Source: Effusibacillus pohliae DSM 22757
Lineage (GTDB): Bacteria; Bacillota; Bacilli; Tumebacillales; Effusibacillaceae
Reading direction: 5' to 3'
NCBI RefSeq assembly: GCF_000376225.1
Contig: NZ_AQXL01000121.1
Coordinates: forward strand, 1 to 64,000
DNA length: 64,000 nt
Shown here piece after piece: positions 1 through 64,000 of the stretch; the stretch's first letter is position 1; every line of letters starts with the position of its first letter. Position numbers and translations under genes: made by a program. A model generated the notes under the pieces. It was not told the origin of the DNA and did not search any database. It worked only from the letters and a program-made list of their open reading frames with translations.

Positions 1-370
1 GATCGGCAACGGGGAGCAGTCGGTTAACCGGCTGCTTTCTCGTGCCTGCGATGACTGTCGACACAGCGCTCACTCGGCTGGCGGATTGACGGTAGAGCGC
101 TCACGACAATGGCGGTGAGAAATTCACCGCCAAATAGCGTGAGCGGCTACATTATCTGGTACTCAATCGTATGTCCAATCCGCATACAGTGGAAGTTAAA
201 CAGAGTGCATAACCCTTTCCTGTAGGTAGCTTTTTCATTCTGCTAACAGCTAAAATCTGCCCCGCTGATCCGGCAGCCTGTAAGACTTCAGGCTGGAGTA
301 GGCAGAAGATTGCCACCCTTCGCATTACCTTCATAACATAGTGGCAGGACGTCTTTTGGGAGGAAGCACC
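1..370. other. non-coding stretch with short dyads
   Basis: No convincing gene is seen here. The stretch has a terminator-like hairpin (15-36), a perfect 8-bp hairpin GGCGGTGA/TCACCGCC (111-118 with 124-131), two copies of AGCGCTCAC (65-73 and 96-104) and an inverted partner GTGAGCG (139-145). A CATACAGT box at 183-190 resembles a sigma-E -10, but no good -35 goes with it. The hairpins could belong to the end of an upstream transcript or to a leader of the gene at 371. Confidence 0.4.
14..40 (+). terminator. terminator-like hairpin
   Basis: AGCAGTCGG (15-23) pairs with CCGGCTGCT (28-36), with one G-U pair and a TTAA loop, followed by a short TTTCT. The T run is weak, so this may be only a hairpin at the end of a gene lying before the window. 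Confidence 0.35.
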
Positions 371-859
371 ATGCCCGATTATACGCACCCACTGCCGCTT
401 TTGCAGCAAATCATCTCCATCAGGGATTTGAATGCGAGCATTGTCGAACGGATCAAACAGACCCGCCGACGTGTCGAGGCGTTGGAACCGGCGGTTGGCC
501 ATTATCTGAAAGGGCGCGAGCGGGTGTTCAACAGCTTCGTGCAGGCGGCGCAAAAAATCGCCGACGCGTTCCTGCAGTCCGGTTTTCTTTTGGTGTTTCA
601 ACTCAAATTTGAAGTCGAACGTCTCACCTATCTGACGTTTCGGGGCATCGGCCAATTTTCCGAATTTCTCCTGCTGCTGGTGCGGGAGGACCCGGTGGTC
701 AAACGGACCCCCGTCGTCCTGCAGGAAATGATCGAACTGCAAAGGGACATGGCCCAGCTTCGCGAATCGCTCCCGGTCGATCGTTTCTGCTGGTGTGCAG
801 TCGATGCGATCGATGTCGAGCCGTGTGTCGTGACAGGTGACGGGATTCGAATCGGGTGA
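371..859 (+). CDS. hypothetical protein, 162 aa
   Basis: Not recognised. The ATG at 371 was chosen because GGGAGGAAG precedes it at proper distance; an upstream ATG at 341 has no such site. The first 125 residues look protein-like: basic and amphipathic helices, with a hydrophobic patch near residues 75-110. The last 30 residues are less typical, so a frameshift near the end cannot be excluded. No signal peptide or known motif is visible. A second small gene follows at 906 with a strong ribosome binding site, so the two may be one transcript. Confidence 0.45.
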   Translation: MPDYTHPLPLLQQIISIRDLNASIVERIKQTRRRVEALEPAVGHYLKGRERVFNSFVQAAQKIADAFLQSGFLLVFQLKFEVERLTYLTFRGIGQFSEFLLLLVREDPVVKRTPVVLQEMIELQRDMAQLRESLPVDRFCWCAVDAIDVEPCVVTGDGIRIG

Positions 860-905
860 ACGGGGCATCCTCCAATATGAGAGCCAAATCAATGGAGGTG
901 CCAGC

Positions 906-1073
906 ATGATCCACGATTTGATCAACCAGAGCGTGCGGCTGCAGGATATCCAGCAGCGCCAGCACGAGGGGAAACTGACCGGCCTGACGGAACATTTTGT
1001 TTCCATACTGACCGATCACCGACGGCGCATCTTTCCGATGACATCGATCGTGTATATCGAACCGCTCGATTAA
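906..1073 (+). CDS. small hypothetical protein, 55 aa
   Basis: Not recognised. The reading frame starts at an ATG with an excellent GGAGGTG site 5 bases upstream. The product is charged and soluble-looking with no membrane segment, and is rich in Gln and His in the first half (IQQRQHEGK). It lies 46 bases after the hypothetical gene at 371 in the same direction. The small size keeps confidence moderate. Confidence 0.45.
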   Translation: MIHDLINQSVRLQDIQQRQHEGKLTGLTEHFVSILTDHRRRIFPMTSIVYIEPLD

Positions 1074-1190
1074 CCGCCTGTCTCCGAACCGATCCTGAAC
1101 CTCTCGCAGCAGAGGATCGCATCGGCAACGAACCCCGCGGCGCAAACGGGCGGCAAACCAATTCGGAAGCCGGTTCGGAACAGGCCGTGA

Positions 1191-1466
1191 TCAGCCTGTA
1201 CCGGCCGGCTTTCGTTCGGTATATAATAAAAATAAGCGGGTTACCAACTGTTCGGGTAGCCGTAACGGAAGGCGGGTGAGGGCAGTTCCTCCTGATATGC
1301 TTGCCGGTTTTGGTAGATCGTTCGGCAAATAAATCGAGCCATCGACAGTTGCGGAGCCGCGATCGTAATACACAAACAGATTGCCGATTTGTGATTGTTC
1401 AAGAAACACGCCGAACTCTTCGAATTGCTGGTTGCAGCTCGCCGGTTTTACAAACAATGTACCCAT
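1191..1466 (-). CDS. hypothetical protein, 91 aa, possibly frameshifted
   Basis: Not recognised. A very strong AGGAGG site lies 5 bases before the ATG at 1466 on the minus strand. The first 50 residues look like a normal protein (FVYYDRGSATVDGSIYLP). From about residue 52 the alternative frame (1342 down to 1241) also reads like protein and ends in RYGYPNSW, whereas the annotated frame becomes Leu/Arg-rich. A single-base shift would join the two. The gene is divergent from the RuvC-like gene at 1538. Confidence 0.45.
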   Translation of the reverse strand: MGTLFVKPASCNQQFEEFGVFLEQSQIGNLFVYYDRGSATVDGSIYLPNDLPKPASISGGTALTRLPLRLPEQLVTRLFLLYTERKPAGTG

Positions 1467-1537
1467 AAGAACCTCCTTTCTTGGCTCTTTATCAGGATCA
1501 CCTGAACCACGAATTCCATGAAAAGTAGGGATGCGCC

Positions 1538-2026
1538 ATGAACATCCTGGCCCTTGATCCCGGGTACCTGACGGGACTGATGTACATTCGCTGGGAAGGG
1601 AGGAACAAGCCGGTTGCCGTCTTGGAGCGGGGGTTTTTTCGGGAAAAGGAACTGCGGTTTCTGTTGAACAAAATTTTTCGACAGAACCCGCCGGACCGGA
1701 TTTTGGTGGAAAGGACGCACGCCCATCCGGTGGAAGGGCGGACGATTCGCTGGCTGGAGCAACGCAAAACGATCCCGTACACGATTTCGCCGCATCTGAT
1801 GCATGCCATTCTGTTCGGTCGTTTGCTCGGCAATCGGGAGGAGGAGGGGCAGCGCATCCGGCTCGACGTGGCGAGGCGCTACGGCATCCGGGAGCTGCTG
1901 TCGCTGCACGAATTGGACGCTTTGCTGTTGATCCATTTTTTCTTGATGGAAGCGGAAAAACGGCATGCGGATCTGGACGACCCGATGTGGTTTTACGACG
2001 TGATCCGCAAGCACCGGTCGGTATAA
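1538..2026 (+). CDS. RuvC-like resolvase-fold protein
   Basis: The 162-residue product opens with MNILALDPG, the first strand and catalytic Asp (D7) of RuvC/RNase H-fold nucleases. Further acidic candidates are E58 in ILVERTH and H124/D127 in HELDALL, at spacings typical of RuvC-type resolvases. It is not the housekeeping ruvC, because ruvA and ruvB are absent; similar stand-alone proteins occur in phages and firmicute accessory regions. Nuclease activity on branched DNA is inferred from the fold only. It is flanked by unknown genes and has no clear partner. Confidence 0.65.
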   Translation: MNILALDPGYLTGLMYIRWEGRNKPVAVLERGFFREKELRFLLNKIFRQNPPDRILVERTHAHPVEGRTIRWLEQRKTIPYTISPHLMHAILFGRLLGNREEEGQRIRLDVARRYGIRELLSLHELDALLLIHFFLMEAEKRHADLDDPMWFYDVIRKHRSV

Positions 2027-2149
2027 ACATGATTCGGTGAAAGCATGCCAGATGCAAAAATCGGTCAGAGGCTGGACCTGCACTTCGGTTCAGCCTCCGC
2101 CATTTTGTGCATACTAGTTTTCAGTTATCGTTTTCCAGGAGGATGGAAC

Positions 2150-3334
2150 ATGGCGGAAGTAAACGAACAACGTCTGGTCGACCGTTTTTTGCAGATGGTG
2201 CGGATCGATTCCCCCTCGTCCCACGAGCGGGAGATCGCCGACTATCTGAGGCAGGAGCTGGAGTCGCTCGGATTCGAGGTGGAAGAGGATGACGCGGGTC
2301 GCGATCTGCTGCAAATGCTTGGCGACATGCGGGGCGCGGAGACGATCCGGTTTGCCGGGAATTTGATTGCGCGAAAAAAAGGAACGGTCCACCAAGCCGC
2401 GCCAATTCTATTTGCCGCCCATATGGATACGGTAGTGTCGAACAAGGGAGTGGTCGCGAAGGTGGAGGAAGGCGTGATCCGCACGGATGGCCGAACGATT
2501 CTTGGCGCGGATGACAAGGCGGGGATCGCGGCGATGCTAGAAGCGGCCCATGTGCTTCGGGAGCATCAGCTGCCGCACGGCGATCTAGAGTATGTGTTTA
2601 CAATTGCGGAGGAAACCGGCCTGAACGGTTCGCGGCTGCTGGACAAAAAGAAGCTGCGGGCCAAATTCGGATTTGTGATGGATTCCGGCGGCCCGCCGCA
2701 CGTGGTCATCGGCGCCTCGCCTACGGAGATCGATTTTACCATCAAAATCTACGGGAAAGCGGCTCACTCAGGAGTCAACCCGGAAGACGGGATCAGTGCG
2801 ATTGCGGCGGCCGGACTCGGCATCTCGCACGTCCGGATGGGACGGATCGATGAAGAGACGACCGTCAACATCGGCGTGATCAAAGGCGGCGAGCGGACCA
2901 ACATCGTCTGCGATTATGTGGAAATGTGGGGGGAAGCCCGCAGCCGCAATGAGGACAAGCTGGCCGCGCAGCTCTCCGGAATCCAGTCTGCGTTTGCGAT
3001 GGCGTGCGAGAAGTTTGGGGCCCGCTTCGAGATGGAGGAGCAAAAAATTTACTCCGGCTTCAATCTGTCAGAGGACGATGACGTCGTCCGCCTGGCGTTC
3101 GCTGGCGTTCGGAAAGCAGGGATGAACCCTGAACTCGCGGCGAGGGGCGGCGGCAGCGACACCAATATTTTGAACGAGGCGGGCATTCCGTCGGTCAATC
3201 TGGGAGTCGGCGCGTCCAATGACCATACGTCGCAGGAATCGGTGACGGTGCAGGATCTGGTGAACGCGACGAAACTCGTACTGGGGATCATCGAGTCGGT
3301 CGTTGAGCGGGTACCCGCAGGTGTTCGGGCATGA
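2150..3334 (+). CDS. peptidase T-like M20 metallopeptidase
   Basis: The 394-residue product is an M20 family zinc peptidase of the YqjE/PepT-like group, expected to cleave small peptides in the cytoplasm. Visible signatures are AAHMDTV (metal His and Asp) near residue 90, GADDKAG with the bridging Asp near 125, AEETGL (catalytic Glu and metal Glu) near 155, the dimerisation domain centred on KAAHSG, and RGGGSDTN near 340. The ATG at 2150 follows CAGGAGG; the frame opens further upstream without homology-like sequence. Its stop overlaps the next start in an ATGA, so the two genes are probably translationally coupled. Confidence 0.9.
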   Translation: MAEVNEQRLVDRFLQMVRIDSPSSHEREIADYLRQELESLGFEVEEDDAGRDLLQMLGDMRGAETIRFAGNLIARKKGTVHQAAPILFAAHMDTVVSNKGVVAKVEEGVIRTDGRTILGADDKAGIAAMLEAAHVLREHQLPHGDLEYVFTIAEETGLNGSRLLDKKKLRAKFGFVMDSGGPPHVVIGASPTEIDFTIKIYGKAAHSGVNPEDGISAIAAAGLGISHVRMGRIDEETTVNIGVIKGGERTNIVCDYVEMWGEARSRNEDKLAAQLSGIQSAFAMACEKFGARFEMEEQKIYSGFNLSEDDDVVRLAFAGVRKAGMNPELAARGGGSDTNILNEAGIPSVNLGVGASNDHTSQESVTVQDLVNATKLVLGIIESVVERVPAGVRA

Positions 3335-4530
3335 TCCAGGTGGAGCAGGGACAGGTGCTGCGGATCATTCGCGAGCAAAACGGCATGATGGAGTTGGCGG
3401 TATTAGTAGGCCATAAGGAGGAGCGGGCGATCCTGTACACGGAGCTGTCCGCTCCTGCTGTTCCGGGAGAAACTGTGCTGTTGAACACCACTGCGGTTCG
3501 GTTGGGACTCGGTTCGGGCGGCTATCATTTTGTGCTGCCTGATCAGCGTACGCGAACAGGCAGGAGGGATGGCGGGCATATCATGAAACTGCGCTATACC
3601 CCCGGACAAGTGCGTGTGTTAAGCTGTGAGGAGACGGCTCATCCCGCACATGAGGCGCTGCGGGACAAGGATTCGCTTGCGGGCATGCCGGTGATTGCGG
3701 CAGAACTTCACTCCATGCTGCCCGCCATTGCGGCGACGATCGCGTATGTTGCGTCCGGATCCCGCCCTCTTCGGGTGGCGTATGTGATGACGGACGGTGC
3801 GGCGCTGCCGATTGCATTCTCGAGAACGGTTGCGGAGTTGAAGGAAAAAGGACTTCTCTGCGGAACGCTGACAGTCGGCCACTCGTTTGGCGGCGATCTG
3901 GAGGCGGTGAATCTTTATTCCGGCTTACTGGCTGCCAAGTATGTTTTGCAAGCGGATCTGGCAATTGCCGCGATGGGGCCGGGGATTGTCGGAACCGGTA
4001 CCCGATTCGGCCACACGGGGGTCGAGCAGGGGCAAGTCATCAATGCGGCGGCCAGCTTGCAGGGAACGCCGATTGCCTGCCCGCGCATCTCGTTTGCCGA
4101 TGAACGGCCGCGTCATCGGGGAGTCAGCCATCATACCCTGACCGCTCTCGGAAAAGTGGCTCTGGCGCCCGCGCTCGTGGCCGTTCCGCTGCTTGACCCT
4201 TCCTCTCTGAAAACGATTCTTGAGCAGTTGCGGGAGTACGAGATTCCGGAGAAGCACCGGGTCTGCCTGCAGGACGGGTCGGTCATCCGGCAGGCGGCAG
4301 CCTGCTACGATCTGAAACTGACGACGATGGGCAGGACACTCTCGGAGGATCTACCGTTTTTCATGGCGGCGGCCGCTGCCGGACGATTGGCGGTGGAACT
4401 TGCAACAGGAACATGCACCCAACCGCTGGCGGCAGCCGACGCGGTCACAGCCGTCTCCATCTCGAATCGCTCCATTTCCGCTTGCGGACCGTTGGATGAC
4501 CGTGCATGTCCAGATAGGACTGCAACGTGA
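3331..4530 (+). CDS. DUF3866 family protein
   Basis: The 399-residue product matches the DUF3866 family as I remember it, found beside nudF or sporulation loci in Bacillota; its function is unknown. It shows an N-terminal beta-rich domain (1-85), then an alpha/beta part with Gly-rich turns (MGPGIVGTGTRFGHTG near residue 215). No signal peptide is seen. It overlaps the upstream peptidase by 4 bases. Its 3-prime 86 bases are also covered on the other strand by the probable mciZ gene, so the poorly conserved-looking C-terminal tail may be shaped by that overlap. Confidence 0.75.
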   Translation: MIQVEQGQVLRIIREQNGMMELAVLVGHKEERAILYTELSAPAVPGETVLLNTTAVRLGLGSGGYHFVLPDQRTRTGRRDGGHIMKLRYTPGQVRVLSCEETAHPAHEALRDKDSLAGMPVIAAELHSMLPAIAATIAYVASGSRPLRVAYVMTDGAALPIAFSRTVAELKEKGLLCGTLTVGHSFGGDLEAVNLYSGLLAAKYVLQADLAIAAMGPGIVGTGTRFGHTGVEQGQVINAAASLQGTPIACPRISFADERPRHRGVSHHTLTALGKVALAPALVAVPLLDPSSLKTILEQLREYEIPEKHRVCLQDGSVIRQAAACYDLKLTTMGRTLSEDLPFFMAAAAAGRLAVELATGTCTQPLAAADAVTAVSISNRSISACGPLDDRACPDRTAT

Positions 4531-4621
4531 TTTTGCTGCCGGCAAATGTTCGCAGCGCGGCCCGGATTTGCCAAGCCTTGCCGACTATGCGTAAACTGGT
4601 ATCGGACAGATACGTTTTCAT
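4445..4621 (-). CDS. mciZ: probable MciZ, inhibitor of FtsZ assembly
   Basis: The 58-residue product contains IVGKAWQIRAALRTFAGS, which closely follows the core of B. subtilis MciZ (LVGKAWEIRAKLKEYGRT, recalled from memory). MciZ is a peptide that caps FtsZ filaments in the mother cell during sporulation. This copy has about 18 extra basic C-terminal residues. The ATG at 4621 follows GGGAGTG. A sigma-E-type promoter lies just upstream on the same strand, matching the known mother-cell expression of mciZ. The gene runs antisense into the end of the DUF3866 gene and is divergent from nudF. Confidence 0.75.
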   Translation of the reverse strand: MKTYLSDTSLRIVGKAWQIRAALRTFAGSKITLQSYLDMHGHPTVRKRKWSDSRWRRL

Positions 4622-4656
4622 GGGGGTCACTCCCTGCACTTTTTTCCTGTGCTACT

Positions 4657-4684
4657 ACTGTATGCCGGGATTGGACAAGTATTC
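4657..4684 (-). promoter_or_regulatory. sigma-E-type promoter of mciZ
   Basis: On the minus strand GAATACT (4684-4678) is followed after 13 bases by CATACAGT (4664-4657). This matches 6 of 7 and 7 of 8 positions of the sigma-E consensus (kmATATT and CATACAmT). Transcription would start near 4650, about 30 bases before the mciZ start codon. Confidence 0.6.
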
Positions 4685-4707
4685 CCGGATGGAGAGGAGA
4701 GATATGC

Positions 4708-5265
4708 ATGGATCACAAACATTTGCAGGAACCGACTGTCTCAAGCCAAACGATTTTTCAGGGAAAAATGATCTCTCTGCAGGTCGATACCATCCGCCTG
4801 CCGAACGGGAAGCAGGCGACGCGCGAGATCGTGCGCCATCCGGGGGCGGTTGCCGTGCTAGCAATCACGGACGAAGACCGCGTGCTGTTGGTTCGGCAGT
4901 TCCGTAAACCGTGCGAGCGCACCCTGGTTGAGATTCCGGCCGGCAAGCTGGAACCGGGCGAAGACCCGGCGGAATGCGCGAAACGGGAACTGTTGGAGGA
5001 AACCGGTTATCGGGCGAGCGTCGTCGAGCATCTGCATTCGATGTATACATCGCCGGGGTTCGCCGATGAGCTGCTGCATTTGTATCTGGCAAAAGGATTG
5101 GCGAAAGGGGAGCAGCAGCTGGACACCGACGAGTTTCTGGACGTGATCGAGGCGGATGCGGCAGAAGCGGAACGGTTGCTGGCCGTCGGTGAAATCGCCG
5201 ACGCGAAAACGATCACCGCGCTGTACTGGTGGATGAAGGAGCGGGCGAAGGCGGGTCGGACGTGA
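4708..5265 (+). CDS. nudF: ADP-ribose pyrophosphatase (Nudix)
   Basis: The 185-residue product hydrolyses ADP-ribose to AMP and ribose 5-phosphate. The Nudix box is complete near residues 78-100: GKLEPGEDPAECAKREL followed by LEETGY, with the metal-binding REXXEE. The preceding RQFRKP and EIPAGKLE are typical of the NudF/YqkG type. ATG 4708 follows GGAGAGGAGAG, which decides the start over the longer open frame. The stop overlaps a GTG start of the next gene, suggesting coupling with the endonuclease Q-like gene; both may act in nucleotide or DNA damage clearance. Confidence 0.9.
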   Translation: MDHKHLQEPTVSSQTIFQGKMISLQVDTIRLPNGKQATREIVRHPGAVAVLAITDEDRVLLVRQFRKPCERTLVEIPAGKLEPGEDPAECAKRELLEETGYRASVVEHLHSMYTSPGFADELLHLYLAKGLAKGEQQLDTDEFLDVIEADAAEAERLLAVGEIADAKTITALYWWMKERAKAGRT

Positions 5266-6440
5266 ACTCGTATTTTCTCGATTTGCATATTCACATCGGC
5301 CGAACGCTTGGCAATCGGCCGGTGAAAATCACAGCGTCGCGCGATCTGCGCCTGTTTGAAATCGTAAAAGAGGCGGCCGAGCGGAAAGGGATCGACATCG
5401 TCGGCATTATTGATGCGGTGTCGCCGCCGGTGCTGCAGGAGTTTCGCGAGTTGATCGCAGCCGGCGAACTGGTTCCGCTGGCGGGCGGCGGTCTGACCTA
5501 TCAGGGGAAAACCACCGTGCTGCTGGGGGCTGAGGTCGAGACGGCCGGCCCGCACGGGGGAGCGGCCCATTTTGGCGTCTGGATGCCGGATGTGGAGACG
5601 ATGCAGGAATTTTCCGACTGGCTGGCTGCGCGGGTGACCAACCCGGTGTTGTCCTCACAGCGCGCCCGCTGCACATCGCGGGAACTGCAGGACATCGCGG
5701 CCGAACTTTGCGGCATGTTCATCATCAACCATGCGTTCACTCCGCACAAAAGCGTGTACGGCAGCTGTGTGGACAAAGCGAGCGAGATGCTCGACCTTTC
5801 GAAAGTGACGGCGCTCGAGTTGGGACTGTCGGCCGACACCGGGCTGGCGGACCTTTTTTCGGAGCATGCCAATCTCACATACCTGTCCAATTCGGACGCC
5901 CATTCGCTTGCCAAAATCGGCCGCGAGTACAACCGGATCGCGGCTGCGGGAACCAGCTTCGCCGATGTGAAAAAGGCGCTGCTACGGCAAGACGGCCACC
6001 GCGTGCTGGCCAACTATGGCCTGGCCCCGCAGCTGGGAAAATACCACCGCACCTACTGCCTCGATTGCAATGAGGTGGTGCCGGCGGATCCGCCGGTGTT
6101 CACCTGTCCGATGTGCGGCGGCCAGCATGTGTTGCGCGGCGTACTGGACCGAATTTATGCGATTGCAGACCGCCCGCAGCCGGTGCATCCTGACCACCGT
6201 CCGATTTACTACTATCAGGTGCCGCTTGAGTTTATTCCGGGCGTCGGGAAAAAGACGATGGAACGGTTGTTGGAAGCATTTGGAACGGAAATGAACGTAT
6301 TGCATCAAGCGAGCGAAGCCGAATTGACGGAAGTGGTCGGCGAGCGGATTGCCAGAGACATCGTCAGCGCGCGCAACGGAACGTTGAAACTTGCAGCGGG
6401 CGGCGGCGGAAAATACGGCAGGGCGATCAGCCTGGAATAG
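5262..6440 (+). CDS. endonuclease Q-like PHP domain protein
   Basis: The product of about 392 residues belongs to the TIGR00375/YqxK family now linked to endonuclease Q, which cuts DNA 5-prime of deaminated bases. Visible parts are an N-terminal PHP fold with the metal motif LDLHIHIGRT, a second His cluster (IINHAFTPHKSVYG), LSNSDAHS near residue 215, a zinc finger (CLDC...CPMC) at about 265-290, and a helix-hairpin-helix (FIPGVGKKTMERLL) near 325. GTG 5262 overlaps the nudF stop; an in-frame ATG at 5229 is the alternative start. Uracil/hypoxanthine repair is inferred from family knowledge. Confidence 0.8.
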   Translation: MNSYFLDLHIHIGRTLGNRPVKITASRDLRLFEIVKEAAERKGIDIVGIIDAVSPPVLQEFRELIAAGELVPLAGGGLTYQGKTTVLLGAEVETAGPHGGAAHFGVWMPDVETMQEFSDWLAARVTNPVLSSQRARCTSRELQDIAAELCGMFIINHAFTPHKSVYGSCVDKASEMLDLSKVTALELGLSADTGLADLFSEHANLTYLSNSDAHSLAKIGREYNRIAAAGTSFADVKKALLRQDGHRVLANYGLAPQLGKYHRTYCLDCNEVVPADPPVFTCPMCGGQHVLRGVLDRIYAIADRPQPVHPDHRPIYYYQVPLEFIPGVGKKTMERLLEAFGTEMNVLHQASEAELTEVVGERIARDIVSARNGTLKLAAGGGGKYGRAISLE

Positions 6441-6484
6441 CGGTGCAGCAAAAATTCGCTGGCTGGCAGGCGGTCGGTTGTGCT

Positions 6485-6501
6485 ATGATAAGAATTATCA
6501 T
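6485..6501 (+). promoter_or_regulatory. Fur-box-like palindrome upstream of serC
   Basis: TGATAAGAATTATCA (6486-6500) differs at one position from the Bacillus 7-1-7 Fur box. The left part overlaps an extended -10 (TGTGC then TATGAT, 6484-6489), so a bound repressor would block the promoter. A fur gene lies 2.5 kb downstream in this window. A PerR or Zur site is the alternative. Confidence 0.6.
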
Positions 6502-6539
6502 TTTTCGGTCATTTTTTCAGCTGCAAAGGGGAGAAACAG

Positions 6540-7637
6540 ATGCTCAAGCAGGTGCAAAGGGCGTACAATTTCAATGCGGGGCCGTCGGCCCTGCCGCTGC
6601 CGGTGCTGCAGAGAGCGCAGGAGGAACTGGTCGATTTTCGCGGGTCCGGCATGTCGGTCATGGAACTGAGCCATCGCAGCTCACTCTATGAAGAAGTGCA
6701 CAATCAGGCGATCGCATTGCTGAAAGAAGTCTACGGGATTCCGGCAGACTATCATGTGCTGTTCTTGCAAGGCGGGGCCAGCTTGCAATTCAGCATGGTG
6801 CCGATGAACTTTCTGCCGGCGGGAAAATCGGCCGGCTACGTGCTGACCGGCTCCTGGGCGGAAAAGGCGTACAAGGAAGCGAAGCTGCTGGGCAACGCGG
6901 TGGAAGTGGCGAGCACCAAGGACGAATCGTACCGGCGCATCCCGCGGCTGGACGAGCTCCACTATTCGAACGATCTGGCGTATTTGCACATCACGTCAAA
7001 CAACACGATCTACGGCACGCAGTGGACCGATTTTCCCGATTCGGGGGAGGTGCCGCTGGTCGCCGACATGTCGAGCGACATCCTGTCGAAACCGATCGAC
7101 GTGAAAAAATTTGCCCTGATCTATGCGGGGGCGCAGAAAAACCTCGGACCGTCCGGCGTGACGGTGGTCATCCTGCGGCCGGACATGGTGGAGCGAGCCG
7201 CCCAAAACATTCCGACGATGCTCCGCTACGACATCCATGTGAAAAACAACTCGCTCTACAATACGCCACCCACATTTGCCATTTACATGCTGGGCGAAGT
7301 GTTGAAGTGGGTGAAAGAGACGGGCGGAGTCGCGGAGATGGAGCGGCGGAACCGGGAAAAGGCGGCACTGATCTACGAGGCGATCGACAGGAGCGGCGGC
7401 TTCTACCGTGGCCATGCGGACAAGGACAGCCGCTCGCTGATGAACATTACGTTCCGCCTGCAGACGGAGGAACTGGAGAAAAAATTCCTGGTGGAAGCGA
7501 AACAGGCGGGATTTGTCGGCCTGAACGGCCACCGTTCGGTCGGCGGCTGCCGGGCGTCCGCCTACAATGCGGTACCGTTTGAGGCATGCCAAGCGCTGCG
7601 GGAGTTTATGATCGAGTTTCAAAAACAAAACGGGTGA
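6540..7637 (+). CDS. serC: phosphoserine aminotransferase
   Basis: The 365-residue enzyme converts 3-phosphohydroxypyruvate and glutamate to phosphoserine with PLP (serine synthesis). The start YNFNAGPSALP is the family hallmark; the PLP lysine lies in GAQKNLGPSG near residue 200, and GGCRASAYNA near the end binds the phosphate of the substrate. Length is normal. ATG 6540 follows AAAGGGGAG. It is monocistronic by position: a palindrome and promoter precede it and a strong terminator follows. Iron control of serC by Fur is suggested only by the upstream box. Confidence 0.95.
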   Translation: MLKQVQRAYNFNAGPSALPLPVLQRAQEELVDFRGSGMSVMELSHRSSLYEEVHNQAIALLKEVYGIPADYHVLFLQGGASLQFSMVPMNFLPAGKSAGYVLTGSWAEKAYKEAKLLGNAVEVASTKDESYRRIPRLDELHYSNDLAYLHITSNNTIYGTQWTDFPDSGEVPLVADMSSDILSKPIDVKKFALIYAGAQKNLGPSGVTVVILRPDMVERAAQNIPTMLRYDIHVKNNSLYNTPPTFAIYMLGEVLKWVKETGGVAEMERRNREKAALIYEAIDRSGGFYRGHADKDSRSLMNITFRLQTEELEKKFLVEAKQAGFVGLNGHRSVGGCRASAYNAVPFEACQALREFMIEFQKQNG

Positions 7638-7652
7638 GGCGAGGCGGCGAGA

Positions 7653-7685
7653 AGAGGCAGCGATGCCTCTTTTCTATTTTCTTGT
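7653..7685 (+). terminator. serC terminator
   Basis: AGAGGCA (7653-7659) pairs with TGCCTCT (7664-7670) around a GCGA tetraloop, followed by TTTTCTATTTTCTT. Confidence 0.85.
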
Positions 7686-7712
7686 TTTGCTAGATTGGGG
7701 TGCTAACATCAG

Positions 7713-7749
7713 CTTGTCCTGCATATAGTCGTAGAGATAGCAGGACAAG
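7713..7749 (+). promoter_or_regulatory. perfect 10-bp inverted repeat before spoIIM
   Basis: CTTGTCCTGC (7713-7722) is repeated inverted as GCAGGACAAG (7740-7749). The right arm shares AAG with the AAGGAGG ribosome binding site of spoIIM. The loop holds CATATAGT (7722-7729), a weak sigma-E -10 match. It could be an operator or an RNA hairpin limiting translation. Confidence 0.45.
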
Positions 7750-7760
7750 GAGGTTGCCCT

Positions 7761-8393
7761 TTGATGATTCGAAGCTTGAAACTCGCTGCCGGCCGCTATG
7801 CGCAAGAACACGCCAAATTGTTCGTCTATACGATCATCCTGTTCATCGTCGGGGTCATATTCGGGGCAATTGTGGTGAATGCGCTGGCGGACGGCCAGAA
7901 AGCGGACCTGTTCAATTACCTGAAAGGGTTTTTCGGGCTGGTCAACGACAACCATATTCCAAACGCCGCCTACGTAACCTGGCATTCGGTCGCGACAAAC
8001 CTGAAAATGCTCGGATTGATCTGGATATTGGGGCTGTCGATCATCGGCCTGCCGCTGATTGTGGTGCTGGTATTTTTGAAAGGGTTCATGATCGGGTTTA
8101 CGATCGGCTTTCTGGTTGACGCTTTCAAGAGCAAGGGGCTGCTGTTCGCCGTGCTGGCCGTGCTGCCGCAAAACCTGATAATCGTTCCTTGCCTGATCAT
8201 CGCCGGTGTCGCCGGGATCGCCTTTTCCCTGATGCTGCTCCGTTCCCGGTTTTCGCAAAATATGCCGCTCTATCCGAGGTTTTTGTCATACACCGCGCTG
8301 ATTCTGATGCTTGGCGGCTGCCTGGTGATCGCTTCTTTCGTCGAAGGGTACATCAGCCCGTTTTTGATGAAAATGATCACGCCTCACCTGTAA
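7761..8393 (+). CDS. spoIIM: stage II sporulation protein M
   Basis: The 210-residue membrane protein matches SpoIIM, part of the SpoIIDMP peptidoglycan-degrading complex driving engulfment in the mother cell. It has about five hydrophobic segments (residues 22-42, 75-110, 120-145, 155-175, 185-203) and the family-typical PNAAYVTWHS and IIGLPLIVVLVFLKGF stretches. TTG 7761 has the better spacing (7 bases) from AAGGAGG; ATG 7764 is the other option. Position upstream of fur agrees with the Bacillus order spoIIM-yqkK-yqzK-fur. Confidence 0.9.
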   Translation: MMIRSLKLAAGRYAQEHAKLFVYTIILFIVGVIFGAIVVNALADGQKADLFNYLKGFFGLVNDNHIPNAAYVTWHSVATNLKMLGLIWILGLSIIGLPLIVVLVFLKGFMIGFTIGFLVDAFKSKGLLFAVLAVLPQNLIIVPCLIIAGVAGIAFSLMLLRSRFSQNMPLYPRFLSYTALILMLGGCLVIASFVEGYISPFLMKMITPHL

Positions 8394-8536
8394 GGGGAAG
8401 ATGGGACAATTCGCCGATTCGCCAGATCGATTCCCGGCGGACAGGCCGGTGCCTGAAGTGGCGCCTGATTCGGTTTCGCGCTATACTCGTATAGGCAGCC
8501 ATCCTTTGAGCCAATTCCGGCAAGTGAGGGAACCGT

Positions 8537-8878
8537 ATGCGCGAAACACCGAAATTCACCGTTCGCAATGAACCGTTTACCTGCATTCACTGCGGCACGG
8601 AAGTCCGGCCGCTGCAATCCGGGGGATGCCGCAACCATTGCCCGGTATGTTTTTATTCCCTGCATCTCGATATCCACCCGGGTGACCGGGCGTCCGACTG
8701 CCGGGGGATCCTGGAACCGGTCCGCATCGAATCGCACAGCAAGAAAGGCTATATGATCGTTCACCGCTGCCGCCAGTGCGGCCATTTGACAAAAAACAAA
8801 CTGGCACTGGAAGATCCGGTGCAACCGGACAGCTTCGACCGAATGCTGGAACTGATGCGGAATGTGCCCGGAGTTTGA
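8537..8878 (+). CDS. RNHCP domain zinc-ribbon protein
   Basis: The 113-residue product carries the RNHCP signature: FTCIHCG near residue 13, CRNHCPVC near 30, HLDIHPGDRASDC and HRCRQCGHLTKNK near 78. Three CxxC pairs suggest one or two bound zinc ions. Members are short cytoplasmic proteins of unknown role, related in name to a zinc ribbon with the Arg-Asn-His-Cys-Pro motif. ATG 8537 follows the weak site AAGTGAGGG. The stop codon overlaps the -35 box of the fur promoter. Confidence 0.8.
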   Translation: MRETPKFTVRNEPFTCIHCGTEVRPLQSGGCRNHCPVCFYSLHLDIHPGDRASDCRGILEPVRIESHSKKGYMIVHRCRQCGHLTKNKLALEDPVQPDSFDRMLELMRNVPGV

Positions 8879-8903
8879 CACCTCCCGCCGCTTTTTTTAT
8901 AAT
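8875..8903 (+). promoter_or_regulatory. consensus sigma-A promoter of fur
   Basis: TTGACA (8875-8880), a 17-base spacer and TATAAT (8898-8903) are a perfect sigma-A promoter. It overlaps the end of the RNHCP gene. Confidence 0.85.
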
Positions 8904-8912
8904 AAGTCTAGG

Positions 8913-8934
8913 AAAGTTAGCCTTAGGCAACTTT
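8913..8934 (+). promoter_or_regulatory. dyad in the fur leader
   Basis: AAAGTT-A-GCCT (8913-8923) and AGGC-AACTTT (8925-8934) form an inverted repeat with one bulged base, immediately after the expected transcription start. It is not a classical Fur box. It could be an operator or an mRNA hairpin controlling fur. Confidence 0.5.
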
Positions 8935-8970
8935 ATGTGCAGCTTATTGTGTTTCGGGAGGGTTCTTCGG

Positions 8971-9411
8971 ATGCAAGAGAGATTAAACCAAATCAAGGAG
9001 CAATTGCATTCGAAGTCGTTTAAACTGACCCCGCAGCGAGAAGCCACCCTCAAGGTGCTGTTGGAAAATCAGGAAGCGCATTTGAGCGCGGAAGAAATCT
9101 TTATGTTGGTGAAGCAAAAATCACCCGACATCGGGCTTGCGACCGTCTATCGGACGCTGGATCTTTTGAGCGAGCTGAAAATTATCGAGAAGCTGAACTT
9201 TGGCGACGGCATGGCCCGTTACGAGTTCCGCTCGGAAGACCATCCGCATCACCATCATCACCTGATTTGCCTGAAATGCAACCGGTTTTACGAAATCGAG
9301 GATCTGCTCGATTCGCTGGAAGAAAAGGTGGAGCGGGAGCACAACTTCAAAATCGTCGATCACCGCGTCAGCTTTCTCGGCTATTGCGAGAACTGCCGCG
9401 ATGAGGTGTGA
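8971..9411 (+). CDS. fur: Fur family transcriptional regulator
   Basis: The 146-residue product is a metal-sensing repressor. A winged helix covers residues 1-80 (LTPQREATLKVLLENQ and ATVYRTLDLLSEL as recognition helix); the metal and dimerisation domain follows with HPHHHHHLICLKC near 93 and CENC at the end, the structural zinc cysteines. Synteny with yqzK and xerD supports Fur proper over PerR or Zur, but the metal cannot be read from sequence. ATG 8971 follows GGGAGGG; the open frame extends further upstream without meaning. It has its own consensus promoter and terminator. Confidence 0.88.
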   Translation: MQERLNQIKEQLHSKSFKLTPQREATLKVLLENQEAHLSAEEIFMLVKQKSPDIGLATVYRTLDLLSELKIIEKLNFGDGMARYEFRSEDHPHHHHHLICLKCNRFYEIEDLLDSLEEKVEREHNFKIVDHRVSFLGYCENCRDEV

Positions 9412-9448
9412 AAAAGCCTTGCACTTGAAAGGAAGTGAAGGCTTTTTT
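9411..9448 (+). terminator. fur terminator
   Basis: AAAAGCCTT (9412-9420) pairs with AAGGCTTTT (9437-9445), with inner CACTT/AAGTG pairs, ending in TTTTTT. It begins at the stop codon of fur. Confidence 0.8.
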
Positions 9449-9509
9449 CATTCGATTCGTGCATGCAAACCTTGGCTGTGGGGACAAGCTAGGAAAGGGG
9501 GATGCGACC

Positions 9510-10628
9510 ATGATCATCGGAGTACCGAAAGAAATCAAGGACAGCGAAAATCGTGTGGCGATTACGCCGGCCGGTGTAGAAGCGCTAAAAAGTCACGGCC
9601 ATGATGTGTACATTGAAAAGTCGGCCGGTGTCGGCAGCGGATTTACGGATGAGGAGTACCGGCAAAAAGGGGCGGCGATTCTCGACTCGGCAGCGGAAGT
9701 GTGGAGTAAAGCCGACATGGTGATGAAAGTGAAAGAGCCGCTGCCGGCGGAATACGGATATTTTCGGGAAGGTCTAATTCTGTTTACATATCTCCACCTG
9801 GCGCCGGAACCGGAATTGACAAAAGCGTTGATCGACAAAGGCGTGGTGGCGATCGCCTATGAGACGATCCAGTTGCCAGACCGTTCCTTGCCGTTGCTGA
9901 CGCCGATGAGCGAAGTGGCGGGGCGGATGGCGGTGCAAATCGGAGCGCAATTCCTGGAAAAACCGTATGGGGGAAAAGGGGTGCTGCTCGGCGGCGTTCC
10001 CGGTGTTCCGCCGGCGGAAGTGGTCATCATCGGCGGCGGCGTGGTCGGCACGAACGCGGCGAAAATGGCGCTTGGCACCGGTGCGCGGGTGACGATACTC
10101 GATGTGAATCCGGACCGACTGCGGTATCTGGATGATATTTTTGGCGGGCGCATCACGACCGTCATGTCTAACTCGCACAACATCGAGCAGGCCGTACAAA
10201 AAGCTGACCTGCTGATCGGGGCGGTTCTGATCCCTGGTGCCCGCGCACCGAAACTGGTGAAGGAATATATGGTGAAAGGAATGGCAAAAGGGTCGGTAAT
10301 CGTTGACGTGGCAATCGACCAGGGCGGTTCGGTCGAAACGATCGACCGGGTCACCACCCACTCCGATCCCACCTATGAAAAATACGGGGTGGTCCATTAC
10401 GCGGTCGCCAACATCCCCGGCGCCGTACCGCGCACATCGACGCTCGCGTTGACTAACGTCACCCTCGGTTATGCGCTGCAAATCGCGAATATGGGGTACA
10501 AAGCGGCGGTTGCCGACAATCCCGCGCTCGCCAAAGGGGTGAACGTGGTCAACGGGAAAGTGACCTATGAAGCGGTGGCAACCGCGCTCGGACATCCTTA
10601 CGTACCGCTGGAACAGGCGCTGGCTTGA
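9510..10628 (+). CDS. ald: alanine dehydrogenase
   Basis: The 372-residue enzyme interconverts L-alanine and pyruvate with NAD and ammonia; in sporeformers it feeds alanine carbon into sporulation and germination metabolism. It starts [20 protein letters not shown], has VMKVKEP (substrate Lys near 75) and YLHLAPEPE (His near 96), and a Rossmann segment [15 protein letters not shown] near 173-187. Length is exactly typical. ATG 9510 follows GGAAAGGGGGATG. It stands alone between two terminators. Confidence 0.95.
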
Positions 10629-10651
10629 GCGGCAGATCTGACAACCTCCGG

Positions 10652-10682
10652 AAAGAGACGTGAGCCGCACGTCTCTTTTTTG
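10652..10682 (+). terminator. ald terminator
   Basis: AAAGAGACGT (10652-10661) pairs with ACGTCTCTTT (10669-10678) across a 7-base loop, with a T tail. Confidence 0.85.
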
Positions 10683-10856
10683 AAGAAGTATGAGGGGCCT
10701 GTTGTGAATCAAGAAGCCTATGTAATAGTTGGCGCAAATCAAGGGAAAGTGGGGCATGTTGCAAGCAAGCGTTTTCATGTATACTAGGAGTTGCGAAAAA
10801 TTCGGATGATCAAACCGGAGAGCTGACCTATTTGTATCCATCGGGAGCGGAGATCG

Positions 10857-11822
10857 ATGATCACAAAATTGGCCAACGAAACAAAATTCTCACCGTTTCT
10901 TACATTCACACGGGAAGAATGGAGAGAACTTTGTGAGGTTCCTTTTCACTCGCTTTCCGAAGAGGAATTGGAAAAACTGCGCGGACTGAATGAAACGATT
11001 TCGCTGAAAGAGATCCAGGAAATCTATCATCCGCTCTCCAAGCTATTAAATCTTTATGTCGCGGCTACCCAGGAACTGCACAAATCGACAAATACGTTTC
11101 TCGGCAGCAACAGCGAAAAAGTCCCATATGTAATAGGCATTGCCGGAAGTGTAGCGGTTGGCAAGAGCACGACGGCCCGGGTGCTGCAGGCTTTGCTTGC
11201 CCGCTGGCCCAACCATCCGAAAGTCGATTTGGTGACGACTGACGGCTTCCTGTACCCGAACGCGGTACTTGAAAAGCGCGGGCTGATGAAACGAAAAGGG
11301 TTTCCGGAGAGTTATGACATACGGCGGCTGATTCAATTTTTAGCCGATATCAAATCGGGCGTTGCGGAAGTAGCCTGCCCGGTGTATTCCCATCTGGCGT
11401 ACGATATCGTACCGAACGAACGGCAGGTGATCCGGCGGCCGGACATCCTGATTGTGGAAGGCCTGAACGTGTTGCAGGTCGCTTCCGGGGATGGCGAGCC
11501 AGGATACGCCCCCAAAGTATATGTTTCCGATTTCTTTGACTTCTCCATCTATGTGGATGCTGACGAATCGGATATCGAACATTGGTATGTGGAGAGGTTC
11601 AAGCTGTTGCGAAACACCGCGTTTCAAAACCCGAATTCCTACTTTCACCGGTATGCAGGTCTGACCGATCCGGAAGCGGTCGAGATTGCCCGCCACATCT
11701 GGCGAGAAATCAACTATGTCAATCTCTGGACCAACATCTTGCCGACGCGCAACCGCGCTCGTCTGATTATGACGAAAAGCTCCGATCATTCCGTACAAAC
11801 CATCAAATTGCGGAAGCTCTGA
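10857..11822 (+). CDS. coaA: type I pantothenate kinase
   Basis: The 321-residue product phosphorylates pantothenate with ATP, the first step to coenzyme A. The P-loop [14 protein letters not shown] is at residues 94-107, and the family motifs [17 protein letters not shown] and [11 protein letters not shown] are all present. Length fits the E. coli-type enzyme. ATG 10857 follows GGGAGCGGAG. It is flanked by terminators on both sides and appears monocistronic. Confidence 0.95.
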
Positions 11823-11865
11823 AAAAGGGAATTCTCCGTTCGTTGCGGCGGAATTCCCCTTTTTG
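11823..11865 (+). terminator. coaA terminator
   Basis: AAGGGAATTC (11826-11835) pairs with GAATTCCCCTT (11851-11861) across an inner CCG/CGG stem; a TTTTT tail follows. Confidence 0.75.
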
Positions 11866-11878
11866 CAATGGGTACAAA

Positions 11879-12028
11879 TTAGTCTTGGGCTCGAAACGCC
11901 ATCAAAAGAATCGGGCTGCCTGCCTGCTGCGTAAGTTCCCGTTCCAATTTTTGCAGCTGCTGCACCTGTTCCTCCGTCAAATGAGCGGGCGGATATTTGT
12001 CCAGATATGTGTGTTGGGGTTCTGTCAA
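11879..12028 (-). CDS. small conserved-looking protein, 49 aa
   Basis: Not recognised. The frame begins at TTG 12028 on the minus strand, 8 bases after a perfect AGGAGGTG site. The product reads TEPQHTYLDKYPPAHLTEEQ and continues as a charged amphipathic helix (VQQLQKLERELTQQ) ending LLMAFRAQD. No membrane segment is seen. It is divergent from yqzK and convergent with coaA, whose terminator lies just beyond its stop. The strong ribosome binding site and protein-like composition support a real gene. Confidence 0.65.
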   Translation of the reverse strand: MTEPQHTYLDKYPPAHLTEEQVQQLQKLERELTQQAGSPILLMAFRAQD

Positions 12029-12095
12029 GTTCCACACCTCCTGAGCATATCATTTTTCCGGGCGCCAATTCATATGCATCGGTAGGGGGTGCAGT

Positions 12096-12341
12096 ATGGT
12101 TTTTTCGGTTTGGCGGTTGCTGCGATGGGTGCAGATGGTCGTGCTGGTGTGTCTGTTTTCGTTCGTTTTGTTCAAGATGATGGAGATCGTGCATGTCTGG
12201 ATGCAGCCGGTTGACAAATACAAACAGCCGAAAGGCAACTCGCTGAAAGTGAACGGTGATTTCGATCTGGAGCAACCGGTCGAGGACGTCACGGCCGCGA
12301 TCATCGAACGGCTCAAGATGTTTTACAGGCTCGGCGAATGA
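12096..12341 (+). CDS. yqzK: YqzK family (DUF4227) membrane protein
   Basis: The 81-residue product has one N-terminal membrane segment (about residues 10-32) and a short basic-to-acidic tail, as in YqzK of Bacillus, whose function is unknown. The position between fur and xerD is the same as in B. subtilis and is the main support. The ATG at 12096 follows GTAGGGGGTG. Confidence 0.75.
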   Translation: MVFSVWRLLRWVQMVVLVCLFSFVLFKMMEIVHVWMQPVDKYKQPKGNSLKVNGDFDLEQPVEDVTAAIIERLKMFYRLGE

Positions 12342-12428
12342 TAGCAGAAGCTGACATCTGCGGCGAGCAGGAAAACGCCCCTTCACGTAGAATAGAAAAG
12401 GTGCAAGCGATGAAGGGGAGTCTCATGC

Positions 12429-13316
12429 ATGGACAAGTTGATCGAACGGTTTATCCACTACCTGGCGGTGGAACGGGGTCTCTCGCAAAACACGCTGGAA
12501 TCCTATCAGCGGGATCTGATCGCATATACGGAATTTTTACAGCGAAGCGGCGTGGCGGACGTCAACCAAACACGCCGCGCAAATATTATTGCCTATCTGG
12601 CGGACCTGCAGCAAAAAGGCCGCGCCACCTCGACAATCTCGCGCAACCTGGCGAGCATTCGGGCATTTTACAGTTTCCTGCTGCGTGACGGATTGATCGA
12701 CGGTGACCCGGCCGCCAATCTGGAATCGCCGAAGATCGAAAAACGCCTGCCGCAAGTGTTGACCGTGGAAGATGTAGAGGCGCTGCTCGATTCGCCCGAT
12801 TTGAAGACAAGCACCGGTTTGCGCGACAAGGCGATGCTCGAACTGCTGTATGCGTCGGGGATCCGTGTATCCGAACTGGTCTCCCTGAATGTCGATGATG
12901 TCAACCTGAACATGGGATTTTTGAAGTGTTACGGGAAAGGGGCAAAGGAACGGATTATCCCGCTCGGCTCTGTCGCCTTGCAGATGTTGGAAGAATACCT
13001 GAACCGCGCCCGCGCTAAATTGCTCCGCGACCGGTCGGAAACATCGCTGTTTGTGAACCATCACGGGCAGCGGCTGACCCGCCAGGGATTCTGGAAAATC
13101 ATCAAAAAATACGCGAAGGCTGCGAACATCAACAAAGAGATCACGCCGCACACCTTGCGCCATTCGTTTGCCACCCATTTGCTGGAAAACGGCGCCGATC
13201 TGCGTTCCGTCCAGGAGATGTTGGGGCACGCCGACATTTCCACGACGCAGATTTACACGCATATCACCAAGTCCCGGTTAAAGGAAGTGTACGCGAAAAC
13301 GCATCCGCGCGCCTGA
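12429..13316 (+). CDS. xerD: tyrosine recombinase XerD
   Basis: The 295-residue enzyme resolves chromosome dimers at dif together with XerC. The N-terminal SAM-like DNA-binding domain covers residues 1-90. The catalytic set is complete: R146 (SGIRVSEL), K170 (YGKGAKER), H241 and R244 (HTLRHSFATHLL), H267 (GHADISTTQ) and nucleophile Y276. ATG 12429 follows AAGGGGAG. Order fur-yqzK-xerD-deoB fits the Bacillus ripX locus, which favours XerD over XerC. Confidence 0.93.
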   Translation: MDKLIERFIHYLAVERGLSQNTLESYQRDLIAYTEFLQRSGVADVNQTRRANIIAYLADLQQKGRATSTISRNLASIRAFYSFLLRDGLIDGDPAANLESPKIEKRLPQVLTVEDVEALLDSPDLKTSTGLRDKAMLELLYASGIRVSELVSLNVDDVNLNMGFLKCYGKGAKERIIPLGSVALQMLEEYLNRARAKLLRDRSETSLFVNHHGQRLTRQGFWKIIKKYAKAANINKEITPHTLRHSFATHLLENGADLRSVQEMLGHADISTTQIYTHITKSRLKEVYAKTHPRA

Positions 13317-13386
13317 AGCGGCAGGCGCATGTTTCAGTGTGCCCGATCGTATACTGGAATGGACTGGTGACGGGAGGGGGACATGG

Positions 13387-13536
13387 ATGGGAGTATTGGC
13401 TTTTATTGCCGGGTTGCTGTTTGTGGCAACTCTCCTGGTTCTGCTCGCGACATTGAAACATCTGGGAAATCAGGAGAGAATTTCGAAAGCACAGGAAGAC
13501 ACCCGCAACGAAACGCATTCCGGCCCGATGGTGTGA
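13387..13536 (+). CDS. small single-span membrane protein, 49 aa
   Basis: Not recognised. ATG 13387 follows GGGAGGGGGA. Residues 2-22 form one hydrophobic helix (MGVLAFIAGLLFVATLLVLL); the rest is polar and charged. It sits between xerD and a terminator, so it may be read with xerD. A toxin-like or stress-related membrane peptide is possible, but nothing shows this. Confidence 0.6.
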   Translation: MGVLAFIAGLLFVATLLVLLATLKHLGNQERISKAQEDTRNETHSGPMV

Positions 13537-13542
13537 CTGCGC

Positions 13543-13578
13543 AAGAGCCTTCTCGGACTGGCGGGAGGGCTCTTTTTA
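13543..13578 (+). terminator. terminator after xerD unit
   Basis: AAGAGCCTTCTC (13543-13554) pairs with GGGAGGGCTCTT (13563-13574), followed by TTTTT. Confidence 0.8.
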
Positions 13579-13698
13579 CTTTTACCATCAGGGTTTATGC
13601 TACAATCAACCAAAACAGATGTAGCGTGTATAGAAAATGGGCTGTGGCGTGTGGCATTGCCGGAAGCGCAACCAAAATTGGACGGAAGGAGAATCGAA

Positions 13699-14208
13699 AT
13701 GTCGTTTGCATTTGAACAAATCGCTGGCACCAAACCAGAATTCTACCGATCGTTGGATCAGCAGCTGCACCATCTGCTGGCGGGGGAAACCGATTGGCTG
13801 GCCAATCTGGCAAATGCGGCGGCGCTGTTGTGGATGCAGTTGGAGGAGATCAACTGGGCGGGATTTTATTTGATGAAAAACGGGCAGCTGGTGTTGGGGC
13901 CGTTTCAGGGAAAGCCCGCTTGCGTGCGGATTCCGCTCGGAAAAGGGGTGTGCGGAACGGCGGCTGCCAAGCGGGAGACGCTGATGGTGCCGGATGTCCA
14001 CCGGTTTCCCGGCCATATCGCATGCGATGCCGCTTCCCGCTCCGAAATTGTGGTGCCGATCGTGGTCGATCAACTGGTGGTGGGCGTGCTTGACATCGAC
14101 AGCCCGATTTTGGCGAGGTTTGACGAAGAAGACCGGACAGGCCTGGAACAGTATGTCGAGACGCTTAAGCAGCACATCGATTGGTCCGACATCCTGGAGC
14201 ACGTCTAG
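13699..14208 (+). CDS. free methionine-(R)-sulfoxide reductase
   Basis: The 169-residue GAF-domain enzyme reduces free methionine-R-sulfoxide (fRMsr, YtsP/MsrC type). Three cysteines, C75, C85 and C109, lie in ACVRIPLGKGVCGTA and HIACDAASRSEIVVPI; their 10 and 24 residue spacings equal those of the E. coli enzyme as I recall it. INWAGFYL near residue 51 is also family-typical. ATG 13699 follows GAAGGAG. An extended -10 (TGC TACAAT, 13598-13606) gives it its own promoter. It precedes deoB by 106 bases with a weak hairpin between. Confidence 0.9.
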   Translation: MSFAFEQIAGTKPEFYRSLDQQLHHLLAGETDWLANLANAAALLWMQLEEINWAGFYLMKNGQLVLGPFQGKPACVRIPLGKGVCGTAAAKRETLMVPDVHRFPGHIACDAASRSEIVVPIVVDQLVVGVLDIDSPILARFDEEDRTGLEQYVETLKQHIDWSDILEHV

Positions 14209-14314
14209 CTGCGAAAGCGAAGTTGTCAGAATGGCAAAGGTTGGGTAACCTAGGATCGAATACAACCCGGCAGAATGGGCCGGTTGATGTTTTTGTGCAG
14301 AAAGGAGATACCCG

Positions 14315-15487
14315 ATGGGTGCATACAACCGCATCATCCTGATTGTACTGGACAGCTGCGGCATCGGTGAGATGACCGACGCTGAGGTGTACGGCGACAT
14401 CGGCTCCAATACGATCGCCAATATTGCAAAAGCGGTAGGCGGGTTGCACGTCCCGAATATGGCGAAGCTGGGGCTGGGACGCATTCACCCGATCGAAGGC
14501 GTGCCTACCGATCCGGTGCGCGGTGCCTACGGAAAAATGGCGGAGCAGTCGGCTGGAAAAGACACGACCAATGGCCACTGGGAAATGGTCGGCGTCAAAC
14601 TGGAAAGGCCGCTGCCGACCTATCCGGAAGGGTTTCCGCGCGAGATCATGGACGAATTCGAACGGCGCATCGGCCGGAAAACGCTGGGCAACAAGCCGGC
14701 TTCCGGCACCGAGATCCTGAAAGAACTGGGCGACGAGCACATGCGCACTGGCTATCCGATTGTCTACACATCGGCCGACAGCGTGTTTCAGATTGCGGCT
14801 CATGAAGAGATCATCCCGCTGGAGGAACTATATCGCTATTGCGAGATCGCCCGCGAGATTCTGGTCGGACCGCACGCGGTGGGGCGCGTGATTGCCCGGC
14901 CGTTTGTCGGAGGGAACGGCCATTTCACCCGGACGGCGAACCGGCGCGACTATTCGCTGATTTTTGGCCGGACCGTTTTGAATGAACTGCAGGATGCGGG
15001 CTTCCCCGTGGTCGGAATCGGCAAGATCGAAGACATTTATGGAGGATCCGGCATCACCGAAGGGGAGCACACGGAAGACAACATGGACGGTGTGGACAAG
15101 ACGCTCTCCTATATGAAACGGGTCAAAAATGGTTTGATCTTTGCCAATCTGGTCGACTTTGACGCAAAATACGGCCATCGCAACGACCCGCAAGGGTTCG
15201 CGAAGGCGATTGAACAGTTTGATGCCCGGTTGCCGGAGATAATCGGAGCGATGCGCGAGGACGATCTGTTGATTCTGACGGCCGACCACGGATGTGACCC
15301 GACCACGCCGGGCACCGATCACAGCCGCGAGTTTGTTCCCATTTTGCTGCACGGTTCGGGCATTCAATCGGCAATTGACCTGGGCACGCGCGAAACGTTT
15401 GCCGATTTGGGCGCGACGATCGCGGAGAATTTTTGTGTTCCGAATCCGGGCATCGGAAGTAGCTTTTTCTCGAAGATTCAACGGTAG
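14315..15487 (+). CDS. deoB: phosphopentomutase
   Basis: The 390-residue enzyme interconverts ribose (or deoxyribose) 1- and 5-phosphate. It belongs to the alkaline phosphatase superfamily: [14 protein letters not shown] holds the first metal Asp, DTTNGHWEM the activated Thr, and [19 protein letters not shown] the second metal cluster. ATG 14315 follows AAAGGAG. It heads an operon with two purine nucleoside phosphorylases and pdp, joining phosphorolysis of nucleosides to pentose phosphate use. Confidence 0.95.
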
Positions 15488-15498
15488 GAGGCGAAACG

Positions 15499-16320
15499 AT
15501 GGCGAAATTGCTGCAGAAGATCGATGAGGCGGTGAAATGGATTCAAAACCGCGTTCCGGTTGCGCCAAAAATCGGACTGGTGCTCGGATCCGGCTTGGGC
15601 GTGCTGGCGGAAGAGGCGGAGCAGGCGCACCGGGTGCCGTACGGGAAAATCCCCCATTTTCCCGTGTCGACGGTGGAAGGCCATGCCGGCCAGTTTGTGT
15701 TCGGCACGTTTGCCGGCAAACCAGTGGCGATGATGCAAGGGAGGTTCCATTATTATGAGGGGTACAGCCTGGAGCAGGTGACGTTCCCGATTCGCGTGAT
15801 GAAGCGGCTCGGCATCGACACGGTGCTGGTGACCAATGCAGCGGGCGGCATCAACCCGGAATGGGAAGCGGGTGACCTGATGCTGATCAAGGACCACATT
15901 AACTTCACCTTCCAAAATCCGCTGATCGGACATAACGAAACGGAGCTGGGGCCCCGTTTTCCCGACATGTCGGAGGCGTACAACCGGGAGCTGCGCGATC
16001 TGGCGAAACGGATGGCGGAACGGCTTGGGATTTGCCTGCGGGAAGGCGTTTATGTCGGACTTACAGGCCCCAGCTACGAGACGCCGGCTGAGATTCGCAT
16101 GCTGCGGCAGCTGGGCGGTGATGCGGTCGGCATGTCGACCGTGCCGGAAGTGATCGTGGCGAAGCATATGGGCATGCGGGTGCTCGGGATTTCCTGCATC
16201 TCCAATCTGGCGGCCGGTATTCTCGATCAGCCGCTCAGCCACGAGGAAGTGATGGAAACGGCGGAACGGGTCAAAAGCAAGTTCAGCGACCTGGTGCGCG
16301 AAATCGTTCGGGAACTGTAG
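15499..16320 (+). CDS. punA: purine nucleoside phosphorylase, canonical copy
   Basis: The 273-residue trimeric-type enzyme splits guanosine and inosine to base and ribose 1-phosphate. Phosphate residues are in GSGLG (31-35), EGHAG and GRFHYYEG; purine-binding E194 is in GPSYETPAE and N236 in ISCISNLAAG, the pair equivalent to Glu201 and Asn243 of the human enzyme. ATG 15499 follows TAGGAGG, 11 bases after deoB. A diverged second copy follows at 16484. Confidence 0.95.
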   Translation: MAKLLQKIDEAVKWIQNRVPVAPKIGLVLGSGLGVLAEEAEQAHRVPYGKIPHFPVSTVEGHAGQFVFGTFAGKPVAMMQGRFHYYEGYSLEQVTFPIRVMKRLGIDTVLVTNAAGGINPEWEAGDLMLIKDHINFTFQNPLIGHNETELGPRFPDMSEAYNRELRDLAKRMAERLGICLREGVYVGLTGPSYETPAEIRMLRQLGGDAVGMSTVPEVIVAKHMGMRVLGISCISNLAAGILDQPLSHEEVMETAERVKSKFSDLVREIVREL

Positions 16321-16341
16321 GCCCCCGCATAGCGCGACCTG

Positions 16342-16456
16342 GCGCGACTTGCACTCAGAGAGTATAAGTGACGCTAAGGCAATGAATTGCCAAGTCGCCC
16401 TATCTGCCCTTTGGGTGCAAAGGATTGGGAATTTGCTACAGGGCTTCACGTCACTT
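16342..16456 (+). promoter_or_regulatory. structured leader before second punA, candidate cis-RNA
   Basis: The 163-base gap between the two punA genes can fold strongly. AAGTGACG (16366-16373) pairs exactly with CGTCACTT (16449-16456). Inside are GGCAAT/ATTGCC (16379-16392), and GCCCT/AGGGC (16406-16410 with 16439-16443) enclosing CCTTT/AAAGG. A competing stem joins GCGACTT (16344-16350) with AAGTCGC (16392-16398). The closing helix ends 28 bases before the TTG start and 14 before GGAGGG. It matches no riboswitch I know, including the purine class. Confidence 0.45.
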
Positions 16457-16483
16457 TGTGGGGTGAATTGGAGGGTGATCATT

Positions 16484-17308
16484 TTGTCTCTGCTGAAAAA
16501 AATCGAAGAAACAGTATCTTACATACGTTCCAAAACCGATCTGACGCCGCAGGTGGGGCTGATTCTCGGGTCCGGCCTCGGTGTCCTGGCTGACGAAATT
16601 GAATCGCCGACAGTGATCGATTTTGCTGAGATCCCGAATTTTCCGTTGTCGACGGTGGAAGGGCACGCCGGAAAACTGGTGATCGGTACATTGGAAGGGT
16701 GTCCCGTCGTCACCATGCAGGGCCGGTTTCATTTTTACGAAGGGTATTCGCAAAAGGAGATCACCTTTCCCGTCTATGTGATGAAACAGCTGGGCTGCGA
16801 CAAGCTGGTGGTGACCAACGCGTGCGGCGGTATGAACCGGAACTTTCAGCCCGGCGATTTGATGCTGATCACCGACCATATCAATTTTACGGGCAGCAAT
16901 CCGCTGATCGGGGCGAACGATCCGCAGCTGGGACCCCGTTTTCCCGACATGTCGCAGGCGTATAACCGGGAACTGATTGAAATCGCGGAACGTGTTGCGG
17001 AGAAGAACGGGATCCAGGTGCAAAAAGGCGTTTATGTGGCGATCTCCGGTCCCGCCTACTGCACCCCGGCGGAGTTGATCATGCTGCGCAACTTTGGGGC
17101 GGATGCGGTCGGCATGTCGACCGTGCCGGAAGTGATCGTCGCCAACCATGCGGGATTGAAGGTGATCGGGATTTCCTGCGTGACCGATATGGCAATCGGG
17201 GAAGAGTTGGAACCGTTGACGCACGAACAGGTGGTCGAGGTGGCGAACCGCACCCGGCCAACATTCATTTCGCTCGTCAAAGGGTTCCTGGCTGAGGTGC
17301 AAAGCTGA
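16484..17308 (+). CDS. purine nucleoside phosphorylase paralogue, altered base site
   Basis: The 274-residue product is clearly related along its length to the copy just upstream and keeps the phosphate site ([26 protein letters not shown]). The base-contacting Glu is replaced by C193 (GPAYCTPAE) and the Asn by D235 (SCVTDMAIG). In human PNP an Asn243-to-Asp change is known to open activity on 6-aminopurines, so adenosine or methylthioadenosine-type substrates are plausible here. TTG 16484 follows GGAGGG with 8-base spacing and aligns with the start of copy one. Its stop overlaps pdp by one base. Confidence 0.85.
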
Positions 17309-18636
17309 TGCGCATGTACGATTTGATCCGCAAAAAGCGAGACGGACAAACGCTTAGCAAACAGGAAATCGAATGGATCGTGCGGGGGTTTACCGACGGG
17401 TCGATTCCCGACTACCAGATGTCGGCGCTGGCGATGGCGATTTATTTTCGCGGTATGACCTCCCGCGAAACGGCCGATTTGACGATGGCGATGGCTGCTT
17501 CCGGCGACATGGTGGATCTCTCTTCCGTCGAAGGGATCAAAGTGGATAAACATTCGACCGGCGGCGTCGGCGACACGACGACGCTGGTGTTGGCGCCGCT
17601 GGTGGCAGCAGCCGGCGTGCCGGTGGCGAAAATGTCCGGGCGGGGCTTAGGGCACACCGGCGGCACGATCGACAAACTGGAGTCGATTCCCGGTTTTTCT
17701 GTCGAGCTGACGGAAGAACAGTTTATTCGGAACGTCAACACGATTCAACTGGCATTGATCGGGCAAACGGCCGATCTCGCCCCGGCGGACAAAAAATTGT
17801 ACGCCCTGCGCGACGTGACGGCGACAGTCGATACGATTCCGTTGATCGCCAGTTCGATCATGAGCAAAAAATTGGCTGCCGGGGCGGACGCGATCGTGCT
17901 GGATGTAAAAACGGGCGAAGGTGCTTTTATGAAGTCGCGGGAGGAAGCTTTTGCGCTGGCGAAAGCGATGGTCGACATCGGCACGGAGCTGGGGCGGAAA
18001 ACGGTCTCGGTCGTGTCCGACATGAACCAGCCGCTCGGCTATGCGGTCGGCAACGCGTTGGAAGTGAAAGAAGCGATCGCCGCGCTGAACGGCAAAGGGG
18101 CACCGGAGTTGCGGCAGCTTTGTCTGGAACTGGGGGCCTGGATGTTGGTGCTGGCCGGCAGGGCCCCAGACCGGGAAGCGGCGAAGGCGCAGCTGCAAGA
18201 GCTGATTGAGACGGGCGCGGGCCTGCAGGCGTTCAAGCGGTTCGTCGAGGCGCAGGGGGGCGATCCGGCGGTGATCGATCACCCGGAAAAGCTGCCGCAA
18301 GCGAAACGGATAGAACCGTTCCCGGCGGAGGCGGACGGCTACGTCAGCCGCATTCATGCGGAAACGATCGGCACCTGCGCGATGCTGCTCGGAGCCGGAC
18401 GGGAGCGGAAGGATTCGCCGATCGACCTGGCGGTGGGAATTGTGCTCACCAAAAAGGTCGGCGACCCAGTCCGCAAAGGCGAGCCGCTGGCGATGCTGCA
18501 TATCAACGACGAGTCCCGGTTGTGCGAGGTGCGGGAGCTAATCCGGCAAGCCTTTTCCGTCAGTCCGCAGCCCGTCCCCCGGTTGCCGTTGCTGTATGGC
18601 GTCGTAACAAGCGAAAAGACGGAACGGTTTTTCTAA
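17308..18636 (+). CDS. pdp: pyrimidine-nucleoside phosphorylase
   Basis: The 442-residue enzyme phosphorolyses uridine, thymidine and deoxyuridine. It has the N-terminal helical domain, the phosphate signature [17 protein letters not shown] (near residues 83-99), [11 protein letters not shown] near 112, and the C-terminal barrel-sandwich domain with [17 protein letters not shown]. The length is normal for Bacillus Pdp. ATG 17308 shares a base with the upstream stop, showing tight coupling. A strong terminator ends the salvage operon. Confidence 0.95.
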
Positions 18637-18678
18637 ACCGCCGGCCACTTTTCGAACCAACTACTTTTGGCCGAGTGA

Positions 18679-18718
18679 AACAGCCTTTGTGGCGGATACC
18701 GCTGCAAAGGCTGTTTTT
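18679..18718 (+). terminator. terminator of the nucleoside salvage operon
   Basis: AACAGCCTTTG (18679-18689) pairs with CAAAGGCTGTT (18705-18715), followed by TTTTTG. Confidence 0.9.
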
Positions 18719-18826
18719 TGGTGCGCCCGAAAGCGGGCTTTCATGTTGTATCCGTGACAGCCGCCGTGCAGTTTGCCTTTTTACCAACGTATAGTAACAC
18801 CAGCGGAAAGGAGGAAGAGGGCAGCG

Positions 18827-19462
18827 ATGGGCAAACAACACAAAAAATGGAAACACCGGAAGCAGGCAGATACCGGAATCAGTTACAAACGAAAAGATTT
18901 GTATCGGGTGCCGGCCAGGGACAAAACGGGCAAGCCGGTTCGCGCATTCCCGAATCAACCTTTGAACATCAAGCGAATTTTTCACCAGGTCCGGGTGAAG
19001 GGGCGCCGGTTTGATATCCGGCGCCTGGCTGCAAAACGGGATAGCGTTCAAATATTTGGTTTCGACGGAAAAAATGTACAGGCCATTCGTACGGATAAAA
19101 AAGGCAGACTGGAAGTCGTTCCTCGCTTCCCATTCCTGGAACGGGTGTTTCGCGAAGAAAAATTCTTTGGTGTTGAAACCCAGGACGACTGGCTGGTATT
19201 GCCTCCGCAAGACACCTCCACCCAGGTCACCTACTCCTATGCGTTCGTCAATCGGGGAGAGCATCCCGCACTCGCGCGGGTCGAACTGGGTCCGACAGTG
19301 TTTGATTTTGCGATCGATCGGGAAGTGGATGTGAACGCGCGGCAAACGGTGGTGATCGTGCCGACCCGCTTTCTCCGGTTTACACGTGTTTCCGTACGGG
19401 CAAAAGAAGCGGGCAAGCAGACCCGGCTGGATATTTATTTTCAGTCGCAGTCAATCGGCTAG
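18827..19462 (+). CDS. DUF6385-like protein, 211 aa
   Basis: The N-terminal 45 residues are very basic (GKQHKKWKHRKQ) and there is no signal peptide. The C-terminal 100 residues share a pattern with the next gene: a VPTRFLRFTRVSV strand then LDIYFQSQ, matching VPKRFLKYTRLAY and IDVFFNGQ there. This is the DUF6385-type beta domain seen in Bacillota proteins of unknown role. The ATG follows AAAGGAGGAAG. CGTATAGTA at 18788 is one base off a sigma-K -10, without a clear -35. It heads the glycosyltransferase island, so a surface or spore-coat role is inferred. Confidence 0.6.
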   Translation: MGKQHKKWKHRKQADTGISYKRKDLYRVPARDKTGKPVRAFPNQPLNIKRIFHQVRVKGRRFDIRRLAAKRDSVQIFGFDGKNVQAIRTDKKGRLEVVPRFPFLERVFREEKFFGVETQDDWLVLPPQDTSTQVTYSYAFVNRGEHPALARVELGPTVFDFAIDREVDVNARQTVVIVPTRFLRFTRVSVRAKEAGKQTRLDIYFQSQSIG

Positions 19463-19673
19463 TCGAAGCGTGGGGTGGATCCCTTTTGGCTGGACAAGCC
19501 GGTTTGGGTGTACATATATTTTTCGCTTGTCTGGACTGCAGTACAACCGGAAAAATGGCAAGATTCGTACATTGTAAAAGCAGCCAATGTGCTGGCGGTA
19601 TTTTTCCAAAAAACCAGCATCCGCCCACAACATGCTGCCGTTACTAACAATATGCTGGAGAGGGGAGAGACGA

Positions 19674-20333
19674 TTGCCGAATTTTGCTTCGTTCAACACA
19701 AACCCGGACGATCTTCGCACATTGATTTTCGGGAAAGACACGACCGCCACCAGCCGGGCGTTGGTGACAGACGCCAGCGGACGGTTGCTCAACATCCAGA
19801 TGGACGGTACGATCACCAGCGTGCTGGGTGCGACCATTACCGCCGGAACGCTGAACAACCTGCTGAATGGTACGATCACCAGCGTGCTGGGTGCGACCAT
19901 TACCGCCGGTACGCTGAGCAACCTGCTGAATGGTACGATCACCAGCGTGCTGGGTGCGACCATTACCGCCGGTACGCTGAGCAGTGTCACTTCGATTTCA
20001 CAGAAGAGCTTCCAGGAGCAACAAACACTGAACGTCGTGACCGCCGATGCATTCACAGCGCTGCCTGCCGTTACCACAAGCGTGTTCGGTACCTATTCGT
20101 TCTTCATTTATAACAAGGGACCGGGTACCAACAAGGTGGATGCCCGGGTTGAGATCAGTGCCAACGGAACGAACTGGTTTGATGACGTCGACACCGTCAC
20201 CGGCATTGCAGTGGGTTCGGTTGATGTACTCGTTCCCAAGCGGTTCCTCAAATACACCCGGTTGGCGTACCGCTCCTCCACAGCGGGCAGCCCGACCACA
20301 ATCGACGTGTTCTTCAACGGGCAAGGAACCTAG
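19674..20333 (+). CDS. DUF6385 protein with 21-residue repeats
   Basis: The 219-residue product has an N-terminal domain (1-42), nearly three perfect 21-residue repeats starting GTITSVLGATITAG (about 45-104), and a C-terminal beta domain (115-219) shared with the preceding gene. There is no signal peptide. Repeats rich in Thr, Ser, Gly and Val suggest a beta-solenoid or stalk and offer many possible O-glycosylation sites. TTG 19674 follows GGGGAG. CATATATTT (19513-19521), 17 bases after an AC, is one base off a sigma-K promoter. Glycosyltransferase genes follow directly. Confidence 0.7.
   Translation: MPNFASFNTNPDDLRTLIFGKDTTATSRALVTDASGRLLNIQMDGTITSVLGATITAGTLNNLLNGTITSVLGATITAGTLSNLLNGTITSVLGATITAGTLSSVTSISQKSFQEQQTLNVVTADAFTALPAVTTSVFGTYSFFIYNKGPGTNKVDARVEISANGTNWFDDVDTVTGIAVGSVDVLVPKRFLKYTRLAYRSSTAGSPTTIDVFFNGQGT
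19806..19985 (+). repeat. tandem 63-bp repeats inside a gene
   Basis: Units begin with GGTACGATCACCAGCGTGCT at 19806, 19869 and 19932 (period 63, about 2.8 copies). They differ by only a few bases (for example GGAACG versus GGTACG, and AACAAC versus AGCAAC), implying recent expansion or gene conversion. Confidence 0.95.
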
Positions 20334-20351
20334 GTTGATTTGTCACTCATC

Positions 20352-20382
20352 AGTACATGGATTCCATGTACTCTTTTCTTTG
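20352..20382 (+). terminator. terminator between DUF6385 and glycosyltransferase genes
   Basis: AGTACATGG (20352-20360) pairs with CCATGTACT (20364-20372) across a 3-base loop, followed by CTTTTCTTT. It would partly separate the acceptor-like genes from the glycosyltransferase genes. Confidence 0.7.
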
Positions 20383-20395
20383 AGGGAGGAATCGT

Positions 20396-22408
20396 ATGAA
20401 TAGTCCGCTGCTTGGCGTACATGTGATCACGCGCGACGAGGAAGATGTACTGCCTCAATGCCTGGACAGCGTCAAAACGGTTGCGGATGAAATTGTGATT
20501 GTGGATACAGGGTCGGTCGACCGAACCGTAGACATTGCCATCTCCTACGGAGCGAAAATCGTGCACACAAAGTGGGACGATGATTTTTCGAAAGCGAGGA
20601 ATCTGGGACTTTCCCACGCGACAACCGACTGGATTCTGGTGCTTGACGCGGATGAAGCGCTCGCCGCAGGCGCGGAACTGCTTGCCGACCTCTTGCAACG
20701 GACCGATGCAGAAGCTTTTTTGGTGGAGATTGAGAATGTGCTGGGCGATCGCCCGGAGGATCGGCTTCGGCACCAGACGGTCCGCCTGTTCCGGCGAAAT
20801 GCAAGTTACCGGTTCCGGGGCCGGATTCACGAGCAGATCATCCCGGCCATTTTGGAACATCACCCATTGACCAAAATTGAACTGTCTCCTCTGCAAATCG
20901 TTCACTACGGGTACCTGCCACCGCGCATGGAGCGGAAAGATAAAATCCGCCGGAATCTCCGGCTGTTGGAGATGGCGGTCAAGGAAGAGCCTGAAGAACC
21001 GTTCCATATTTATAACCTGGGAGTCACCCATTGCCAAATGGGCAGACTGCGCGAAGCGGCGAGCGAGTTGCAACGGGCTTACGATCTGACGCCGGTTGGA
21101 AGATCGTACCGCCCCACTTTGGTTCGGGATCGGGCGAAAGTCCTGCTAGCATTAAATGAACTGGCAGAAGCGGAACGTTTGCTGCGTGCTGAAATCACCC
21201 ATTATGATGACTACCCCGACCTGTATCATCTGCTGGGGGAAACGTTGGAACGAAAGGGCTTGTTGCGGGAATCGTTTGCGGCCTATGAACAGGCGTCTCG
21301 TTGCGGAGCCGCCCCGTGCAAGTATGTGACGGAAGCGGGGATGGGAACGTTCCGGTCGTTCCAGCGGATGGCGAATCTGGCGAACGAATGGGGGGCGGTG
21401 GAGGAAGCGGTCGCTTTGTACAGGCAGGCGTTGGGTCAGCATCCGGGCTATGTCCCGGCATTGACAGGTCTGGCAGAAAGTTTGCACCGCCTGGGAATGG
21501 CGGACGAGCAAATTCTTGAACATCTGCAAACCGCCACTGCGGACCGGTTGTTGCAGGCTTCGGTGATGGCTGAAATCGGCGCATACCCGGAAGCGCTGGC
21601 GTTGCTCAACCGCATTCACCCGTTGTCGCTTGCAGGGGAAAAACTTCGTTGCGAATGTCTGATGCAGACGGGACAGTTTCCGGAAGCCTATGAAAAATTG
21701 GGGGTGTTGCTGCGGGAAGCGGCAGAACCCGGCCGGCAGTCCTTGCTCCTGGATCGGGCGTTGTGCTGCTGGAGCGAGGAGAGAAGCCTGCCGTTCCGTT
21801 TTTACACGGGATTGTCGCCGGAACAGCAACACATGTTTGCGTGTCTGGATGGTTGGTTGATCGAAAAAAAAGTCCCGGATTCCGTTTCACAACCGTTTGT
21901 GCAAAATCTGCTGGAACGGGCGGTTCAACTCCGGTTGCTGCGGATTGCCGATGCATTGGGCCAGCTTTCGTCCGACTGGTTTCTTGCCTACGCAAAATGT
22001 CTGTACCGGAACGGATTTGTGTTGCTGGCTGCTGATTGTCTCCTGCAAGCCATGAAAACCGGGTCACTGGATGGGGAAGGATTGTTTCTGCTGGCTGAAC
22101 TTCTGTATGACAAAGGGCATTTTCGCCAGGCGTGCGCTCTGTTTGAACAAATCTTAGCGGAAGCTCCAACTGATGAGCGGGCGAGAACAGGCGCGGCCCT
22201 GTGTTATTTGGGGATCGCGGAGGAAGTCGCGGTGGAAGGGATCGGCCGCTTCCCGGATCACCCGGCATTGCAAGCCGATTTGCAGCGGATCAGGGCAAGC
22301 AAAGAAAAGCTCCGGGGGATCCGCTGGCATACGTGCTGGAAGGGGGCACAGAGGAGGAATCTCTATGCATCAGCCAACGATTTCATTGTGTATGATCGTC
22401 AAAAATGA
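20396..22408 (+). CDS. glycosyltransferase family 2 with TPR repeats, 670 aa
   Basis: The N-terminal GT-A domain (about 1-235) shows VITRDEEDVLPQCLDSV, VDEIVIVDTGSVDRT-like strand 2 and the metal motif LDADEA near 85; RIHEQI and VHYGY near 145-180 are shared with the next two genes. Residues 240-640 are TPR-like helical pairs (for example FHIYNLGVTHCQMGRLREAA). No membrane segment is seen, so it acts in the cytoplasm. The family resembles SunS-type protein glycosyltransferases with TPRs; the substrate is unknown. ATG follows GAGGGAGG. The end overlaps the next gene by 44 bases. Confidence 0.8.
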   Translation: MNSPLLGVHVITRDEEDVLPQCLDSVKTVADEIVIVDTGSVDRTVDIAISYGAKIVHTKWDDDFSKARNLGLSHATTDWILVLDADEALAAGAELLADLLQRTDAEAFLVEIENVLGDRPEDRLRHQTVRLFRRNASYRFRGRIHEQIIPAILEHHPLTKIELSPLQIVHYGYLPPRMERKDKIRRNLRLLEMAVKEEPEEPFHIYNLGVTHCQMGRLREAASELQRAYDLTPVGRSYRPTLVRDRAKVLLALNELAEAERLLRAEITHYDDYPDLYHLLGETLERKGLLRESFAAYEQASRCGAAPCKYVTEAGMGTFRSFQRMANLANEWGAVEEAVALYRQALGQHPGYVPALTGLAESLHRLGMADEQILEHLQTATADRLLQASVMAEIGAYPEALALLNRIHPLSLAGEKLRCECLMQTGQFPEAYEKLGVLLREAAEPGRQSLLLDRALCCWSEERSLPFRFYTGLSPEQQHMFACLDGWLIEKKVPDSVSQPFVQNLLERAVQLRLLRIADALGQLSSDWFLAYAKCLYRNGFVLLAADCLLQAMKTGSLDGEGLFLLAELLYDKGHFRQACALFEQILAEAPTDERARTGAALCYLGIAEEVAVEGIGRFPDHPALQADLQRIRASKEKLRGIRWHTCWKGAQRRNLYASANDFIVYDRQK

Positions 22409-24026
22409 AGCCGACCATCTGCCGCGATGTTTGCAGAGTGTCAAAGGAGCCGTGGATGAAATCATTGTAGTCGATACCGGCTCAACAGACGGTACGGCCG
22501 CTGTCGCCCGTCGATTTGGTGCTGATGTGTTCTGTGTCTCCTGGCGGGACGATTTTGCTTACGCCCGTAACCAGGGGGTGGATCGGGCCAGCGGAGACTG
22601 GATTCTGTTTCTGGACGGGGATGAAGAACTGGATCCCGATGACCGCGAGAAACTTCGTCTGTGTGCTCAACATCCGGAGTTTGAAGCGTTCTTCCTGCAG
22701 ATTCACAACTATATCGGCGATGGTTCCCAGGGGGCGACGATCAATCCGGTTCTCAGGCTGTTCAAAAACCGCCCGGAATACCGGTTCGAGGGACGGATTC
22801 ACGAGCAGATCGCCGCCAGCATTTGCCGTCACAAGCCGGAAGCCGCCTTTCACATCACTGACATCAAAATTCACCATTACGGGTATCAACAGGAAACGGT
22901 TCGCAAAAAAGACAAAATTCACCGCAACCTGAAGCTGTTGCAGCAAATGCTCGCGGAAAAACCGGACGATCCGTTCACCCTCTACAACATGGGAGTGGAA
23001 TATCTGCGACTGGCCAGTCTGCAGCAGGCGCTCGACGCGTTTCGAAAAGCGCGTGCGCGGCTGGATCCTGTTGCGAGCAGTTATACGCATTTGCTGTTTA
23101 AATATGAAATCCGCTGCTTGCTGGCGGTTGGCCGCTTGCCGGAAGCGATCCGATTGTGTGAGGAAGGAATCGGTCTCTACCCGGATTATACCGATTTGCA
23201 TCATCTGAAAGGGGTCTGTTTGATCCAAGCGGGACAACTCGCGGCAGCGAAATCCGCTTTCAGTCACGCTTTGACATTGGGACCTGCGGCCAACTGTTAT
23301 CACACGGAAGAAGGGATCGGCACGTACCAGACCTGTTACACATTGGGCCTTTTGTACGAAGCGATGCGCCAATACGACAGGGCTATCGAGTGCCACATGC
23401 AGGCGATTCGTTTCAAATCGAGCGTAAATCCACCGTTGTATCGTATCTTTCGCCTTCTGAAATGTACCAATGCCCAGCCGCAAATCCCCGCTTTTATCGA
23501 GCGACGTTTTCATCTCAAATCGGAAGCGGCCCTGGCCAGGATAATCCAGATTTTGTTTGAGACCGATTGCTTGCAACCGGTTCCTGCGCTTGCAAGGCGA
23601 TTGCGCAATGCAAACCTGCGTCAGTTTAAACGGATGGCGGAACTGAAATGTCTGCTGCTGCAGGGCGACTGGGAAGCCGCACGGAGGATGTTGCGGCAGA
23701 TTCGTTCGAAAGAACGGAACTTCTTCCAAATCGGGCTGGATTGGCTGGAAAAGGGTACCGATGCAGTCCCGAAAGATGTGCTGGCCAGCGGGGAAGAACT
23801 GCCGTTTCTCGCGAAAAGCGCGTTGCAAAACGGGCGGATCGACGCCGGTCTGCAGCTGCTCGACGGCTGGCGGGACCGGCTCCACAGCCCGGATGCGTAC
23901 AAACAATGGATCCGAACGCTGGCCAGCCTGTCCGATTTTCATCTGGAAGTATTGGGAACGTCTGCAGCCTATCACGATGTGGTGCGGGATGCGCGCTTGG
24001 CTTGTCCCCACGCGGACGGTTTTTAG
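22365..24026 (+). CDS. glycosyltransferase family 2 with TPR repeats, 553 aa
   Basis: This is a paralogue of the gene before it: ISLCMIVKNEADHLPRCLQS, EIIVVDTGSTDGT, metal motif LDGDEE near residue 88, then RIHEQI and HHYGY. TPR-like pairs cover about 210-380 (FTLYNMGVEYLRLASLQQAL), and the remainder is helical. ATG 22365 follows GAGGAGG inside the end of the upstream gene, which suggests translational coupling. Substrate and acceptor are not visible. Confidence 0.8.
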   Translation: MHQPTISLCMIVKNEADHLPRCLQSVKGAVDEIIVVDTGSTDGTAAVARRFGADVFCVSWRDDFAYARNQGVDRASGDWILFLDGDEELDPDDREKLRLCAQHPEFEAFFLQIHNYIGDGSQGATINPVLRLFKNRPEYRFEGRIHEQIAASICRHKPEAAFHITDIKIHHYGYQQETVRKKDKIHRNLKLLQQMLAEKPDDPFTLYNMGVEYLRLASLQQALDAFRKARARLDPVASSYTHLLFKYEIRCLLAVGRLPEAIRLCEEGIGLYPDYTDLHHLKGVCLIQAGQLAAAKSAFSHALTLGPAANCYHTEEGIGTYQTCYTLGLLYEAMRQYDRAIECHMQAIRFKSSVNPPLYRIFRLLKCTNAQPQIPAFIERRFHLKSEAALARIIQILFETDCLQPVPALARRLRNANLRQFKRMAELKCLLLQGDWEAARRMLRQIRSKERNFFQIGLDWLEKGTDAVPKDVLASGEELPFLAKSALQNGRIDAGLQLLDGWRDRLHSPDAYKQWIRTLASLSDFHLEVLGTSAAYHDVVRDARLACPHADGF

Positions 24027-24040
24027 TCGGGAGGATTGGC

Positions 24041-25939
24041 ATGAGCTTTGACATCTCATTGTGCATGACCGTGCAAAATGAAGAGGAGTTTCTCGAACGA
24101 TGCCTTGCTTCCGTATCCGGGGTCGTATCGGAAATCATTGTGGTGGACACCGGTTCAACCGACAAAACGGTCGAGATCGCAAAACGGTTCGGAGCATCCG
24201 TCATTCCGGTTCCGTGGGAATACGATTTTGCGAAAGCCCGCAATGCGGGACTCAGCCGGGCAACGAAAAAATGGATTCTGGTGCTGGACGCGGACGAAGA
24301 ACTGGAACCACCGGATGCGGACTATCTGAATGGCCTGCTGCAACAGGAACAGGTGTATGGGTATTTTCTCAAAATCATCAATTATATCGGGGGATCCGAT
24401 GACGGAGAGTATGTGACCGATTCGGTTTGCCGCCTCTTTCGCAACCATCCGGACATTCGCTTTACAAGCAGCATCCATGAAGAGGTGGTTCCCAGCATTC
24501 GGCAAATCGCCGCCGCACAAATCGAATTTTCGGACATCACGGTACGGCATTACGGCTACCTGCAGGAAGTGATCGACCGCAAACGGAAGAACGAACGAAA
24601 CTGGACAATCCTGCAACGGGCGATCGAACGCCAGCCGGATGATCTGCGGCTGCAATATGCGTTGGCAACCGAATATTTTCAGCGTCAAAAATATGCCGAA
24701 GCGCTCGCTCTGTTTGAATCGATCCTGCCCCGTGTGCCGATATTCAGCGGCTATGATTCGGATCTGCTGCTGAAGACGGCGTACGCCTTGCGGGAAACGG
24801 GACGCCAACAGGACGCATGCCGGATCATCGAAGAAGCGCTGGTTTTTTACCCGGATTTTACGGATCTGCTGGACCTGAAAGGGATGCTGTTGCTCGAAAA
24901 TGAACAGTATCAGAACGCCCAATCGACTTTTTTGCAAGCGATCAATATCGGGGACGTGTCCTTCAAGTACACGTCCGCTTCCGGATCGGGGACCTACCGT
25001 TCGCATTTCCTGGCGGGACTGGCGTGTGAGTATCTGTGCGTCTGGCAACAGGCGAAACATCATTATGTCCAGGCAGTGCGCCAGAATCCGGCCTATCTGC
25101 CCGCATGGCGGCGTCTGCTGGCGATCTTGCTGTTGGCGGGCGAGACAGAGGAGGTGTCTGCCCTCCTCACGAAATCTGGAAATCAGGTTCCGGAACGCGC
25201 CCGGCGCCTGCTCATCCAGGTGGCGCTCAATCACCGGGAGCCTGATTTTGCGATGCGGATACTGGCCTGTGGAAACGTTTCGGAAGTATCGGATCCGATA
25301 CTGAAAGGCATCCTGTTGACGCAGACCGATCAGTATGAACAGGCAAAAATCGTCTGGACTCTCGCCCCGAAAGCGGTGCGCCATCTGTACTTATGGGCGC
25401 TTTTGTTACAAGAGAACGATACAAGTGCCGCCATGAAACAGTTGGAGCAATTTGTTATCCTGGATCCGTCCTTTTCCTCCATAGAGGCCATGCTGAAAGG
25501 CGATGAACCAATACACATTTCCGAAACGGCGTACCGTCAGTGCCAGCAGGTGCTCGTTCAGGTCGGGGCGTGGGACGGGTTGATCTGGTTGCAAAGCCAG
25601 GTTCCGCTTGCGGTTGCCTGGCCCTGGCTGCCCGTTCATGTGCTCTGCGGATTGAGAAAAGCGCCTGCAGCGGCCAAACGCCAACTCTTGGCATTGTGTA
25701 ACATGAGGCGGGAGCGATTGACCTACCAGGAACGGTTGGCCGCCGGGTTGTTGGCGTACGATTGCTCCGATTTTGCGGCATCGCATGGCTGGTATTCGGA
25801 AGCACAAAGGGAATTTCCCAATCGGGTGGCCCCCCGCATCGCGCTTTTGCATTTGTACACGTCGGCGGCAAGGTCGGTCAGCGGACAACCGCTTGCCGCT
25901 TTGGACAGCGATCTGCAGTTTCTCACACTTTGCGAATGA
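24041..25939 (+). CDS. glycosyltransferase family 2 with TPR repeats, 632 aa
   Basis: The third tandem paralogue opens FDISLCMTVQNEEEFLERCL, then EIIVVDTGSTDKT, metal motif LDADEE near residue 85, SIHEEV and RHYGY. The TPR-like part starts near 200 (LQYALATEYFQRQKYAEALAL) and extends to the end. ATG 24041 follows GGGAGG, 14 bases after the previous stop. The three copies differ in C-terminal length (553 to 670 residues), so they may recognise different partners. Confidence 0.8.
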   Translation: MSFDISLCMTVQNEEEFLERCLASVSGVVSEIIVVDTGSTDKTVEIAKRFGASVIPVPWEYDFAKARNAGLSRATKKWILVLDADEELEPPDADYLNGLLQQEQVYGYFLKIINYIGGSDDGEYVTDSVCRLFRNHPDIRFTSSIHEEVVPSIRQIAAAQIEFSDITVRHYGYLQEVIDRKRKNERNWTILQRAIERQPDDLRLQYALATEYFQRQKYAEALALFESILPRVPIFSGYDSDLLLKTAYALRETGRQQDACRIIEEALVFYPDFTDLLDLKGMLLLENEQYQNAQSTFLQAINIGDVSFKYTSASGSGTYRSHFLAGLACEYLCVWQQAKHHYVQAVRQNPAYLPAWRRLLAILLLAGETEEVSALLTKSGNQVPERARRLLIQVALNHREPDFAMRILACGNVSEVSDPILKGILLTQTDQYEQAKIVWTLAPKAVRHLYLWALLLQENDTSAAMKQLEQFVILDPSFSSIEAMLKGDEPIHISETAYRQCQQVLVQVGAWDGLIWLQSQVPLAVAWPWLPVHVLCGLRKAPAAAKRQLLALCNMRRERLTYQERLAAGLLAYDCSDFAASHGWYSEAQREFPNRVAPRIALLHLYTSAARSVSGQPLAALDSDLQFLTLCE

Positions 25940-25952
25940 AGGAGACAGACCG

Positions 25953-26999
25953 ATGGGAAATCTGTTACCACCGATTCTTTATCTCCCGTGTTTTGATTTC
26001 CATGTTCACCGCCAACGCCCCCAACATCTGTTGTATCATCTCAGCCTGCTCGGGTTCGATGTCATATACTGCAATGTCACGCAAGACAAAAGCAATCCGT
26101 TTGTTCGTTTGCACGATCATTTTGTGATCTGCCAGGACATCGATGCATTGCCGCTCGACCAGACCTATATCATGTGGCTCACACACGGTCCCTATGTTGA
26201 ATTGTTGCCGAAGTTCAACCTTGCACTGGTGGTCAGCGACATTGCGGACGCTTGTGTGGAAGAATTCGCACCTTATGCCGAGTGGCACGACCGCAAAATT
26301 CAGGCGGCCGATCTGGTGCTTTGCTCTTCCCAGGCGATTTATGAGGAGGCGGCCTGTCAACATGCGAAAGTCAGACTGGTGCGCAACGCTGTCGATTACG
26401 CCCATTTCTCCGCAGCCTTGAAGCCGGAGACCGGTCGCCTGCCGCATGAGGAAACAGCCAGAGCCCTGTGCGGCTCGACCGCTCCTGTGATTGGATTCTG
26501 GGGGGCTGTCGCTACCTGGCTGGATTACGATTTGCTCACCTATCTGGTCCAACAGCGCCCACACTACCTGTTTTGCTTCGTCGGCCAGATCAGTTCGCCC
26601 ATTCCGCAGTCTCTCGCAAAAGCTTCCAATACGCTTTGGCTCGGAAATCGCGATTATGCAGAACTGCCTGCGTTTGCCCGCCAATTCGATGCGGCGATCA
26701 TTCCTTTTCAGGTTCGCGGCGTGACGAAAGCGGCCAATCCTGTCAAACTGTATGAATATCTGGCCGCCGGATTGCCTGTCGTCGCAACCGATCTGCCGGA
26801 AGTGCGGCTCTATTCATGCGTCCGGATCGCCAACTCCCCACAACAGTTTTTACAGCATCTGGATGACGCGTTGATCGAAGACCGCACTCCGGAAAAGATG
26901 GCAAAAAGGCAAACGATCGCTCAACAAGAGAGTTGGCAGGCGCGAGCCGAAGCGATCGCAGAGGACATTTTCGCCCTGTATGGAAATCACACAAAGTAA
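25953..26999 (+). CDS. GT4-type glycosyltransferase, 348 aa
   Basis: The product has a GT-B look: an N-terminal domain beginning ILYLPCFDFHVHRQRPQHLL, a linker helix SSQAIYEEA and RNAVDYAHF near residue 150, and a C-terminal nucleotide-sugar domain ending NPVKLYEYLAAGLPVVATDLPEV near 255-280, with the usual Glu of the EX7E motif. Similar proteins act on cell-surface glycans or proteins. ATG 25953 follows AAGGAGA. It is the last plus-strand gene of the island and ends at a terminator shared with the opposing operon. Confidence 0.8.
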   Translation: MGNLLPPILYLPCFDFHVHRQRPQHLLYHLSLLGFDVIYCNVTQDKSNPFVRLHDHFVICQDIDALPLDQTYIMWLTHGPYVELLPKFNLALVVSDIADACVEEFAPYAEWHDRKIQAADLVLCSSQAIYEEAACQHAKVRLVRNAVDYAHFSAALKPETGRLPHEETARALCGSTAPVIGFWGAVATWLDYDLLTYLVQQRPHYLFCFVGQISSPIPQSLAKASNTLWLGNRDYAELPAFARQFDAAIIPFQVRGVTKAANPVKLYEYLAAGLPVVATDLPEVRLYSCVRIANSPQQFLQHLDDALIEDRTPEKMAKRQTIAQQESWQARAEAIAEDIFALYGNHTK

Positions 27000-27000
27000 A

Positions 27001-27030
27001 ACTGCTGCACGTACATGCAGCAGTCTTTTG
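27001..27030. terminator. bidirectional terminator between convergent operons
   Basis: ACTGCTGC (27001-27008) pairs with GCAGCAGT (27017-27024); CTTTT follows on plus and GTTTTAC on minus. It can end both the glycosyltransferase operon from the left and the wecB operon from the right. Confidence 0.75.
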
Positions 27031-27074
27031 AAGACGGGGGCCAGCCGCCCCCTCCTGCTCGATTGGGTATTCGA

Positions 27075-27806
27075 TCAGTGTCCCACGGTTCCCGCGGTCA
27101 CCAGCAAATACCCTGGAAACAGACTGCGCTCCTCGTCGGTCAGCGTCTGGTACCATTGCCCGATCCATTGTTTTACCGGTTGTGACTGCGGAATGAAATC
27201 GAGAAAATCCAGACTGTTTATGAATCCGATGGGAAACTCCTCAAGCAACCGGATTTCGCTGGTGTGAAATTCGTTTTGCAAGGTATCAACCGGGTCTTCC
27301 CGACCATACATCCAGATTCCGTTCGCTTCTGCAAACGCTTTTCCGACGCGATACGGCAAACATTTAGCATAAGGAACAAATGTGATGACCATTCCGCCAG
27401 GTTTTGTGACACGTGCCATTTCCTGCAGGACAGCCACTTTTCCCGCGAAATCAAAATGTTCGAGAACACCCGCGTTCCAGGTCAAATCGTACGTATCATC
27501 GGGAACGGGGATGTTGCGGATATCGGACAACAGAAATCGCCCGTTCCGGTTTTTGCGCCGGAACGCCAGGTGGCTATTGTCGAGCGCTTTTTTCGAATAA
27601 TCAACCAGTGTCACGTTGGCACCTTCCATCGCCAGGCGCAAGGAGATTTTTCCCGTGCCTGATCCTGCTTCCAGTACCGTCTTTCCTGTTACGTCACCGA
27701 TCAATCTGCCGATCGTCTCATAAATCGTTTGACTCAGCGAATCCCAATGGTAGGACACTTCTTGGGACCACAATCGGTCCCAGACGTATTTTTGCGGGTC
27801 GTTCAT
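27075..27806 (-). CDS. class I SAM-dependent methyltransferase
   Basis: The 243-residue product has motif I VLEAGSGTGKISLRLA near residues 45-60, acidic motif VTLVDYS near 66, and the post-motifs DLTWNAGVLEHF and MARVTKPGGMV, typical of small-molecule or sugar methyltransferases (UbiE/Methyltransf_11-like). The minus-strand ATG at 27806 follows GGAAGGTGGGG and overlaps the upstream stop as ATGA. As the last gene of the wecB operon it may methylate the glycan made there; this is inference. Confidence 0.85.
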   Translation of the reverse strand: MNDPQKYVWDRLWSQEVSYHWDSLSQTIYETIGRLIGDVTGKTVLEAGSGTGKISLRLAMEGANVTLVDYSKKALDNSHLAFRRKNRNGRFLLSDIRNIPVPDDTYDLTWNAGVLEHFDFAGKVAVLQEMARVTKPGGMVITFVPYAKCLPYRVGKAFAEANGIWMYGREDPVDTLQNEFHTSEIRLLEEFPIGFINSLDFLDFIPQSQPVKQWIGQWYQTLTDEERSLFPGYLLVTAGTVGH

Positions 27807-28927
27807 GTTGCCCCACCTTCCAGGTAGTCTGCCAATATGTTTTTCCAACGCTGTTTCCAGATTGATTTGTCAAATGCCAACGCGGTGGCCCGGGCATTCG
27901 CTCCAAGCGTCTTGCGCAGCGCCGGATCTTCGATCAGCCGGATCATCGCTTCGCTCAGCCGTTCCTCCGTCGGAGCTGTCAGGAGCCCGTTAAATCCGTC
28001 GATAATGATGTCATTCAGCCCTCCCACATTGCTGGCCACCACCGGTATCCCGCAACTGATCGCCTCCAGACAAGAGTATGATGTACCTTCCGAAAAAATG
28101 CTGGGAATGACTGCGATATCCGCTTCCTGATAGGCGTCGGCCATCCGGTCGAACGCGTAGGTCCGGTGGATGATCCGGTTTTTGTGCGGATGTTCCCGCA
28201 TCCAGAGCAAAAACGTGTCACCGATCGGGCTGTCTTTGACCAATTCACCGGCGAATTCGACGACCAGGTTAGGATACTGGCGCAATAACCGGTCGGCTGC
28301 CAACATCATCGGAATGATGCCCCGCTCATAACTGATCCGGCGCGGGAACAGGATCCGGATGTCCGACGAGTCAGGTTTTTTTTCCTTCGGCAGGAAGTGA
28401 CGGGTGTCAACCGAGTTGGGCACTAGCACCACCTGCTCGGGATCCTCGTACGTACACACGGAACGGCAGTATGTGAGAAATTGGGAATCGACCGAAACAA
28501 TGCGATGCAACTGGTCGAGCGCCAACTGGATCGATTTCGCCACATGCGTTTTGTCCGACTGGGGCAAATCGGGCCGATCCCAGTTGATGCCGTGGCAGAT
28601 GCCCAGACTGCCTATGCGGTACCGGATGGGATGCCAGATGCAGCTTGCGTAAATCAATGCTCCGCGGGCATGGGATACCATTTTTTCAAACGCTTCCGCA
28701 ATCTGGTCAAAATCGTAGGGGTATCCGAACACCTCGATCTGTTCGAAGCGGGTGGCAAACGGCTGATAGTACGAAAGCTGGTGAACTTCCGGCTTGTATC
28801 CCATTTCCTGGATGACGCCGCAGAGATCGTAGATATAGCGTTCCAGTCCGCCGCCAAAAATACGCGTAAAACGGCAGTTGTATCCGTCGAGAAAACTGTG
28901 TGTGAAGATACTGACCCGTTTCATCAT
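27803..28927 (-). CDS. GT4-type glycosyltransferase, 374 aa
   Basis: A GT-B glycosyltransferase: the start VSIFTHSFLDGYNCRFTRIF leads into a GGGLERYIYDL turn, a linker VVLVPNSVDTRHF near residue 160, RISYERGIIPM, and the C-terminal SIFSEGTSYSCLEAISCGIP with EX7E near 285-305, then NGLLTAPTEERLSEAM. No membrane segment is seen. The start ATG overlaps the upstream stop as ATGA and lies after GAAGAGG; a second ATG one codon later is equally possible. Sugar and acceptor are unknown. Confidence 0.85.
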   Translation of the reverse strand: MMKRVSIFTHSFLDGYNCRFTRIFGGGLERYIYDLCGVIQEMGYKPEVHQLSYYQPFATRFEQIEVFGYPYDFDQIAEAFEKMVSHARGALIYASCIWHPIRYRIGSLGICHGINWDRPDLPQSDKTHVAKSIQLALDQLHRIVSVDSQFLTYCRSVCTYEDPEQVVLVPNSVDTRHFLPKEKKPDSSDIRILFPRRISYERGIIPMMLAADRLLRQYPNLVVEFAGELVKDSPIGDTFLLWMREHPHKNRIIHRTYAFDRMADAYQEADIAVIPSIFSEGTSYSCLEAISCGIPVVASNVGGLNDIIIDGFNGLLTAPTEERLSEAMIRLIEDPALRKTLGANARATALAFDKSIWKQRWKNILADYLEGGAT

Positions 28928-29643
28928 TCCTCTTCTTTCCATTCCACCAGATTGGGATTGGGATCTAGAATCGACTGGTAGTGAGCAAGGCTACCCCAGA
29001 TGCCATCCGGGTCGATCGACAGATAACGGAGGTACTTTTGGTACCGCTCCTCTTCGCTCCCTGCCCAGCCCAGATGTTTCACGCGAAGATCGGAACGATG
29101 TCCCGGCAGAACGCAATAGGACAGGGGAAGCCGCGGGCAATGGTGCATCAGTTTGGGATAGAAATAATGGTATCCCGGCAGATACCGGACCAGGGTCATC
29201 GTGTGCCGGCGGTGGATATTCCACAACGCATCGTCCCGGTAATGGGTCAAACCTCCCCAGAAGTCATAAAAACGGAATCCGACCCAGTCGAATTGATCCT
29301 GATTGATGAGACCAGCAATCTGTTCTTTCACCCTGTCTTCATAGACCTCGTCCGCATCCACCGCCAGCAGCCAATCGGGACTTGTCGATACGGCAACCTG
29401 CCACAGGAGGGACCGCAGCTCCCATTCGCGGTCAAAATGGGACTCTGTCAATTCGATCAGACGGGTGACCTTTTGGTACGATTTGCAGAGACGGACGGTG
29501 CCGTCGGTGCTGGCGTCATCCACAATCACGATGTCATCGACAAATTGTGAAAGCTGATCGAGCACCATCGGCAAGTAGCGATCCGCTTCATTCCGAACCT
29601 GCAGCATCGCCGTCAACCGGTTGTCTTGCGATTTCCGGATCAT
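28924..29643 (-). CDS. glycosyltransferase family 2, 239 aa
   Basis: A short GT-A protein: LTAMLQVRNEADRYLPMVLD, IVIVDDASTDGTVRLC, and the metal motif AVDADEVYED near residue 100, followed by FRFYDFWGG. It has no TPR tail, unlike the three plus-strand relatives. It overlaps the 410-residue gene upstream by 56 bases and the GT4 gene downstream by 4, so the operon is tightly packed. Function is assigned by fold only. Confidence 0.8.
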   Translation of the reverse strand: MIRKSQDNRLTAMLQVRNEADRYLPMVLDQLSQFVDDIVIVDDASTDGTVRLCKSYQKVTRLIELTESHFDREWELRSLLWQVAVSTSPDWLLAVDADEVYEDRVKEQIAGLINQDQFDWVGFRFYDFWGGLTHYRDDALWNIHRRHTMTLVRYLPGYHYFYPKLMHHCPRLPLSYCVLPGHRSDLRVKHLGWAGSEEERYQKYLRYLSIDPDGIWGSLAHYQSILDPNPNLVEWKEEE

Positions 29644-30820
29644 CCGGCCTCACCTCCTTTGCGCAGGCGGCCAAACCGTCATCCAGCGCTTTGCATTCCA
29701 AAATATGCGCGATCGCCTGATAATCATAGGTTGCAGCTTGCAAAAACCAGTGGATGGCCGCATGTCGATTGCCGTATATCATGGATCGCACCGTGCCGTT
29801 GAGAATGCAATAATCCCGCCGGTCCTGTAGGGAAACAAGATCGGCCGGCTCAATCAAGCGGAGCGCCTCTTCCAGTTGTCCCAGATGAAGATACACCTGG
29901 CATAATATGCGTCGTGCATCATCGGAAGCAAGCGTTCTGAGAATCGCTGCCGCCGATTTGTAATCCTCATTGAGCCGGAAGATTTCCGCCTGCACCAGTC
30001 CGTATTTTCCTTGTTCCAGCAAGGATAGCAGGAAGCAGTACGCTTGTTTTTCATGCGGCAGAAGGGCGGTGATGCCGTAGACATGGACCGCCTTCTCCAG
30101 CTCGCCCGCCTGCGCTTCGATCGCCGATAAAAAACGGTAATGTGTCGTCAAACAGTCTTTGTCGCCCGCCAGCAGGGCGGATTCAAACGACTGCAGCAGA
30201 TGCTCGCGAGCTTCCGGCTGTTTTAACAAATACAGGTACACCGAAAGCAGAAAACAGACCGTAGCCCGCATGTCGGCCCGCTCCAAAAGACTCCTGTAGT
30301 ACGCGGTACGCCAGCGCCACTGTCTTTGCACCACATCCGTCATCGGGAGGTTGTGGATCATCCGGTTCATGGCATCCCGGAAAGCCACTTCATAATCGCG
30401 GAGAAACAAGGTACTGTCTTTGGTCTGATGCACATCGAACGGTTTTCGTTCTTCACCCGACAGCAAGATCAGGGAATCGCGGCGAAAACATTGTTCCAGA
30501 TAGATCCGTTCTGATTGCGTGCAAACAACCGTCGATCTTGCGGCCAGATGGGTCGAGCATTTTTCCCATAAGCTCCTGTCGCACCCTTCCGGGCACGGTT
30601 CGAGATAGGAAACGAGATAGCGGGGCGCAAACCGGTTCACCACTTGTATCCAATAGGGGTGAAACACGAATGCCACCGTTTCATTCGGATCAAGCGATTC
30701 CAGGCGTGAGAGCGGAACATCCGGAATCAGCAGCGGATCGTCACACTCTGGCAGCAATTGCAGGAGTCGGTGGCAGGGGGAGTCCTGTTGCCAGGCGGTG
30801 CCGAAACAGACGATTTTCAT
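29588..30820 (-). CDS. unknown protein with TPR-like C-terminus, 410 aa
   Basis: Not firmly recognised. The N-terminal 150 residues start MKIVCFGTAWQQDSPCHRLL and look like half of a GT-B fold (FHPYWIQVVNRFAPRYLVSYLEPCPE; STVVCTQSERIYLEQ). Residues 180-400 are TPR-like helical pairs (LVQAEIFRLNEDYKSAAAIL; VYLHLGQLEEALRLI). The start at 30820 overlaps the upstream gene stop by 4 bases (30817-30820). It could be a degenerate glycosyltransferase acting as a scaffold for its neighbours. Confidence 0.65.
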   Translation of the reverse strand: MKIVCFGTAWQQDSPCHRLLQLLPECDDPLLIPDVPLSRLESLDPNETVAFVFHPYWIQVVNRFAPRYLVSYLEPCPEGCDRSLWEKCSTHLAARSTVVCTQSERIYLEQCFRRDSLILLSGEERKPFDVHQTKDSTLFLRDYEVAFRDAMNRMIHNLPMTDVVQRQWRWRTAYYRSLLERADMRATVCFLLSVYLYLLKQPEAREHLLQSFESALLAGDKDCLTTHYRFLSAIEAQAGELEKAVHVYGITALLPHEKQAYCFLLSLLEQGKYGLVQAEIFRLNEDYKSAAAILRTLASDDARRILCQVYLHLGQLEEALRLIEPADLVSLQDRRDYCILNGTVRSMIYGNRHAAIHWFLQAATYDYQAIAHILECKALDDGLAACAKEVRPDDPEIARQPVDGDAAGSE

Positions 30821-32130
30821 GACTTCACCTTCCGTACTGTGAGTTCCGGAATTTTTGCCATGTCGGAGAGCGGCATTGCGTTGGGAAGCAGTTTGCATGT
30901 TCCCTGTTCGGAGAATCGAATTGGCAAATTGGCTGGATCGGGGCCGGGATGCACGTGCATGACGCAGGAAAGAGGAATTTCCTCCCATGCGTCCGATTGG
31001 GCCAGCGCCAGGGCTGCCCGCTTTCGGTGGATCGCGTCGACCAACCGGCTGATATGATCCCGCCGGTACAGATAACCTGCCTCAAGGTATGCAATGTATC
31101 GTCCCCGCGCCAGCCGCTGCACTGCTTCAAACGCCGCTTGAGCCTGGGTTGCTTGTTCGATCCAGAGGCCAGCGACGGGTCGGCGGGTGAGTTTCGGCAG
31201 GCGAGGAGGAGACCCCAGGCGGATCAGCAGGATTTCGATGTTGGAGTAGGTCTGTTGCTCAATACTGGCGAGCGATTCATGCAAAGCATGCAAGGAAGCG
31301 GCAAAACACGTGACAACGACGGACACAAGGGGAGGAGCAAGCGCTTCCGAAGTCAGGGGAATCTGGCCCGGATCCTCTGTTTGGACGAGGGTCGAATACG
31401 GATCGACCGTTGCCGCCAGATTCCATTTTTGGCGGAAGCGGATCCAGCTGTTCGCCTCTTCTGCCGTCTTTTCATCAGACTCTTCAGAGATCGGCTGCAT
31501 GACATACACAAACGCGTCTTTGCAAAGGGCGAGTCGGTATCCGTTTGCTTTCGCCCGGAGGCACCAATCGAGCAGACGGGCTGTGTGGCATTGGAGAGAA
31601 GGATCGAGTCCGCCAATCCTGTCCAGTACCGATTTGCGGCAAACGAAACAGGTTCCGCGCAGGCTGTGCACAGGTTCCCACATTCCGCTGTTTTGCATGG
31701 CGATTTTCTGTGAGAAGGCGAACAGTTCGTCGAGATCGGAACAAAAAGCCGAATCCGTTTCAAGGTTGGAAGAGGGGGCTGCCATCCCGACTGCCGAATC
31801 ATCAAAAAAAGTCCAGAGTATGCGTGTCAACCAGTGCGGGGTGACCATCACGCGGTCATCCAGCAAAACGAAAAAATCGGTTTTAACTTGCGACAACGCC
31901 AGATTCAACCGGTCTTTGCCCGCCAGCTCCGGATCGTAGGAATGGTCATCCACAACAATCAGTTTGGCGGGTTCCGACGTGCATCGGCGGATCGTTTCCA
32001 GACAGGCGGACGTCCAGGCCGGGCGGGTACTGCGTAGAATGATCGTTACCGCTGTCTCGTCCGGTAGGGGGAACACGCCTTTTGCAAGCAGTTTCATTGC
32101 ACGGGAAGCCAACCGTTCGGAGTGAGTCAC
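30817..32130 (-). CDS. two-domain family 2 glycosyltransferase-like protein, 437 aa
   Basis: Two GT2-like halves are visible. The first (20-260) has VTIILRSTRPAWTSACLET, IVVDDHSYDPEL, a modified metal site VLLDDRVMV and the GT2 motif LRGTCFVCRKSVLDRIGGLD. The second (275-437) begins PPLVSVVVTCFAASLHALHE and runs through IEILLIRLGSPP, but has AYLEAGYLYRRDH in place of a clean DXD, so it may be inactive. GTG 32130 follows GGGAGGG, 13 bases after wecB. Similar double proteins build surface polysaccharide; the product here is unknown. Confidence 0.75.
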   Translation of the reverse strand: MTHSERLASRAMKLLAKGVFPLPDETAVTIILRSTRPAWTSACLETIRRCTSEPAKLIVVDDHSYDPELAGKDRLNLALSQVKTDFFVLLDDRVMVTPHWLTRILWTFFDDSAVGMAAPSSNLETDSAFCSDLDELFAFSQKIAMQNSGMWEPVHSLRGTCFVCRKSVLDRIGGLDPSLQCHTARLLDWCLRAKANGYRLALCKDAFVYVMQPISEESDEKTAEEANSWIRFRQKWNLAATVDPYSTLVQTEDPGQIPLTSEALAPPLVSVVVTCFAASLHALHESLASIEQQTYSNIEILLIRLGSPPRLPKLTRRPVAGLWIEQATQAQAAFEAVQRLARGRYIAYLEAGYLYRRDHISRLVDAIHRKRAALALAQSDAWEEIPLSCVMHVHPGPDPANLPIRFSEQGTCKLLPNAMPLSDMAKIPELTVRKVKS

Positions 32131-32143
32131 GACAAGCCCTCCC

Positions 32144-33226
32144 TTATCCCTGCAGCAGGATCCGGACGATTTTTTCGCTTGCGCCGGGCGGGCCGTAGGG
32201 ATGGATCCAAGTTTGAGCGGACTGTAACACAGCTGACATCGACTGCAGGATCTCGCGGGTGTCGGTTCCGGCCAGCCGGTTGGCCCCGCAGGCAACCGTT
32301 TCCGGGCGTTCTGTGTTCAGCCGTAAGGTGATGCAAGGGGTGCCCAGGATACAGGCTTCTTCCTGCAAACCTCCACTGTCCGTCAAAACGATTCGGGCTT
32401 CCCGCTGCAACAGAACCGAGTCGGCAAACGGGGCGGGCGGGTCCAGAACGATCAGGTTTTTGGATGGCAGCGCCCGCAATAAATCCGATTCGGCCAGTTT
32501 CCGTTTGGTTCTCGGATGCAGGGACAGCACCACTTTGTACGGTGTATCCCCGGAGATCTGCCGCAACGCCTGCACAATCGATCGCAACCGGGCGGGATCG
32601 TCCGTATTTTCCTGACGGTGGATCGTGACAAACAGATACTGTTTCGGGGCAAGTCCCAGTTGGCCGAGAATCGGCCTGTCGCCAGACCGGGCATTGATAT
32701 AGGCCAGCGCATCCACAATCGTTTGCCCCACCAGATAAATCCCGTTCCGGATTCCTTCCCGCTGCAGGTTGCGGGCGGCGGTCCGGGTTGGAGCAAACAG
32801 GTGGGTGGCCATGTGATCGACCAGTTTCCGGTTGATCTCTTCCGGCATCTGTCGGTCAAAACTGCGAAGACCGGCCTCCACATGGGCGATGCGGCAGTTT
32901 CGCTTGGCGGCCGCCAGCGCGGCGCCCAGTGTGGTGTTGGTATCTCCGTGCACGATCACCGTTTCGATTTTTTCCCGGTCGATGAGTTGCTCGACACCGA
33001 CCATGATGTTGGCCGTTGTCGTGGCGTGGGAACCTGAACCGACGTGCAGGCGGCAGTCCGGCTCCGGCAGCCCGAACGTTTCGGCGATCCTTTTGTCGAG
33101 TGCGTCATCATAATGTTGGCCCGAATGGATAAAGAGGGAACGCGGGTGCCGCTGTTTGATGTTTTGAATGACCAACGCCATTTTGATCAGTTCCGGGCGA
33201 GTTCCGACAATCACAGCGAGTTTCAT
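32144..33226 (-). CDS. wecB: UDP-N-acetylglucosamine 2-epimerase (non-hydrolysing)
   Basis: The 360-residue enzyme converts UDP-GlcNAc to UDP-ManNAc, a precursor of surface glycans. The start VIVGTRPELIKMALVIQNI, HGDTNTTLGAALAA near 95, HVEAGLRSFDRQMPEEINR near 115, and LTDSGGLQEEACILGTP near 285 are all family-typical. It is the first gene of the minus-strand operon and suggests that the island makes a ManNAc-type sugar. The ATG follows GAAGGGTGAAGG. Confidence 0.92.
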   Translation of the reverse strand: MKLAVIVGTRPELIKMALVIQNIKQRHPRSLFIHSGQHYDDALDKRIAETFGLPEPDCRLHVGSGSHATTTANIMVGVEQLIDREKIETVIVHGDTNTTLGAALAAAKRNCRIAHVEAGLRSFDRQMPEEINRKLVDHMATHLFAPTRTAARNLQREGIRNGIYLVGQTIVDALAYINARSGDRPILGQLGLAPKQYLFVTIHRQENTDDPARLRSIVQALRQISGDTPYKVVLSLHPRTKRKLAESDLLRALPSKNLIVLDPPAPFADSVLLQREARIVLTDSGGLQEEACILGTPCITLRLNTERPETVACGANRLAGTDTREILQSMSAVLQSAQTWIHPYGPPGASEKIVRILLQG

Positions 33227-33647
33227 CCTTCACCCTTCTTCACGCTCTCCGTTTGCGCACATTCTGAACCAGCATATGCAAAAAGCGGCGTGTTCGGCAC
33301 TAGCGCATCCCTATCGCCCAGCGAAGTGATGCTATGCTTCGAAGCCTTTTCCGGGTACTTCGCCCGGGGCTCCAAACGTACGCCGCTACGCCAATACGTC
33401 GCGGCGGCGCGCGAATGGCAAACGAGATCTGGTCAACCGGGATGCGGGATCCGATCCGTTTGCTCAGCGTATCGACCTGCAGGACAACAGACATACTGCT
33501 CCCTCCCATTTTTCACAGCCTACAATCATATAGACGTCACAACCGGCAAAAAGTCACACATCCGGTTGCAAGATCGGCTTATTTGCGGAATAGTAGAAGC
33601 AGGGAACAATCCGTGAACGCAAAACGGGAGGAACGTGGAGGGGCAAT
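33227..33647. other. intergenic region with gene remnant and hairpins
   Basis: Besides the ABC ATPase remnant, this 421-base gap holds GTACGCCGCTACG-type dyads near 33380, CCGGG/CCCGG (33346-33362), and CAACCGG/CCGGTTG (33540-33568). It may contain the scar of a lost mobile element or deletion. No intact transposase is seen on either strand. Confidence 0.4.
33300..33494 (-). pseudogene. truncated ABC transporter ATPase N-terminus
   Basis: From ATG 33494 (after GGGAGGGAGCAGT) the frame reads SVVLQVDTLSKRIGSRIP and VDQISFAIRA, a typical beginning of an ABC ATPase just before the Walker A loop. Then it breaks into unrelated Arg/Pro-rich sequence without GxxGxGKT. The rest of the gene is gone. 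The break is followed by about 130 bases rich in short hairpins. Confidence 0.6.
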
Positions 33648-34262
33648 ATGTTGCTGGATCCGAATCATCTGACCGATCTGGAAGTTTACAAACTGTTGAT
33701 TGGGCTGGTCGCGCCAAGGCCGATCGCGTTTGTCACGACACTGGACGAGAACGGTGTTGTGAATGCGGCACCGTTCAGTTTTTTTAACGCATTGTGCTCC
33801 GATCCGCCTCTGTTGTCGATTTCGGTGGGGCGAAAAGAGGGCGGAGCGTACAAGGACACATCGCGCAATATCCGGCGCACCGGCGAGTTCGTGGTGCATG
33901 TGACGGAAGAACGGTTGATCGAGCTGATCAATCACACGTCATGCCCCTATCCGCCCGGCATTTCAGAGGTGGAACGCGCTGGCCTGCACACGCTGCCCAG
34001 CGTAAAGGTGCACGTTCCCCGCGTGGCCGAGTGCAGAGTCGCGATGGAGTGTAGGCTGCATCAGGTTCTGGAGTTGGGGAACGGGCCGGATACAGACCTG
34101 ATCATTGGCGAAGTAGTCTGTTTTCACATCGATGATGCGGTGATCGAAAACGGCAAGATCAAGCTGGCTGAGCTGGGGCCCGTCGGTCGCTTGGCCGGTA
34201 CCGAATATACCAAGCTCGGCGAGCGGTTTTCTCTGGAGCGGCCAACCTATCGAGGCGATTGA
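33648..34262 (+). CDS. flavin reductase family (FMN-binding split barrel) protein
   Basis: The 204-residue product matches the DIM6/NTAB flavin-reductase-like domain: LIGLVAPRPIAFVTTLDENG, NAAPFSFFNALCSDPPLLSIS and DTSRNIRRTGEFVVH near residues 15-90, with the FMN-contacting Ser/Asn strand. Such enzymes reduce FMN or act as flavin-dependent oxidoreductases. ATG 33648 follows GGAGGGG. It stands alone before dacF and has no visible redox partner nearby. Confidence 0.88.
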   Translation: MLLDPNHLTDLEVYKLLIGLVAPRPIAFVTTLDENGVVNAAPFSFFNALCSDPPLLSISVGRKEGGAYKDTSRNIRRTGEFVVHVTEERLIELINHTSCPYPPGISEVERAGLHTLPSVKVHVPRVAECRVAMECRLHQVLELGNGPDTDLIIGEVVCFHIDDAVIENGKIKLAELGPVGRLAGTEYTKLGERFSLERPTYRGD

Positions 34263-34297
34263 CCGTTCCCGGATGCTGTGATGAAATCCAGCCTTTG

Positions 34298-34312
34298 GTG
34301 GTACACTACCAC
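34298..34312 (+). promoter_or_regulatory. 6-3-6 dyad upstream of dacF
   Basis: GTGGTA (34298-34303), CAC, TACCAC (34307-34312) form a perfect palindrome 28 bases before the dacF start. It may be an operator or part of a sporulation promoter; no clean sigma-F or sigma-G boxes were found around it. Confidence 0.35.
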
Positions 34313-34339
34313 TATCGAGTGAAGGAGGGAAATCACAGT

Positions 34340-35548
34340 ATGTGGGGTAGGGCTTTCAAACGAACCGTCCTGGCCGGTCTGGCGGCGGGAGTGGTGGCAG
34401 GCGCGTGCTTGCTCCCTGTCGCTTCCGCTCGTGCTACCGAAACAAAACCGGACGAAAAATCGCAGGTGCAGATTGCCAAACAGGCCGTCTCCGCGATTGT
34501 CATGGACGCGGCGACCGGCCAGGTGCTGTTTGAGAAAAACGCGCACGACCGGCTACCTCCTGCCAGCATCACGAAGATCATGACGATGCTGTTGGTGATG
34601 GAGGCGATCGAAGCGGGCAAGGTGAAACTGACCGACCATATCCGCACCAGCGAGCGGGCCGCTTCGATGGGCGGATCGCAGATTTTCCTCGAGCCGGGTG
34701 AAGAGATGACGCTTGAGGATATGATGAAAGGGATCGCGCTCGGTTCCGCGAATGATGCATCGGTTGCCGTGGCGGAACATCTGGCTGGTTCGGAAGAGGA
34801 GTTCGTCCGCCTGATGAACCAGCGGGCGCAGGAGTTGGGCCTGAAAGATACGCATTTTTCCAACTGCAACGGACTGCCGGTCGAGAACCATTATACGTCC
34901 GCCTACGATGTCGCCGTCATGTCGCGGGAGTTGCTGAAACATGAGGGGATTTTGAAGTGGACATCAATGTACCAGGACTATTTGCGGAAAGATACGGACA
35001 AGCCGTTCTGGCTGGTCAACACCAATAAGCTGGTGCGGTTTTACCCGGGTGTCGACGGCTTGAAGACCGGTTTCACCAGCGAATCGAGATATTGCTTGTC
35101 GGCAACCGCGAAGCGCGGCGAGTTTCGGGTGATCGCCGTCGTCATGGGGGAACCGACTTCCCCCACCCGCAATGCGGAGATTGCCGGAATGTTCGATTGG
35201 GCGTTCGCCAATTTTTACAGCGAGGCGATTTATAAAAAGGGACAAGTCGTCCAGCCGGGCCGCATCGACAAAGCGGTGCCGCGCGAGATTCCGCTGATCG
35301 CAGGTGACACGGTCGGCATCTTGCTGAAGAAAGGAGAGAAGAAAGATGCCTATACGAAGCAAATCGAGCTGCTGCCTGTCAAACCGCCGCTGAAAAAAGG
35401 GGACGTGGTGGGTCATATCATCCTCTGCAAAAACGGTCAGGAAATCGCGCGCAGCCCGATTTTGGCCGGACAGGATGCGGAGCGGGCCGGGTATGGCACG
35501 ATGCTGAAACGGACGTTTGACAGTTGGTTGAAGTTCGGCGCGTCATAG
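34340..35548 (+). CDS. dacF: D-alanyl-D-alanine carboxypeptidase DacF
   Basis: The 402-residue penicillin-binding protein trims stem peptides of spore peptidoglycan. It has a signal peptide (1-33), the catalytic SITK at 76-79, SAN at 136-138, KTG at 242-244, and a C-terminal beta domain with an amphipathic anchor at the end. ATG 34340 follows GAAGGAGGG; the longer open frame is not used. In B. subtilis dacF directly precedes spoIIAA; here about 7 kb of other genes separate them. Confidence 0.93.
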   Translation: MWGRAFKRTVLAGLAAGVVAGACLLPVASARATETKPDEKSQVQIAKQAVSAIVMDAATGQVLFEKNAHDRLPPASITKIMTMLLVMEAIEAGKVKLTDHIRTSERAASMGGSQIFLEPGEEMTLEDMMKGIALGSANDASVAVAEHLAGSEEEFVRLMNQRAQELGLKDTHFSNCNGLPVENHYTSAYDVAVMSRELLKHEGILKWTSMYQDYLRKDTDKPFWLVNTNKLVRFYPGVDGLKTGFTSESRYCLSATAKRGEFRVIAVVMGEPTSPTRNAEIAGMFDWAFANFYSEAIYKKGQVVQPGRIDKAVPREIPLIAGDTVGILLKKGEKKDAYTKQIELLPVKPPLKKGDVVGHIILCKNGQEIARSPILAGQDAERAGYGTMLKRTFDSWLKFGAS

Positions 35549-35561
35549 GCATTCGGAAACA

Positions 35562-35600
35562 GGAGCCGTCAATGGTTGCCAGAACCAGGGGCGGCTTTTT
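35562..35600 (+). terminator. dacF terminator
   Basis: GGAGCCG (35562-35568) pairs with CGGCTTT (35592-35598) across an inner GGTT/AACC hairpin, followed by TTTTT. Confidence 0.7.
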
Positions 35601-35685
35601 TGTGTTGTGAAGAATGGAATAGGACAATGGAAAGCAGGCATATACACGTACGGGAGATGTTGAGGGGGAGGGGGGCTCAGGCGGT

Positions 35686-36657
35686 ATGGCGGTCGGCAAA
35701 AGCGTGCCAAGAAAAGAAGCTTTGGACAAGGTGACGGGAGTCGCCAAATATACAAGTGATTGGATGGCTCCCGGGATATTGCATGCGAAGATGGTGATCA
35801 GTCCCTATGCCCACGCGAAAATCAAATCGATTGACACGGCCGCCGCCCGATCCGTTTCCGGGGTGCGGGCAGTGGTGACGGGACGGGATCAGGTTGTGCT
35901 GACGGGAGAGGAAATTCGCGACCGGCCGATTCTGGCGGCGGACCGGGTCCGCTATCACGGCGAGCCGGTGGCAGTCGTCGTGGCGGAGAGTGAAGCGGCG
36001 GCGAAGCGGGCCGCCGGGTTGGTCAAAGTGGAATACCAGCCGCTGCCGGTTGTCAACTCTCCCACGCAAGCCCTGCAACCTGATGCGCCGCTGATTCACG
36101 AACGCCTGGGCGAATATGAGCGCATACCGGGAGTGTACCCGGAGCCTGGCACCAATATCGCGAACCGTACAAAAATACGAAAGGGAAACCTCGATAAGGG
36201 ATGGATGGAAAGCGAAGTGATCGCGAAAGCAAGCTTTTCATTCCCGCAATCGGACCATGCCGCGATGGAAACGCGAGCGGTCACGGCTGAAATTTTGCCG
36301 GACGGACAGATCATCATTCACTCTTCCACGCAGTCCCCGTTTATGGTGGAAAGGTTGATGAGCCGGTATTTGAATCTTGCGCAAGGTCAAATCATCGTCC
36401 GCACTCCATTGGTGGGCGGAGCTTACGGTGGAAAAGTGCCGGTCCAGCTCGAACTGATCGCCTATCTGGCGGCACGAGCGGTCGGCGGCCGCAAGGTGAA
36501 ACTGGTCAACTCACGCAAGGAGGATTTCATCACGTCTCCCGTTCACATCGGGCTCGATGCAAAAATCAAACTGGGCTGCACAAGAGAAGGGAAGCTGAAA
36601 GCGGCTGAAATTATCTTTTTGTTTGATGGCGGGGCCTATTCAGACAAGGCGGTGCAT
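35686..36657 (+). pseudogene. truncated molybdenum hydroxylase large subunit (xanthine dehydrogenase family)
   Basis: Residues 1-324 match the start of xanthine/aldehyde dehydrogenase large subunits: VPRKEALDKVTGVAKYTSDW, ILAADRVRYHGEPVAVVVAE, TPLVGGAYGGKVPVQLE near 255 and FLFDGGAYSDKAVH near 312-324. Then homology stops at about 36657, where a MobA-like sequence begins in another frame. About 430 C-terminal residues with the molybdopterin site are missing. ATG follows GGGGGAGGGG. The protein cannot be functional; the operon was probably cut by one deletion. Confidence 0.85.
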
Positions 36658-37300
36658 TGTAGGGATCTATCTGGCGGCCGGGAAAAGCGGTCGTATGGGA
36701 ACCAACAAACTGGCGCTGCCGCTCGGGGGAGTGCCGCTTGGCAGTTTGGCGTTGCGGTCGGCGCTTGCGTCGGAGTTGGACCACATCCTCGTGGTCACCC
36801 GAGCGGACGATTCGCTCGCCTGGGTCGACCGCTCCCTTTTTGCCACCCCGGTTCGGGAAAAATGGAGCCGTGTTGCCTGTGCCGAATCAGGCTTGGGGCA
36901 GGCACACTCTTTGCGATGCGGGTTGCGGGCCGCGGCTTGGCAGGCAGCGGCAATCGTGGTGCTGCTTGCCGACCAGCCGTTTGTCACCCGGTCGGTGATC
37001 GATGAGCTGATTTTTCACTACCAAAAAAGCGCCCATGAAAACAGGCGGCTTTCTTATGTGGCGGCCAGTCACCGGGGGATCGCGCGGCCGCCCGTTTTGT
37101 TATCCGACCGGCTGTTTTCCACTCTTGCACGGTTGCGGGGAGACGAAGGGGCCCGTCACCTGTTGCGAAACGGGATGCCTGGCCAGGGAATGTGTGTCGA
37201 ATATGACGATCCATACCTGTTCCAGGATATCGATACGCGGGAGGACTACGAGAGGCTGAAGGTCCTATGGGTCGCTTTTCAGGGAAGGGATTTGCTATAA
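36626..37300 (+). pseudogene. MobA-like molybdenum cofactor nucleotidyltransferase, 5-prime end replaced
   Basis: From 36656 the frame reads IVGIYLAAGKSGRMGTNKLA, the nucleotide-binding loop of MocA/PucB transferases, which attach CMP or GMP to molybdopterin for xanthine dehydrogenase. VVLLADQPFVTRSVIDEL near residue 125 and FQDIDTREDYERL at the end complete the domain. The original start is lost at the deletion junction; only ATG 36626 (or TTG 36623) inside the broken upstream gene is left, without a ribosome binding site. The catalytic domain looks intact, so it may be expressed poorly rather than dead. Confidence 0.7.
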
Positions 37301-37439
37301 TCGGTTTATCGACTAAGTGGAGAAGCGTGAGGGCATGGGGAAATTGGTTTATGTGAGAGAATGACAAACGGAATTCCTTGATAACATTGACATGGCATCC
37401 GCATGATGACATGATGATCAAATGAGTGATCACGAAGAT

Positions 37440-37469
37440 TTGACGAACCCCACACATGTGCACTATAAT
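37440..37469 (+). promoter_or_regulatory. promoter of the fluoride riboswitch operon
   Basis: TTGACG (37440-37445), an 18-base spacer and TATAAT (37464-37469) lie directly before the riboswitch. Confidence 0.75.
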
Positions 37470-37483
37470 GAGGGAAAATGTGG

Positions 37484-37535
37484 AACAGGCGATGGAGTTC
37501 GCCATAACTGCCGGCAGCGGCTGATGACTCCTACC
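37484..37535 (+). promoter_or_regulatory. fluoride (crcB) riboswitch aptamer
   Basis: The core GGCGATGGAGTTCGCC (37488-37503), then ATAACTGC and GGCTGATGACTCCTAC, is the consensus of the crcB fluoride aptamer, including the GCTGATG pseudoknot part. The last bases overlap the left arm of the terminator, so fluoride binding would prevent termination upstream of crcB. Confidence 0.95.
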
Positions 37536-37566
37536 AGGTTTTGTGCTGGTAGGAGTCTGCCTTTTT
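37527..37566 (+). terminator. riboswitch-controlled terminator
   Basis: ACTCCTACCAG (37527-37537) pairs with CTGGTAGGAGT (37546-37556); CTGCCTTTTT follows. The left arm is shared with the 3-prime edge of the fluoride aptamer. Confidence 0.85.
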
Positions 37567-37591
37567 CCGGGGATCAAAGGAGGTGATCGGT

Positions 37592-37996
37592 GTGCTCTAC
37601 CTGGCGGTAGGTACGGGCGGCATTCTGGGAGCGTTGCTTCGTTATTATCTGGGAGTGTCTGTTCATGCGTGGTGGGCGTTGCCTTTTCCCCTGGCGACGC
37701 TTGTGACCAATTTCATCGGTTGCTTCGTGCTGGGTTGGTTTACCACCCGGGTGGCCCGACTGGGCTGGTTTCCCGCCTGGATCCGGCTCGGATTTGGAAC
37801 AGGTGTGGTCGGATCGTTCACCACATTTTCCACATTCAGCGTAGAGACGTTCGAACTGATCCGGCAGGGACTGTGGGGAACGGCATTGCTCTACGTTCTG
37901 CTCAGTCTCTGGGGGGGCCTGTTTCTGGCATGGGCCGGGTGCCGCATCGCCCAGCTTCCGTTGAAAAAAAACGAAAGGGAGTGGCAGACGCCTTGA
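37592..37996 (+). CDS. crcB: fluoride channel CrcB/FluC, first subunit
   Basis: The 134-residue product has four membrane helices and the Fluc signatures GGILGALLRYYLG near the N-terminus, LVTNFIGCFVLGW (conserved Asn) near 38, and GVVGSFTTFSTFSVE (the Phe-box and Na site) near 70-85. GTG 37592 has a perfect AAAGGAGG site 8 bases upstream, better than GTG 37583, which overlaps that site. Two adjacent crcB genes often form a heterodimer of opposite topology. The fluoride riboswitch is upstream. Confidence 0.9.
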   Translation: MLYLAVGTGGILGALLRYYLGVSVHAWWALPFPLATLVTNFIGCFVLGWFTTRVARLGWFPAWIRLGFGTGVVGSFTTFSTFSVETFELIRQGLWGTALLYVLLSLWGGLFLAWAGCRIAQLPLKKNEREWQTP

Positions 37997-38361
37997 TCTG
38001 GCACAGTTTTCTGGTGGCTGTCGGGGGGTTTTTCGGTGCGATCGCCCGCTACGGGATCAGCCAATGGCTGGGAAAACGGGTGGCGTCCGTGTTTCCGTAC
38101 GGTACTTTATTCGTCAATCTTTCAGGTTCCTTCCTGTTGGGGCTAATCATCGGCAGCGGTGCCGGCTCAACGGTCAGCCTCCTGTTTGGTACCGGATTTA
38201 TGGGCGCATTTACCACATTTTCGACATTCAAGCTGGAGAGTATCCAACTGGGTATGAAAAAAGAATGGAAACCGTTCGTTCAGTATCTGGCGATCAGTTA
38301 CACGATCGGCATCGTTCTCGCGTTTTGCGGCTATGCCATCGGATCTGTGAGCAGGGGGTGA
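37993..38361 (+). CDS. crcB: fluoride channel CrcB/FluC, second subunit
   Basis: The 122-residue partner has GGFFGAIARYGISQW, LFVNLSGSFLLGLI and GFMGAFTTFSTFKLES at the same positions as the first copy. TTG 37993 overlaps the upstream stop (37994-37996) and gives a start WHSFLVAVG right at the first helix; GTG 37981 is the alternative. It probably pairs with the first subunit to form the channel that exports fluoride. Confidence 0.88.
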   Translation: MIWHSFLVAVGGFFGAIARYGISQWLGKRVASVFPYGTLFVNLSGSFLLGLIIGSGAGSTVSLLFGTGFMGAFTTFSTFKLESIQLGMKKEWKPFVQYLAISYTIGIVLAFCGYAIGSVSRG

Positions 38362-38365
38362 AAAA

Positions 38366-39022
38366 ATGGCCAACCAGCTTTTGCTGAACATCGTGCTGGG
38401 TGAGCAGGAATTGGACCACCGCCATTCGCAACCGCTGTACACCGAGATCATGCAGTTTCTTTGGAAAAAAGGACTGGCGGGTGCAACTGTGGCGCGGGCG
38501 GATGCAGGAATCGACGAGAATGACACGTTTCGGGAGATGGTGTTGGAAGACGTTCCGTTCAACAATTTGCCGATCGTGATCGAAGCGGTGGACACACAAG
38601 AGCGGGTGAGATCACTTTTGCCCGAACTCAAATCCATGATTCCGCATGGGGAAATCGTGACAATTGAAGCGTTCGACATTTTGAAGGGGGCCTGGCCGAT
38701 GAATGAAACGGAGTACCTGATGCTGAAGATCTATGTCAAGGAAAAATCCGATTGGTTCGGACGCGCCTTGTATCAGGAACTGTTACACCTCCTGAACGAA
38801 CACCAACTGATCTGGTCAACCGTCACCCGCGGCATCGTGGGCTTCGGGAAAGACCACGTGATTCACAAACAATCGATCTTTTCGCTGTCATCGCAGGTAC
38901 CGGTCGTAATCGAAGCGGTCGGCAGAACGGAGGTTGTCCGACGGCTTGTGCCGGAACTGGAAAAACGGGTACAGGAAGGCCTGTTGATCGCGATACCGGT
39001 TCAGGTCGTCATGGATCGATAG
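38366..39022 (+). CDS. tandem DUF190 protein
   Basis: The 218-residue product has two PII-like DUF190 domains (about 1-105 and 112-218), each opening with a LLLNIVLGEQE or LMLKIYVKEKS strand and ending in VVIEAVGRTEVVRRLVPEL-type sequence. DUF190 genes are commonly found beside crcB, suggesting a regulatory or binding role in fluoride response; this has not been shown to my knowledge. ATG 38366 follows AGGGGGTG, 5 bases after crcB. Doubling of the domain in one chain is notable. Confidence 0.85.
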   Translation: MANQLLLNIVLGEQELDHRHSQPLYTEIMQFLWKKGLAGATVARADAGIDENDTFREMVLEDVPFNNLPIVIEAVDTQERVRSLLPELKSMIPHGEIVTIEAFDILKGAWPMNETEYLMLKIYVKEKSDWFGRALYQELLHLLNEHQLIWSTVTRGIVGFGKDHVIHKQSIFSLSSQVPVVIEAVGRTEVVRRLVPELEKRVQEGLLIAIPVQVVMDR

Positions 39023-39039
39023 AAAGTGAGGCGAAGCAA

Positions 39040-40221
39040 GTGGAGGCAGGGAGATCTGCGGGTGGTTTCCGGGGGCTCAGCCGAACGGTGCTGGTTGTCG
39101 GTTGGGTCAGTCTGTTTACCGATGTGTCGAGTGAAATGATCGTACCGATTTTGCCGCTCTTCTTGACAACCGTGTTGCATGTGCAAACAGCAACCATCGG
39201 CTTGATTGAGGGGATCGCCGAAAGTACGGTGAGTATTCTGAAACTGTTCTCCGGCTGGTTGTCTGACCGGATCGGACGGCGCAAACCGCTGATGATCGTA
39301 GGTTACGGGCTTTCCAATCTGGTCAAACCGCTGTTCGCTCTCAGTACGACCTGGGGGCAGGTGTTGGCGATTCGCTTTGCCGACCGGTTTGGCAAAGGGG
39401 TGCGAGGCGCCCCGCGGGACGCCCTGATCGCAGATACGACCCCGCAGCAGGATCGGGGCAGGGCGTTTGGGTTTCACCGGGCGATGGATACACTGGGTGC
39501 CGCAGCCGGTCCTTTTCTGGCGTTTTGGATCCTGTCGCAGTTTGCCGGCGATTACCGGGCGGTGTTTTGGGTCTCCGCCATACCGGGCGTTTTGGCGGTC
39601 ATCCTGTTGATTTTTTTCTTGAAAGAAAGGACGGGGGAACAAGCAGGCGGAGAGCGGTCATGGCCCACCATCAGCTTTCGCAACCAAAACCGCCGCTTTA
39701 TCTCGTTTACGTTTGCCGCCACGCTGTTTGCCATCGGCAATTCTTCCGACGCATTTCTCATTTTGCGGGCACAGGACGCGGGTATGGAGCCGGCGCAGAT
39801 TCCGCTGGCGTATTTTGCTTTTAACCTGACGTACAGCCTGCTTGCGATGCCGGCCGGCATCCTGTCGGATCGCATCGGGCGGCGATCCGTTCTGGTCGCC
39901 GGCTATCTGATTTTTGCCGCCATCTACCTGGGATTTGCGTTTGCCGACCAGCCGGCATGGATTTGGGCGCTGTTTCTTGTGTACGGGGTTTATTACGCGG
40001 CGACGGAAGGGATTCAAAAAGCGTACATCGCCGATCTTGTACCGGCAGGACAGCGTGGAACCGCGATCGGCACGTTCAACGCGGTAACCGGATTGGCAGC
40101 TCTGCCCGCCAGCTTGCTGGCTGGCACTCTCTGGCAAACGTTTGGAGCGACCGCCGCCTTTGCGGTGAGCAGCCTGCTTGCCCTGCTTGCGGCCGCTTTG
40201 CTGGTGGCCCTGCGGATTTAA
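39040..40221 (+). CDS. MFS transporter, 393 aa
   Basis: A twelve-helix major facilitator protein. SLFTDVSSEMIVPILPLFL in helix 1, the loop SGWLSDRIGRRKPLM between helices 2 and 3, FGKGVRGAPRDAL in helix 4 and a repeat loop ILSDRIGRRSVLV in the second half are seen. The type resembles sugar or multidrug transporters (YfkF/YfmO-like). GTG 39040 was chosen for position, with a poor AGTGAGG site; the start is uncertain by a few codons. It lies 17 bases after the DUF190 gene and may share the fluoride-controlled transcript. Confidence 0.8.
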   Translation: MEAGRSAGGFRGLSRTVLVVGWVSLFTDVSSEMIVPILPLFLTTVLHVQTATIGLIEGIAESTVSILKLFSGWLSDRIGRRKPLMIVGYGLSNLVKPLFALSTTWGQVLAIRFADRFGKGVRGAPRDALIADTTPQQDRGRAFGFHRAMDTLGAAAGPFLAFWILSQFAGDYRAVFWVSAIPGVLAVILLIFFLKERTGEQAGGERSWPTISFRNQNRRFISFTFAATLFAIGNSSDAFLILRAQDAGMEPAQIPLAYFAFNLTYSLLAMPAGILSDRIGRRSVLVAGYLIFAAIYLGFAFADQPAWIWALFLVYGVYYAATEGIQKAYIADLVPAGQRGTAIGTFNAVTGLAALPASLLAGTLWQTFGATAAFAVSSLLALLAAALLVALRI

Positions 40222-40384
40222 CCTTTAAATTTTCGGGATTCGCTGGCTGCTATATTGTTTGCCGTCCCAATGGAATCACTCCGTGCAATGAATTTTCATT
40301 CCCTTTGCTTGCAAATTTGTATTCATTGATGGATTTTGACCGCCCGTGTCCCGGTTGCCTTGGAAAATAAAAGATACGCTGAGG

Positions 40385-40412
40385 ACATCAGAGCTTTCGG
40401 TCACATACCTTA
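40385..40412 (+). promoter_or_regulatory. sigma-K-type promoter
   Basis: ACA (40385-40387) is followed after 16 bases by CATACCTTA (40404-40412), an exact fit to the sigma-K pattern AC...CATAnnnTA. Transcription would begin near 40420, just before the gene at 40439. Confidence 0.55.
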
Positions 40413-40438
40413 TAGTAGACGTTGCGGCAATTGGGGTG

Positions 40439-40882
40439 GTGAGTTTGCAAAAAAAGACAAGGAACGTGGCAGGGAACATCGTGCGAACTGTCTATCAGAC
40501 GATCGATATTGCCACCGTTATCTTGCTGTTGACAGGACAAATTACGATTCGCGGAGTGTTTGTTACGCCCGAGGGGTTTTCGCTGTCTTTGTCCGGTCCC
40601 ATTACCGGCAGACCCCGAGTGGAAGCCCTTCCGGAAGTTCCGCAAGCAAGCGTTGTGCTGGACTGGTTGGAGATCATCGCTGCATTGCTGCTTTTGATTG
40701 GTCAAATCCATGTGATCGGCACTTTTGTAACGTCAGGCGGATTTACGATTGTCGTCGGCGGACCGCCGTTCGGATTGAAGAAAAAAGAAGCATACGTTCC
40801 GGAAGCGGTGCAGTTTTTTGCTGAATACCGCGAATTGGTGTTGGAAAAGTGTCAAATCCGTCATACAAAAATAAGGGAATGA
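40439..40882 (+). CDS. unknown protein with two internal repeats, ~147 aa
   Basis: Not recognised. Two similar blocks occur: a hydrophobic helix LLLTGQITIRGVFVTPEGF near residue 40-58 and LLLIGQIHVIGTFVTSGGF near 95-113, each followed by a Gly-rich strand with GPITG or GPPFG. The ends are charged. GTG 40439 or TTG 40445 follow AATTGGGGTG; neither is decisive. A sigma-K-like promoter upstream suggests expression in the mother cell late in sporulation, so a spore-layer protein is a reasonable guess. Confidence 0.6.
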   Translation: MSLQKKTRNVAGNIVRTVYQTIDIATVILLLTGQITIRGVFVTPEGFSLSLSGPITGRPRVEALPEVPQASVVLDWLEIIAALLLLIGQIHVIGTFVTSGGFTIVVGGPPFGLKKKEAYVPEAVQFFAEYRELVLEKCQIRHTKIRE

Positions 40883-40888
40883 TGCAAC

Positions 40889-41035
40889 ATGCCGTTATCC
40901 GACATTCCGGCAATCAAGCCGTCAAGGGGAACAATCTTTTTTGCGGCCGCGTTCTTGGCCGTGTTCTTGTTCTTTTTCACCCGCGACAAACCGGAACCCG
41001 AATCATCTGGGAGAGCGGATGTCGCCGATTCGTAA
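40889..41035 (+). CDS. small membrane or exported peptide, 48 aa
   Basis: Not recognised. ATG 40889 starts a frame with a 17-residue hydrophobic core (IFFAAAFLAVFLFFFTR) after a short basic stretch, then a polar tail KPEPESSGRADVADS. It could be a single-span protein or a pre-peptide. AAGGGA lies 14 bases upstream. It converges on a regulator of the HTH-TPR type, whose relatives sense short exported peptides. Confidence 0.5.
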   Translation: MPLSDIPAIKPSRGTIFFAAAFLAVFLFFFTRDKPEPESSGRADVADS

Positions 41036-41039
41036 AATC

Positions 41040-41070
41040 AAACGCCCCGGAATTTTCCGGGACGTTTGTT
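41040..41070. terminator. bidirectional terminator
   Basis: AAACG-CCCCGGAA (41040-41052) pairs with TTCCGGG-ACGTTT (41055-41068). GTT follows on plus and TTTTGAT on minus. It separates the small peptide gene from the HTH-TPR gene. Confidence 0.65.
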
Positions 41071-41074
41071 ACCG

Positions 41075-42364
41075 CTACGCCATCACGGTGATTTCGCGGA
41101 GATTGGTTTCCACCGCCTTTTGCATGCGCAAGATCGTTTCCGCCGCGTTCATGTAATTTCCCTGCCGTTTGTAGATTTCGGAAAGAAACGTGAACGCGCG
41201 TGTCAATTCGCCGAGGCAGTGCTGTTTTTGGCAGAGGTCGATCAACAATTCACAGTAGTCAATCGCTTCTGCATATTGGTTTTCCTGCAAATACACCTTC
41301 GCCAGGGTTCGGTATGCCTGCAGCCGCGCTTCTACGTCCTGGTCGGCTAACGCCAGCGCCGTTTCGCAGTGCGACCTGGCGGCTTCCAGCCGCCCCAAGC
41401 GGAAAAAGATGCCGGCGATGACAGAGTGGACATAGGCGATCTCTTCCATCAGATCGACATGGAATTGTTCGAGGCATTCTTCCAAGAGTTCCAGCGCCTG
41501 TTCCGGCCGGCCGCTTTCGTCGAGAATCTGCGCCAGGGTGGTTTTCATGTGGGCTGCGCGCGGGCGCAGGTTGAGGGCCTGCCAGATGGAGATCGAGTCC
41601 CGTGCGTATTCGGCCGCATTTTCATACTGTCCCAGATTTTGATAGACGCTGCTGAATGTTTCAGCCAACGCGGCAAGTTGTTGCGGATGACCGACCGCTT
41701 GCAAAATCGATTGTGCTTTTTGCAAGGTGGCGAGCGATTCCGAGTGGGCGCCCAACTGATTTTGCACCTGTGCCAGGAGAAGCAGAAGATCGGCCAGCAG
41801 ATCGCTGTCGGGACTCAGTTCCCGGCAGCCGATGACGGCTCCTTTGCTCCAGTGAAAATGGGCCAGCACCAGGTTGCCCCTGTCATGTTCAAGCAGCCCT
41901 ATGCCGCGGAACGCCCGTACGGCAGTCTGGGAGTCGCCCTCGCTGAAGGCGGTCTGGATGATCTGATCGTACAATTCCAGCGCCTGCTCCGGTTGGCCGC
42001 TTTTTTGCAGGCACTGGGCCAGGTCAAGTTGAAGTTCGGTGAGCGGGAGATGAGGAAGCGGTTCACTCAGCAGCTTTTGCAATAGGTTGCAGGCGGCGGC
42101 GTAATTTTCCGCTTCCATCAGCATGCGGGCATATTTTACCGCGCCGTTTTGTTCCATTTTGATTTGCATTTCGTCCAGAAAATATTGCAGGTTGACACCT
42201 AAACGGGCGGCCAGTTCCGCCAGCAGTTTGCAGGAAGGACTCGCTTTGTCAGCTTCGATCTGGCTGATCATGCTCGGTGTCACCAGGCCCTTGCCCAGTT
42301 CGCTTTGCGTCATCTGCTTGCTGCGGCGGAGTTGTTTGATTTTTTGTCCCAAAGTTTTTTGCAT
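41075..42364 (-). CDS. HTH-TPR transcriptional regulator (NprR-like architecture)
   Basis: The 429-residue product has an XRE helix-turn-helix at 5-62 (QTLGQKIKQLRRSK-like helix, MTQSELGKGLVTPSMISQIE) and about eight TPR-like pairs from 75 to 425 (for example YENAAEYARDSISIWQAL; EEIAYVHSVIAGIFFRLGR). This layout and length match NprR-type RRNPP regulators that bind short peptides, but peptide sensing is inference. It is divergent from spoIIAA, so it could also affect entry into sporulation. ATG 42364 follows GGGGGAACAAAG. Confidence 0.85.
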   Translation of the reverse strand: MQKTLGQKIKQLRRSKQMTQSELGKGLVTPSMISQIEADKASPSCKLLAELAARLGVNLQYFLDEMQIKMEQNGAVKYARMLMEAENYAAACNLLQKLLSEPLPHLPLTELQLDLAQCLQKSGQPEQALELYDQIIQTAFSEGDSQTAVRAFRGIGLLEHDRGNLVLAHFHWSKGAVIGCRELSPDSDLLADLLLLLAQVQNQLGAHSESLATLQKAQSILQAVGHPQQLAALAETFSSVYQNLGQYENAAEYARDSISIWQALNLRPRAAHMKTTLAQILDESGRPEQALELLEECLEQFHVDLMEEIAYVHSVIAGIFFRLGRLEAARSHCETALALADQDVEARLQAYRTLAKVYLQENQYAEAIDYCELLIDLCQKQHCLGELTRAFTFLSEIYKRQGNYMNAAETILRMQKAVETNLREITVMA

Positions 42365-42529
42365 TCACTTTGTTCCCCCTGTTTCCCTTACCCCCAGTTT
42401 TATTGTACTATTCCTGGTGAACGAGGGGAATACTGGATGGAAAAATGATGGCGATCGGGAGGGTATGACAAGTATACGCCCGCCGGTTTTGACGGATCCG
42501 CTCGAATTCCATCTAGTTTTGTCGAGCGG

Positions 42530-42556
42530 AAGGAAAATTTTATCTGCTGCACGAAT
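42530..42556 (+). promoter_or_regulatory. sigma-H-type promoter of spoIIA
   Basis: AAGGAAAATT (42530-42539) and CGAAT (42552-42556), separated by 12-14 bases, fit the sigma-H pattern (AGGAwwT, GAAT). The spoIIA operon is a known sigma-H target in Bacillus. Confidence 0.65.
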
Positions 42557-42594
42557 ACCCTCTGTAGATTTGGATTGTACAGGGGGAGTAAAAC

Positions 42595-42945
42595 ATGAGT
42601 TTGCAAATCGAAACGGAGAAAATCGGAACCACCCTGGTAGTCCGGTTGGCAGGGGAACTGGATCATCACACGGCCGAACTGGTGCGGAACCGTGTCGAGT
42701 CGGAATTGGACAGCGGTCTCTATAAAAATATGATTTTTTCGCTTGGACGTTTGGAATTTATGGACAGTTCGGGGCTTGGCGTGATCCTTGGAAGGTACAA
42801 ACGGGTGTCGCAGCTTGGCGGCAAAATGTCGCTTTGCGCCGTGAACGATTCGCTGCGCAAACTGTTTGAGCTGTCGGGGATATTCAAGATTCTGCCCGTC
42901 TATGATACCGAAACCCGGGCGTTGGCCGAAATGGGGGAGGTATAA
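42595..42945 (+). CDS. spoIIAA: anti-sigma F factor antagonist
   Basis: The 116-residue STAS protein, when unphosphorylated, frees sigma-F from SpoIIAB in the forespore. The phosphorylated serine is in [14 protein letters not shown] (S58 or S59). Residues [12 protein letters not shown] near 17-28 and [16 protein letters not shown] near 80 are typical. ATG 42595 follows AGGGGGAG. It is the first gene of the spoIIA operon. Confidence 0.95.
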
Positions 42946-42947
42946 CG

Positions 42948-43388
42948 ATGGCGCGCAACCATATGAAACTGGAGTTCGCCAGCCTGTCGCAGAACGAATC
43001 GTTTGCCCGCGTCGCGGTGGCTGCGTTCGTGTCGCAGCTGAATCCGGATATGGAGGAGCTAACCGAGATCAAAACGGTCGTTTCGGAAGCGGTGACGAAC
43101 GCGATCATTCACGGGTATGAAGGGACAGAAGGAATCGTCACGGTAACCTGTTCGCTGGATGGGAAGACAATCGAACTGGTGATCGAAGATCAGGGGCGGG
43201 GAATTCCCGACATCGAACAGGCCCGCCAGCCGCTTTACACATCAAAACCGGAACTGGAACGATCGGGCATGGGGTTCACGATTATGGAAAATTTTGTGGA
43301 TGAAATCGAGATTACGTCTGAGGTCGGCAAGGGCACTCGCGTCCGTTTGGTGAAAAGCATGAAGAGCGCTCAAGTATTGGGACACTGA
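42948..43388 (+). CDS. spoIIAB: anti-sigma F factor / serine kinase
   Basis: The 146-residue GHKL-type kinase binds sigma-F and phosphorylates SpoIIAA. The N box [17 protein letters not shown] (near 44-60), G1 box [14 protein letters not shown] (near 80), and [13 protein letters not shown] (near 107) are intact. ATG 42948 lies 2 bases after the spoIIAA stop, after GGGGGAGG. The product is the key switch of forespore-specific transcription. Confidence 0.95.
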
Positions 43389-43399
43389 GGGGTTTGCTT

Positions 43400-44149
43400 A
43401 TGGAACGCAACCGGACTCCTTCCCACAGCAAGCTATCGGACGAACAGGTAAAGGAATTGATCGCGAAAAGCCAAACGGGCGACCAGGAAGCTCGGGAACG
43501 GCTGGTGATGGCCAATCAGCGGCTGGTTTGGTCGGTCGTGCAGCGGTTTTTGAACCGCGGCTACGAACCGGACGATCTGTTCCAAATCGGCTGCATCGGT
43601 CTGATGAAAGCGATCGACAAATTCGATCTGAGCTACGACGTGCGCTTTTCCACCTATGCCGTGCCGATGATCATCGGCGAAATCCAAAGATTTTTGCGGG
43701 ACGATTCGACCGTCAAGATCTCGCGTTCGCTGAAGGAAACGGCCCGCCAGATCCGCAAGGTGCGGGACGAACTGGCAAAAAAATTGGGCCGTCAGCCGCA
43801 CATCAACGAGGTGGCGGAAGCGATGGGCATGGATCCGGCGGAAGTGGTGTTTGCGCAGGAAGCAGTGCGGCAGCCAGCGTCCATTCATGAGACGGTGTTC
43901 GAAAATGACGGCGACCCGATTTATCTGATGGACCAGATTGCGGATGATGCGCAGGAGCGGTGGTTTGACAAGCTTTCTCTGCACGATGCGCTCTCGAAAT
44001 TGCCGGAGCGGGAGCGGCTGATCGTGTTTCTCCGCTTTTTCCGCGACAAGACGCAGGCAGAAGTGGCCGATGTGCTGGGCATCTCGCAGGTGCAGGTGTC
44101 CCGCCTGGAAAAGCGAATTTTGCAGACGATCAAGGATCATTTGGGATAA
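43400..44149 (+). CDS. sigF: RNA polymerase sigma factor F
   Basis: The 249-residue sigma-70 family protein directs early forespore genes. Region 2 shows RLVWSVVQRFLNRGYEPDDLF and IGLMKAIDKFDLSYDVRFSTY; region 3 has LAKKLGRQPHINEVAEAMG; region 4 has LPERERLIVFLRFFRDKTQA then VADVLGISQVQVSRLEKRIL. ATG 43400 follows GAGGGG by 7 bases; a TTG two codons earlier is possible. It completes the spoIIAA-AB-AC operon. Confidence 0.95.
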   Translation: MERNRTPSHSKLSDEQVKELIAKSQTGDQEARERLVMANQRLVWSVVQRFLNRGYEPDDLFQIGCIGLMKAIDKFDLSYDVRFSTYAVPMIIGEIQRFLRDDSTVKISRSLKETARQIRKVRDELAKKLGRQPHINEVAEAMGMDPAEVVFAQEAVRQPASIHETVFENDGDPIYLMDQIADDAQERWFDKLSLHDALSKLPERERLIVFLRFFRDKTQAEVADVLGISQVQVSRLEKRILQTIKDHLG

Positions 44150-44191
44150 ATTCGCTCCTCCTGTACATACTGGAAGATGAGGTGGAGCGGA

Positions 44192-44332
44192 ATGCGCAAA
44201 AAGTCGGCAAAGCGTCTCGTATTGTGGTTGTTTGTATTGGGCACTGTGCTTGGCGGCGGCATCGGCTGGGGTTACTATCATTTCGTGGTGGTCCCCAAAC
44301 ACCATTCGGTTACGAACGCCACCGAATTGTAA
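44192..44332 (+). CDS. small single-span membrane protein, 46 aa
   Basis: Not recognised. ATG 44192 follows GAGGTGGAG. The product is a basic N-terminus (MRKKSAKR), one hydrophobic segment rich in Gly (LVLWLFVLGTVLGGGIGWGY) and a short tail. It lies 42 bases after sigF and ends at the start of a terminator, so it probably closes the spoIIA transcript. Confidence 0.6.
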   Translation: MRKKSAKRLVLWLFVLGTVLGGGIGWGYYHFVVVPKHHSVTNATEL

Positions 44333-44376
44333 CAGCCTTTGGCAGTTTGCATCTGCCGAAGGCTGTTTGTTTGGCC
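44331..44376 (+). terminator. spoIIA operon terminator
   Basis: AACAGCCTT (44331-44339) pairs with AAGGCTGTT (44359-44367) around an inner GGCAG/CTGCC stem, followed by TGTTTG. It overlaps the stop of the small gene. Confidence 0.75.
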
Positions 44377-44467
44377 GCAGTTTCCAGCTTACCCGAGGGA
44401 TAGGAGGCAGCCGTTGGAGATACGCTAAAAACATCAAACAGGTCAGGGGGCAAGGAGGTTTCTACGG

Positions 44468-44926
44468 ATGCTCGCAAGCGGTCCGAAGACGCAACAGGCT
44501 TACAAGAAATTTGCGAAACAGCGGACTCCGCAGCGCCCCGTTTTGAAAAATACGGTACGGGCGTTCCTGGCGGGAGGTGCGATCTGTTTGCTGGGACAAA
44601 TCATCCAGACGTTTTACATGACCTACTTCGATTTTACGGAACGCACCGCCAGCAACCCGACCGTCGCCACGCTGATTTTTCTGTCCGTGCTGCTGACGGG
44701 GCTTGGCGTGTACGACCGGTTTGGCCAGTGGGCGGGGGCCGGTTCGGCCGTGCCGGTTACCGGTTTTGCCAACGCGATGGCGGCTTCCGCCCTGGAACAT
44801 AAAAGCGAGGGGTACGTGCTTGGAGTCGGGGGGAACATGTTTAAACTGGCCGGACCGGTGATCGTGTTTGGTACGGTGGCCGCTTTCTTCGTCGCGCTCG
44901 TCCGTTTCGTTTTCGAGAAGCTGTAA
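44468..44926 (+). CDS. spoVAC: stage V sporulation protein AC
   Basis: The 152-residue integral membrane protein forms the mechanosensitive channel part of the SpoVA complex that moves dipicolinic acid into the forespore and out at germination. Four hydrophobic segments (30-52, 66-80, 92-110, 125-148) and AGAGSAVPVTGFANAM are family-typical. ATG 44468 follows CAAGGAGG. A weak GGATA/TACGCTA pair (44398, 44421) is the only hint of a sigma-G promoter. spoVAA and spoVAB are not present upstream. Confidence 0.93.
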   Translation: MLASGPKTQQAYKKFAKQRTPQRPVLKNTVRAFLAGGAICLLGQIIQTFYMTYFDFTERTASNPTVATLIFLSVLLTGLGVYDRFGQWAGAGSAVPVTGFANAMAASALEHKSEGYVLGVGGNMFKLAGPVIVFGTVAAFFVALVRFVFEKL

Positions 44927-44936
44927 GGAGGACGCT

Positions 44937-45956
44937 ATGGGGAAATTGGGCAAGCAGACGTGGCAGTTTCGCAATCAGCCGCGGATCTTGGCATGTTCGG
45001 CAGTCGTCGGTCCGAAGGAAGGGGAAGGCCCGCTGAAAAATGATTTTGACGTGATTCACGACGAACCGTATGTCGGCGAAAACAGTTGGGAAAAAGCGGA
45101 ACAAAAACTGTTGCAGGAATCGATTCAATTGGCGGTGAAAAAAGGGGGCGTTCCGCTCAGCCAGGTGGATGTGATCCTGGCTGGCGACCTGATCAATCAG
45201 ATCACCGTCTCGAGCTTTTCGGCCAGAAGCATCGGGGCGCCTTATCTGGGGATTTTCGGCGCCTGTTCGACAGCGATGGAAGGTTTGGCCTTCGCCGCCC
45301 AGCTGGTCGATGCCGGTTTTGCCGATTATGCGGTGGCCGCCACGTCCAGTCACAATTCGACGGCGGAGCGGCAGTTTCGCTATCCCACCGAATACGGCGG
45401 GCAAAAACCGCCGAGCGCGCAGTGCACGGTGACGGGAGCCGGAGCCGCGTTGGTCGGCAAAGGATTGCAAGGTCCCTTGATCACCTATGCGACGATCGGG
45501 AAGGTGATCGATATGGGGATCAAAAGCCCGTGGGAAATGGGACCAGCCATGGCGCCGGCGGCGGTCGACACGATTACCGCCCATTTCCGCGATACCGGCA
45601 GAACGCCGGACGATTACGATTTGATCGTGACGGGCGATCTGGCCCGCGTCGGCCATCCGATTGCCGCCGAATTGCTGGAGGCGGAAGGGTATCGGATGCA
45701 GGACAAATTCACCGATTGCGGGATGCTGATTTTTCATCCCGATCAGCCGGAAGTGTTCTCCGGCGGAAGCGGTTGCGCCTGTTGCGCGACAGTTACCTAC
45801 GGCTATTTGATGCGGCGGATGGCAGAAGGGAAATTGAACCGGATGTTGGTGGTCGCCACCGGTGCACTGCTGTCGCCGTTGACGGTGCAGCAAGGTGAGA
45901 CGATTCCGTGCATCGCCTATGCGGTTGCAATCGAAAGGGAAGGTGAAACGAAGTGA
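44937..45956 (+). CDS. spoVAD: stage V sporulation protein AD
   Basis: The 339-residue protein has a thiolase-like fold and binds dipicolinic acid. [18 protein letters not shown] near residue 105, [20 protein letters not shown] near 135, and [17 protein letters not shown] near 280 match the family. ATG 44937 follows TAAGGAGG. It overlaps spoVAE by 4 bases. The protein sits at the forespore inner membrane with SpoVAC. Confidence 0.95.
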
Positions 45957-46303
45957 CGTTTTTTTGGGCTTTTGTGATCGGCGGCCTGATCTGTGTCATC
46001 GGTCAGTTGCTGATGGACCTGACGAATCAGACACCCGCTCACGTAATGGTGATCCTGGTCGTGGCCGGGGCGGTGCTGGACGGGTTGGGACTGTATGAAC
46101 CGTTGATCAAATTTGCCGGCGCCGGGGCATCGGTTCCGATCACAAGCTTCGGCAACGCGTTGGTGCACGGGGCGATGGCGGAGGCAAAGACGCACGGACT
46201 GATCGGGATTATCACCGGTATCTTTGAAGTCACAAGCGCGGGGATTTCCGCCGCGATCATCTTCAGTTTCCTTGCCTCACTGGTATTCCGGGCGAGGGGT
46301 TAA
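45953..46303 (+). CDS. spoVAE: stage V sporulation protein AEb
   Basis: The 116-residue membrane protein resembles SpoVAC in sequence ([20 protein letters not shown]) and has three to four hydrophobic segments. GTG 45953 overlaps the spoVAD stop as GTGA, showing coupling. It is part of the SpoVA channel complex; its exact role is not known. Confidence 0.92.
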
Positions 46304-46320
46304 GCAGCGGGAGTGATCAT

Positions 46321-46911
46321 ATGGCTGCAGGTCGGACGACGGCGAAACGGAAAGTGATTCTGATTACGGATGGCGATCAGGTTGCCCGCAAAGCGGTGGA
46401 GGAGGCAGCCCGCAAAGTGGGGGCTCGCGTCATTTCGCGATCGGCGGGCAACCCTACACCCTTACAGGGGCATGAAATCGTCCGCCTGGTACAGCAGGCG
46501 AAAAACGATCCGGTGCTGGTGATGTTCGACGACAACGGCCACGGGGAAGAAGGGTACGGCGAAAAAGCGCTGCGCGAACTTGTCAATGATCCGTCGATCG
46601 AAGTGATCGGGGCGATCGCAGTCGCCTCGAACACCGCGTATGTGGAAGGGACGCGGGTCGATTTTTCGCTCGACCAGCAAGGCCACATCGTACGCGACGG
46701 AGTCGACAAGGACGGGGTGCCGCTGGGATTGCGCCAACCGGTCATCATGGGCGATACGGTCGATGTGCTGAACGAATGCAACGTGCCGATCGTGATCGGC
46801 ATCGGGGATATTGGAAAAATGGGCGGCAAAGACGCGTTCTGCAAAGGGGCGCCGATCACCACCAGCGCCATTTTGGAGATTTTGAAACGAAGCGGCTGTG
46901 ATGTTCCCTGA
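46321..46911 (+). CDS. stage V sporulation protein AEa
   Basis: The 196-residue soluble protein matches SpoVAEa: KVILITDGDQVARKAVEEAA at 11-30, VMFDDNGHGEEGYGEKALRE near 75, and IVIGIGDIGKMGGKDAFCKG near the end. In B. subtilis spoVAEa follows spoVAEb and then spoVAF; spoVAF is missing here and lysA follows instead. ATG 46321 follows GGGAGTGATCAT. Confidence 0.85.
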   Translation: MAAGRTTAKRKVILITDGDQVARKAVEEAARKVGARVISRSAGNPTPLQGHEIVRLVQQAKNDPVLVMFDDNGHGEEGYGEKALRELVNDPSIEVIGAIAVASNTAYVEGTRVDFSLDQQGHIVRDGVDKDGVPLGLRQPVIMGDTVDVLNECNVPIVIGIGDIGKMGGKDAFCKGAPITTSAILEILKRSGCDVP

Positions 46912-46924
46912 TCCGCCAAAATCG

Positions 46925-46933
46925 TGGTATAAT
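46925..46933 (+). promoter_or_regulatory. extended -10 promoter of lysA
   Basis: TGG TATAAT (46925-46933) is an extended -10. No good -35 is seen at 16-18 bases, which is tolerable for this class. It separates lysA from the spoVA operon. Confidence 0.55.
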
Positions 46934-46983
46934 GTCAGTCATATATATCGACTGACTTTTTTCTGTGGAGAGGAGCTCAACTC

Positions 46984-48315
46984 ATGTACCTTCAGGGAAC
47001 GAGCCGAATCAATGAAAAAGGCCGCCTGGAGATTGGCGGTTGCGATACAGTGGAATTGGCGAAGCAATTCGGGACGCCTCTATACGTGTATGACGAAGCG
47101 CTGATCCGTGAGACTTGCCGGGCGTACAAGCGAGCGTTTGATGAAACCGGGCTGCGGTATCAGGTTGCGTATGCATCGAAAGCGTTTTGCACGATGGCGA
47201 TCTGCAAATTGATTGAAGAAGAAGGGCTGTCGCTCGATGTCGTGTCGGCCGGTGAACTGCATACGGCGATCAAGGCAGGGTTTCCAGCGGAACGGATTCA
47301 CTTCCACGGCAACAACAAGACGCCGGACGAGATTGAATACGCGCTGGAAGTCGGGATCGGCGAGTTTATTGTGGACAATTTTTACGAGTTGGAACTGTTG
47401 AGCGCCATGGCGGCGGCGAAAGGCAAGACCGCCAGCATTTTGTTGCGGGTGACGCCGGGTGTGGAAGCTCATACGCACGAATATATTTCCACCGGGCAAG
47501 AGGATTCCAAGTTCGGATTTGACATGGGCAGCGGCCAGGCGCAAACGGCGATCCGCAAAACGCTGAATTTGCCGGCGATCCGCCTGGCGGGGCTGCATTC
47601 GCATATCGGGTCGCAAATTTTTGAAACGGAAGGGTTTGCGGTCGCGATCGCCCGGCTTGCCGATTTGTATGAATGGGCGGCGAAGGAAGCGGGTGTGATG
47701 TTGACCAAACTGAATGTGGGCGGCGGTTTCGGCATCCGCTACACGGACAAGGACGCGCCGTTGTCGCCTGCCGACTATGTGCGGGCGATTGCCGATACGA
47801 TCCTGGCCGAATTTGCGATCCGTGGGCTGGAGGTGCCGGAAGTGATTATCGAGCCGGGCCGGTCGATCGTCGGTCCGGCCGGAACGACGCTGTACACGGT
47901 CGGATCGACCAAAACGATTCCCGGCATCCGCAAATATGTGGCCGTAAACGGCGGCATGACCGACAACCCGCGCCCCGCCTTGTATCAGGCGGAATATGAA
48001 GCGATGTTGGCCAACCGGGCGTGCGAGCCGGCGACCGAAACGGTTTCGGTGGCAGGCAAATGCTGCGAGAGCGGCGATATGCTCATCTGGGACGTCCGGC
48101 TGCCGCAAGTGGAACCGGGCGACATTTTGGCTGTTTCCTGCACGGGGGCCTACAACTATTCGATGGCGAGCAACTACAACCGGATCGCCCGGCCGGCCGT
48201 CGTGTTCGTCAAAGACGGCCAGGCGGATCTCGTCGTCAAACGGGAGACGCTGGACGATCTGATCCGGCATGACCGCATCCCGGAACGGATGCAGGCGGCG
48301 GCTCCGATCCGGTAA
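46984..48315 (+). CDS. lysA: diaminopimelate decarboxylase
   Basis: The 443-residue PLP enzyme makes L-lysine from meso-diaminopimelate. The PLP lysine is in YASKAFCTMAI near residue 62, HSHIGSQIFE near 205, EPGRSIVGPAGTTLY near 295, and the substrate Cys in GKCCESGDML near 360. ATG 46984 follows GAGAGGAG. It lies after spoVA, as in many Bacillota, and ends at its own terminator. No lysine riboswitch is seen. Confidence 0.95.
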   Translation: MYLQGTSRINEKGRLEIGGCDTVELAKQFGTPLYVYDEALIRETCRAYKRAFDETGLRYQVAYASKAFCTMAICKLIEEEGLSLDVVSAGELHTAIKAGFPAERIHFHGNNKTPDEIEYALEVGIGEFIVDNFYELELLSAMAAAKGKTASILLRVTPGVEAHTHEYISTGQEDSKFGFDMGSGQAQTAIRKTLNLPAIRLAGLHSHIGSQIFETEGFAVAIARLADLYEWAAKEAGVMLTKLNVGGGFGIRYTDKDAPLSPADYVRAIADTILAEFAIRGLEVPEVIIEPGRSIVGPAGTTLYTVGSTKTIPGIRKYVAVNGGMTDNPRPALYQAEYEAMLANRACEPATETVSVAGKCCESGDMLIWDVRLPQVEPGDILAVSCTGAYNYSMASNYNRIARPAVVFVKDGQADLVVKRETLDDLIRHDRIPERMQAAAPIR

Positions 48316-48337
48316 TCGGTTGTGTTGCCCATTTTTC

Positions 48338-48372
48338 GCCGGGGGCGGACATCTGCCCCTGGCTTTTGTTTT
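48338..48372 (+). terminator. lysA terminator
   Basis: GCCGGGGGC (48338-48346) pairs with GCCCCTGGC (48355-48363) with one G-U pair, followed by TTTTGTTTT. Confidence 0.8.
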
Positions 48373-48449
48373 GTCGGCTGCATAGTCTGCCAGTAGTTGA
48401 ATCGCAATCCGCGCGCGGAAATTTTCTAGACTGGAGACGGGGTGAAAAA

Positions 48450-48590
48450 ATGGGCGCTTTGTTCAGCATCCTCTCGACCTGTTTTCGGATCGCCGGGGCG
48501 GTTCGGGGATTTTGGGGGTTTCTTGTTCCGTTTTGGGATTTCATAAGGGGATGGATCGGCAGAAGGCCGGCCACCGCATCTGCCGCCTGA
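48450..48590 (+). CDS. small hydrophobic protein, 46 aa
   Basis: Not recognised. ATG 48450 follows GGAGACGGGGTG. The product is aromatic and hydrophobic (FRIAGAVRGFWGFLVPFWDF) with Gly and Arg in between and a short Ala tail, and could insert in a membrane interface. It stands between the lysA terminator and the convergent dac gene. Its small size and lack of motif keep confidence modest. Confidence 0.5.
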   Translation: MGALFSILSTCFRIAGAVRGFWGFLVPFWDFIRGWIGRRPATASAA

Positions 48591-48605
48591 GCGGCGGAAT
48601 TTGTG

Positions 48606-48640
48606 AAAACGGGCATGCCAGCGAAGGCATGCCCGTTTTC
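48606..48640. terminator. bidirectional terminator
   Basis: AAAACGGGCATGCC (48606-48619) pairs perfectly with GGCATGCCCGTTTT (48626-48639) around AGCGAA. It serves the small gene on plus and the D-Ala-D-Ala carboxypeptidase on minus. Confidence 0.85.
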
Positions 48641-48676
48641 CGGAACCGGGGAGAGTCATCCCCGGTTCACTCTGAA

Positions 48677-49921
48677 CTAATAGTTTTGATTCCGGTAGTC
48701 GCGGAAATTTTGAATGTGCATGTGGGCTGCCTCGCGGAGGCGGATTCTGCGGTAGATCAACCCGGCCAGCAAAATCGGAAACGGCAGCAGCGCATGCCAC
48801 CATTTGAACGAGTAGTTAAACCGTACATATTCGATGACCGAGCGCGGCGCAGGAATCTCCCCTGCCGTAACAAGCGGCACCGAACCGATCGTTTGTCCGT
48901 CGGCGGTAAACTCGAGCTCGCCGACCGTCGTTCCGGCCGCCACCGGCGGTTTGGCAGGCGGATGTAAGCGGATGCGTGACTGGATGTCCGGATGTCTTTT
49001 CGCCGGAAACGTGTAGTAATAATCGGATGCCACTTTCACGTCCGTTTTCAGATCGTCGCTGATCGTGAGGGACGTGACGACTTTGTCTTTTTCGGCGATT
49101 TTTTGCGTGTCATAATGGGAAAATCCGTAATCGAGCAAGGCGGTTGCGTCAAGCCGGATCGTCTGCTTCAGATCGGCCCGCATCAGCGTGCCGATGATTT
49201 CGCGGTCGCCGCGGGCGGCCGACACCACCATCGTCTGTCTCGCCTGATCGGTGTACCCTGTTTTCACTCCGTTTGCCCCGTCATAGTTGTACAGCATCGG
49301 ATTGATATTATAGAGCACCGAGTTCCATTCCTTGCCGTGCCAAGGGCGCGTTTCCGTTTTGACGATCTCCCGGAATTTCGGGTTTTGCATCGCATACCGG
49401 GCGATCAGGGTCATGTCATAGGGGGTCGTGTAATGTTCCGGATCGTGCAATCCGTTCGGATTCACAAAATGCGACTCCTTCGCCCCGATTTGCTTCGCTT
49501 TTTGGTTCATCAGATCGGCGAACGCTTCCACCGACCCGGAGATGTGCTCGGCGATCGCGACCGCCGCATCGTTGCCGGAGTTGAGCATCAAGCCGTACAA
49601 GAGATTTTCCATCGACTGGTACTCGCCTTCCGCCAGGTAGACCCGGTTCCCTTCCTGTTCCGTCGCCCGTTTGGAGACGCGCACTTGTTCATCCAGTCTG
49701 GAATTTTCAAGCGCGATGATACAGGTCAGGATTTTCGTGATGGAGGCGGGATAGAACCGTTGATGGGCGTTTTTTTGATAGAGGACTTGACCGGACTTCA
49801 TATCCATCAGAAAGGCGCCTTCCGATTGGATCTGCGGTTCCCCTTCCGCGAACGCGAACAGGGGCAACGCCGAAATCACCAGTAAAATCGCAAGCAACCA
49901 GATGATCAATTTTCGAAGCAT
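48677..49921 (-). CDS. D-alanyl-D-alanine carboxypeptidase (S11), DacF/DacB-like
   Basis: The 414-residue product has a signal peptide (1-26), catalytic SITK at 60-63, SGN near 120, and KTG in GVKTGYTDQA near 216. A true C-terminal membrane helix (WHALLPFPILLAGLIYRR) anchors it, unlike DacF and the DacB here. It trims the terminal D-alanine of peptidoglycan stems. ATG 49921 on minus follows GGAGTG by 8 bases. It is divergent from the riboflavin operon. Confidence 0.9.
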   Translation of the reverse strand: MLRKLIIWLLAILLVISALPLFAFAEGEPQIQSEGAFLMDMKSGQVLYQKNAHQRFYPASITKILTCIIALENSRLDEQVRVSKRATEQEGNRVYLAEGEYQSMENLLYGLMLNSGNDAAVAIAEHISGSVEAFADLMNQKAKQIGAKESHFVNPNGLHDPEHYTTPYDMTLIARYAMQNPKFREIVKTETRPWHGKEWNSVLYNINPMLYNYDGANGVKTGYTDQARQTMVVSAARGDREIIGTLMRADLKQTIRLDATALLDYGFSHYDTQKIAEKDKVVTSLTISDDLKTDVKVASDYYYTFPAKRHPDIQSRIRLHPPAKPPVAAGTTVGELEFTADGQTIGSVPLVTAGEIPAPRSVIEYVRFNYSFKWWHALLPFPILLAGLIYRRIRLREAAHMHIQNFRDYRNQNY

Positions 49922-49995
49922 GATGCATACACTCCAAAAAACGGATTTGCCGAAATCGCAACAGGACATGCTTATTTTATTACGGTTTCACAGAT

Positions 49996-50025
49996 ATTGC
50001 AATTCTACCTATTGCAAGTCTACCT
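49996..50025 (+). repeat. tandem 15-bp direct repeat at the rib promoter
   Basis: ATTGCAATTCTACCT (49996-50010) is followed directly by ATTGCAAGTCTACCT (50011-50025), differing at one base. The second copy touches the -35 box of the riboflavin promoter, a position suited to an activator or repressor. Confidence 0.7.
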
Positions 50026-50053
50026 TTACAGAACTGCTACACACCGTTATACT
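50025..50053 (+). promoter_or_regulatory. sigma-A promoter of the riboflavin operon
   Basis: TTTACA (50025-50030), a 17-base spacer and TATACT (50048-50053) lie 25 bases before the FMN riboswitch. Confidence 0.75.
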
Positions 50054-50077
50054 GAATACACATTCAACTGCAGAGTT

Positions 50078-50234
50078 TCCTTCAGGGCAGGGTGAGGCTT
50101 GACGGCCAATTCCCGACCGGTGGTGATGCGGGGAGCCCCGCTAAGTCCACGAGCCGACCTGGTGCACTCCACCAGGAAAGCAGGAGTTTGGTGAGAATCC
50201 AACACCGACGGTACAGTCCGGATGGGAGAAGGAA
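50078..50234 (+). promoter_or_regulatory. FMN riboswitch (RFN element)
   Basis: The conserved blocks are present in order: TTCAGGGCAGGGTG, AATTCCCGACCGGTGGT, a variable arm, AGTCCACGAGCCGACCTGGTG, TTGGTGAGAATCCAACACC, GACGGTACAGTCCGGATG and GGGAGAAGG. This is the aptamer that senses flavin mononucleotide. Terminator 50343-50373 follows. The 5-prime strand CTTCAGGGC (50080-50088) has the same sequence as the right arm of that terminator. Confidence 0.97.
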
Positions 50235-50342
50235 CCAGGCGAGGCATGGAGCGATCTGATCTGTGTCTTATGGAAAACTATGCCAAAAAACAGGCGAGTT
50301 ATGCCTGTTTGCTTGGTCTTGCCTGATTTCTGCTGCCCGTAT

Positions 50343-50373
50343 GCCCTGAAGAATTCTGCTTCAGGGTTTTTTT
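50343..50373 (+). terminator. FMN-controlled terminator
   Basis: GCCCTGAAG (50343-50351) pairs with CTTCAGGG (50359-50366) across AATTCTG, followed by seven T. The left arm can instead pair with CTTCAGGGC at the 5-prime end of the aptamer, giving an antiterminator. Confidence 0.9.
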
Positions 50374-50462
50374 GTTGGGTTCGGACGTGCGGGCTCCCAG
50401 GCGTTCAGGAAGGCAGCGGCGTCCGATCCGACTTGCGGCGATACCGGCAGGTGGTGAGAAGA

Positions 50463-51551
50463 TTGACGGATGCAGAATATATGAAGCTGGCGCTCGAGTT
50501 GGCGTCCGCAACCAACGGGCGGACATGGCCGAACCCGATGGTCGGAGCCGTGGTGGTGAATCACGGACGGATCGTCGGCATCGGGGCGCACTTAAAAGCG
50601 GGCGAGCCGCACGCGGAAGTGTATGCGCTGCGGATGGCGGGCGACGCCGCGCGAGGCGGCACGATCTATGTGACGCTGGAACCCTGCAGCCACTATGGAC
50701 GAACGCCGCCATGCGCGGAACGAGTGATTGAATCCGGCGTGGCGCGCGTGGTCGTGGCGATGCTTGACCCGAATCCGTTGGTGGCCGGACGCGGCGTGGA
50801 GCGGATCCGGCAGGCGGGGATCGAAGTCGAGGTCGGGGTCCTGGAAGCGGAAGCCCGGCGGTTGAATGAAGTGTGGATCACCGCAATCCACGAGCGTCGG
50901 CCGTTCGTCTGGATGAAAGCGGCGATGACGTTGGACGGCAAAATCGCAACCGGCACGGGTGACAGCAAGTGGATCACAGGCGAGCAGGCGAGGCGCGAGG
51001 TGCACCGGATGCGCGACCGGGCAGACGCGATTTTGGTCGGGATCGGCACGGTGCTGGCGGACGATCCGCAGTTGACGACCCGGTTGCCGGAGGGGGGACG
51101 CAACCCGCTGCGAGTGGTGCTTGACACGCGTTTGCGCATGCCGGAAACGGCGCAGATATTGAAACCGGAAGCGCCGACGCTGGTCGCTTGCGGTCCAGCT
51201 GCCGATCCGGCAAAAATCGGCCGGCTGCAGGCACGCGGAATTGAAGTCCTCCAGCTCGCTCTGGCGGACGGCAGGATCGATCTGAACGAACTGCTGGCCG
51301 AACTGTACAAGCGCGAAGTCACCTTGTTGCTGGTGGAAGGCGGCGGCGAAGTGCACGGATCGTTCCTGCAGGCGGGACTGATCGACAAGGTGACGATGTT
51401 CGTGGCGCCGAAACTGATCGGCGGCAATGGGCAGTCGCCGGTCGGCGGAGCTGGATTTTCCCGTATGGGCGACGCGATCGCGCTGCAAAATACGACAGTG
51501 GAAATGTTCGGAAACGATCTGGCGATCACCGGATATCCGGTTTGGAGGTAG
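50463..51551 (+). CDS. ribD: bifunctional riboflavin deaminase/reductase
   Basis: The 362-residue enzyme deaminates and reduces the early pyrimidine of riboflavin synthesis. The deaminase half (1-145) has zinc motif HAEVYAL and PCSHYGRTPPC; the reductase half (146-362) has KAAMTLDGKIATGTGDSKWI and LLVEGGGEVHGSFL. TTG 50463 gives the normal family start TDAEYMKLALELA and follows AGGTGGTGAGAAG; the open frame further upstream crosses the riboswitch terminator. It is the first gene of the rib operon. Confidence 0.94.
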   Translation: MTDAEYMKLALELASATNGRTWPNPMVGAVVVNHGRIVGIGAHLKAGEPHAEVYALRMAGDAARGGTIYVTLEPCSHYGRTPPCAERVIESGVARVVVAMLDPNPLVAGRGVERIRQAGIEVEVGVLEAEARRLNEVWITAIHERRPFVWMKAAMTLDGKIATGTGDSKWITGEQARREVHRMRDRADAILVGIGTVLADDPQLTTRLPEGGRNPLRVVLDTRLRMPETAQILKPEAPTLVACGPAADPAKIGRLQARGIEVLQLALADGRIDLNELLAELYKREVTLLLVEGGGEVHGSFLQAGLIDKVTMFVAPKLIGGNGQSPVGGAGFSRMGDAIALQNTTVEMFGNDLAITGYPVWR

Positions 51552-51559
51552 GTGACACG

Positions 51560-52231
51560 ATGTTTACCGGGATAATCGAGGAAGTCGGGCGGGTGGCGGC
51601 GATACGGCCGGTCGGCCATGCCATTCAACTGCAGATCCGGGCGCGCAAAGTGGTGGAAGGCGCGAAAATCGGCGATTCGATCGCCGTCAACGGCGTCTGC
51701 CTGACGGTCACCCGGTTCGATGCGAGCGGCTTTGAAGCGGATGTAGTGCCGGAGACGATGCGGCGAACCGCCCTGCGCACGCTACAGCCGGGCAGCCCGG
51801 TCAATTTGGAGCGGGCGATGCAGATGGGCGGCCGGTTCGGGGGCCATATCGTGTCCGGGCATATTGACGGCATCGGCACCATTCTGTCGATCGAGCCGGA
51901 AGACAATGCGAAGCTGGTTCGGATCGAAACGGGACCCGAGATTATGAAATACATCGTGCCGAAAGGCTCGATCACGATCGACGGAATTTCGCTGACGGTG
52001 ATGGACCGCGAACCGGACAGCTTCCGGGTGTCGATCATTCCGCACACGGAAGCTGTCACCAATCTCGGCGGCAAACGGGTCGGGGATCCGGTCAACCTGG
52101 AATGCGACATGATCGGCAAGTATGTGGAACAGTTGTTGGCAAACAGGTTCGGTGCTGCGGCTGGCGGCCCGGTTGCGGAGGAAAAATCGGCGTTGTCGAT
52201 CGATTTTTTGCGGGAACATGGATTTGCGTGA
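51560..52231 (+). CDS. ribE: riboflavin synthase alpha chain
   Basis: The 223-residue enzyme converts two lumazines into riboflavin. It has the duplicated barrel: MFTGIIEEVGRVAA with GDSIAVNGVCLTV in the first half, and GHIVSGHIDGIGTI with KGSITIDGISLTV in the second. ATG 51560 follows GGAGGTAGG and overlaps nothing; it is 8 bases after ribD. Confidence 0.95.
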   Translation: MFTGIIEEVGRVAAIRPVGHAIQLQIRARKVVEGAKIGDSIAVNGVCLTVTRFDASGFEADVVPETMRRTALRTLQPGSPVNLERAMQMGGRFGGHIVSGHIDGIGTILSIEPEDNAKLVRIETGPEIMKYIVPKGSITIDGISLTVMDREPDSFRVSIIPHTEAVTNLGGKRVGDPVNLECDMIGKYVEQLLANRFGAAAGGPVAEEKSALSIDFLREHGFA

Positions 52232-52243
52232 GGGGGGAGCGCG

Positions 52244-53440
52244 ATGTTTCATTCGATTGAGGAAGCGTTGGCCGATCTGAAAGAAGGCAAAGTGGTGATC
52301 GTGGTTGACGACGAGGACCGCGAAAATGAGGGCGATTTTGTTGCGCTGGCGGAAAAGGCGACGCCGGAAGTGATCAATTTCATGATCACGCACGGGCGCG
52401 GGCTCGTCTGCGTGCCGATCACGGAAAAGCGGGCGAGAGAACTCGATCTGCAACCGATGGTCAACCGGAACACCGATCTGCACGGAACTGCGTTCACCGT
52501 ATCGGTTGATGCGAAGCAAGGGACGACGACAGGCATCTCGGCATTTGAGCGGGCTGTGACGATCGCCGCCCTAATTGACGAGAAAAGCACGGCGGATGAT
52601 TTCCGGCGGCCCGGGCATATTTTTCCGCTGATTGCTCGGGAAGGGGGCGTATTGCGTCGGGCAGGGCACACGGAAGCGGCGGTCGATCTGGCAAAATTGT
52701 GCGGCGCCTATCCGGCCGGTGTGATCTGCGAAGTGTTGAAACCGGACGGGACGATGGCACGTGTGCCCGATCTGGTCGAGATCGCGAACCAGCACGATCT
52801 GAAGATGATCACGATCGCCGATCTGATCCGTTACCGGAAATCGCGCGAAGTGCTGGTACAGCGGGCGGCGTCCGCCCATCTGCCGACTGAATACGGCGAT
52901 TTCCAGGCGGTCGTGTACACCAATTCGGTCGATGACAAGGAGCATATCGCGCTGGTGAAAGGCGAGATCGATCCGGAACAGCCGGTGATGGTGCGCGTGC
53001 ATTCGGAGTGCATGACGGGTGATGTGTTCGGTTCCTATCGCTGCGATTGCGGGCCGCAGCTGCACGCCGCCTTGCGCCAGATCGAAGCGAACGGTTCCGG
53101 CGTACTGCTCTACATGCGGCAGGAGGGGCGCGGCATCGGCCTGATCAATAAAATCCGGGCATACGAGCTGCAGGAAAAAGGGTACGATACGGTGGAGGCG
53201 AACGAGAAGCTGGGATTTCCGGCCGATTTGCGGGATTACGGGATCGGTGCGCAGATCCTGATCGATCTGGGCGTGCGCAAACTCCGCCTGCTGACCAACA
53301 ACCCGCGCAAAATTCGCGGCCTCGAGGGGCACGGCCTGACGATCGTCGAACGGATTCCGCTGCAGATGGAGCCAAACGAGGTGAACATCAACTATTTGAA
53401 CGCGAAACAGAAAAAATTGGGACACCTGTTGAACATTTAG
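52244..53440 (+). CDS. ribBA: 3,4-dihydroxy-2-butanone 4-phosphate synthase / GTP cyclohydrolase II
   Basis: The 398-residue bifunctional enzyme supplies both branches of riboflavin synthesis. The first half has the metal motif [16 protein letters not shown] and [15 protein letters not shown]; the second half, from about 205, has the zinc site [15 protein letters not shown] and [16 protein letters not shown] 52244 follows GGGGGGAGCG. Both active sites are complete. Confidence 0.95.
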
Positions 53441-53476
53441 TTGAACATTGAACGGAAAACGTCGGAGGAGAGACCT

Positions 53477-53947
53477 ATGGCACACATTTACGAAGGAAAT
53501 CTGATTGGCACTGGCTTAAAAATCGGGATCGTGGTGGGACGGTTCAATGAATTTATTTCATCGAAACTGCTGGCGGGGGCGTTGGATGCCCTGAAACGGC
53601 ACGGCGTCGAGGAGGATGCGGTGTCCATCGCTTGGGTTCCAGGCTCGTTTGAGATTCCGCTGGTGGCGCAAAAAATGGCGGCAAGCGGCAAATACGACGC
53701 GGTGATCACGCTGGGTGCGGTGATTCGCGGTTCGACCCCGCATTTCGACTATGTGGCGGCGGAAACGGCGAAAGGCGTGGCGGCCATCTCGTTGAAAACC
53801 GGCGTACCGACGATTTTCGGGGTGCTGACCACCGATACGATCGAGCAGGCGATCGAGCGGGCGGGTACCAAGGCGGGCAACAAAGGTTGGGAGGCGGCTG
53901 TGACCGCGATCGAAATGGCCAATCTGACGAAAACGATCGAGGGATAA
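53477..53947 (+). CDS. ribH: 6,7-dimethyl-8-ribityllumazine synthase
   Basis: The 156-residue subunit condenses the two precursors to lumazine and assembles into a capsid. [37 protein letters not shown] and [17 protein letters not shown] are all present. ATG 53477 follows GGAGGAGAG. It ends the rib operon, though the MFS gene follows with a 1-base gap. Confidence 0.95.
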
Positions 53948-53948
53948 C

Positions 53949-55325
53949 GTGCGGACGAAGCGAAAGGCTGTTGTGCTGGCCGTCATGCTGACCAATTTTT
54001 TGGCCGCGATGGACGTCACGATCGTCGGTACGGCGATGCCGACGATCGTCAGCAAACTGGGCGGCCTGGCGTTAATCAGCTGGGTGTTTTCCGCCTATTT
54101 GCTGACTTCCGCCGTCTCCACCCCAATCTATGGCAAGTTAGCCGATCTGTTCGGCCGCAAAATCATGTTTACGATCGGCGCCGGAATGTTCCTGATTGGC
54201 TCTGTGCTGTGCGGACTGTCCCAGTCGATGCTGATGCTGGTGATCGGCCGGGCGGTACAGGGGCTGGGCGCCGGCGCGATCATGGCGATCGCGACGACGA
54301 TCATCGGCGATCTATTCACCGTCGAGGAACGCGGCCGCGTGCAAGGGCTTTTTTCGGGCGTATGGGGAGTGGCGGCGATCATCGGTCCCGCACTCGGCGG
54401 TTTGATGATCGATTGGCTGTCCTGGCCGTGGGTGTTTTATCTCAATCTGCCGGTCGGACTCGGGGGCATTCTGATCCTTTGGTTCTCGCTGCATGAGCAG
54501 ATTGAGAAAAAGCGGCATGCGATCGATTATGGGGGGGCCGGTACACTGACGCTGTCGATGACCGCCTTCTTGCTGGCAATTTTGGAAGGCGGAAAGTGGT
54601 CCTGGCTGCATCCCGCCACCCTGTCGTTGTTTGCCGTGGCGGCTGTCGGCATGGTTGTGTTTCTGTATGTGGAGCGGCGGGCCTCGGAACCGATGGTTCC
54701 GCTGGAACTGTTCCAAAATCGGGTGATCGCCGTTTCCAACGTGACATCCTTCCTGATCGGGGCCGTGTTGCTCGGGGTGACCAGCTACATCCCGCTGTTT
54801 GTGCAGCAAGTGTTGGAACGAACGGCTACCGAGGCGGGGTTTACGTTGACGCCGATGTCGATTGCCTGGATGGTCGGCAGCATCTATGGCGGCCGCAATC
54901 TGGTTGCCTGGGGATTCAGGCGGCTGGCTTCTTCCGGCGTCGCGCTGATCGCCGCCGGTTCCGTCCTGTTGAGCATGCTGACACCGGGGGCTGGCCGGAT
55001 TTTTGCGATGATGCTGATGGCTGTGATGGGCGTCGGGCTTGGCATGTCGACGCTCGCATTTACGGTGGCGATTCAGAGCGCTGTCGATTGGAACCGGCGC
55101 GGCATTGCGACCGCCACCAACCAATTCATTCGCTCGCTTGGATCATCTGTCGGCGTCGCTATCATGGGAGCGGTGCTCAACTATAAAATGCAGGCGGAGG
55201 ATTCCCTCTACGCCGGGCTGCATGCGGTATTTGTATGGATCGGCGGAATCGCCATCGCGGCCGTGCTGGTGATGGTTTTGTTCCCGAAGCGGGAAGCTTT
55301 CGATCCGACGGAAGCGAGGTCCTAG
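53949..55325 (+). CDS. DHA2-type multidrug MFS transporter
   Basis: The 458-residue protein has about fourteen membrane helices. The DHA2 signature in helix 1 is LTNFLAAMDVTIVGTAMPTI; GKLADLFGRKIM lies between helices 2 and 3; motif C GVWGVAAIIGPALGGLM is in helix 5. EmrB/QacA-like members expel drugs by proton exchange. GTG 53949 follows GAGGGATAAC, directly after ribH; export of a flavin-related compound is possible but unsupported. Confidence 0.85.
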   Translation: MRTKRKAVVLAVMLTNFLAAMDVTIVGTAMPTIVSKLGGLALISWVFSAYLLTSAVSTPIYGKLADLFGRKIMFTIGAGMFLIGSVLCGLSQSMLMLVIGRAVQGLGAGAIMAIATTIIGDLFTVEERGRVQGLFSGVWGVAAIIGPALGGLMIDWLSWPWVFYLNLPVGLGGILILWFSLHEQIEKKRHAIDYGGAGTLTLSMTAFLLAILEGGKWSWLHPATLSLFAVAAVGMVVFLYVERRASEPMVPLELFQNRVIAVSNVTSFLIGAVLLGVTSYIPLFVQQVLERTATEAGFTLTPMSIAWMVGSIYGGRNLVAWGFRRLASSGVALIAAGSVLLSMLTPGAGRIFAMMLMAVMGVGLGMSTLAFTVAIQSAVDWNRRGIATATNQFIRSLGSSVGVAIMGAVLNYKMQAEDSLYAGLHAVFVWIGGIAIAAVLVMVLFPKREAFDPTEARS

Positions 55326-55327
55326 CA

Positions 55328-56137
55328 ATGCGATTCGGTTTTCCCTTGTTGCACAGGACGAAACTGATCTGGAAGCGGCGGTCGCCGCATCAGACGGTGC
55401 ACGTATTTGAAAAAGGATCCGTTCGCTATATGACGTTCGCAAGCGACAATTGGCAAGGCGCGCTGGATATGCGGAACAAAGAGCGGCTTTTGTTCCCGTA
55501 TCAGCGCTTTTTTCTCGCTTACCGGGCATGGTTGCCGCAGGTGCGCTCGTTCCTTTCGTTGGGAGTCGGCACGGGCACCGCGATCCGGACGATCCGGCGC
55601 CATCATCCGGACGCTGACATTATCGGGGTGGATTGGGATGCAAACGTGTTACAGGCGGCCGTTCGATTCTTCGACTGTCCGTGCGATGAACGAACCCGGT
55701 TGTACGCGATGCACGGCCGCGCGTTTCTCGAGTCGGCCGACAGACGGTTTGACCTTGTGTTCCTGGATGTGTTCGATTCCTTTTCGATTCCCAAGTCGAT
55801 GCGATCGGTTGAATGCTTCTCGGCAATTCGCGATGTGATGGAGGAAAACGGGATGCTGTTCGTCAATTCGATAGGAGCAGTACGCGGATCCCGGAACACC
55901 GGCTTTCGCACGTTGTACAAAACCGTCTGTCAAGTGTTTTCCTATGTGCAAGTACTCCCGGTATCCCGCTGGACTTTGTTCGAACAAAATATCCTGCTGA
56001 TCGCCCGCAAGTCGGTCAGTCATTCCGTCCACCCCGATGCTTGCCACGATCCGCAATTGAAAAAAATGCTGAAGCGGCTCTACGCGCGTCCGATCCCGAC
56101 AGACGACGTGTCTGTCTACCGGGACCCGGAACCGTAG
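55328..56137 (+). CDS. spermidine synthase-like methyltransferase-fold protein
   Basis: The 269-residue product has a Rossmann core: FLSLGVGTGTAIRTIRRHHP near 82, IIGVDWDANVLQAA near 103, and FDLVFLDVFDSFSIPKSM near 145. It lacks the full polyamine-binding set, so it is a spermidine synthase-like fold rather than SpeE proper. ATG 55328 lies 2 bases after the MFS stop; GAGGTCC is a weak site. Catalytic activity is unclear. Confidence 0.7.
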   Translation: MRFGFPLLHRTKLIWKRRSPHQTVHVFEKGSVRYMTFASDNWQGALDMRNKERLLFPYQRFFLAYRAWLPQVRSFLSLGVGTGTAIRTIRRHHPDADIIGVDWDANVLQAAVRFFDCPCDERTRLYAMHGRAFLESADRRFDLVFLDVFDSFSIPKSMRSVECFSAIRDVMEENGMLFVNSIGAVRGSRNTGFRTLYKTVCQVFSYVQVLPVSRWTLFEQNILLIARKSVSHSVHPDACHDPQLKKMLKRLYARPIPTDDVSVYRDPEP

Positions 56138-56188
56138 GTTCCCCCTCTTCGGCTGCGGTACAGTCTTCCAGACGCCGCCTGATCTGCG

Positions 56189-56217
56189 TTGTTGGGGGGT
56201 GCAGCCTGTGATATAAT
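56189..56217 (+). promoter_or_regulatory. sigma-A promoter before the M50 peptidase gene
   Basis: TTGTTG (56189-56194), a 17-base spacer and TATAAT (56212-56217) precede the gene at 56257. Confidence 0.7.
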
Positions 56218-56256
56218 GGTGCCGACCCTTTGACCGTTGGGGAGAGGAGTTGCTCC

Positions 56257-56865
56257 ATGCTGCATTTTGATATTCAACATATGATGTACACGACGATCGC
56301 CTTTTTGATCGGTGCTGCCGTGCACGAAGCGGCCCATGCCTGGATGGCCCACCGTTTGGGCGACCCGACGCCAGAGCGGGACGGCCGGTTGACGCTCAAC
56401 CCGTTTGTCCATATCGACCTGCTCGGGTTCATCCTGATTTTGTTGACCGGATTTGGCTGGGCGAAACCGGTGATCACCAATCCTGCCATGTTTCGGGGCA
56501 ACCGCCGGCTGGGGATCTTGCAGGTCGCCGCCGCCGGTCCGATCGCCAATCTGCTGTTGGCCGGACTGTTTGTACTGATCGCCAGGTCGGGTATCGTGCC
56601 ATTTTTCAATCTGGGTTCGGACATCGTCTTCACCGTGATTTATATCAATGTGATTCTGTTCGTGTTCAATCTGCTGCCGATTTATCCGCTGGACGGCGAG
56701 AAAGTGCTGCGCTCGTTGGTCCCGCCGCGGCATTTGGGTTTTTTTTACAAAATGGAAACGTACGGTCCGTTCATTCTGTTGCTGCTGGTGTTCACCGGCC
56801 TGATCCGGCCGATTCTCGTCCCGGCGGTCCGCGGAGTTATGGATCTGCTGGGTGTGTGGGCATGA
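56257..56865 (+). CDS. site-2 protease family (M50) membrane protein
   Basis: The 202-residue integral membrane metalloprotease has the zinc motif HEAAH at residues 23-27 in its first helix and the second motif NLLPIYPLDGEK near 155, with further helices at 50-70, 95-115 and 165-190. It is a minimal PDZ-less member (YwhC-like) common before scpA. ATG 56257 follows GGAGAGGAG. The stop overlaps scpA. Confidence 0.88.
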   Translation: MLHFDIQHMMYTTIAFLIGAAVHEAAHAWMAHRLGDPTPERDGRLTLNPFVHIDLLGFILILLTGFGWAKPVITNPAMFRGNRRLGILQVAAAGPIANLLLAGLFVLIARSGIVPFFNLGSDIVFTVIYINVILFVFNLLPIYPLDGEKVLRSLVPPRHLGFFYKMETYGPFILLLLVFTGLIRPILVPAVRGVMDLLGVWA

Positions 56866-57611
56866 AAAGCGAATATCGGATCCGGCTCGAATCGTTTGAA
56901 GGGCCTCTGGATTTGCTGTTGCATCTGGTTGAAAAAAACGAGATGGACATCTACAACATCCCGATCGCGGAGATCACCGACCAATATTTGTCGTACATTC
57001 GGGCGATGCAGGAATTGCAACTGGACATCGCCTCCGAATTTCTCGTGATGGCGGCCACGCTGCTGGCGATCAAGAGCAATCTGCTGCTGCCGAAACCGGA
57101 ACCGTTGGAACTGGATGACGTGTTTGACATGGTGGAAGACGCGATGGACCCGCGCGAACTGTTGATGGAACGGCTGCTGGAATACAAAAAGTTCAAACAG
57201 CTTGCTGCCGAACTGCAGTTGCGGGAAACCCGCCGGTCGAGCATCTATACGCGTCCCCCCGGCGATCTGTCGCCGTATGTGCCGGAGGAAGAGCCGAATC
57301 CGGTGCGGGGCGTTTCGCTCTATGATCTACTGTACGCCTACCGGAACGCTTTGCTGAAGGCGGACAAGGAAGAACCGGTGGCGCATGTCAAGCGGGATGA
57401 AGTGTCGGTGAAAGAACGGATTGCGGAGATCCTCGAGTATCTTCACGCTCATCATGGACAAGCCTCGTTTACATCCCTGCTGTCCCGCTGGCGGCATCGT
57501 TCCGAGATCGTCGTCACATTTCTCGCCGTCCTCGAATTGATCAAGGCGAACCGGATTCATTGTTGGCAGGACCGATTGTTTTCCGACATCCAGTTGCAAC
57601 TTGTGCAGTAA
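56862..57611 (+). CDS. scpA: segregation and condensation protein A
   Basis: The 249-residue kleisin bridges SMC heads in the condensin complex. The N-terminal FEGPLDLLLHLVEKNEMDIYN and the C-terminal winged helix (ASFTSLLSRWRHRSEIVVTFLAVLELIK, split here for length) are present; PRELLMERLLEYKKF is in the middle. ATG 56862 overlaps the upstream stop as ATGA; GTG 56856 is the alternative start. Confidence 0.93.
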   Translation: MKSEYRIRLESFEGPLDLLLHLVEKNEMDIYNIPIAEITDQYLSYIRAMQELQLDIASEFLVMAATLLAIKSNLLLPKPEPLELDDVFDMVEDAMDPRELLMERLLEYKKFKQLAAELQLRETRRSSIYTRPPGDLSPYVPEEEPNPVRGVSLYDLLYAYRNALLKADKEEPVAHVKRDEVSVKERIAEILEYLHAHHGQASFTSLLSRWRHRSEIVVTFLAVLELIKANRIHCWQDRLFSDIQLQLVQ

Positions 57612-57627
57612 GTGACGGTGACGTGGA

Positions 57628-58248
57628 GTGGTGAATCTGTTTATGGATTACAAACAGGTGAAAGCGATTCTCGAAGGCCTGCTGTTTATGGCCGGCAGCG
57701 AAGGGCTGGATGCGAAGCAAATTGCGGAAGTCATCGGCACCGATCCGGACGAGGCGGCCGATCTCTGCCACGACCTGGCTGCCGATTACCGACGAGAGGG
57801 CAGGGGGTTGCAGATCATCGAAGTGGCCGGGATGTTTCAGATGGCAACCCTGCCGGAACACGCTCCTTATTTTGAAAAATTGGCCAGCCAGCCGCAGCAA
57901 TCCACGCTCTCGCAGGCGGCGCTTGAGACGTTGGCGATCATCGCCTACAAACAGCCGATCACCCGCGCTGACGTCGAGGAAATCCGCGGCGTGAAAAGCG
58001 AGAAAGCGATCAACAACCTGCTGGGGAAAAAGCTGGTGACGGAAGTCGGGCGGGCGAAAGGGCCCGGCCGTCCGATCCTGTACGGCACGACCCGGGAGTT
58101 TCTCGAGTACTTCGGGCTGCGCGACTTGTCCGAACTGCCCCCACCCCCCGCCTTCATTCCACAGGAGGCGTTCGATGAGGAAGAACGGATGCTGTTCGAG
58201 CAGCGTTCGATTTTTGACGGCAATGCGGACGACAATCCGGGAGACTGA
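57628..58248 (+). CDS. scpB: segregation and condensation protein B
   Basis: The 206-residue protein has two winged helices and dimerises on ScpA. ILEGLLFMAGSEGLDAKQIA near residue 12, LSQAALETLAIIAYKQPITR and VEEIRGVKSEKAINNLL near 110, and GPGRPILYGTTREFLEYFGL near 150 match. Starts GTG 57628, GTG 57631 and ATG 57643 are all possible; GACGTGGAG supports the first pair. Confidence 0.93.
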   Translation: MVNLFMDYKQVKAILEGLLFMAGSEGLDAKQIAEVIGTDPDEAADLCHDLAADYRREGRGLQIIEVAGMFQMATLPEHAPYFEKLASQPQQSTLSQAALETLAIIAYKQPITRADVEEIRGVKSEKAINNLLGKKLVTEVGRAKGPGRPILYGTTREFLEYFGLRDLSELPPPPAFIPQEAFDEEERMLFEQRSIFDGNADDNPGD

Positions 58249-58259
58249 TATGAACAAGC

Positions 58260-58289
58260 GGGACCGTTTGTTGGCGGTTCCTTTTTTAT
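58260..58289 (+). terminator. scpB terminator
   Basis: GGGACCG (58260-58266) pairs with CGGTTCC (58275-58281) with one G-U pair, followed by TTTTTT. It lies inside a short open frame (58250-58366) that I do not consider a gene. Confidence 0.7.
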
Positions 58290-58386
58290 GTTTATGCGGT
58301 CATTGGATCTATCTCGCTGCCACCTTAATCGGTGTGCTGAACTCTCAAAGCAGATCGGATCGATAACGGCCTCCAAAGACAAGCCG

Positions 58387-58415
58387 GTATGCTGTGTCTC
58401 CGATTGGGGAAACTT
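58387..58415 (+). promoter_or_regulatory. possible sigma-F promoter of the DUF2953-gerW unit
   Basis: GTATG (58387-58391) and GGGGAAACTT (58406-58415), 14 bases apart, fit the sigma-F patterns GYATA (4 of 5) and GGnrAnAnTw. In B. subtilis ytfJ (gerW) is a forespore gene, which agrees. Confidence 0.4.
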
Positions 58416-58447
58416 AACAGTCGGATAGTGGCAGAGGAGGGGCATAC

Positions 58448-59125
58448 GTGGACTGGGTGTGGACAGTTCTGTTTGGGGCGGCAATGTTCGTTTTTCTGAT
58501 GTGCCTCCTGCCGGTCCAGGTGCATATCCGTTATGTTAGGGACGGCGAGCGGGACCATCTGTGGATCCAATTGCGGGCTTTGTTCGGCCTGATCAAATAT
58601 ACGATCGAGATGCCGGTCTTCAAGCTGGTGATGTCGAAAGACAAACCATTGCGGATCACTGCGCAAGTCGCGACGGGAGTGGCTGACCAACCGAAAAAGA
58701 AGCGTCCGCGCATCACCCTATTGGTCAAAAGAATCGCTCGTCTGTTGGAGCTGCAACGGGAGTTGACCGAGCATTTGCACAATTTTTTGGGACATGTGCG
58801 CAAATCGACGAAAACGTTTCGAATTACGGAGATCAAATGGCAGACCGAACTGGGGACGGGAGACGCTGCGCTGACAGGAACGGCAGCCGGTTTGGTGTGG
58901 TCGGTGAAGGGGGCTGTGCTTGGGCTGTTGGCCCATTTTTTCTCGCTGCGCGTGCAACCGGTGATGGCTGTGCAACCCCGTTTTCATGAGCTGATGTTGC
59001 GCACGAGCCTCGACTGCATAATCCGTTTTTGGCTCGGGCAGGCTATTGTGGCAGCCATTCAATTGGGGATGTACATGCTGAGGGAGGGAAAAAAATCGTG
59101 GCAGATCATCCGATCCAGAGTTTGA
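58448..59125 (+). CDS. DUF2953 domain membrane protein (YtfI-like)
   Basis: The 225-residue protein has an N-terminal membrane helix (4-24), a domain with the family pattern RALFGLIKYTIEMPVFKL near 43, a basic linker, and hydrophobic stretches at 145-165 and 195-210. GTG 58448 follows AGAGGAGGGG. It precedes and overlaps gerW, the same pairing as ytfI-ytfJ in Bacillus. Function is unknown, probably sporulation-related by context. Confidence 0.85.
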   Translation: MDWVWTVLFGAAMFVFLMCLLPVQVHIRYVRDGERDHLWIQLRALFGLIKYTIEMPVFKLVMSKDKPLRITAQVATGVADQPKKKRPRITLLVKRIARLLELQRELTEHLHNFLGHVRKSTKTFRITEIKWQTELGTGDAALTGTAAGLVWSVKGAVLGLLAHFFSLRVQPVMAVQPRFHELMLRTSLDCIIRFWLGQAIVAAIQLGMYMLREGKKSWQIIRSRV

Positions 59126-59547
59126 TGCAAACGGCGATGGAAAACCTGAAAGAGATGGTTGATGTGAATACGATTATCGGCGATGCGGTGGAAACTCCGG
59201 ACGGCAGCGTAATCCTGCCGATCTCGAAGGTCGGCTTTGGATTTGCGGCCGGCGGCAGCGAGTTTGAAGTCGACCGGGCGGGCGGCGGCTCAGGCAACGG
59301 CGCCGATTTTCCGTTTGGCGGCGGGGCCGGGGGCGGCGTCTCGATCACTCCGATCGGTTTCCTGGTGGTCAGCAACGGCCAGGTGAAGCTGCTGTCTTCC
59401 GAAGCGCCGAATCAACTGTATGAGCGGCTGATCGACATGGCGCCGCAGGTGATCGAAAAAATCCAGGCGATGACCGGCAAAAAAGGCCAGCAGCAACAGC
59501 ATCGACAGTCGAAAATTATCACCGATCCGCACGAAACCAACGCTTGA
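59098..59547 (+). CDS. gerW: GerW family sporulation protein (YtfJ)
   Basis: The 149-residue product contains HPIQSLMQTAMENLKEMVDV, TIIGDAVETPDGSVILPISK, then a Gly-rich loop (GGGSGNGADFPFGGGAGGG) and SITPIGFLVVSNGQVKLLS. GerW is needed for spores to respond to L-alanine and is kept in the forespore. GTG 59098 follows GAGGGAGGG within the end of the DUF2953 gene. A Gln/His-rich tail (QQQQHRQ) closes it. Confidence 0.92.
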   Translation: MADHPIQSLMQTAMENLKEMVDVNTIIGDAVETPDGSVILPISKVGFGFAAGGSEFEVDRAGGGSGNGADFPFGGGAGGGVSITPIGFLVVSNGQVKLLSSEAPNQLYERLIDMAPQVIEKIQAMTGKKGQQQQHRQSKIITDPHETNA

Positions 59548-59576
59548 ACAGCCGGTCGGGCGGCAGTGCCTGATTG

Positions 59577-59644
59577 TGCGGGACCATTCGGGTTTGTGGA
59601 GCACAATCTGCGGATCACTCGGATTTTGCGGAACCACTCGAAAT
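59577..59644 (+). repeat. three degenerate copies of a half-hairpin
   Basis: TGCGGGACCATTCGGGTTT (59577), TGCGGATCACTCGGATTTT (59609) and TGCGGAACCACTCGAAATTT (59627) are related short copies. Only the third has the mirrored arm that makes the terminator. Confidence 0.5.
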
Positions 59645-59662
59645 TTCGAGTGGTTTTTTGTT
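59631..59662 (+). terminator. gerW terminator
   Basis: AACCACTCGAAA (59632-59643) is followed directly by TTTCGAGTGGTT (59644-59655) and a T tail; the palindrome is perfect. Confidence 0.88.
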
Positions 59663-59725
59663 GTTTGTCCTACTTGCAGACAGGCCTGCATATACCTTAG
59701 ATGAATTCACCTACAGGAGGTTGCC

Positions 59726-60883
59726 ATGAGAAAGCGTCAGTGGTTCATGCTCGGTCTGGTTCTGCTCATGTGTATAGCGATCCCGTTCCAGGCGTTCGGC
59801 AAGGAGGCGTGGAACCCGGAACGGTTTGCGAAAGAGGTGCCGATTGCGGCGGAAACTGCCGCCTTGATCGACGTTCAATCGGGCCGCGTCCTGTACGGCA
59901 AAGAGATGAACAAACGGATGCGAATCGCCAGCCTGACCAAGATTATGACCGCCATCATCGCGATCGAATCCGGCAAACTGGAGGAGACGGTGACGACGTC
60001 GAGAAACGCCTACGGCGTGGAAGGTTCGTCGATCTATCTGGCACTTGGCGAAAAGCAAAAATTGATCGATCTGGTCTACGCGATCATGCTCCGTTCCGGC
60101 AACGACGCGGCAACCGCCATCGCCGAGCATGTTGGCGGCGGTTCGGTGCAGAAATTCGTCGACATGATGAATGACAAGGTGAAGCAGCTTGGCCTGAGCG
60201 GAACCCACTTCGCCAATCCGCACGGACTGGATGCGGACGGCCACTACTCGACCGCCCACGATATGGCCGTGATCACCGCGTACGCGTTGCGCAATCCGAT
60301 TTTTTCGGAAGTGGTTAGGACAAAAGTAAAGCGGATTCCGTGGGAAGGAAAAGAATGGGACCGGGTGATGCGCAACAAAAACAAAATGCTGTATCGATAC
60401 GAAGGCGCCGACGGTGTGAAAACGGGGTACACGGAGGCGGCCGGCCGCTGTCTGGCATCGAGCGCGACGCGGGACGGCCGGCAACTGGCGGTGATCGTGC
60501 TGAATGACGGACAGGACTGGGATGATTCGGCAAAACTGCTCGATTACGGTTTTACCAAATACCGATACGCTGAATCCTGGAAGCAAGACGAAGTGGTCGC
60601 GGCGCTGCCGGTCAAGAATGGAACGGCCGAGACGGTCGAAATCGTCGCCCAATCCAGCCTTGGATACCCGGTGCGGGAAGAGGAACAGGGCTTGCTGCGG
60701 AAAGAGGTCGATCTGCCGCAAAAGCTGAAAGCGCCCATTCGGGCAGGTGAGAAAATCGGGGAGGTCACCCTCTATTTTGACGGCCAAAAAATCGGCAGCG
60801 TGCCGCTGGTAGCCAGGACAACCGTTGAGGGAACCGGATTTTTTGCGCAACTGAAGCGGTTTTTAAGAGGTCTGTTTGAATAA
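59726..60883 (+). CDS. dacB: D-alanyl-D-alanine carboxypeptidase DacB
   Basis: The 385-residue protein tunes cross-linking of the spore cortex. It has a signal peptide (1-25), SLTK at 69-72, SGN in MLRSGNDAATAIAEH near 125, KTG in GVKTGYTEAAGR near 232, and an amphipathic C-terminal helix. ATG 59726 follows ACAGGAGG. dacB-spmA-spmB is the same operon as in B. subtilis, where it is mother-cell controlled; CATATACC at 59689 is a poor sigma-E match. Confidence 0.93.
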   Translation: MRKRQWFMLGLVLLMCIAIPFQAFGKEAWNPERFAKEVPIAAETAALIDVQSGRVLYGKEMNKRMRIASLTKIMTAIIAIESGKLEETVTTSRNAYGVEGSSIYLALGEKQKLIDLVYAIMLRSGNDAATAIAEHVGGGSVQKFVDMMNDKVKQLGLSGTHFANPHGLDADGHYSTAHDMAVITAYALRNPIFSEVVRTKVKRIPWEGKEWDRVMRNKNKMLYRYEGADGVKTGYTEAAGRCLASSATRDGRQLAVIVLNDGQDWDDSAKLLDYGFTKYRYAESWKQDEVVAALPVKNGTAETVEIVAQSSLGYPVREEEQGLLRKEVDLPQKLKAPIRAGEKIGEVTLYFDGQKIGSVPLVARTTVEGTGFFAQLKRFLRGLFE

Positions 60884-60899
60884 TGGGGGGTGCGTGGAG

Positions 60900-61496
60900 A
60901 TGATCAACGCGATTTGGGTCAGCCTCCTGCTCATCGGCATCGTCGTCGGAGCGGCCACCGGCAATATCGAGGGGATCACGCGGGGGATTCTGCAGGGTGC
61001 GGAAGACGGGGTGGCCGTGTGCTTCGGCTTGATCAGCATCATGGTGTTCTGGCTGGGATTGATGAAAATCGCCGAGCAGGCGGGGCTGGTGCAATTGCTG
61101 TCAAAGCTGCTGCGGCCGGTCGCCCGTTTTTTGTACCCTTCGGTTCCCGAAAACCATCCGGCGATGGGATCGATCCTGGCAAACATGAGTGCCAACATTC
61201 TCGGGCTGGGAAACGCCGCGACGCCGCTCGGACTGAAAGCGATGCGCGAGCTGCAGACATTGAATCCGCATCCGGACCGGGCCAGCGACGCGATGTGCAC
61301 CCTGCTCGCCGTCAATACGGCCAGTTTGACGATCATCCCGGCGACGGTCATCAGCTACCGGATGCAGTTCGGTTCCGCCAACCCGACCGAAATCGTCGGT
61401 GCCTCGATTCTGGCAACCTTTCTCGGCACATCGGTGGCGATCCTGCTCGATCGATTGTTCCGGGCGTATAACAGGGACCAGCGGAGGAAGCGCTGA
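60900..61496 (+). CDS. spmA: spore maturation protein A
   Basis: The 198-residue membrane protein has a nucleoside-recognition-type (gate) fold with VFWLGLMKIAEQAGLVQLLS near 45 and ANMSANILGLGNAATPLGL near 95. With SpmB it lowers spore core water. ATG 60900 sits 9 bases after GGGGGG; an in-frame start at 60876 overlaps dacB. Last residues are basic. Confidence 0.92.
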   Translation: MINAIWVSLLLIGIVVGAATGNIEGITRGILQGAEDGVAVCFGLISIMVFWLGLMKIAEQAGLVQLLSKLLRPVARFLYPSVPENHPAMGSILANMSANILGLGNAATPLGLKAMRELQTLNPHPDRASDAMCTLLAVNTASLTIIPATVISYRMQFGSANPTEIVGASILATFLGTSVAILLDRLFRAYNRDQRRKR

Positions 61497-62029
61497 TGGA
61501 GTGGGTGAACACCCTTTCGCAATGGGCGTTGCCGGTTGTGGTCGCTTCCATCCTGGTGATCGGCCATTTTCGCAAGGTTCCCGTCTACGAAACGTTTGTC
61601 GAAGGGGCAAAAGAAGGATTCCCCACGGCGGTACGGATCATTCCTCATCTGGTGGCGATGTTGGTGGCCGTATCGGTGTTTCGCGAATCGGGCGCCTTGC
61701 AATTGACGCTGAACTGGCTGCGGCCGCTGTTCAGCCTGCTCCAGATTCCGTCCGAAATCGTGCCGATGGCGCTGCTGCGCCCGATCTCCGGCAGTGGCTC
61801 GTCAGCGGTGATGATCGATATTTTCAAAACGTACGGTCCCGATTCGCTGCTCGGCAAAATGGCCTCCGTGCTGCAAGGTTCGAGTGACACCACTTTATAC
61901 GTGCTGACCGTCTATTTCGGTTCTGTCGGCATTCGCAACGCCCGCTACGCGGTGAAAGTTGGTTTGTTGTCCGACCTGGCGGCGGCTGTCTTTTCCGTGA
62001 TGGTTGTGTACTGGATTTTTGCCGTATAA
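61496..62029 (+). CDS. spmB: spore maturation protein B
   Basis: The 177-residue partner of SpmA has the same fold: FVEGAKEGFPTAVRIIPHLV near 30, and ALLRPISGSGSSAVMIDIFK then QGSSDTTLYVLTVYFGSVG in the second half. ATG 61496 overlaps the spmA stop as TGATG. It ends the operon. Confidence 0.93.
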   Translation: MEWVNTLSQWALPVVVASILVIGHFRKVPVYETFVEGAKEGFPTAVRIIPHLVAMLVAVSVFRESGALQLTLNWLRPLFSLLQIPSEIVPMALLRPISGSGSSAVMIDIFKTYGPDSLLGKMASVLQGSSDTTLYVLTVYFGSVGIRNARYAVKVGLLSDLAAAVFSVMVVYWIFAV

Positions 62030-62065
62030 TAGAGAAATAAACAGCAGCAGGGATGGGGGTCGGAA

Positions 62066-62797
62066 GTGGAACGGTTGCAAAAGGTGCTGGCGCGGGCGGG
62101 TGTCGCTTCCCGCCGCAAGTGTGAGGAATTGATCGTTGCCGGCAAAGTCACCGTCAACGGCCAGGTGGTGCGGGAACTGGGAATGAAAGTCGATCCGGAG
62201 CGGGACCGGATCGCGGTGGACGGCAAACTGATCGAACAGGAGCGGAAGGTGTACGTGTTGTTGAACAAACCGACCGGTGTCGTGACGACCGCGTCTGATC
62301 CGCGGGGACGCAGGACGGTGCTCGACATTGTTCAGATAAAAGAGCGCGTATTTCCTGTCGGCCGGCTGGACATGAACACCAGCGGCCTCTTGCTGTTGAC
62401 CAATGACGGAGAACTTGCGAACGGACTGATGCACCCGCGGCATGAGGTAGAAAAGCGCTACCGCGCTGAAGTAAAAGGGGAAATCTCAGAGCATGCACTG
62501 TCCCGCCTGGAAAAAGGGGTGCTGCTGGAAGACGGGTTGACCGCTCCAGCGAAAGTCAAACTGATCCGGCGGACGCCGGAACGCTCCCTGTTCGACATCA
62601 CCATTCACGAAGGACGCAACCGGCAGGTACGCCGCATGTGTGAAGCGGTCGGCCACCCGGTGATCAAGCTGCAGCGGGTGCAATTGGCGTTTTTGACGCT
62701 GGGCGTCCTGCGTCCGGGAAGCTGGCGGATGCTGACGCAGCGGGAGGTGGATCGGCTTTACGAGATCGCGGGGATTGCAAACGGCCACAGTTTTTGA
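62066..62797 (+). CDS. rluB: 23S rRNA pseudouridine synthase B
   Basis: The 243-residue protein has an S4 RNA-binding domain (1-60, RLQKVLARAGVASRRKCEEL) and the pseudouridine synthase core with catalytic Asp in VGRLDMNTSGLLLLTNDGEL near 97, plus HEGRNRQVRRMCEAVGHPV near 180. RluB modifies 23S rRNA near position 2605 (E. coli numbering). GTG 62066 follows GGGGGTCGGAA. It precedes resA as in Bacillus. Confidence 0.93.
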   Translation: MERLQKVLARAGVASRRKCEELIVAGKVTVNGQVVRELGMKVDPERDRIAVDGKLIEQERKVYVLLNKPTGVVTTASDPRGRRTVLDIVQIKERVFPVGRLDMNTSGLLLLTNDGELANGLMHPRHEVEKRYRAEVKGEISEHALSRLEKGVLLEDGLTAPAKVKLIRRTPERSLFDITIHEGRNRQVRRMCEAVGHPVIKLQRVQLAFLTLGVLRPGSWRMLTQREVDRLYEIAGIANGHSF

Positions 62798-62828
62798 TCA
62801 TGGACGATCAACTCGGCGGCTATACTAC

Positions 62829-62860
62829 AAGGGAGGCGGGGATGACCGTCTCCCTTTTTT
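62829..62860 (+). terminator. rluB terminator
   Basis: AGGGAG-G-CGG (62830-62839) pairs with CCG-T-CTCCCT (62845-62854), followed by TTTTTT. Confidence 0.8.
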
Positions 62861-62903
62861 CACAAAAAATTCACCAAGTCACTGCCTCCATCAGTTCAAG
62901 GTA

Positions 62904-62912
62904 CGTTATAAT
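62904..62912 (+). promoter_or_regulatory. -10 box before resA
   Basis: TATAAT (62907-62912) follows ACGT and lies 56 bases before the resA start. No convincing -35 was found 16-18 bases upstream, so an activator (ResD in Bacillus) may be required. Confidence 0.4.
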
Positions 62913-62967
62913 GTCCTTTAGGAAACATAATTCGAGAATTTCAGCTTTCACATGAGGTGCAGCTAAC

Positions 62968-63507
62968 GTGGCAGTTCGAAGCAAACTGGGCAGGGCCGTC
63001 ACCGTCGGCGTACTGATTCTGGCGGCGGCGGGGATCATTTTCGCCCTGATCAATTTTACGAAAGCGGATAAAACGGGAGTGGGGCCGGGACAGTCTGCTC
63101 CCGATTTCAGCCTGGCCGACTTGAACGGCAGGACGGTTTCCCTGCACGATCTGAAGGGGAAAGTGGTGCTGTTGAATTTTTGGGGATCCTGGTGCGACCC
63201 TTGCCGCGAGGAGATGCCCGCCCTGGAAACCGCCTACAAACAGTACAAGGACAAGGGGTTTACGGTGGTTGGCGTCAATATCGCGGAAAGCAGGGTGACC
63301 GCGAAGGGATTCACCGATCGGTTTGGCGTCACGTTCCCTGTCTTGTTGGACTCTGACCGGGACGTGACATTGAACCGGTACAAAGTGGGGCCGATTCCGA
63401 CTTCGTTTTTGATCGACAAACAGGGGCGGGTGCAGGAGAAGTTTGAGCGCCCGTTGACAGCAGATTTGATCGCAAGCAAGGTGGAGCCTTTGCTTGCACA
63501 GCCATAG
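62968..63507 (+). CDS. resA: thiol-disulfide oxidoreductase ResA
   Basis: The 179-residue protein is anchored by one N-terminal helix (10-28) and keeps apocytochrome c cysteines reduced outside the membrane. The active site is GSWCDPCREEMPAL near residues 72-85; LLNFWGSW and the cis-Pro loop VGPIPTSFLIDKQG near 132 are thioredoxin-like. GTG 62968 follows GAGGTG by 8 bases; it is followed closely by resB. Confidence 0.93.
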   Translation: MAVRSKLGRAVTVGVLILAAAGIIFALINFTKADKTGVGPGQSAPDFSLADLNGRTVSLHDLKGKVVLLNFWGSWCDPCREEMPALETAYKQYKDKGFTVVGVNIAESRVTAKGFTDRFGVTFPVLLDSDRDVTLNRYKVGPIPTSFLIDKQGRVQEKFERPLTADLIASKVEPLLAQP

Positions 63508-63518
63508 GGGATGGATGC

Positions 63519-64000
63519 ATGATGAATTCGCTGGCAGCCAAACGGCGCCGTTCCGTTTTTGAGTGGTTATGGGACTTTTTCGCCTCTGTCAAAGTGGCGG
63601 TTGTGATCATCGTCCTGATCGCGCTGTCGGCCGTGATCGGGACGATTTTACCGCAGGAAAACTTTATTCCTTCGGCCAATCCGGCCGCTTTTTATTCGCA
63701 AAATTACGGTACGTTTGGGGAATTCTACTATAAAATGGGATTTTCCCATATGTATACTTCCTGGTGGTTTGTCAGCCTGTTGCTGGCGCTTGGCGTATCG
63801 CTCGTGATCTGTTCGCTGGAACGCGTGGTGCCACTTTACAAGTCGCTGCAGCGGCAGGAGGTCAAACCGGCTTTGTCGGTGGTGCAACGCAAACCGATCT
63901 ATGTCACTGTAGAAAATGCGGATGAGGAGGCGGCAGACCGGCTGGCGGAAGCGTTGGCGAAACGGCGGTACAAGATCCGGCGTGAGGGTTCCGCGTTTCT
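63519..64000 (+). CDS. resB: cytochrome c biogenesis protein ResB, 5-prime part
   Basis: The window ends inside this gene; 160 codons are seen. SVKVAVVIIVLIALSAVIGTI is the first membrane helix (23-43), then ILPQENFIPS, a second helix WWFVSLLLALGVSLVICSLE near 82-101, RVVPLYKSLQR and a soluble loop. This is the Ccs1/ResB pattern of haem delivery to c-type cytochromes. ATG 63519 (or 63522) follows AGGGGATGG. resC is expected beyond the edge. Confidence 0.9.
   Translation, partial: MMNSLAAKRRRSVFEWLWDFFASVKVAVVIIVLIALSAVIGTILPQENFIPSANPAAFYSQNYGTFGEFYYKMGFSHMYTSWWFVSLLLALGVSLVICSLERVVPLYKSLQRQEVKPALSVVQRKPIYVTVENADEEAADRLAEALAKRRYKIRREGSAF

Follow-up and report, generated by a model that had tools for sequence, protein, structure and literature searches.

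A predicted late-sporulation glycoprotein island in Effusibacillus pohliae that combines DUF6385 repeat proteins with three tandem GT2-TPR glycosyltransferases

In the genome of Effusibacillus pohliae DSM 22757, two genes for DUF6385 proteins are followed by a series of glycosyltransferase genes, which raises the question of whether these enzymes glycosylate the DUF6385 proteins, and in what setting they would do so. The stretch of DNA analyzed here (the window) comprises 64,000 nucleotides of contig 121 of the 3.36-Mb genome, and the island spans positions 18827-33226, between pdp and the flavin reductase and dacF genes. The forward operon runs in the order DUF_A, DUF_B, GTT1, GTT2, GTT3, and GT4a, and converges with a reverse operon in the order wecB, GT2dbl, TPRx, GT2s, GT4b, and a methyltransferase gene. 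A bidirectional terminator at 26998-27027, formed by a palindrome of 13 pairs that is flanked on each side by T-runs, is common to the two operons. Both the shared terminator and the gene content (two DUF6385 genes, three tandem GT2-TPR genes, a GT4 gene, and a convergent operon), as described in an earlier note on this DNA, proved to be real. A pattern scan also located a stem-loop with a T-run between DUF_B and GTT1 (20352..20372, forward strand), possibly a partial terminator that would give more DUF_B than enzyme.

The island is neighbored in the window by deoB, nucleoside phosphorylase genes, pdp, the flavin reductase gene, and dacF. One genome of the same genus (G001) carries deoB, a phosphorylase gene, pdp, the flavin reductase gene, and dacF with no genes inserted, and in another (G002) pdp adjoins dacF and the island is found among other neighbors on a separate contig. 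The island was also absent from this site in three further relatives of the same order, and a contig fragment of a third same-genus genome (G003) carries GTT2, GTT3, and GT4a. Its absence from the site in relatives, together with its presence elsewhere in G002, indicates that the island is a moved or inserted unit, in agreement with the earlier claim of an insertion between pdp and dacF. A phage origin was rejected, as relatives of DUF_B numbered 0 in 50,697 phage records. Among plasmid records, one matched DUF_B (in 5 places), namely a 2.7-Mb replicon of Paenibacillus cellulosilyticus. Beyond the island, the window contains an ORF at 35686-37005 that begins like the large subunit of a molybdopterin-type dehydrogenase and changes character near 36650, where a MocA-like gene overlaps it, possibly owing to a frameshift or truncation.

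DUF_A (18827..19462, forward strand) has a basic N-terminus, an IFG..TDxxGRL motif, and a C-terminal DUF6385 domain at 19211-19453 (PF19912, E=7.7e-25; whole-genome match), and DUF_B (19674..20333, forward strand, with a TTG start at 19674) carries its DUF6385 domain at 20076-20324 (PF19912, E=2.2e-29). The corresponding scores were 87 and 102 bits, as compared with a Pfam gathering threshold of 26.8, and PF19912 was the only Pfam domain in the two proteins, neither of which contains collagen repeats or a BclA_C domain. The proteins are paralogues with 33% identity across the C-terminal region, and by eye the IFG...TDxxGRL motif is common to both. The N-terminus of DUF_B has the conserved form MPNFxxFNxNPDxLRxLIFG and is followed by T/S-rich repeats and then by a jelly-roll domain; in the window, the repeats comprise three near-identical 21-residue units, GTITSVLGATITAGTLxNLLN (19806..19994, forward strand), with a Ser+Thr content of about 33%. 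Inspection confirmed the lack of a signal peptide on either protein, as previously claimed, with DUF_A starting with MGKQHKKWKHRKQ and DUF_B with MPNFASFNTN.

The C-terminal domain of DUF_B was modeled by AF2 as a jelly roll, mostly with pLDDT >90, and the repeat stalk was predicted with low confidence and was rich in beta-strands in a longer orthologue, for which Foldseek gave no usable matches. At the sequence level, no solved structure matched DUF_B significantly. In a Foldseek search with the DUF6385 jelly roll, the best PDB matches included PirA, Ena3A, and Ena1B, both Ena proteins being within the top ten, with E values of 2.8e-4 for 8pdz and 1.7e-3 for 7a02 and TM scores to the target of about 0.56-0.58, which are marginal and similar to those of other jelly rolls. 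Apart from this marginal resemblance in the jelly-roll fold, DUF_B differs from the Ena appendage subunits (Ena1B, Ena3A) in its long repeat region and in its sequence, which contains no cysteine and hence none for an Ena-type disulfide linkage or an N-terminal cysteine connector. The earlier description of the DUF6385 protein as self-assembling found no direct support, the resemblance of the jelly roll to Ena subunits being weak. A body of 5.39 million open-licence papers yielded no mention of DUF6385 and no description of the gene set, and on neighboring topics it offered background on SgtA, F-ENA, and sigma-K only.

The three genes that follow DUF_B, all on the forward strand, are GTT1 (20396..22408, 670 aa), GTT2 (22365..24026, 553 aa), and GTT3 (24041..25939, 632 aa), and in each product Pfam matches placed TPRs after a GT2 domain. 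The closest solved structures to these GT2 domains were those of the protein glycosyltransferases GmaR (2.6e-34 for GTT1, 2.1e-41 for GTT2, and 2.5e-33 for GTT3) and SunS (6e-24 for GTT1 and 3e-30 for GTT2), and we regard GTT1-3 as putative cytoplasmic GT2-TPR protein glycosyltransferases. Although their GT2 domains are homologous to that of GmaR, the Listeria flagellin glycosyltransferase, the GTT genes lie away from flagellar gene clusters, and their products exceed the solved GmaR fragment two- to threefold in length. With SunS/ThuS, the glycocin S-glycosyltransferases that modify a peptide in the cytoplasm, they share a GT2 fold combined with helical repeats; however, membership of the SunS family (TIGR04195) was rejected, with scores of 76-112 bits under a curated cut-off of 350, and no glycocin gene was recognized among the island genes. 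The last gene of the operon, GT4a (25953..26999, forward strand), encodes a TuaH-like GT4-type glycosyltransferase that is retained within the genus and in a few Paenibacillus.

The convergent operon, entirely on the reverse strand, consists of wecB (32144..33226), encoding a UDP-GlcNAc 2-epimerase (TIGR00236, 2e-103); GT2dbl (30817..32130), with two GT2 domains (PF00535, PF13641); TPRx (29588..30820), a gene left unnamed in the earlier note, whose TPR protein gave weak TPR matches; GT2s (28924..29643), a short GT2 (PF00535); GT4b (27803..28924), a GT4 (PF00534); and the gene for a SAM-dependent methyltransferase (27075..27806; PF13649, PF08241). Synteny showed TPRx to be conserved in this partner operon and GT2s and GT4b to be widely conserved members of it. 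The genome has a further wecB elsewhere, 38% identical to that of the island, and the gene is missing from the G002 island and from almost every other cluster, which marks it as an addition made locally and not as a member of the conserved set. The ManNAc-type sugar donor that had been suggested on the basis of WecB is therefore left without conserved support. Upstream of wecB, the minus strand of the window at 33300-33500 contains a short open stretch, MSVVLQVDTLSKRIGSRIPVDQISFAIR, which resembles the start of an ABC-transporter ATPase and is broken off, and which is possibly a gene remnant.

Co-occurrence of DUF6385 with GT2-TPR genes in other genomes, the absence of which had been named in advance as a refutation of the proposal, was confirmed. 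In 80 named loci picked by DUF_B alone, GTT1 came after DUF_B in the same orientation in 80/80, and GTT2 and GTT3 then followed in order in all except L119, whose locus ends within GTT1. These loci belong to Paenibacillus, Cohnella, Kyrpidia, Alicyclobacillus, Hydrogenibacillus, and Bacillus methanolicus, and the cluster was also present in Paenibacillus amylolyticus. DUF6385 occurred in 44 genomes of a class sample of 300 Bacilli genomes, usually as a gene pair, and all 24 of the full-length GTT1 matches in this sample fell in DUF6385 genomes (chance about 1e-23, kinship ignored); this score group comprised 23 matches of at least 784 bits and G083 at 530, all other matches scoring 390 or less. 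A phylum sample of 398 genomes contained 56 with DUF6385. When loci were sampled through PF19912, at least one GT2-TPR gene lay within about 10 kb in 26/34 class loci and in 23/32 phylum-sample loci. Of the DUF6385 loci sampled, roughly one in four (17/66) had no GT2-TPR gene within about 10 kb, and the DUF6385 domain is therefore also used without such enzymes.

The repeat regions of DUF_B-type proteins range from about 31 to 1019 residues. Their mean Ser+Thr fraction was 0.305 at the 48 loci with a GT2-TPR gene nearby, as against 0.192 at the 10 loci without one (Mann-Whitney P=1.7e-5, kinship ignored). L039 is a counter-example, being GT-positive with repeats as poor in Ser/Thr as those of its GT-negative relatives. 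This locus belongs, with L076, L077, L078, and L029, to a DUF6385 subgroup with Thr-low, QVFQSAQSNLQAR-type 11-residue repeats, and three of these five have no GT2-TPR gene in the vicinity. Among phylum-sample loci, a CBM96/disaggregatase-like module frequently replaces the DUF_A-type basic N-terminus in the second DUF6385 protein (tested for L193:8266-9093, and judged by eye for L196, L203, L205, L206, and others).

The genomes that encode DUF6385 are essentially all those of sporulators. SpoIVA was present in 44/44 DUF6385 genomes of the class sample, as against 209/300 overall (hypergeometric 2.6e-8, kinship ignored), and in 54/56 of the phylum sample, as against 334/398 (P=0.002, kinship ignored), and the two exceptions are incomplete assemblies, 75-80% complete. 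Upstream of DUF_A, a sigma-K-like -10 element, CGTATAGTA (18788..18796, forward strand), lies at a conserved position 39 nt before the start. The exact CATANNNTA occurred in 22 of 77 non-redundant regions upstream of DUF_A-type genes, compared with an expectation of 0.97, and most of these copies lay 37-41 nt ahead of the start; it was much less enriched upstream of internal GTT genes (10/278, compared with 2.2 expected). Furthermore, there was a single offset at which AC was enriched (AC at -19), and it lies 17 bp upstream of the CATANNNTA element (17/68, P about 9e-11). This family-wide spacing of AC and CATANNNTA matches the sigma-K pattern of AC at -35 and CATA at -10 (PMC3789822). DUF_A is predicted in silico to carry a conserved sigma-K-like promoter, the window copy of which has 5/6 bases of CATANNNTA. 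A sigma-70 promoter was rejected, as the region showed no excess over shuffles.

We also inspected 18 loci with GT2-TPR genes but no strong DUF6385 neighbor. At L085, L086, L087, and L097, the GT2-TPR genes belong to clusters of flagellar genes, where flagellin glycosyltransferases of the GmaR type would be expected. At L092-L096 and L098, they adjoin genes with an FPNIPNITP-like N-terminus, some of them with collagen repeats, and the gene beside GT2-TPR at L095 (8992-10860) has a BclA_C domain, suggesting that SgtA-BclA pairs are common outside C. difficile. Such placement beside flagellar or BclA-like genes fits a general habit in which the enzyme is encoded next to its acceptor. One phylum-sample DUF6385 locus (L214:3249-7140 and 9715-10980) is bordered by a GT2-TPR gene and by genes for two proteins with collagen (GPTG) repeats, so that both acceptor types are mixed. 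BclA_C and DUF6385 are both present in Paenibacillus genomes and are thus not mutually exclusive; the genome that contains the window yielded no BclA_C domain.

The closest described counterpart of the island is a system of C. difficile, in which SgtA, an enzyme with a GT2 domain and four TPRs encoded beside bclA3, modifies threonines in peptides from the collagen region of BclA3 with beta-O-GlcNAc in vitro, and in which a spore antigen is lost in the sgtA mutant (PMC7157674). The three bclA genes of this organism are sigma-K dependent (PMC3789822). As in that system, a GT2 domain with C-terminal TPRs is encoded beside a repeat-rich surface gene with Thr-rich repeats (PMC7157674), and membership of the acceptor genes there in the sigma-K regulon (PMC3789822) is paralleled here by the sigma-K-like motif. 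The acceptor, however, would here have DUF6385 in place of the BclA head and repeats other than collagen, and three tandem long GT2-TPRs with an accessory GT/TPR operon take the place of one 358-aa enzyme. DUF_B likewise resembles the BclA of the exosporium nap in its short N-terminus, its Thr-rich repeat stalk of variable length, and its jelly-roll head, although neither DUF_A nor DUF_B has collagen repeats or a BclA_C domain. We consider that the island is probably a dedicated late-sporulation system for a spore-surface glycoprotein that follows the SgtA-BclA3 type and has a new family of acceptors and a larger set of enzymes. Of what the earlier note had proposed, glycosylation of DUF6385 repeat proteins by GT2-TPR enzymes in a sporulation setting was strongly supported by the comparative tests (synteny, GTT1 exclusivity, sporulators, the sigma-K-like promoter, and Ser/Thr content), and self-assembly and the ManNAc donor were not.

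The same genes might instead form an island for a surface or spore polysaccharide, of a teichuronic-acid or EPS-like type, in which the DUF6385 proteins would be structural neighbors or polysaccharide binders and not acceptors. The resemblance of wecB, the GT4 genes (with the TuaH-like GT4a), and the methyltransferase gene to polysaccharide loci speaks for this explanation, as does the fusion of DUF6385 to a CBM96/disaggregatase-like module in some genomes. We nevertheless regard it as unlikely, because no family match to a lipid-carrier (undecaprenyl-phosphate) transferase, flippase, ABC exporter, polymerase, or Wzz was found among the twelve island genes, because the three core enzymes are GmaR/SunS-type protein glycosyltransferases with TPRs, and because the GTT genes stand directly after DUF_B in 80/80 named loci.

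Slightly less probable again is that the GT2-TPR enzymes modify another acceptor encoded elsewhere, such as flagellin or a BclA-like protein, with DUF6385 as a bystander. The confinement of GTT1 orthologues to DUF6385 genomes, the recurrence of the DUF6385/GT2-TPR adjacency in many families and outside Bacilli as well, the lack of a BclA_C domain in the window's genome, and the way in which repeat Ser/Thr content tracks GT presence all argue against such an arrangement, although related GT2-TPR genes do stand beside flagellar or BclA-like genes in other genomes. An ordinary spore coat operon, in which the DUF6385 proteins would be structural coat or appendage proteins on which the glycosyltransferases act weakly or not at all, appears very improbable: the jelly-roll fold with its weak similarity to Ena appendage subunits and the occurrence of DUF6385 loci without GT2-TPR would agree with it, but dedicated, full-length GTT1-3 are kept together across large evolutionary distances.

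On the preferred reading, that of a spore-surface glycoprotein system, the island would act in the mother cell during late sporulation and build a glycosylated spore-surface protein. DUF_B would be the counterpart of BclA, with its conserved N-terminus, a Thr/Ser-rich stalk of variable length in which other repeats replace collagen, and the DUF6385 jelly roll as its head, and DUF_A, which is smaller and basic and has the same type of head, would be its partner and perhaps serve as the anchor. In the cytoplasm, the TPR part of GTT1-3 may hold the repeat protein while the GT2 part moves sugar to Thr/Ser hydroxyls, and the glycosyltransferases and methyltransferase of the convergent operon may extend or cap the glycan. 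The product would then be laid onto the forespore from outside, and this proposed placement would account for the lack of a signal peptide. The activity of the enzymes, the acceptor sites, the identity of the sugar, the spore location, and the role of DUF_A are points that we infer.

More tentatively, and with somewhat less confidence than an even chance would warrant, DUF6385 repeat proteins may, throughout the phylum, make up a second type of glycosylated nap or filament on the spore surface beside the BclA-type collagen proteins, with three dedicated GT2-TPRs glycosylating folded or unfolded repeats directly in the mother cell, each at its own site or step. If the preferred reading is right, a domain so far without an assigned function would, in many spore-formers, gain a role as an acceptor of cytoplasmic O-glycosylation for the spore surface. 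SgtA-BclA3 would then exemplify a more general arrangement, with the gene for a GT2-TPR enzyme next to that for its repeat-protein acceptor, be it flagellin, collagen-like, or DUF6385, and the spore glycans of Paenibacillus, Kyrpidia, and many other Bacillota would become predictable from sequence.
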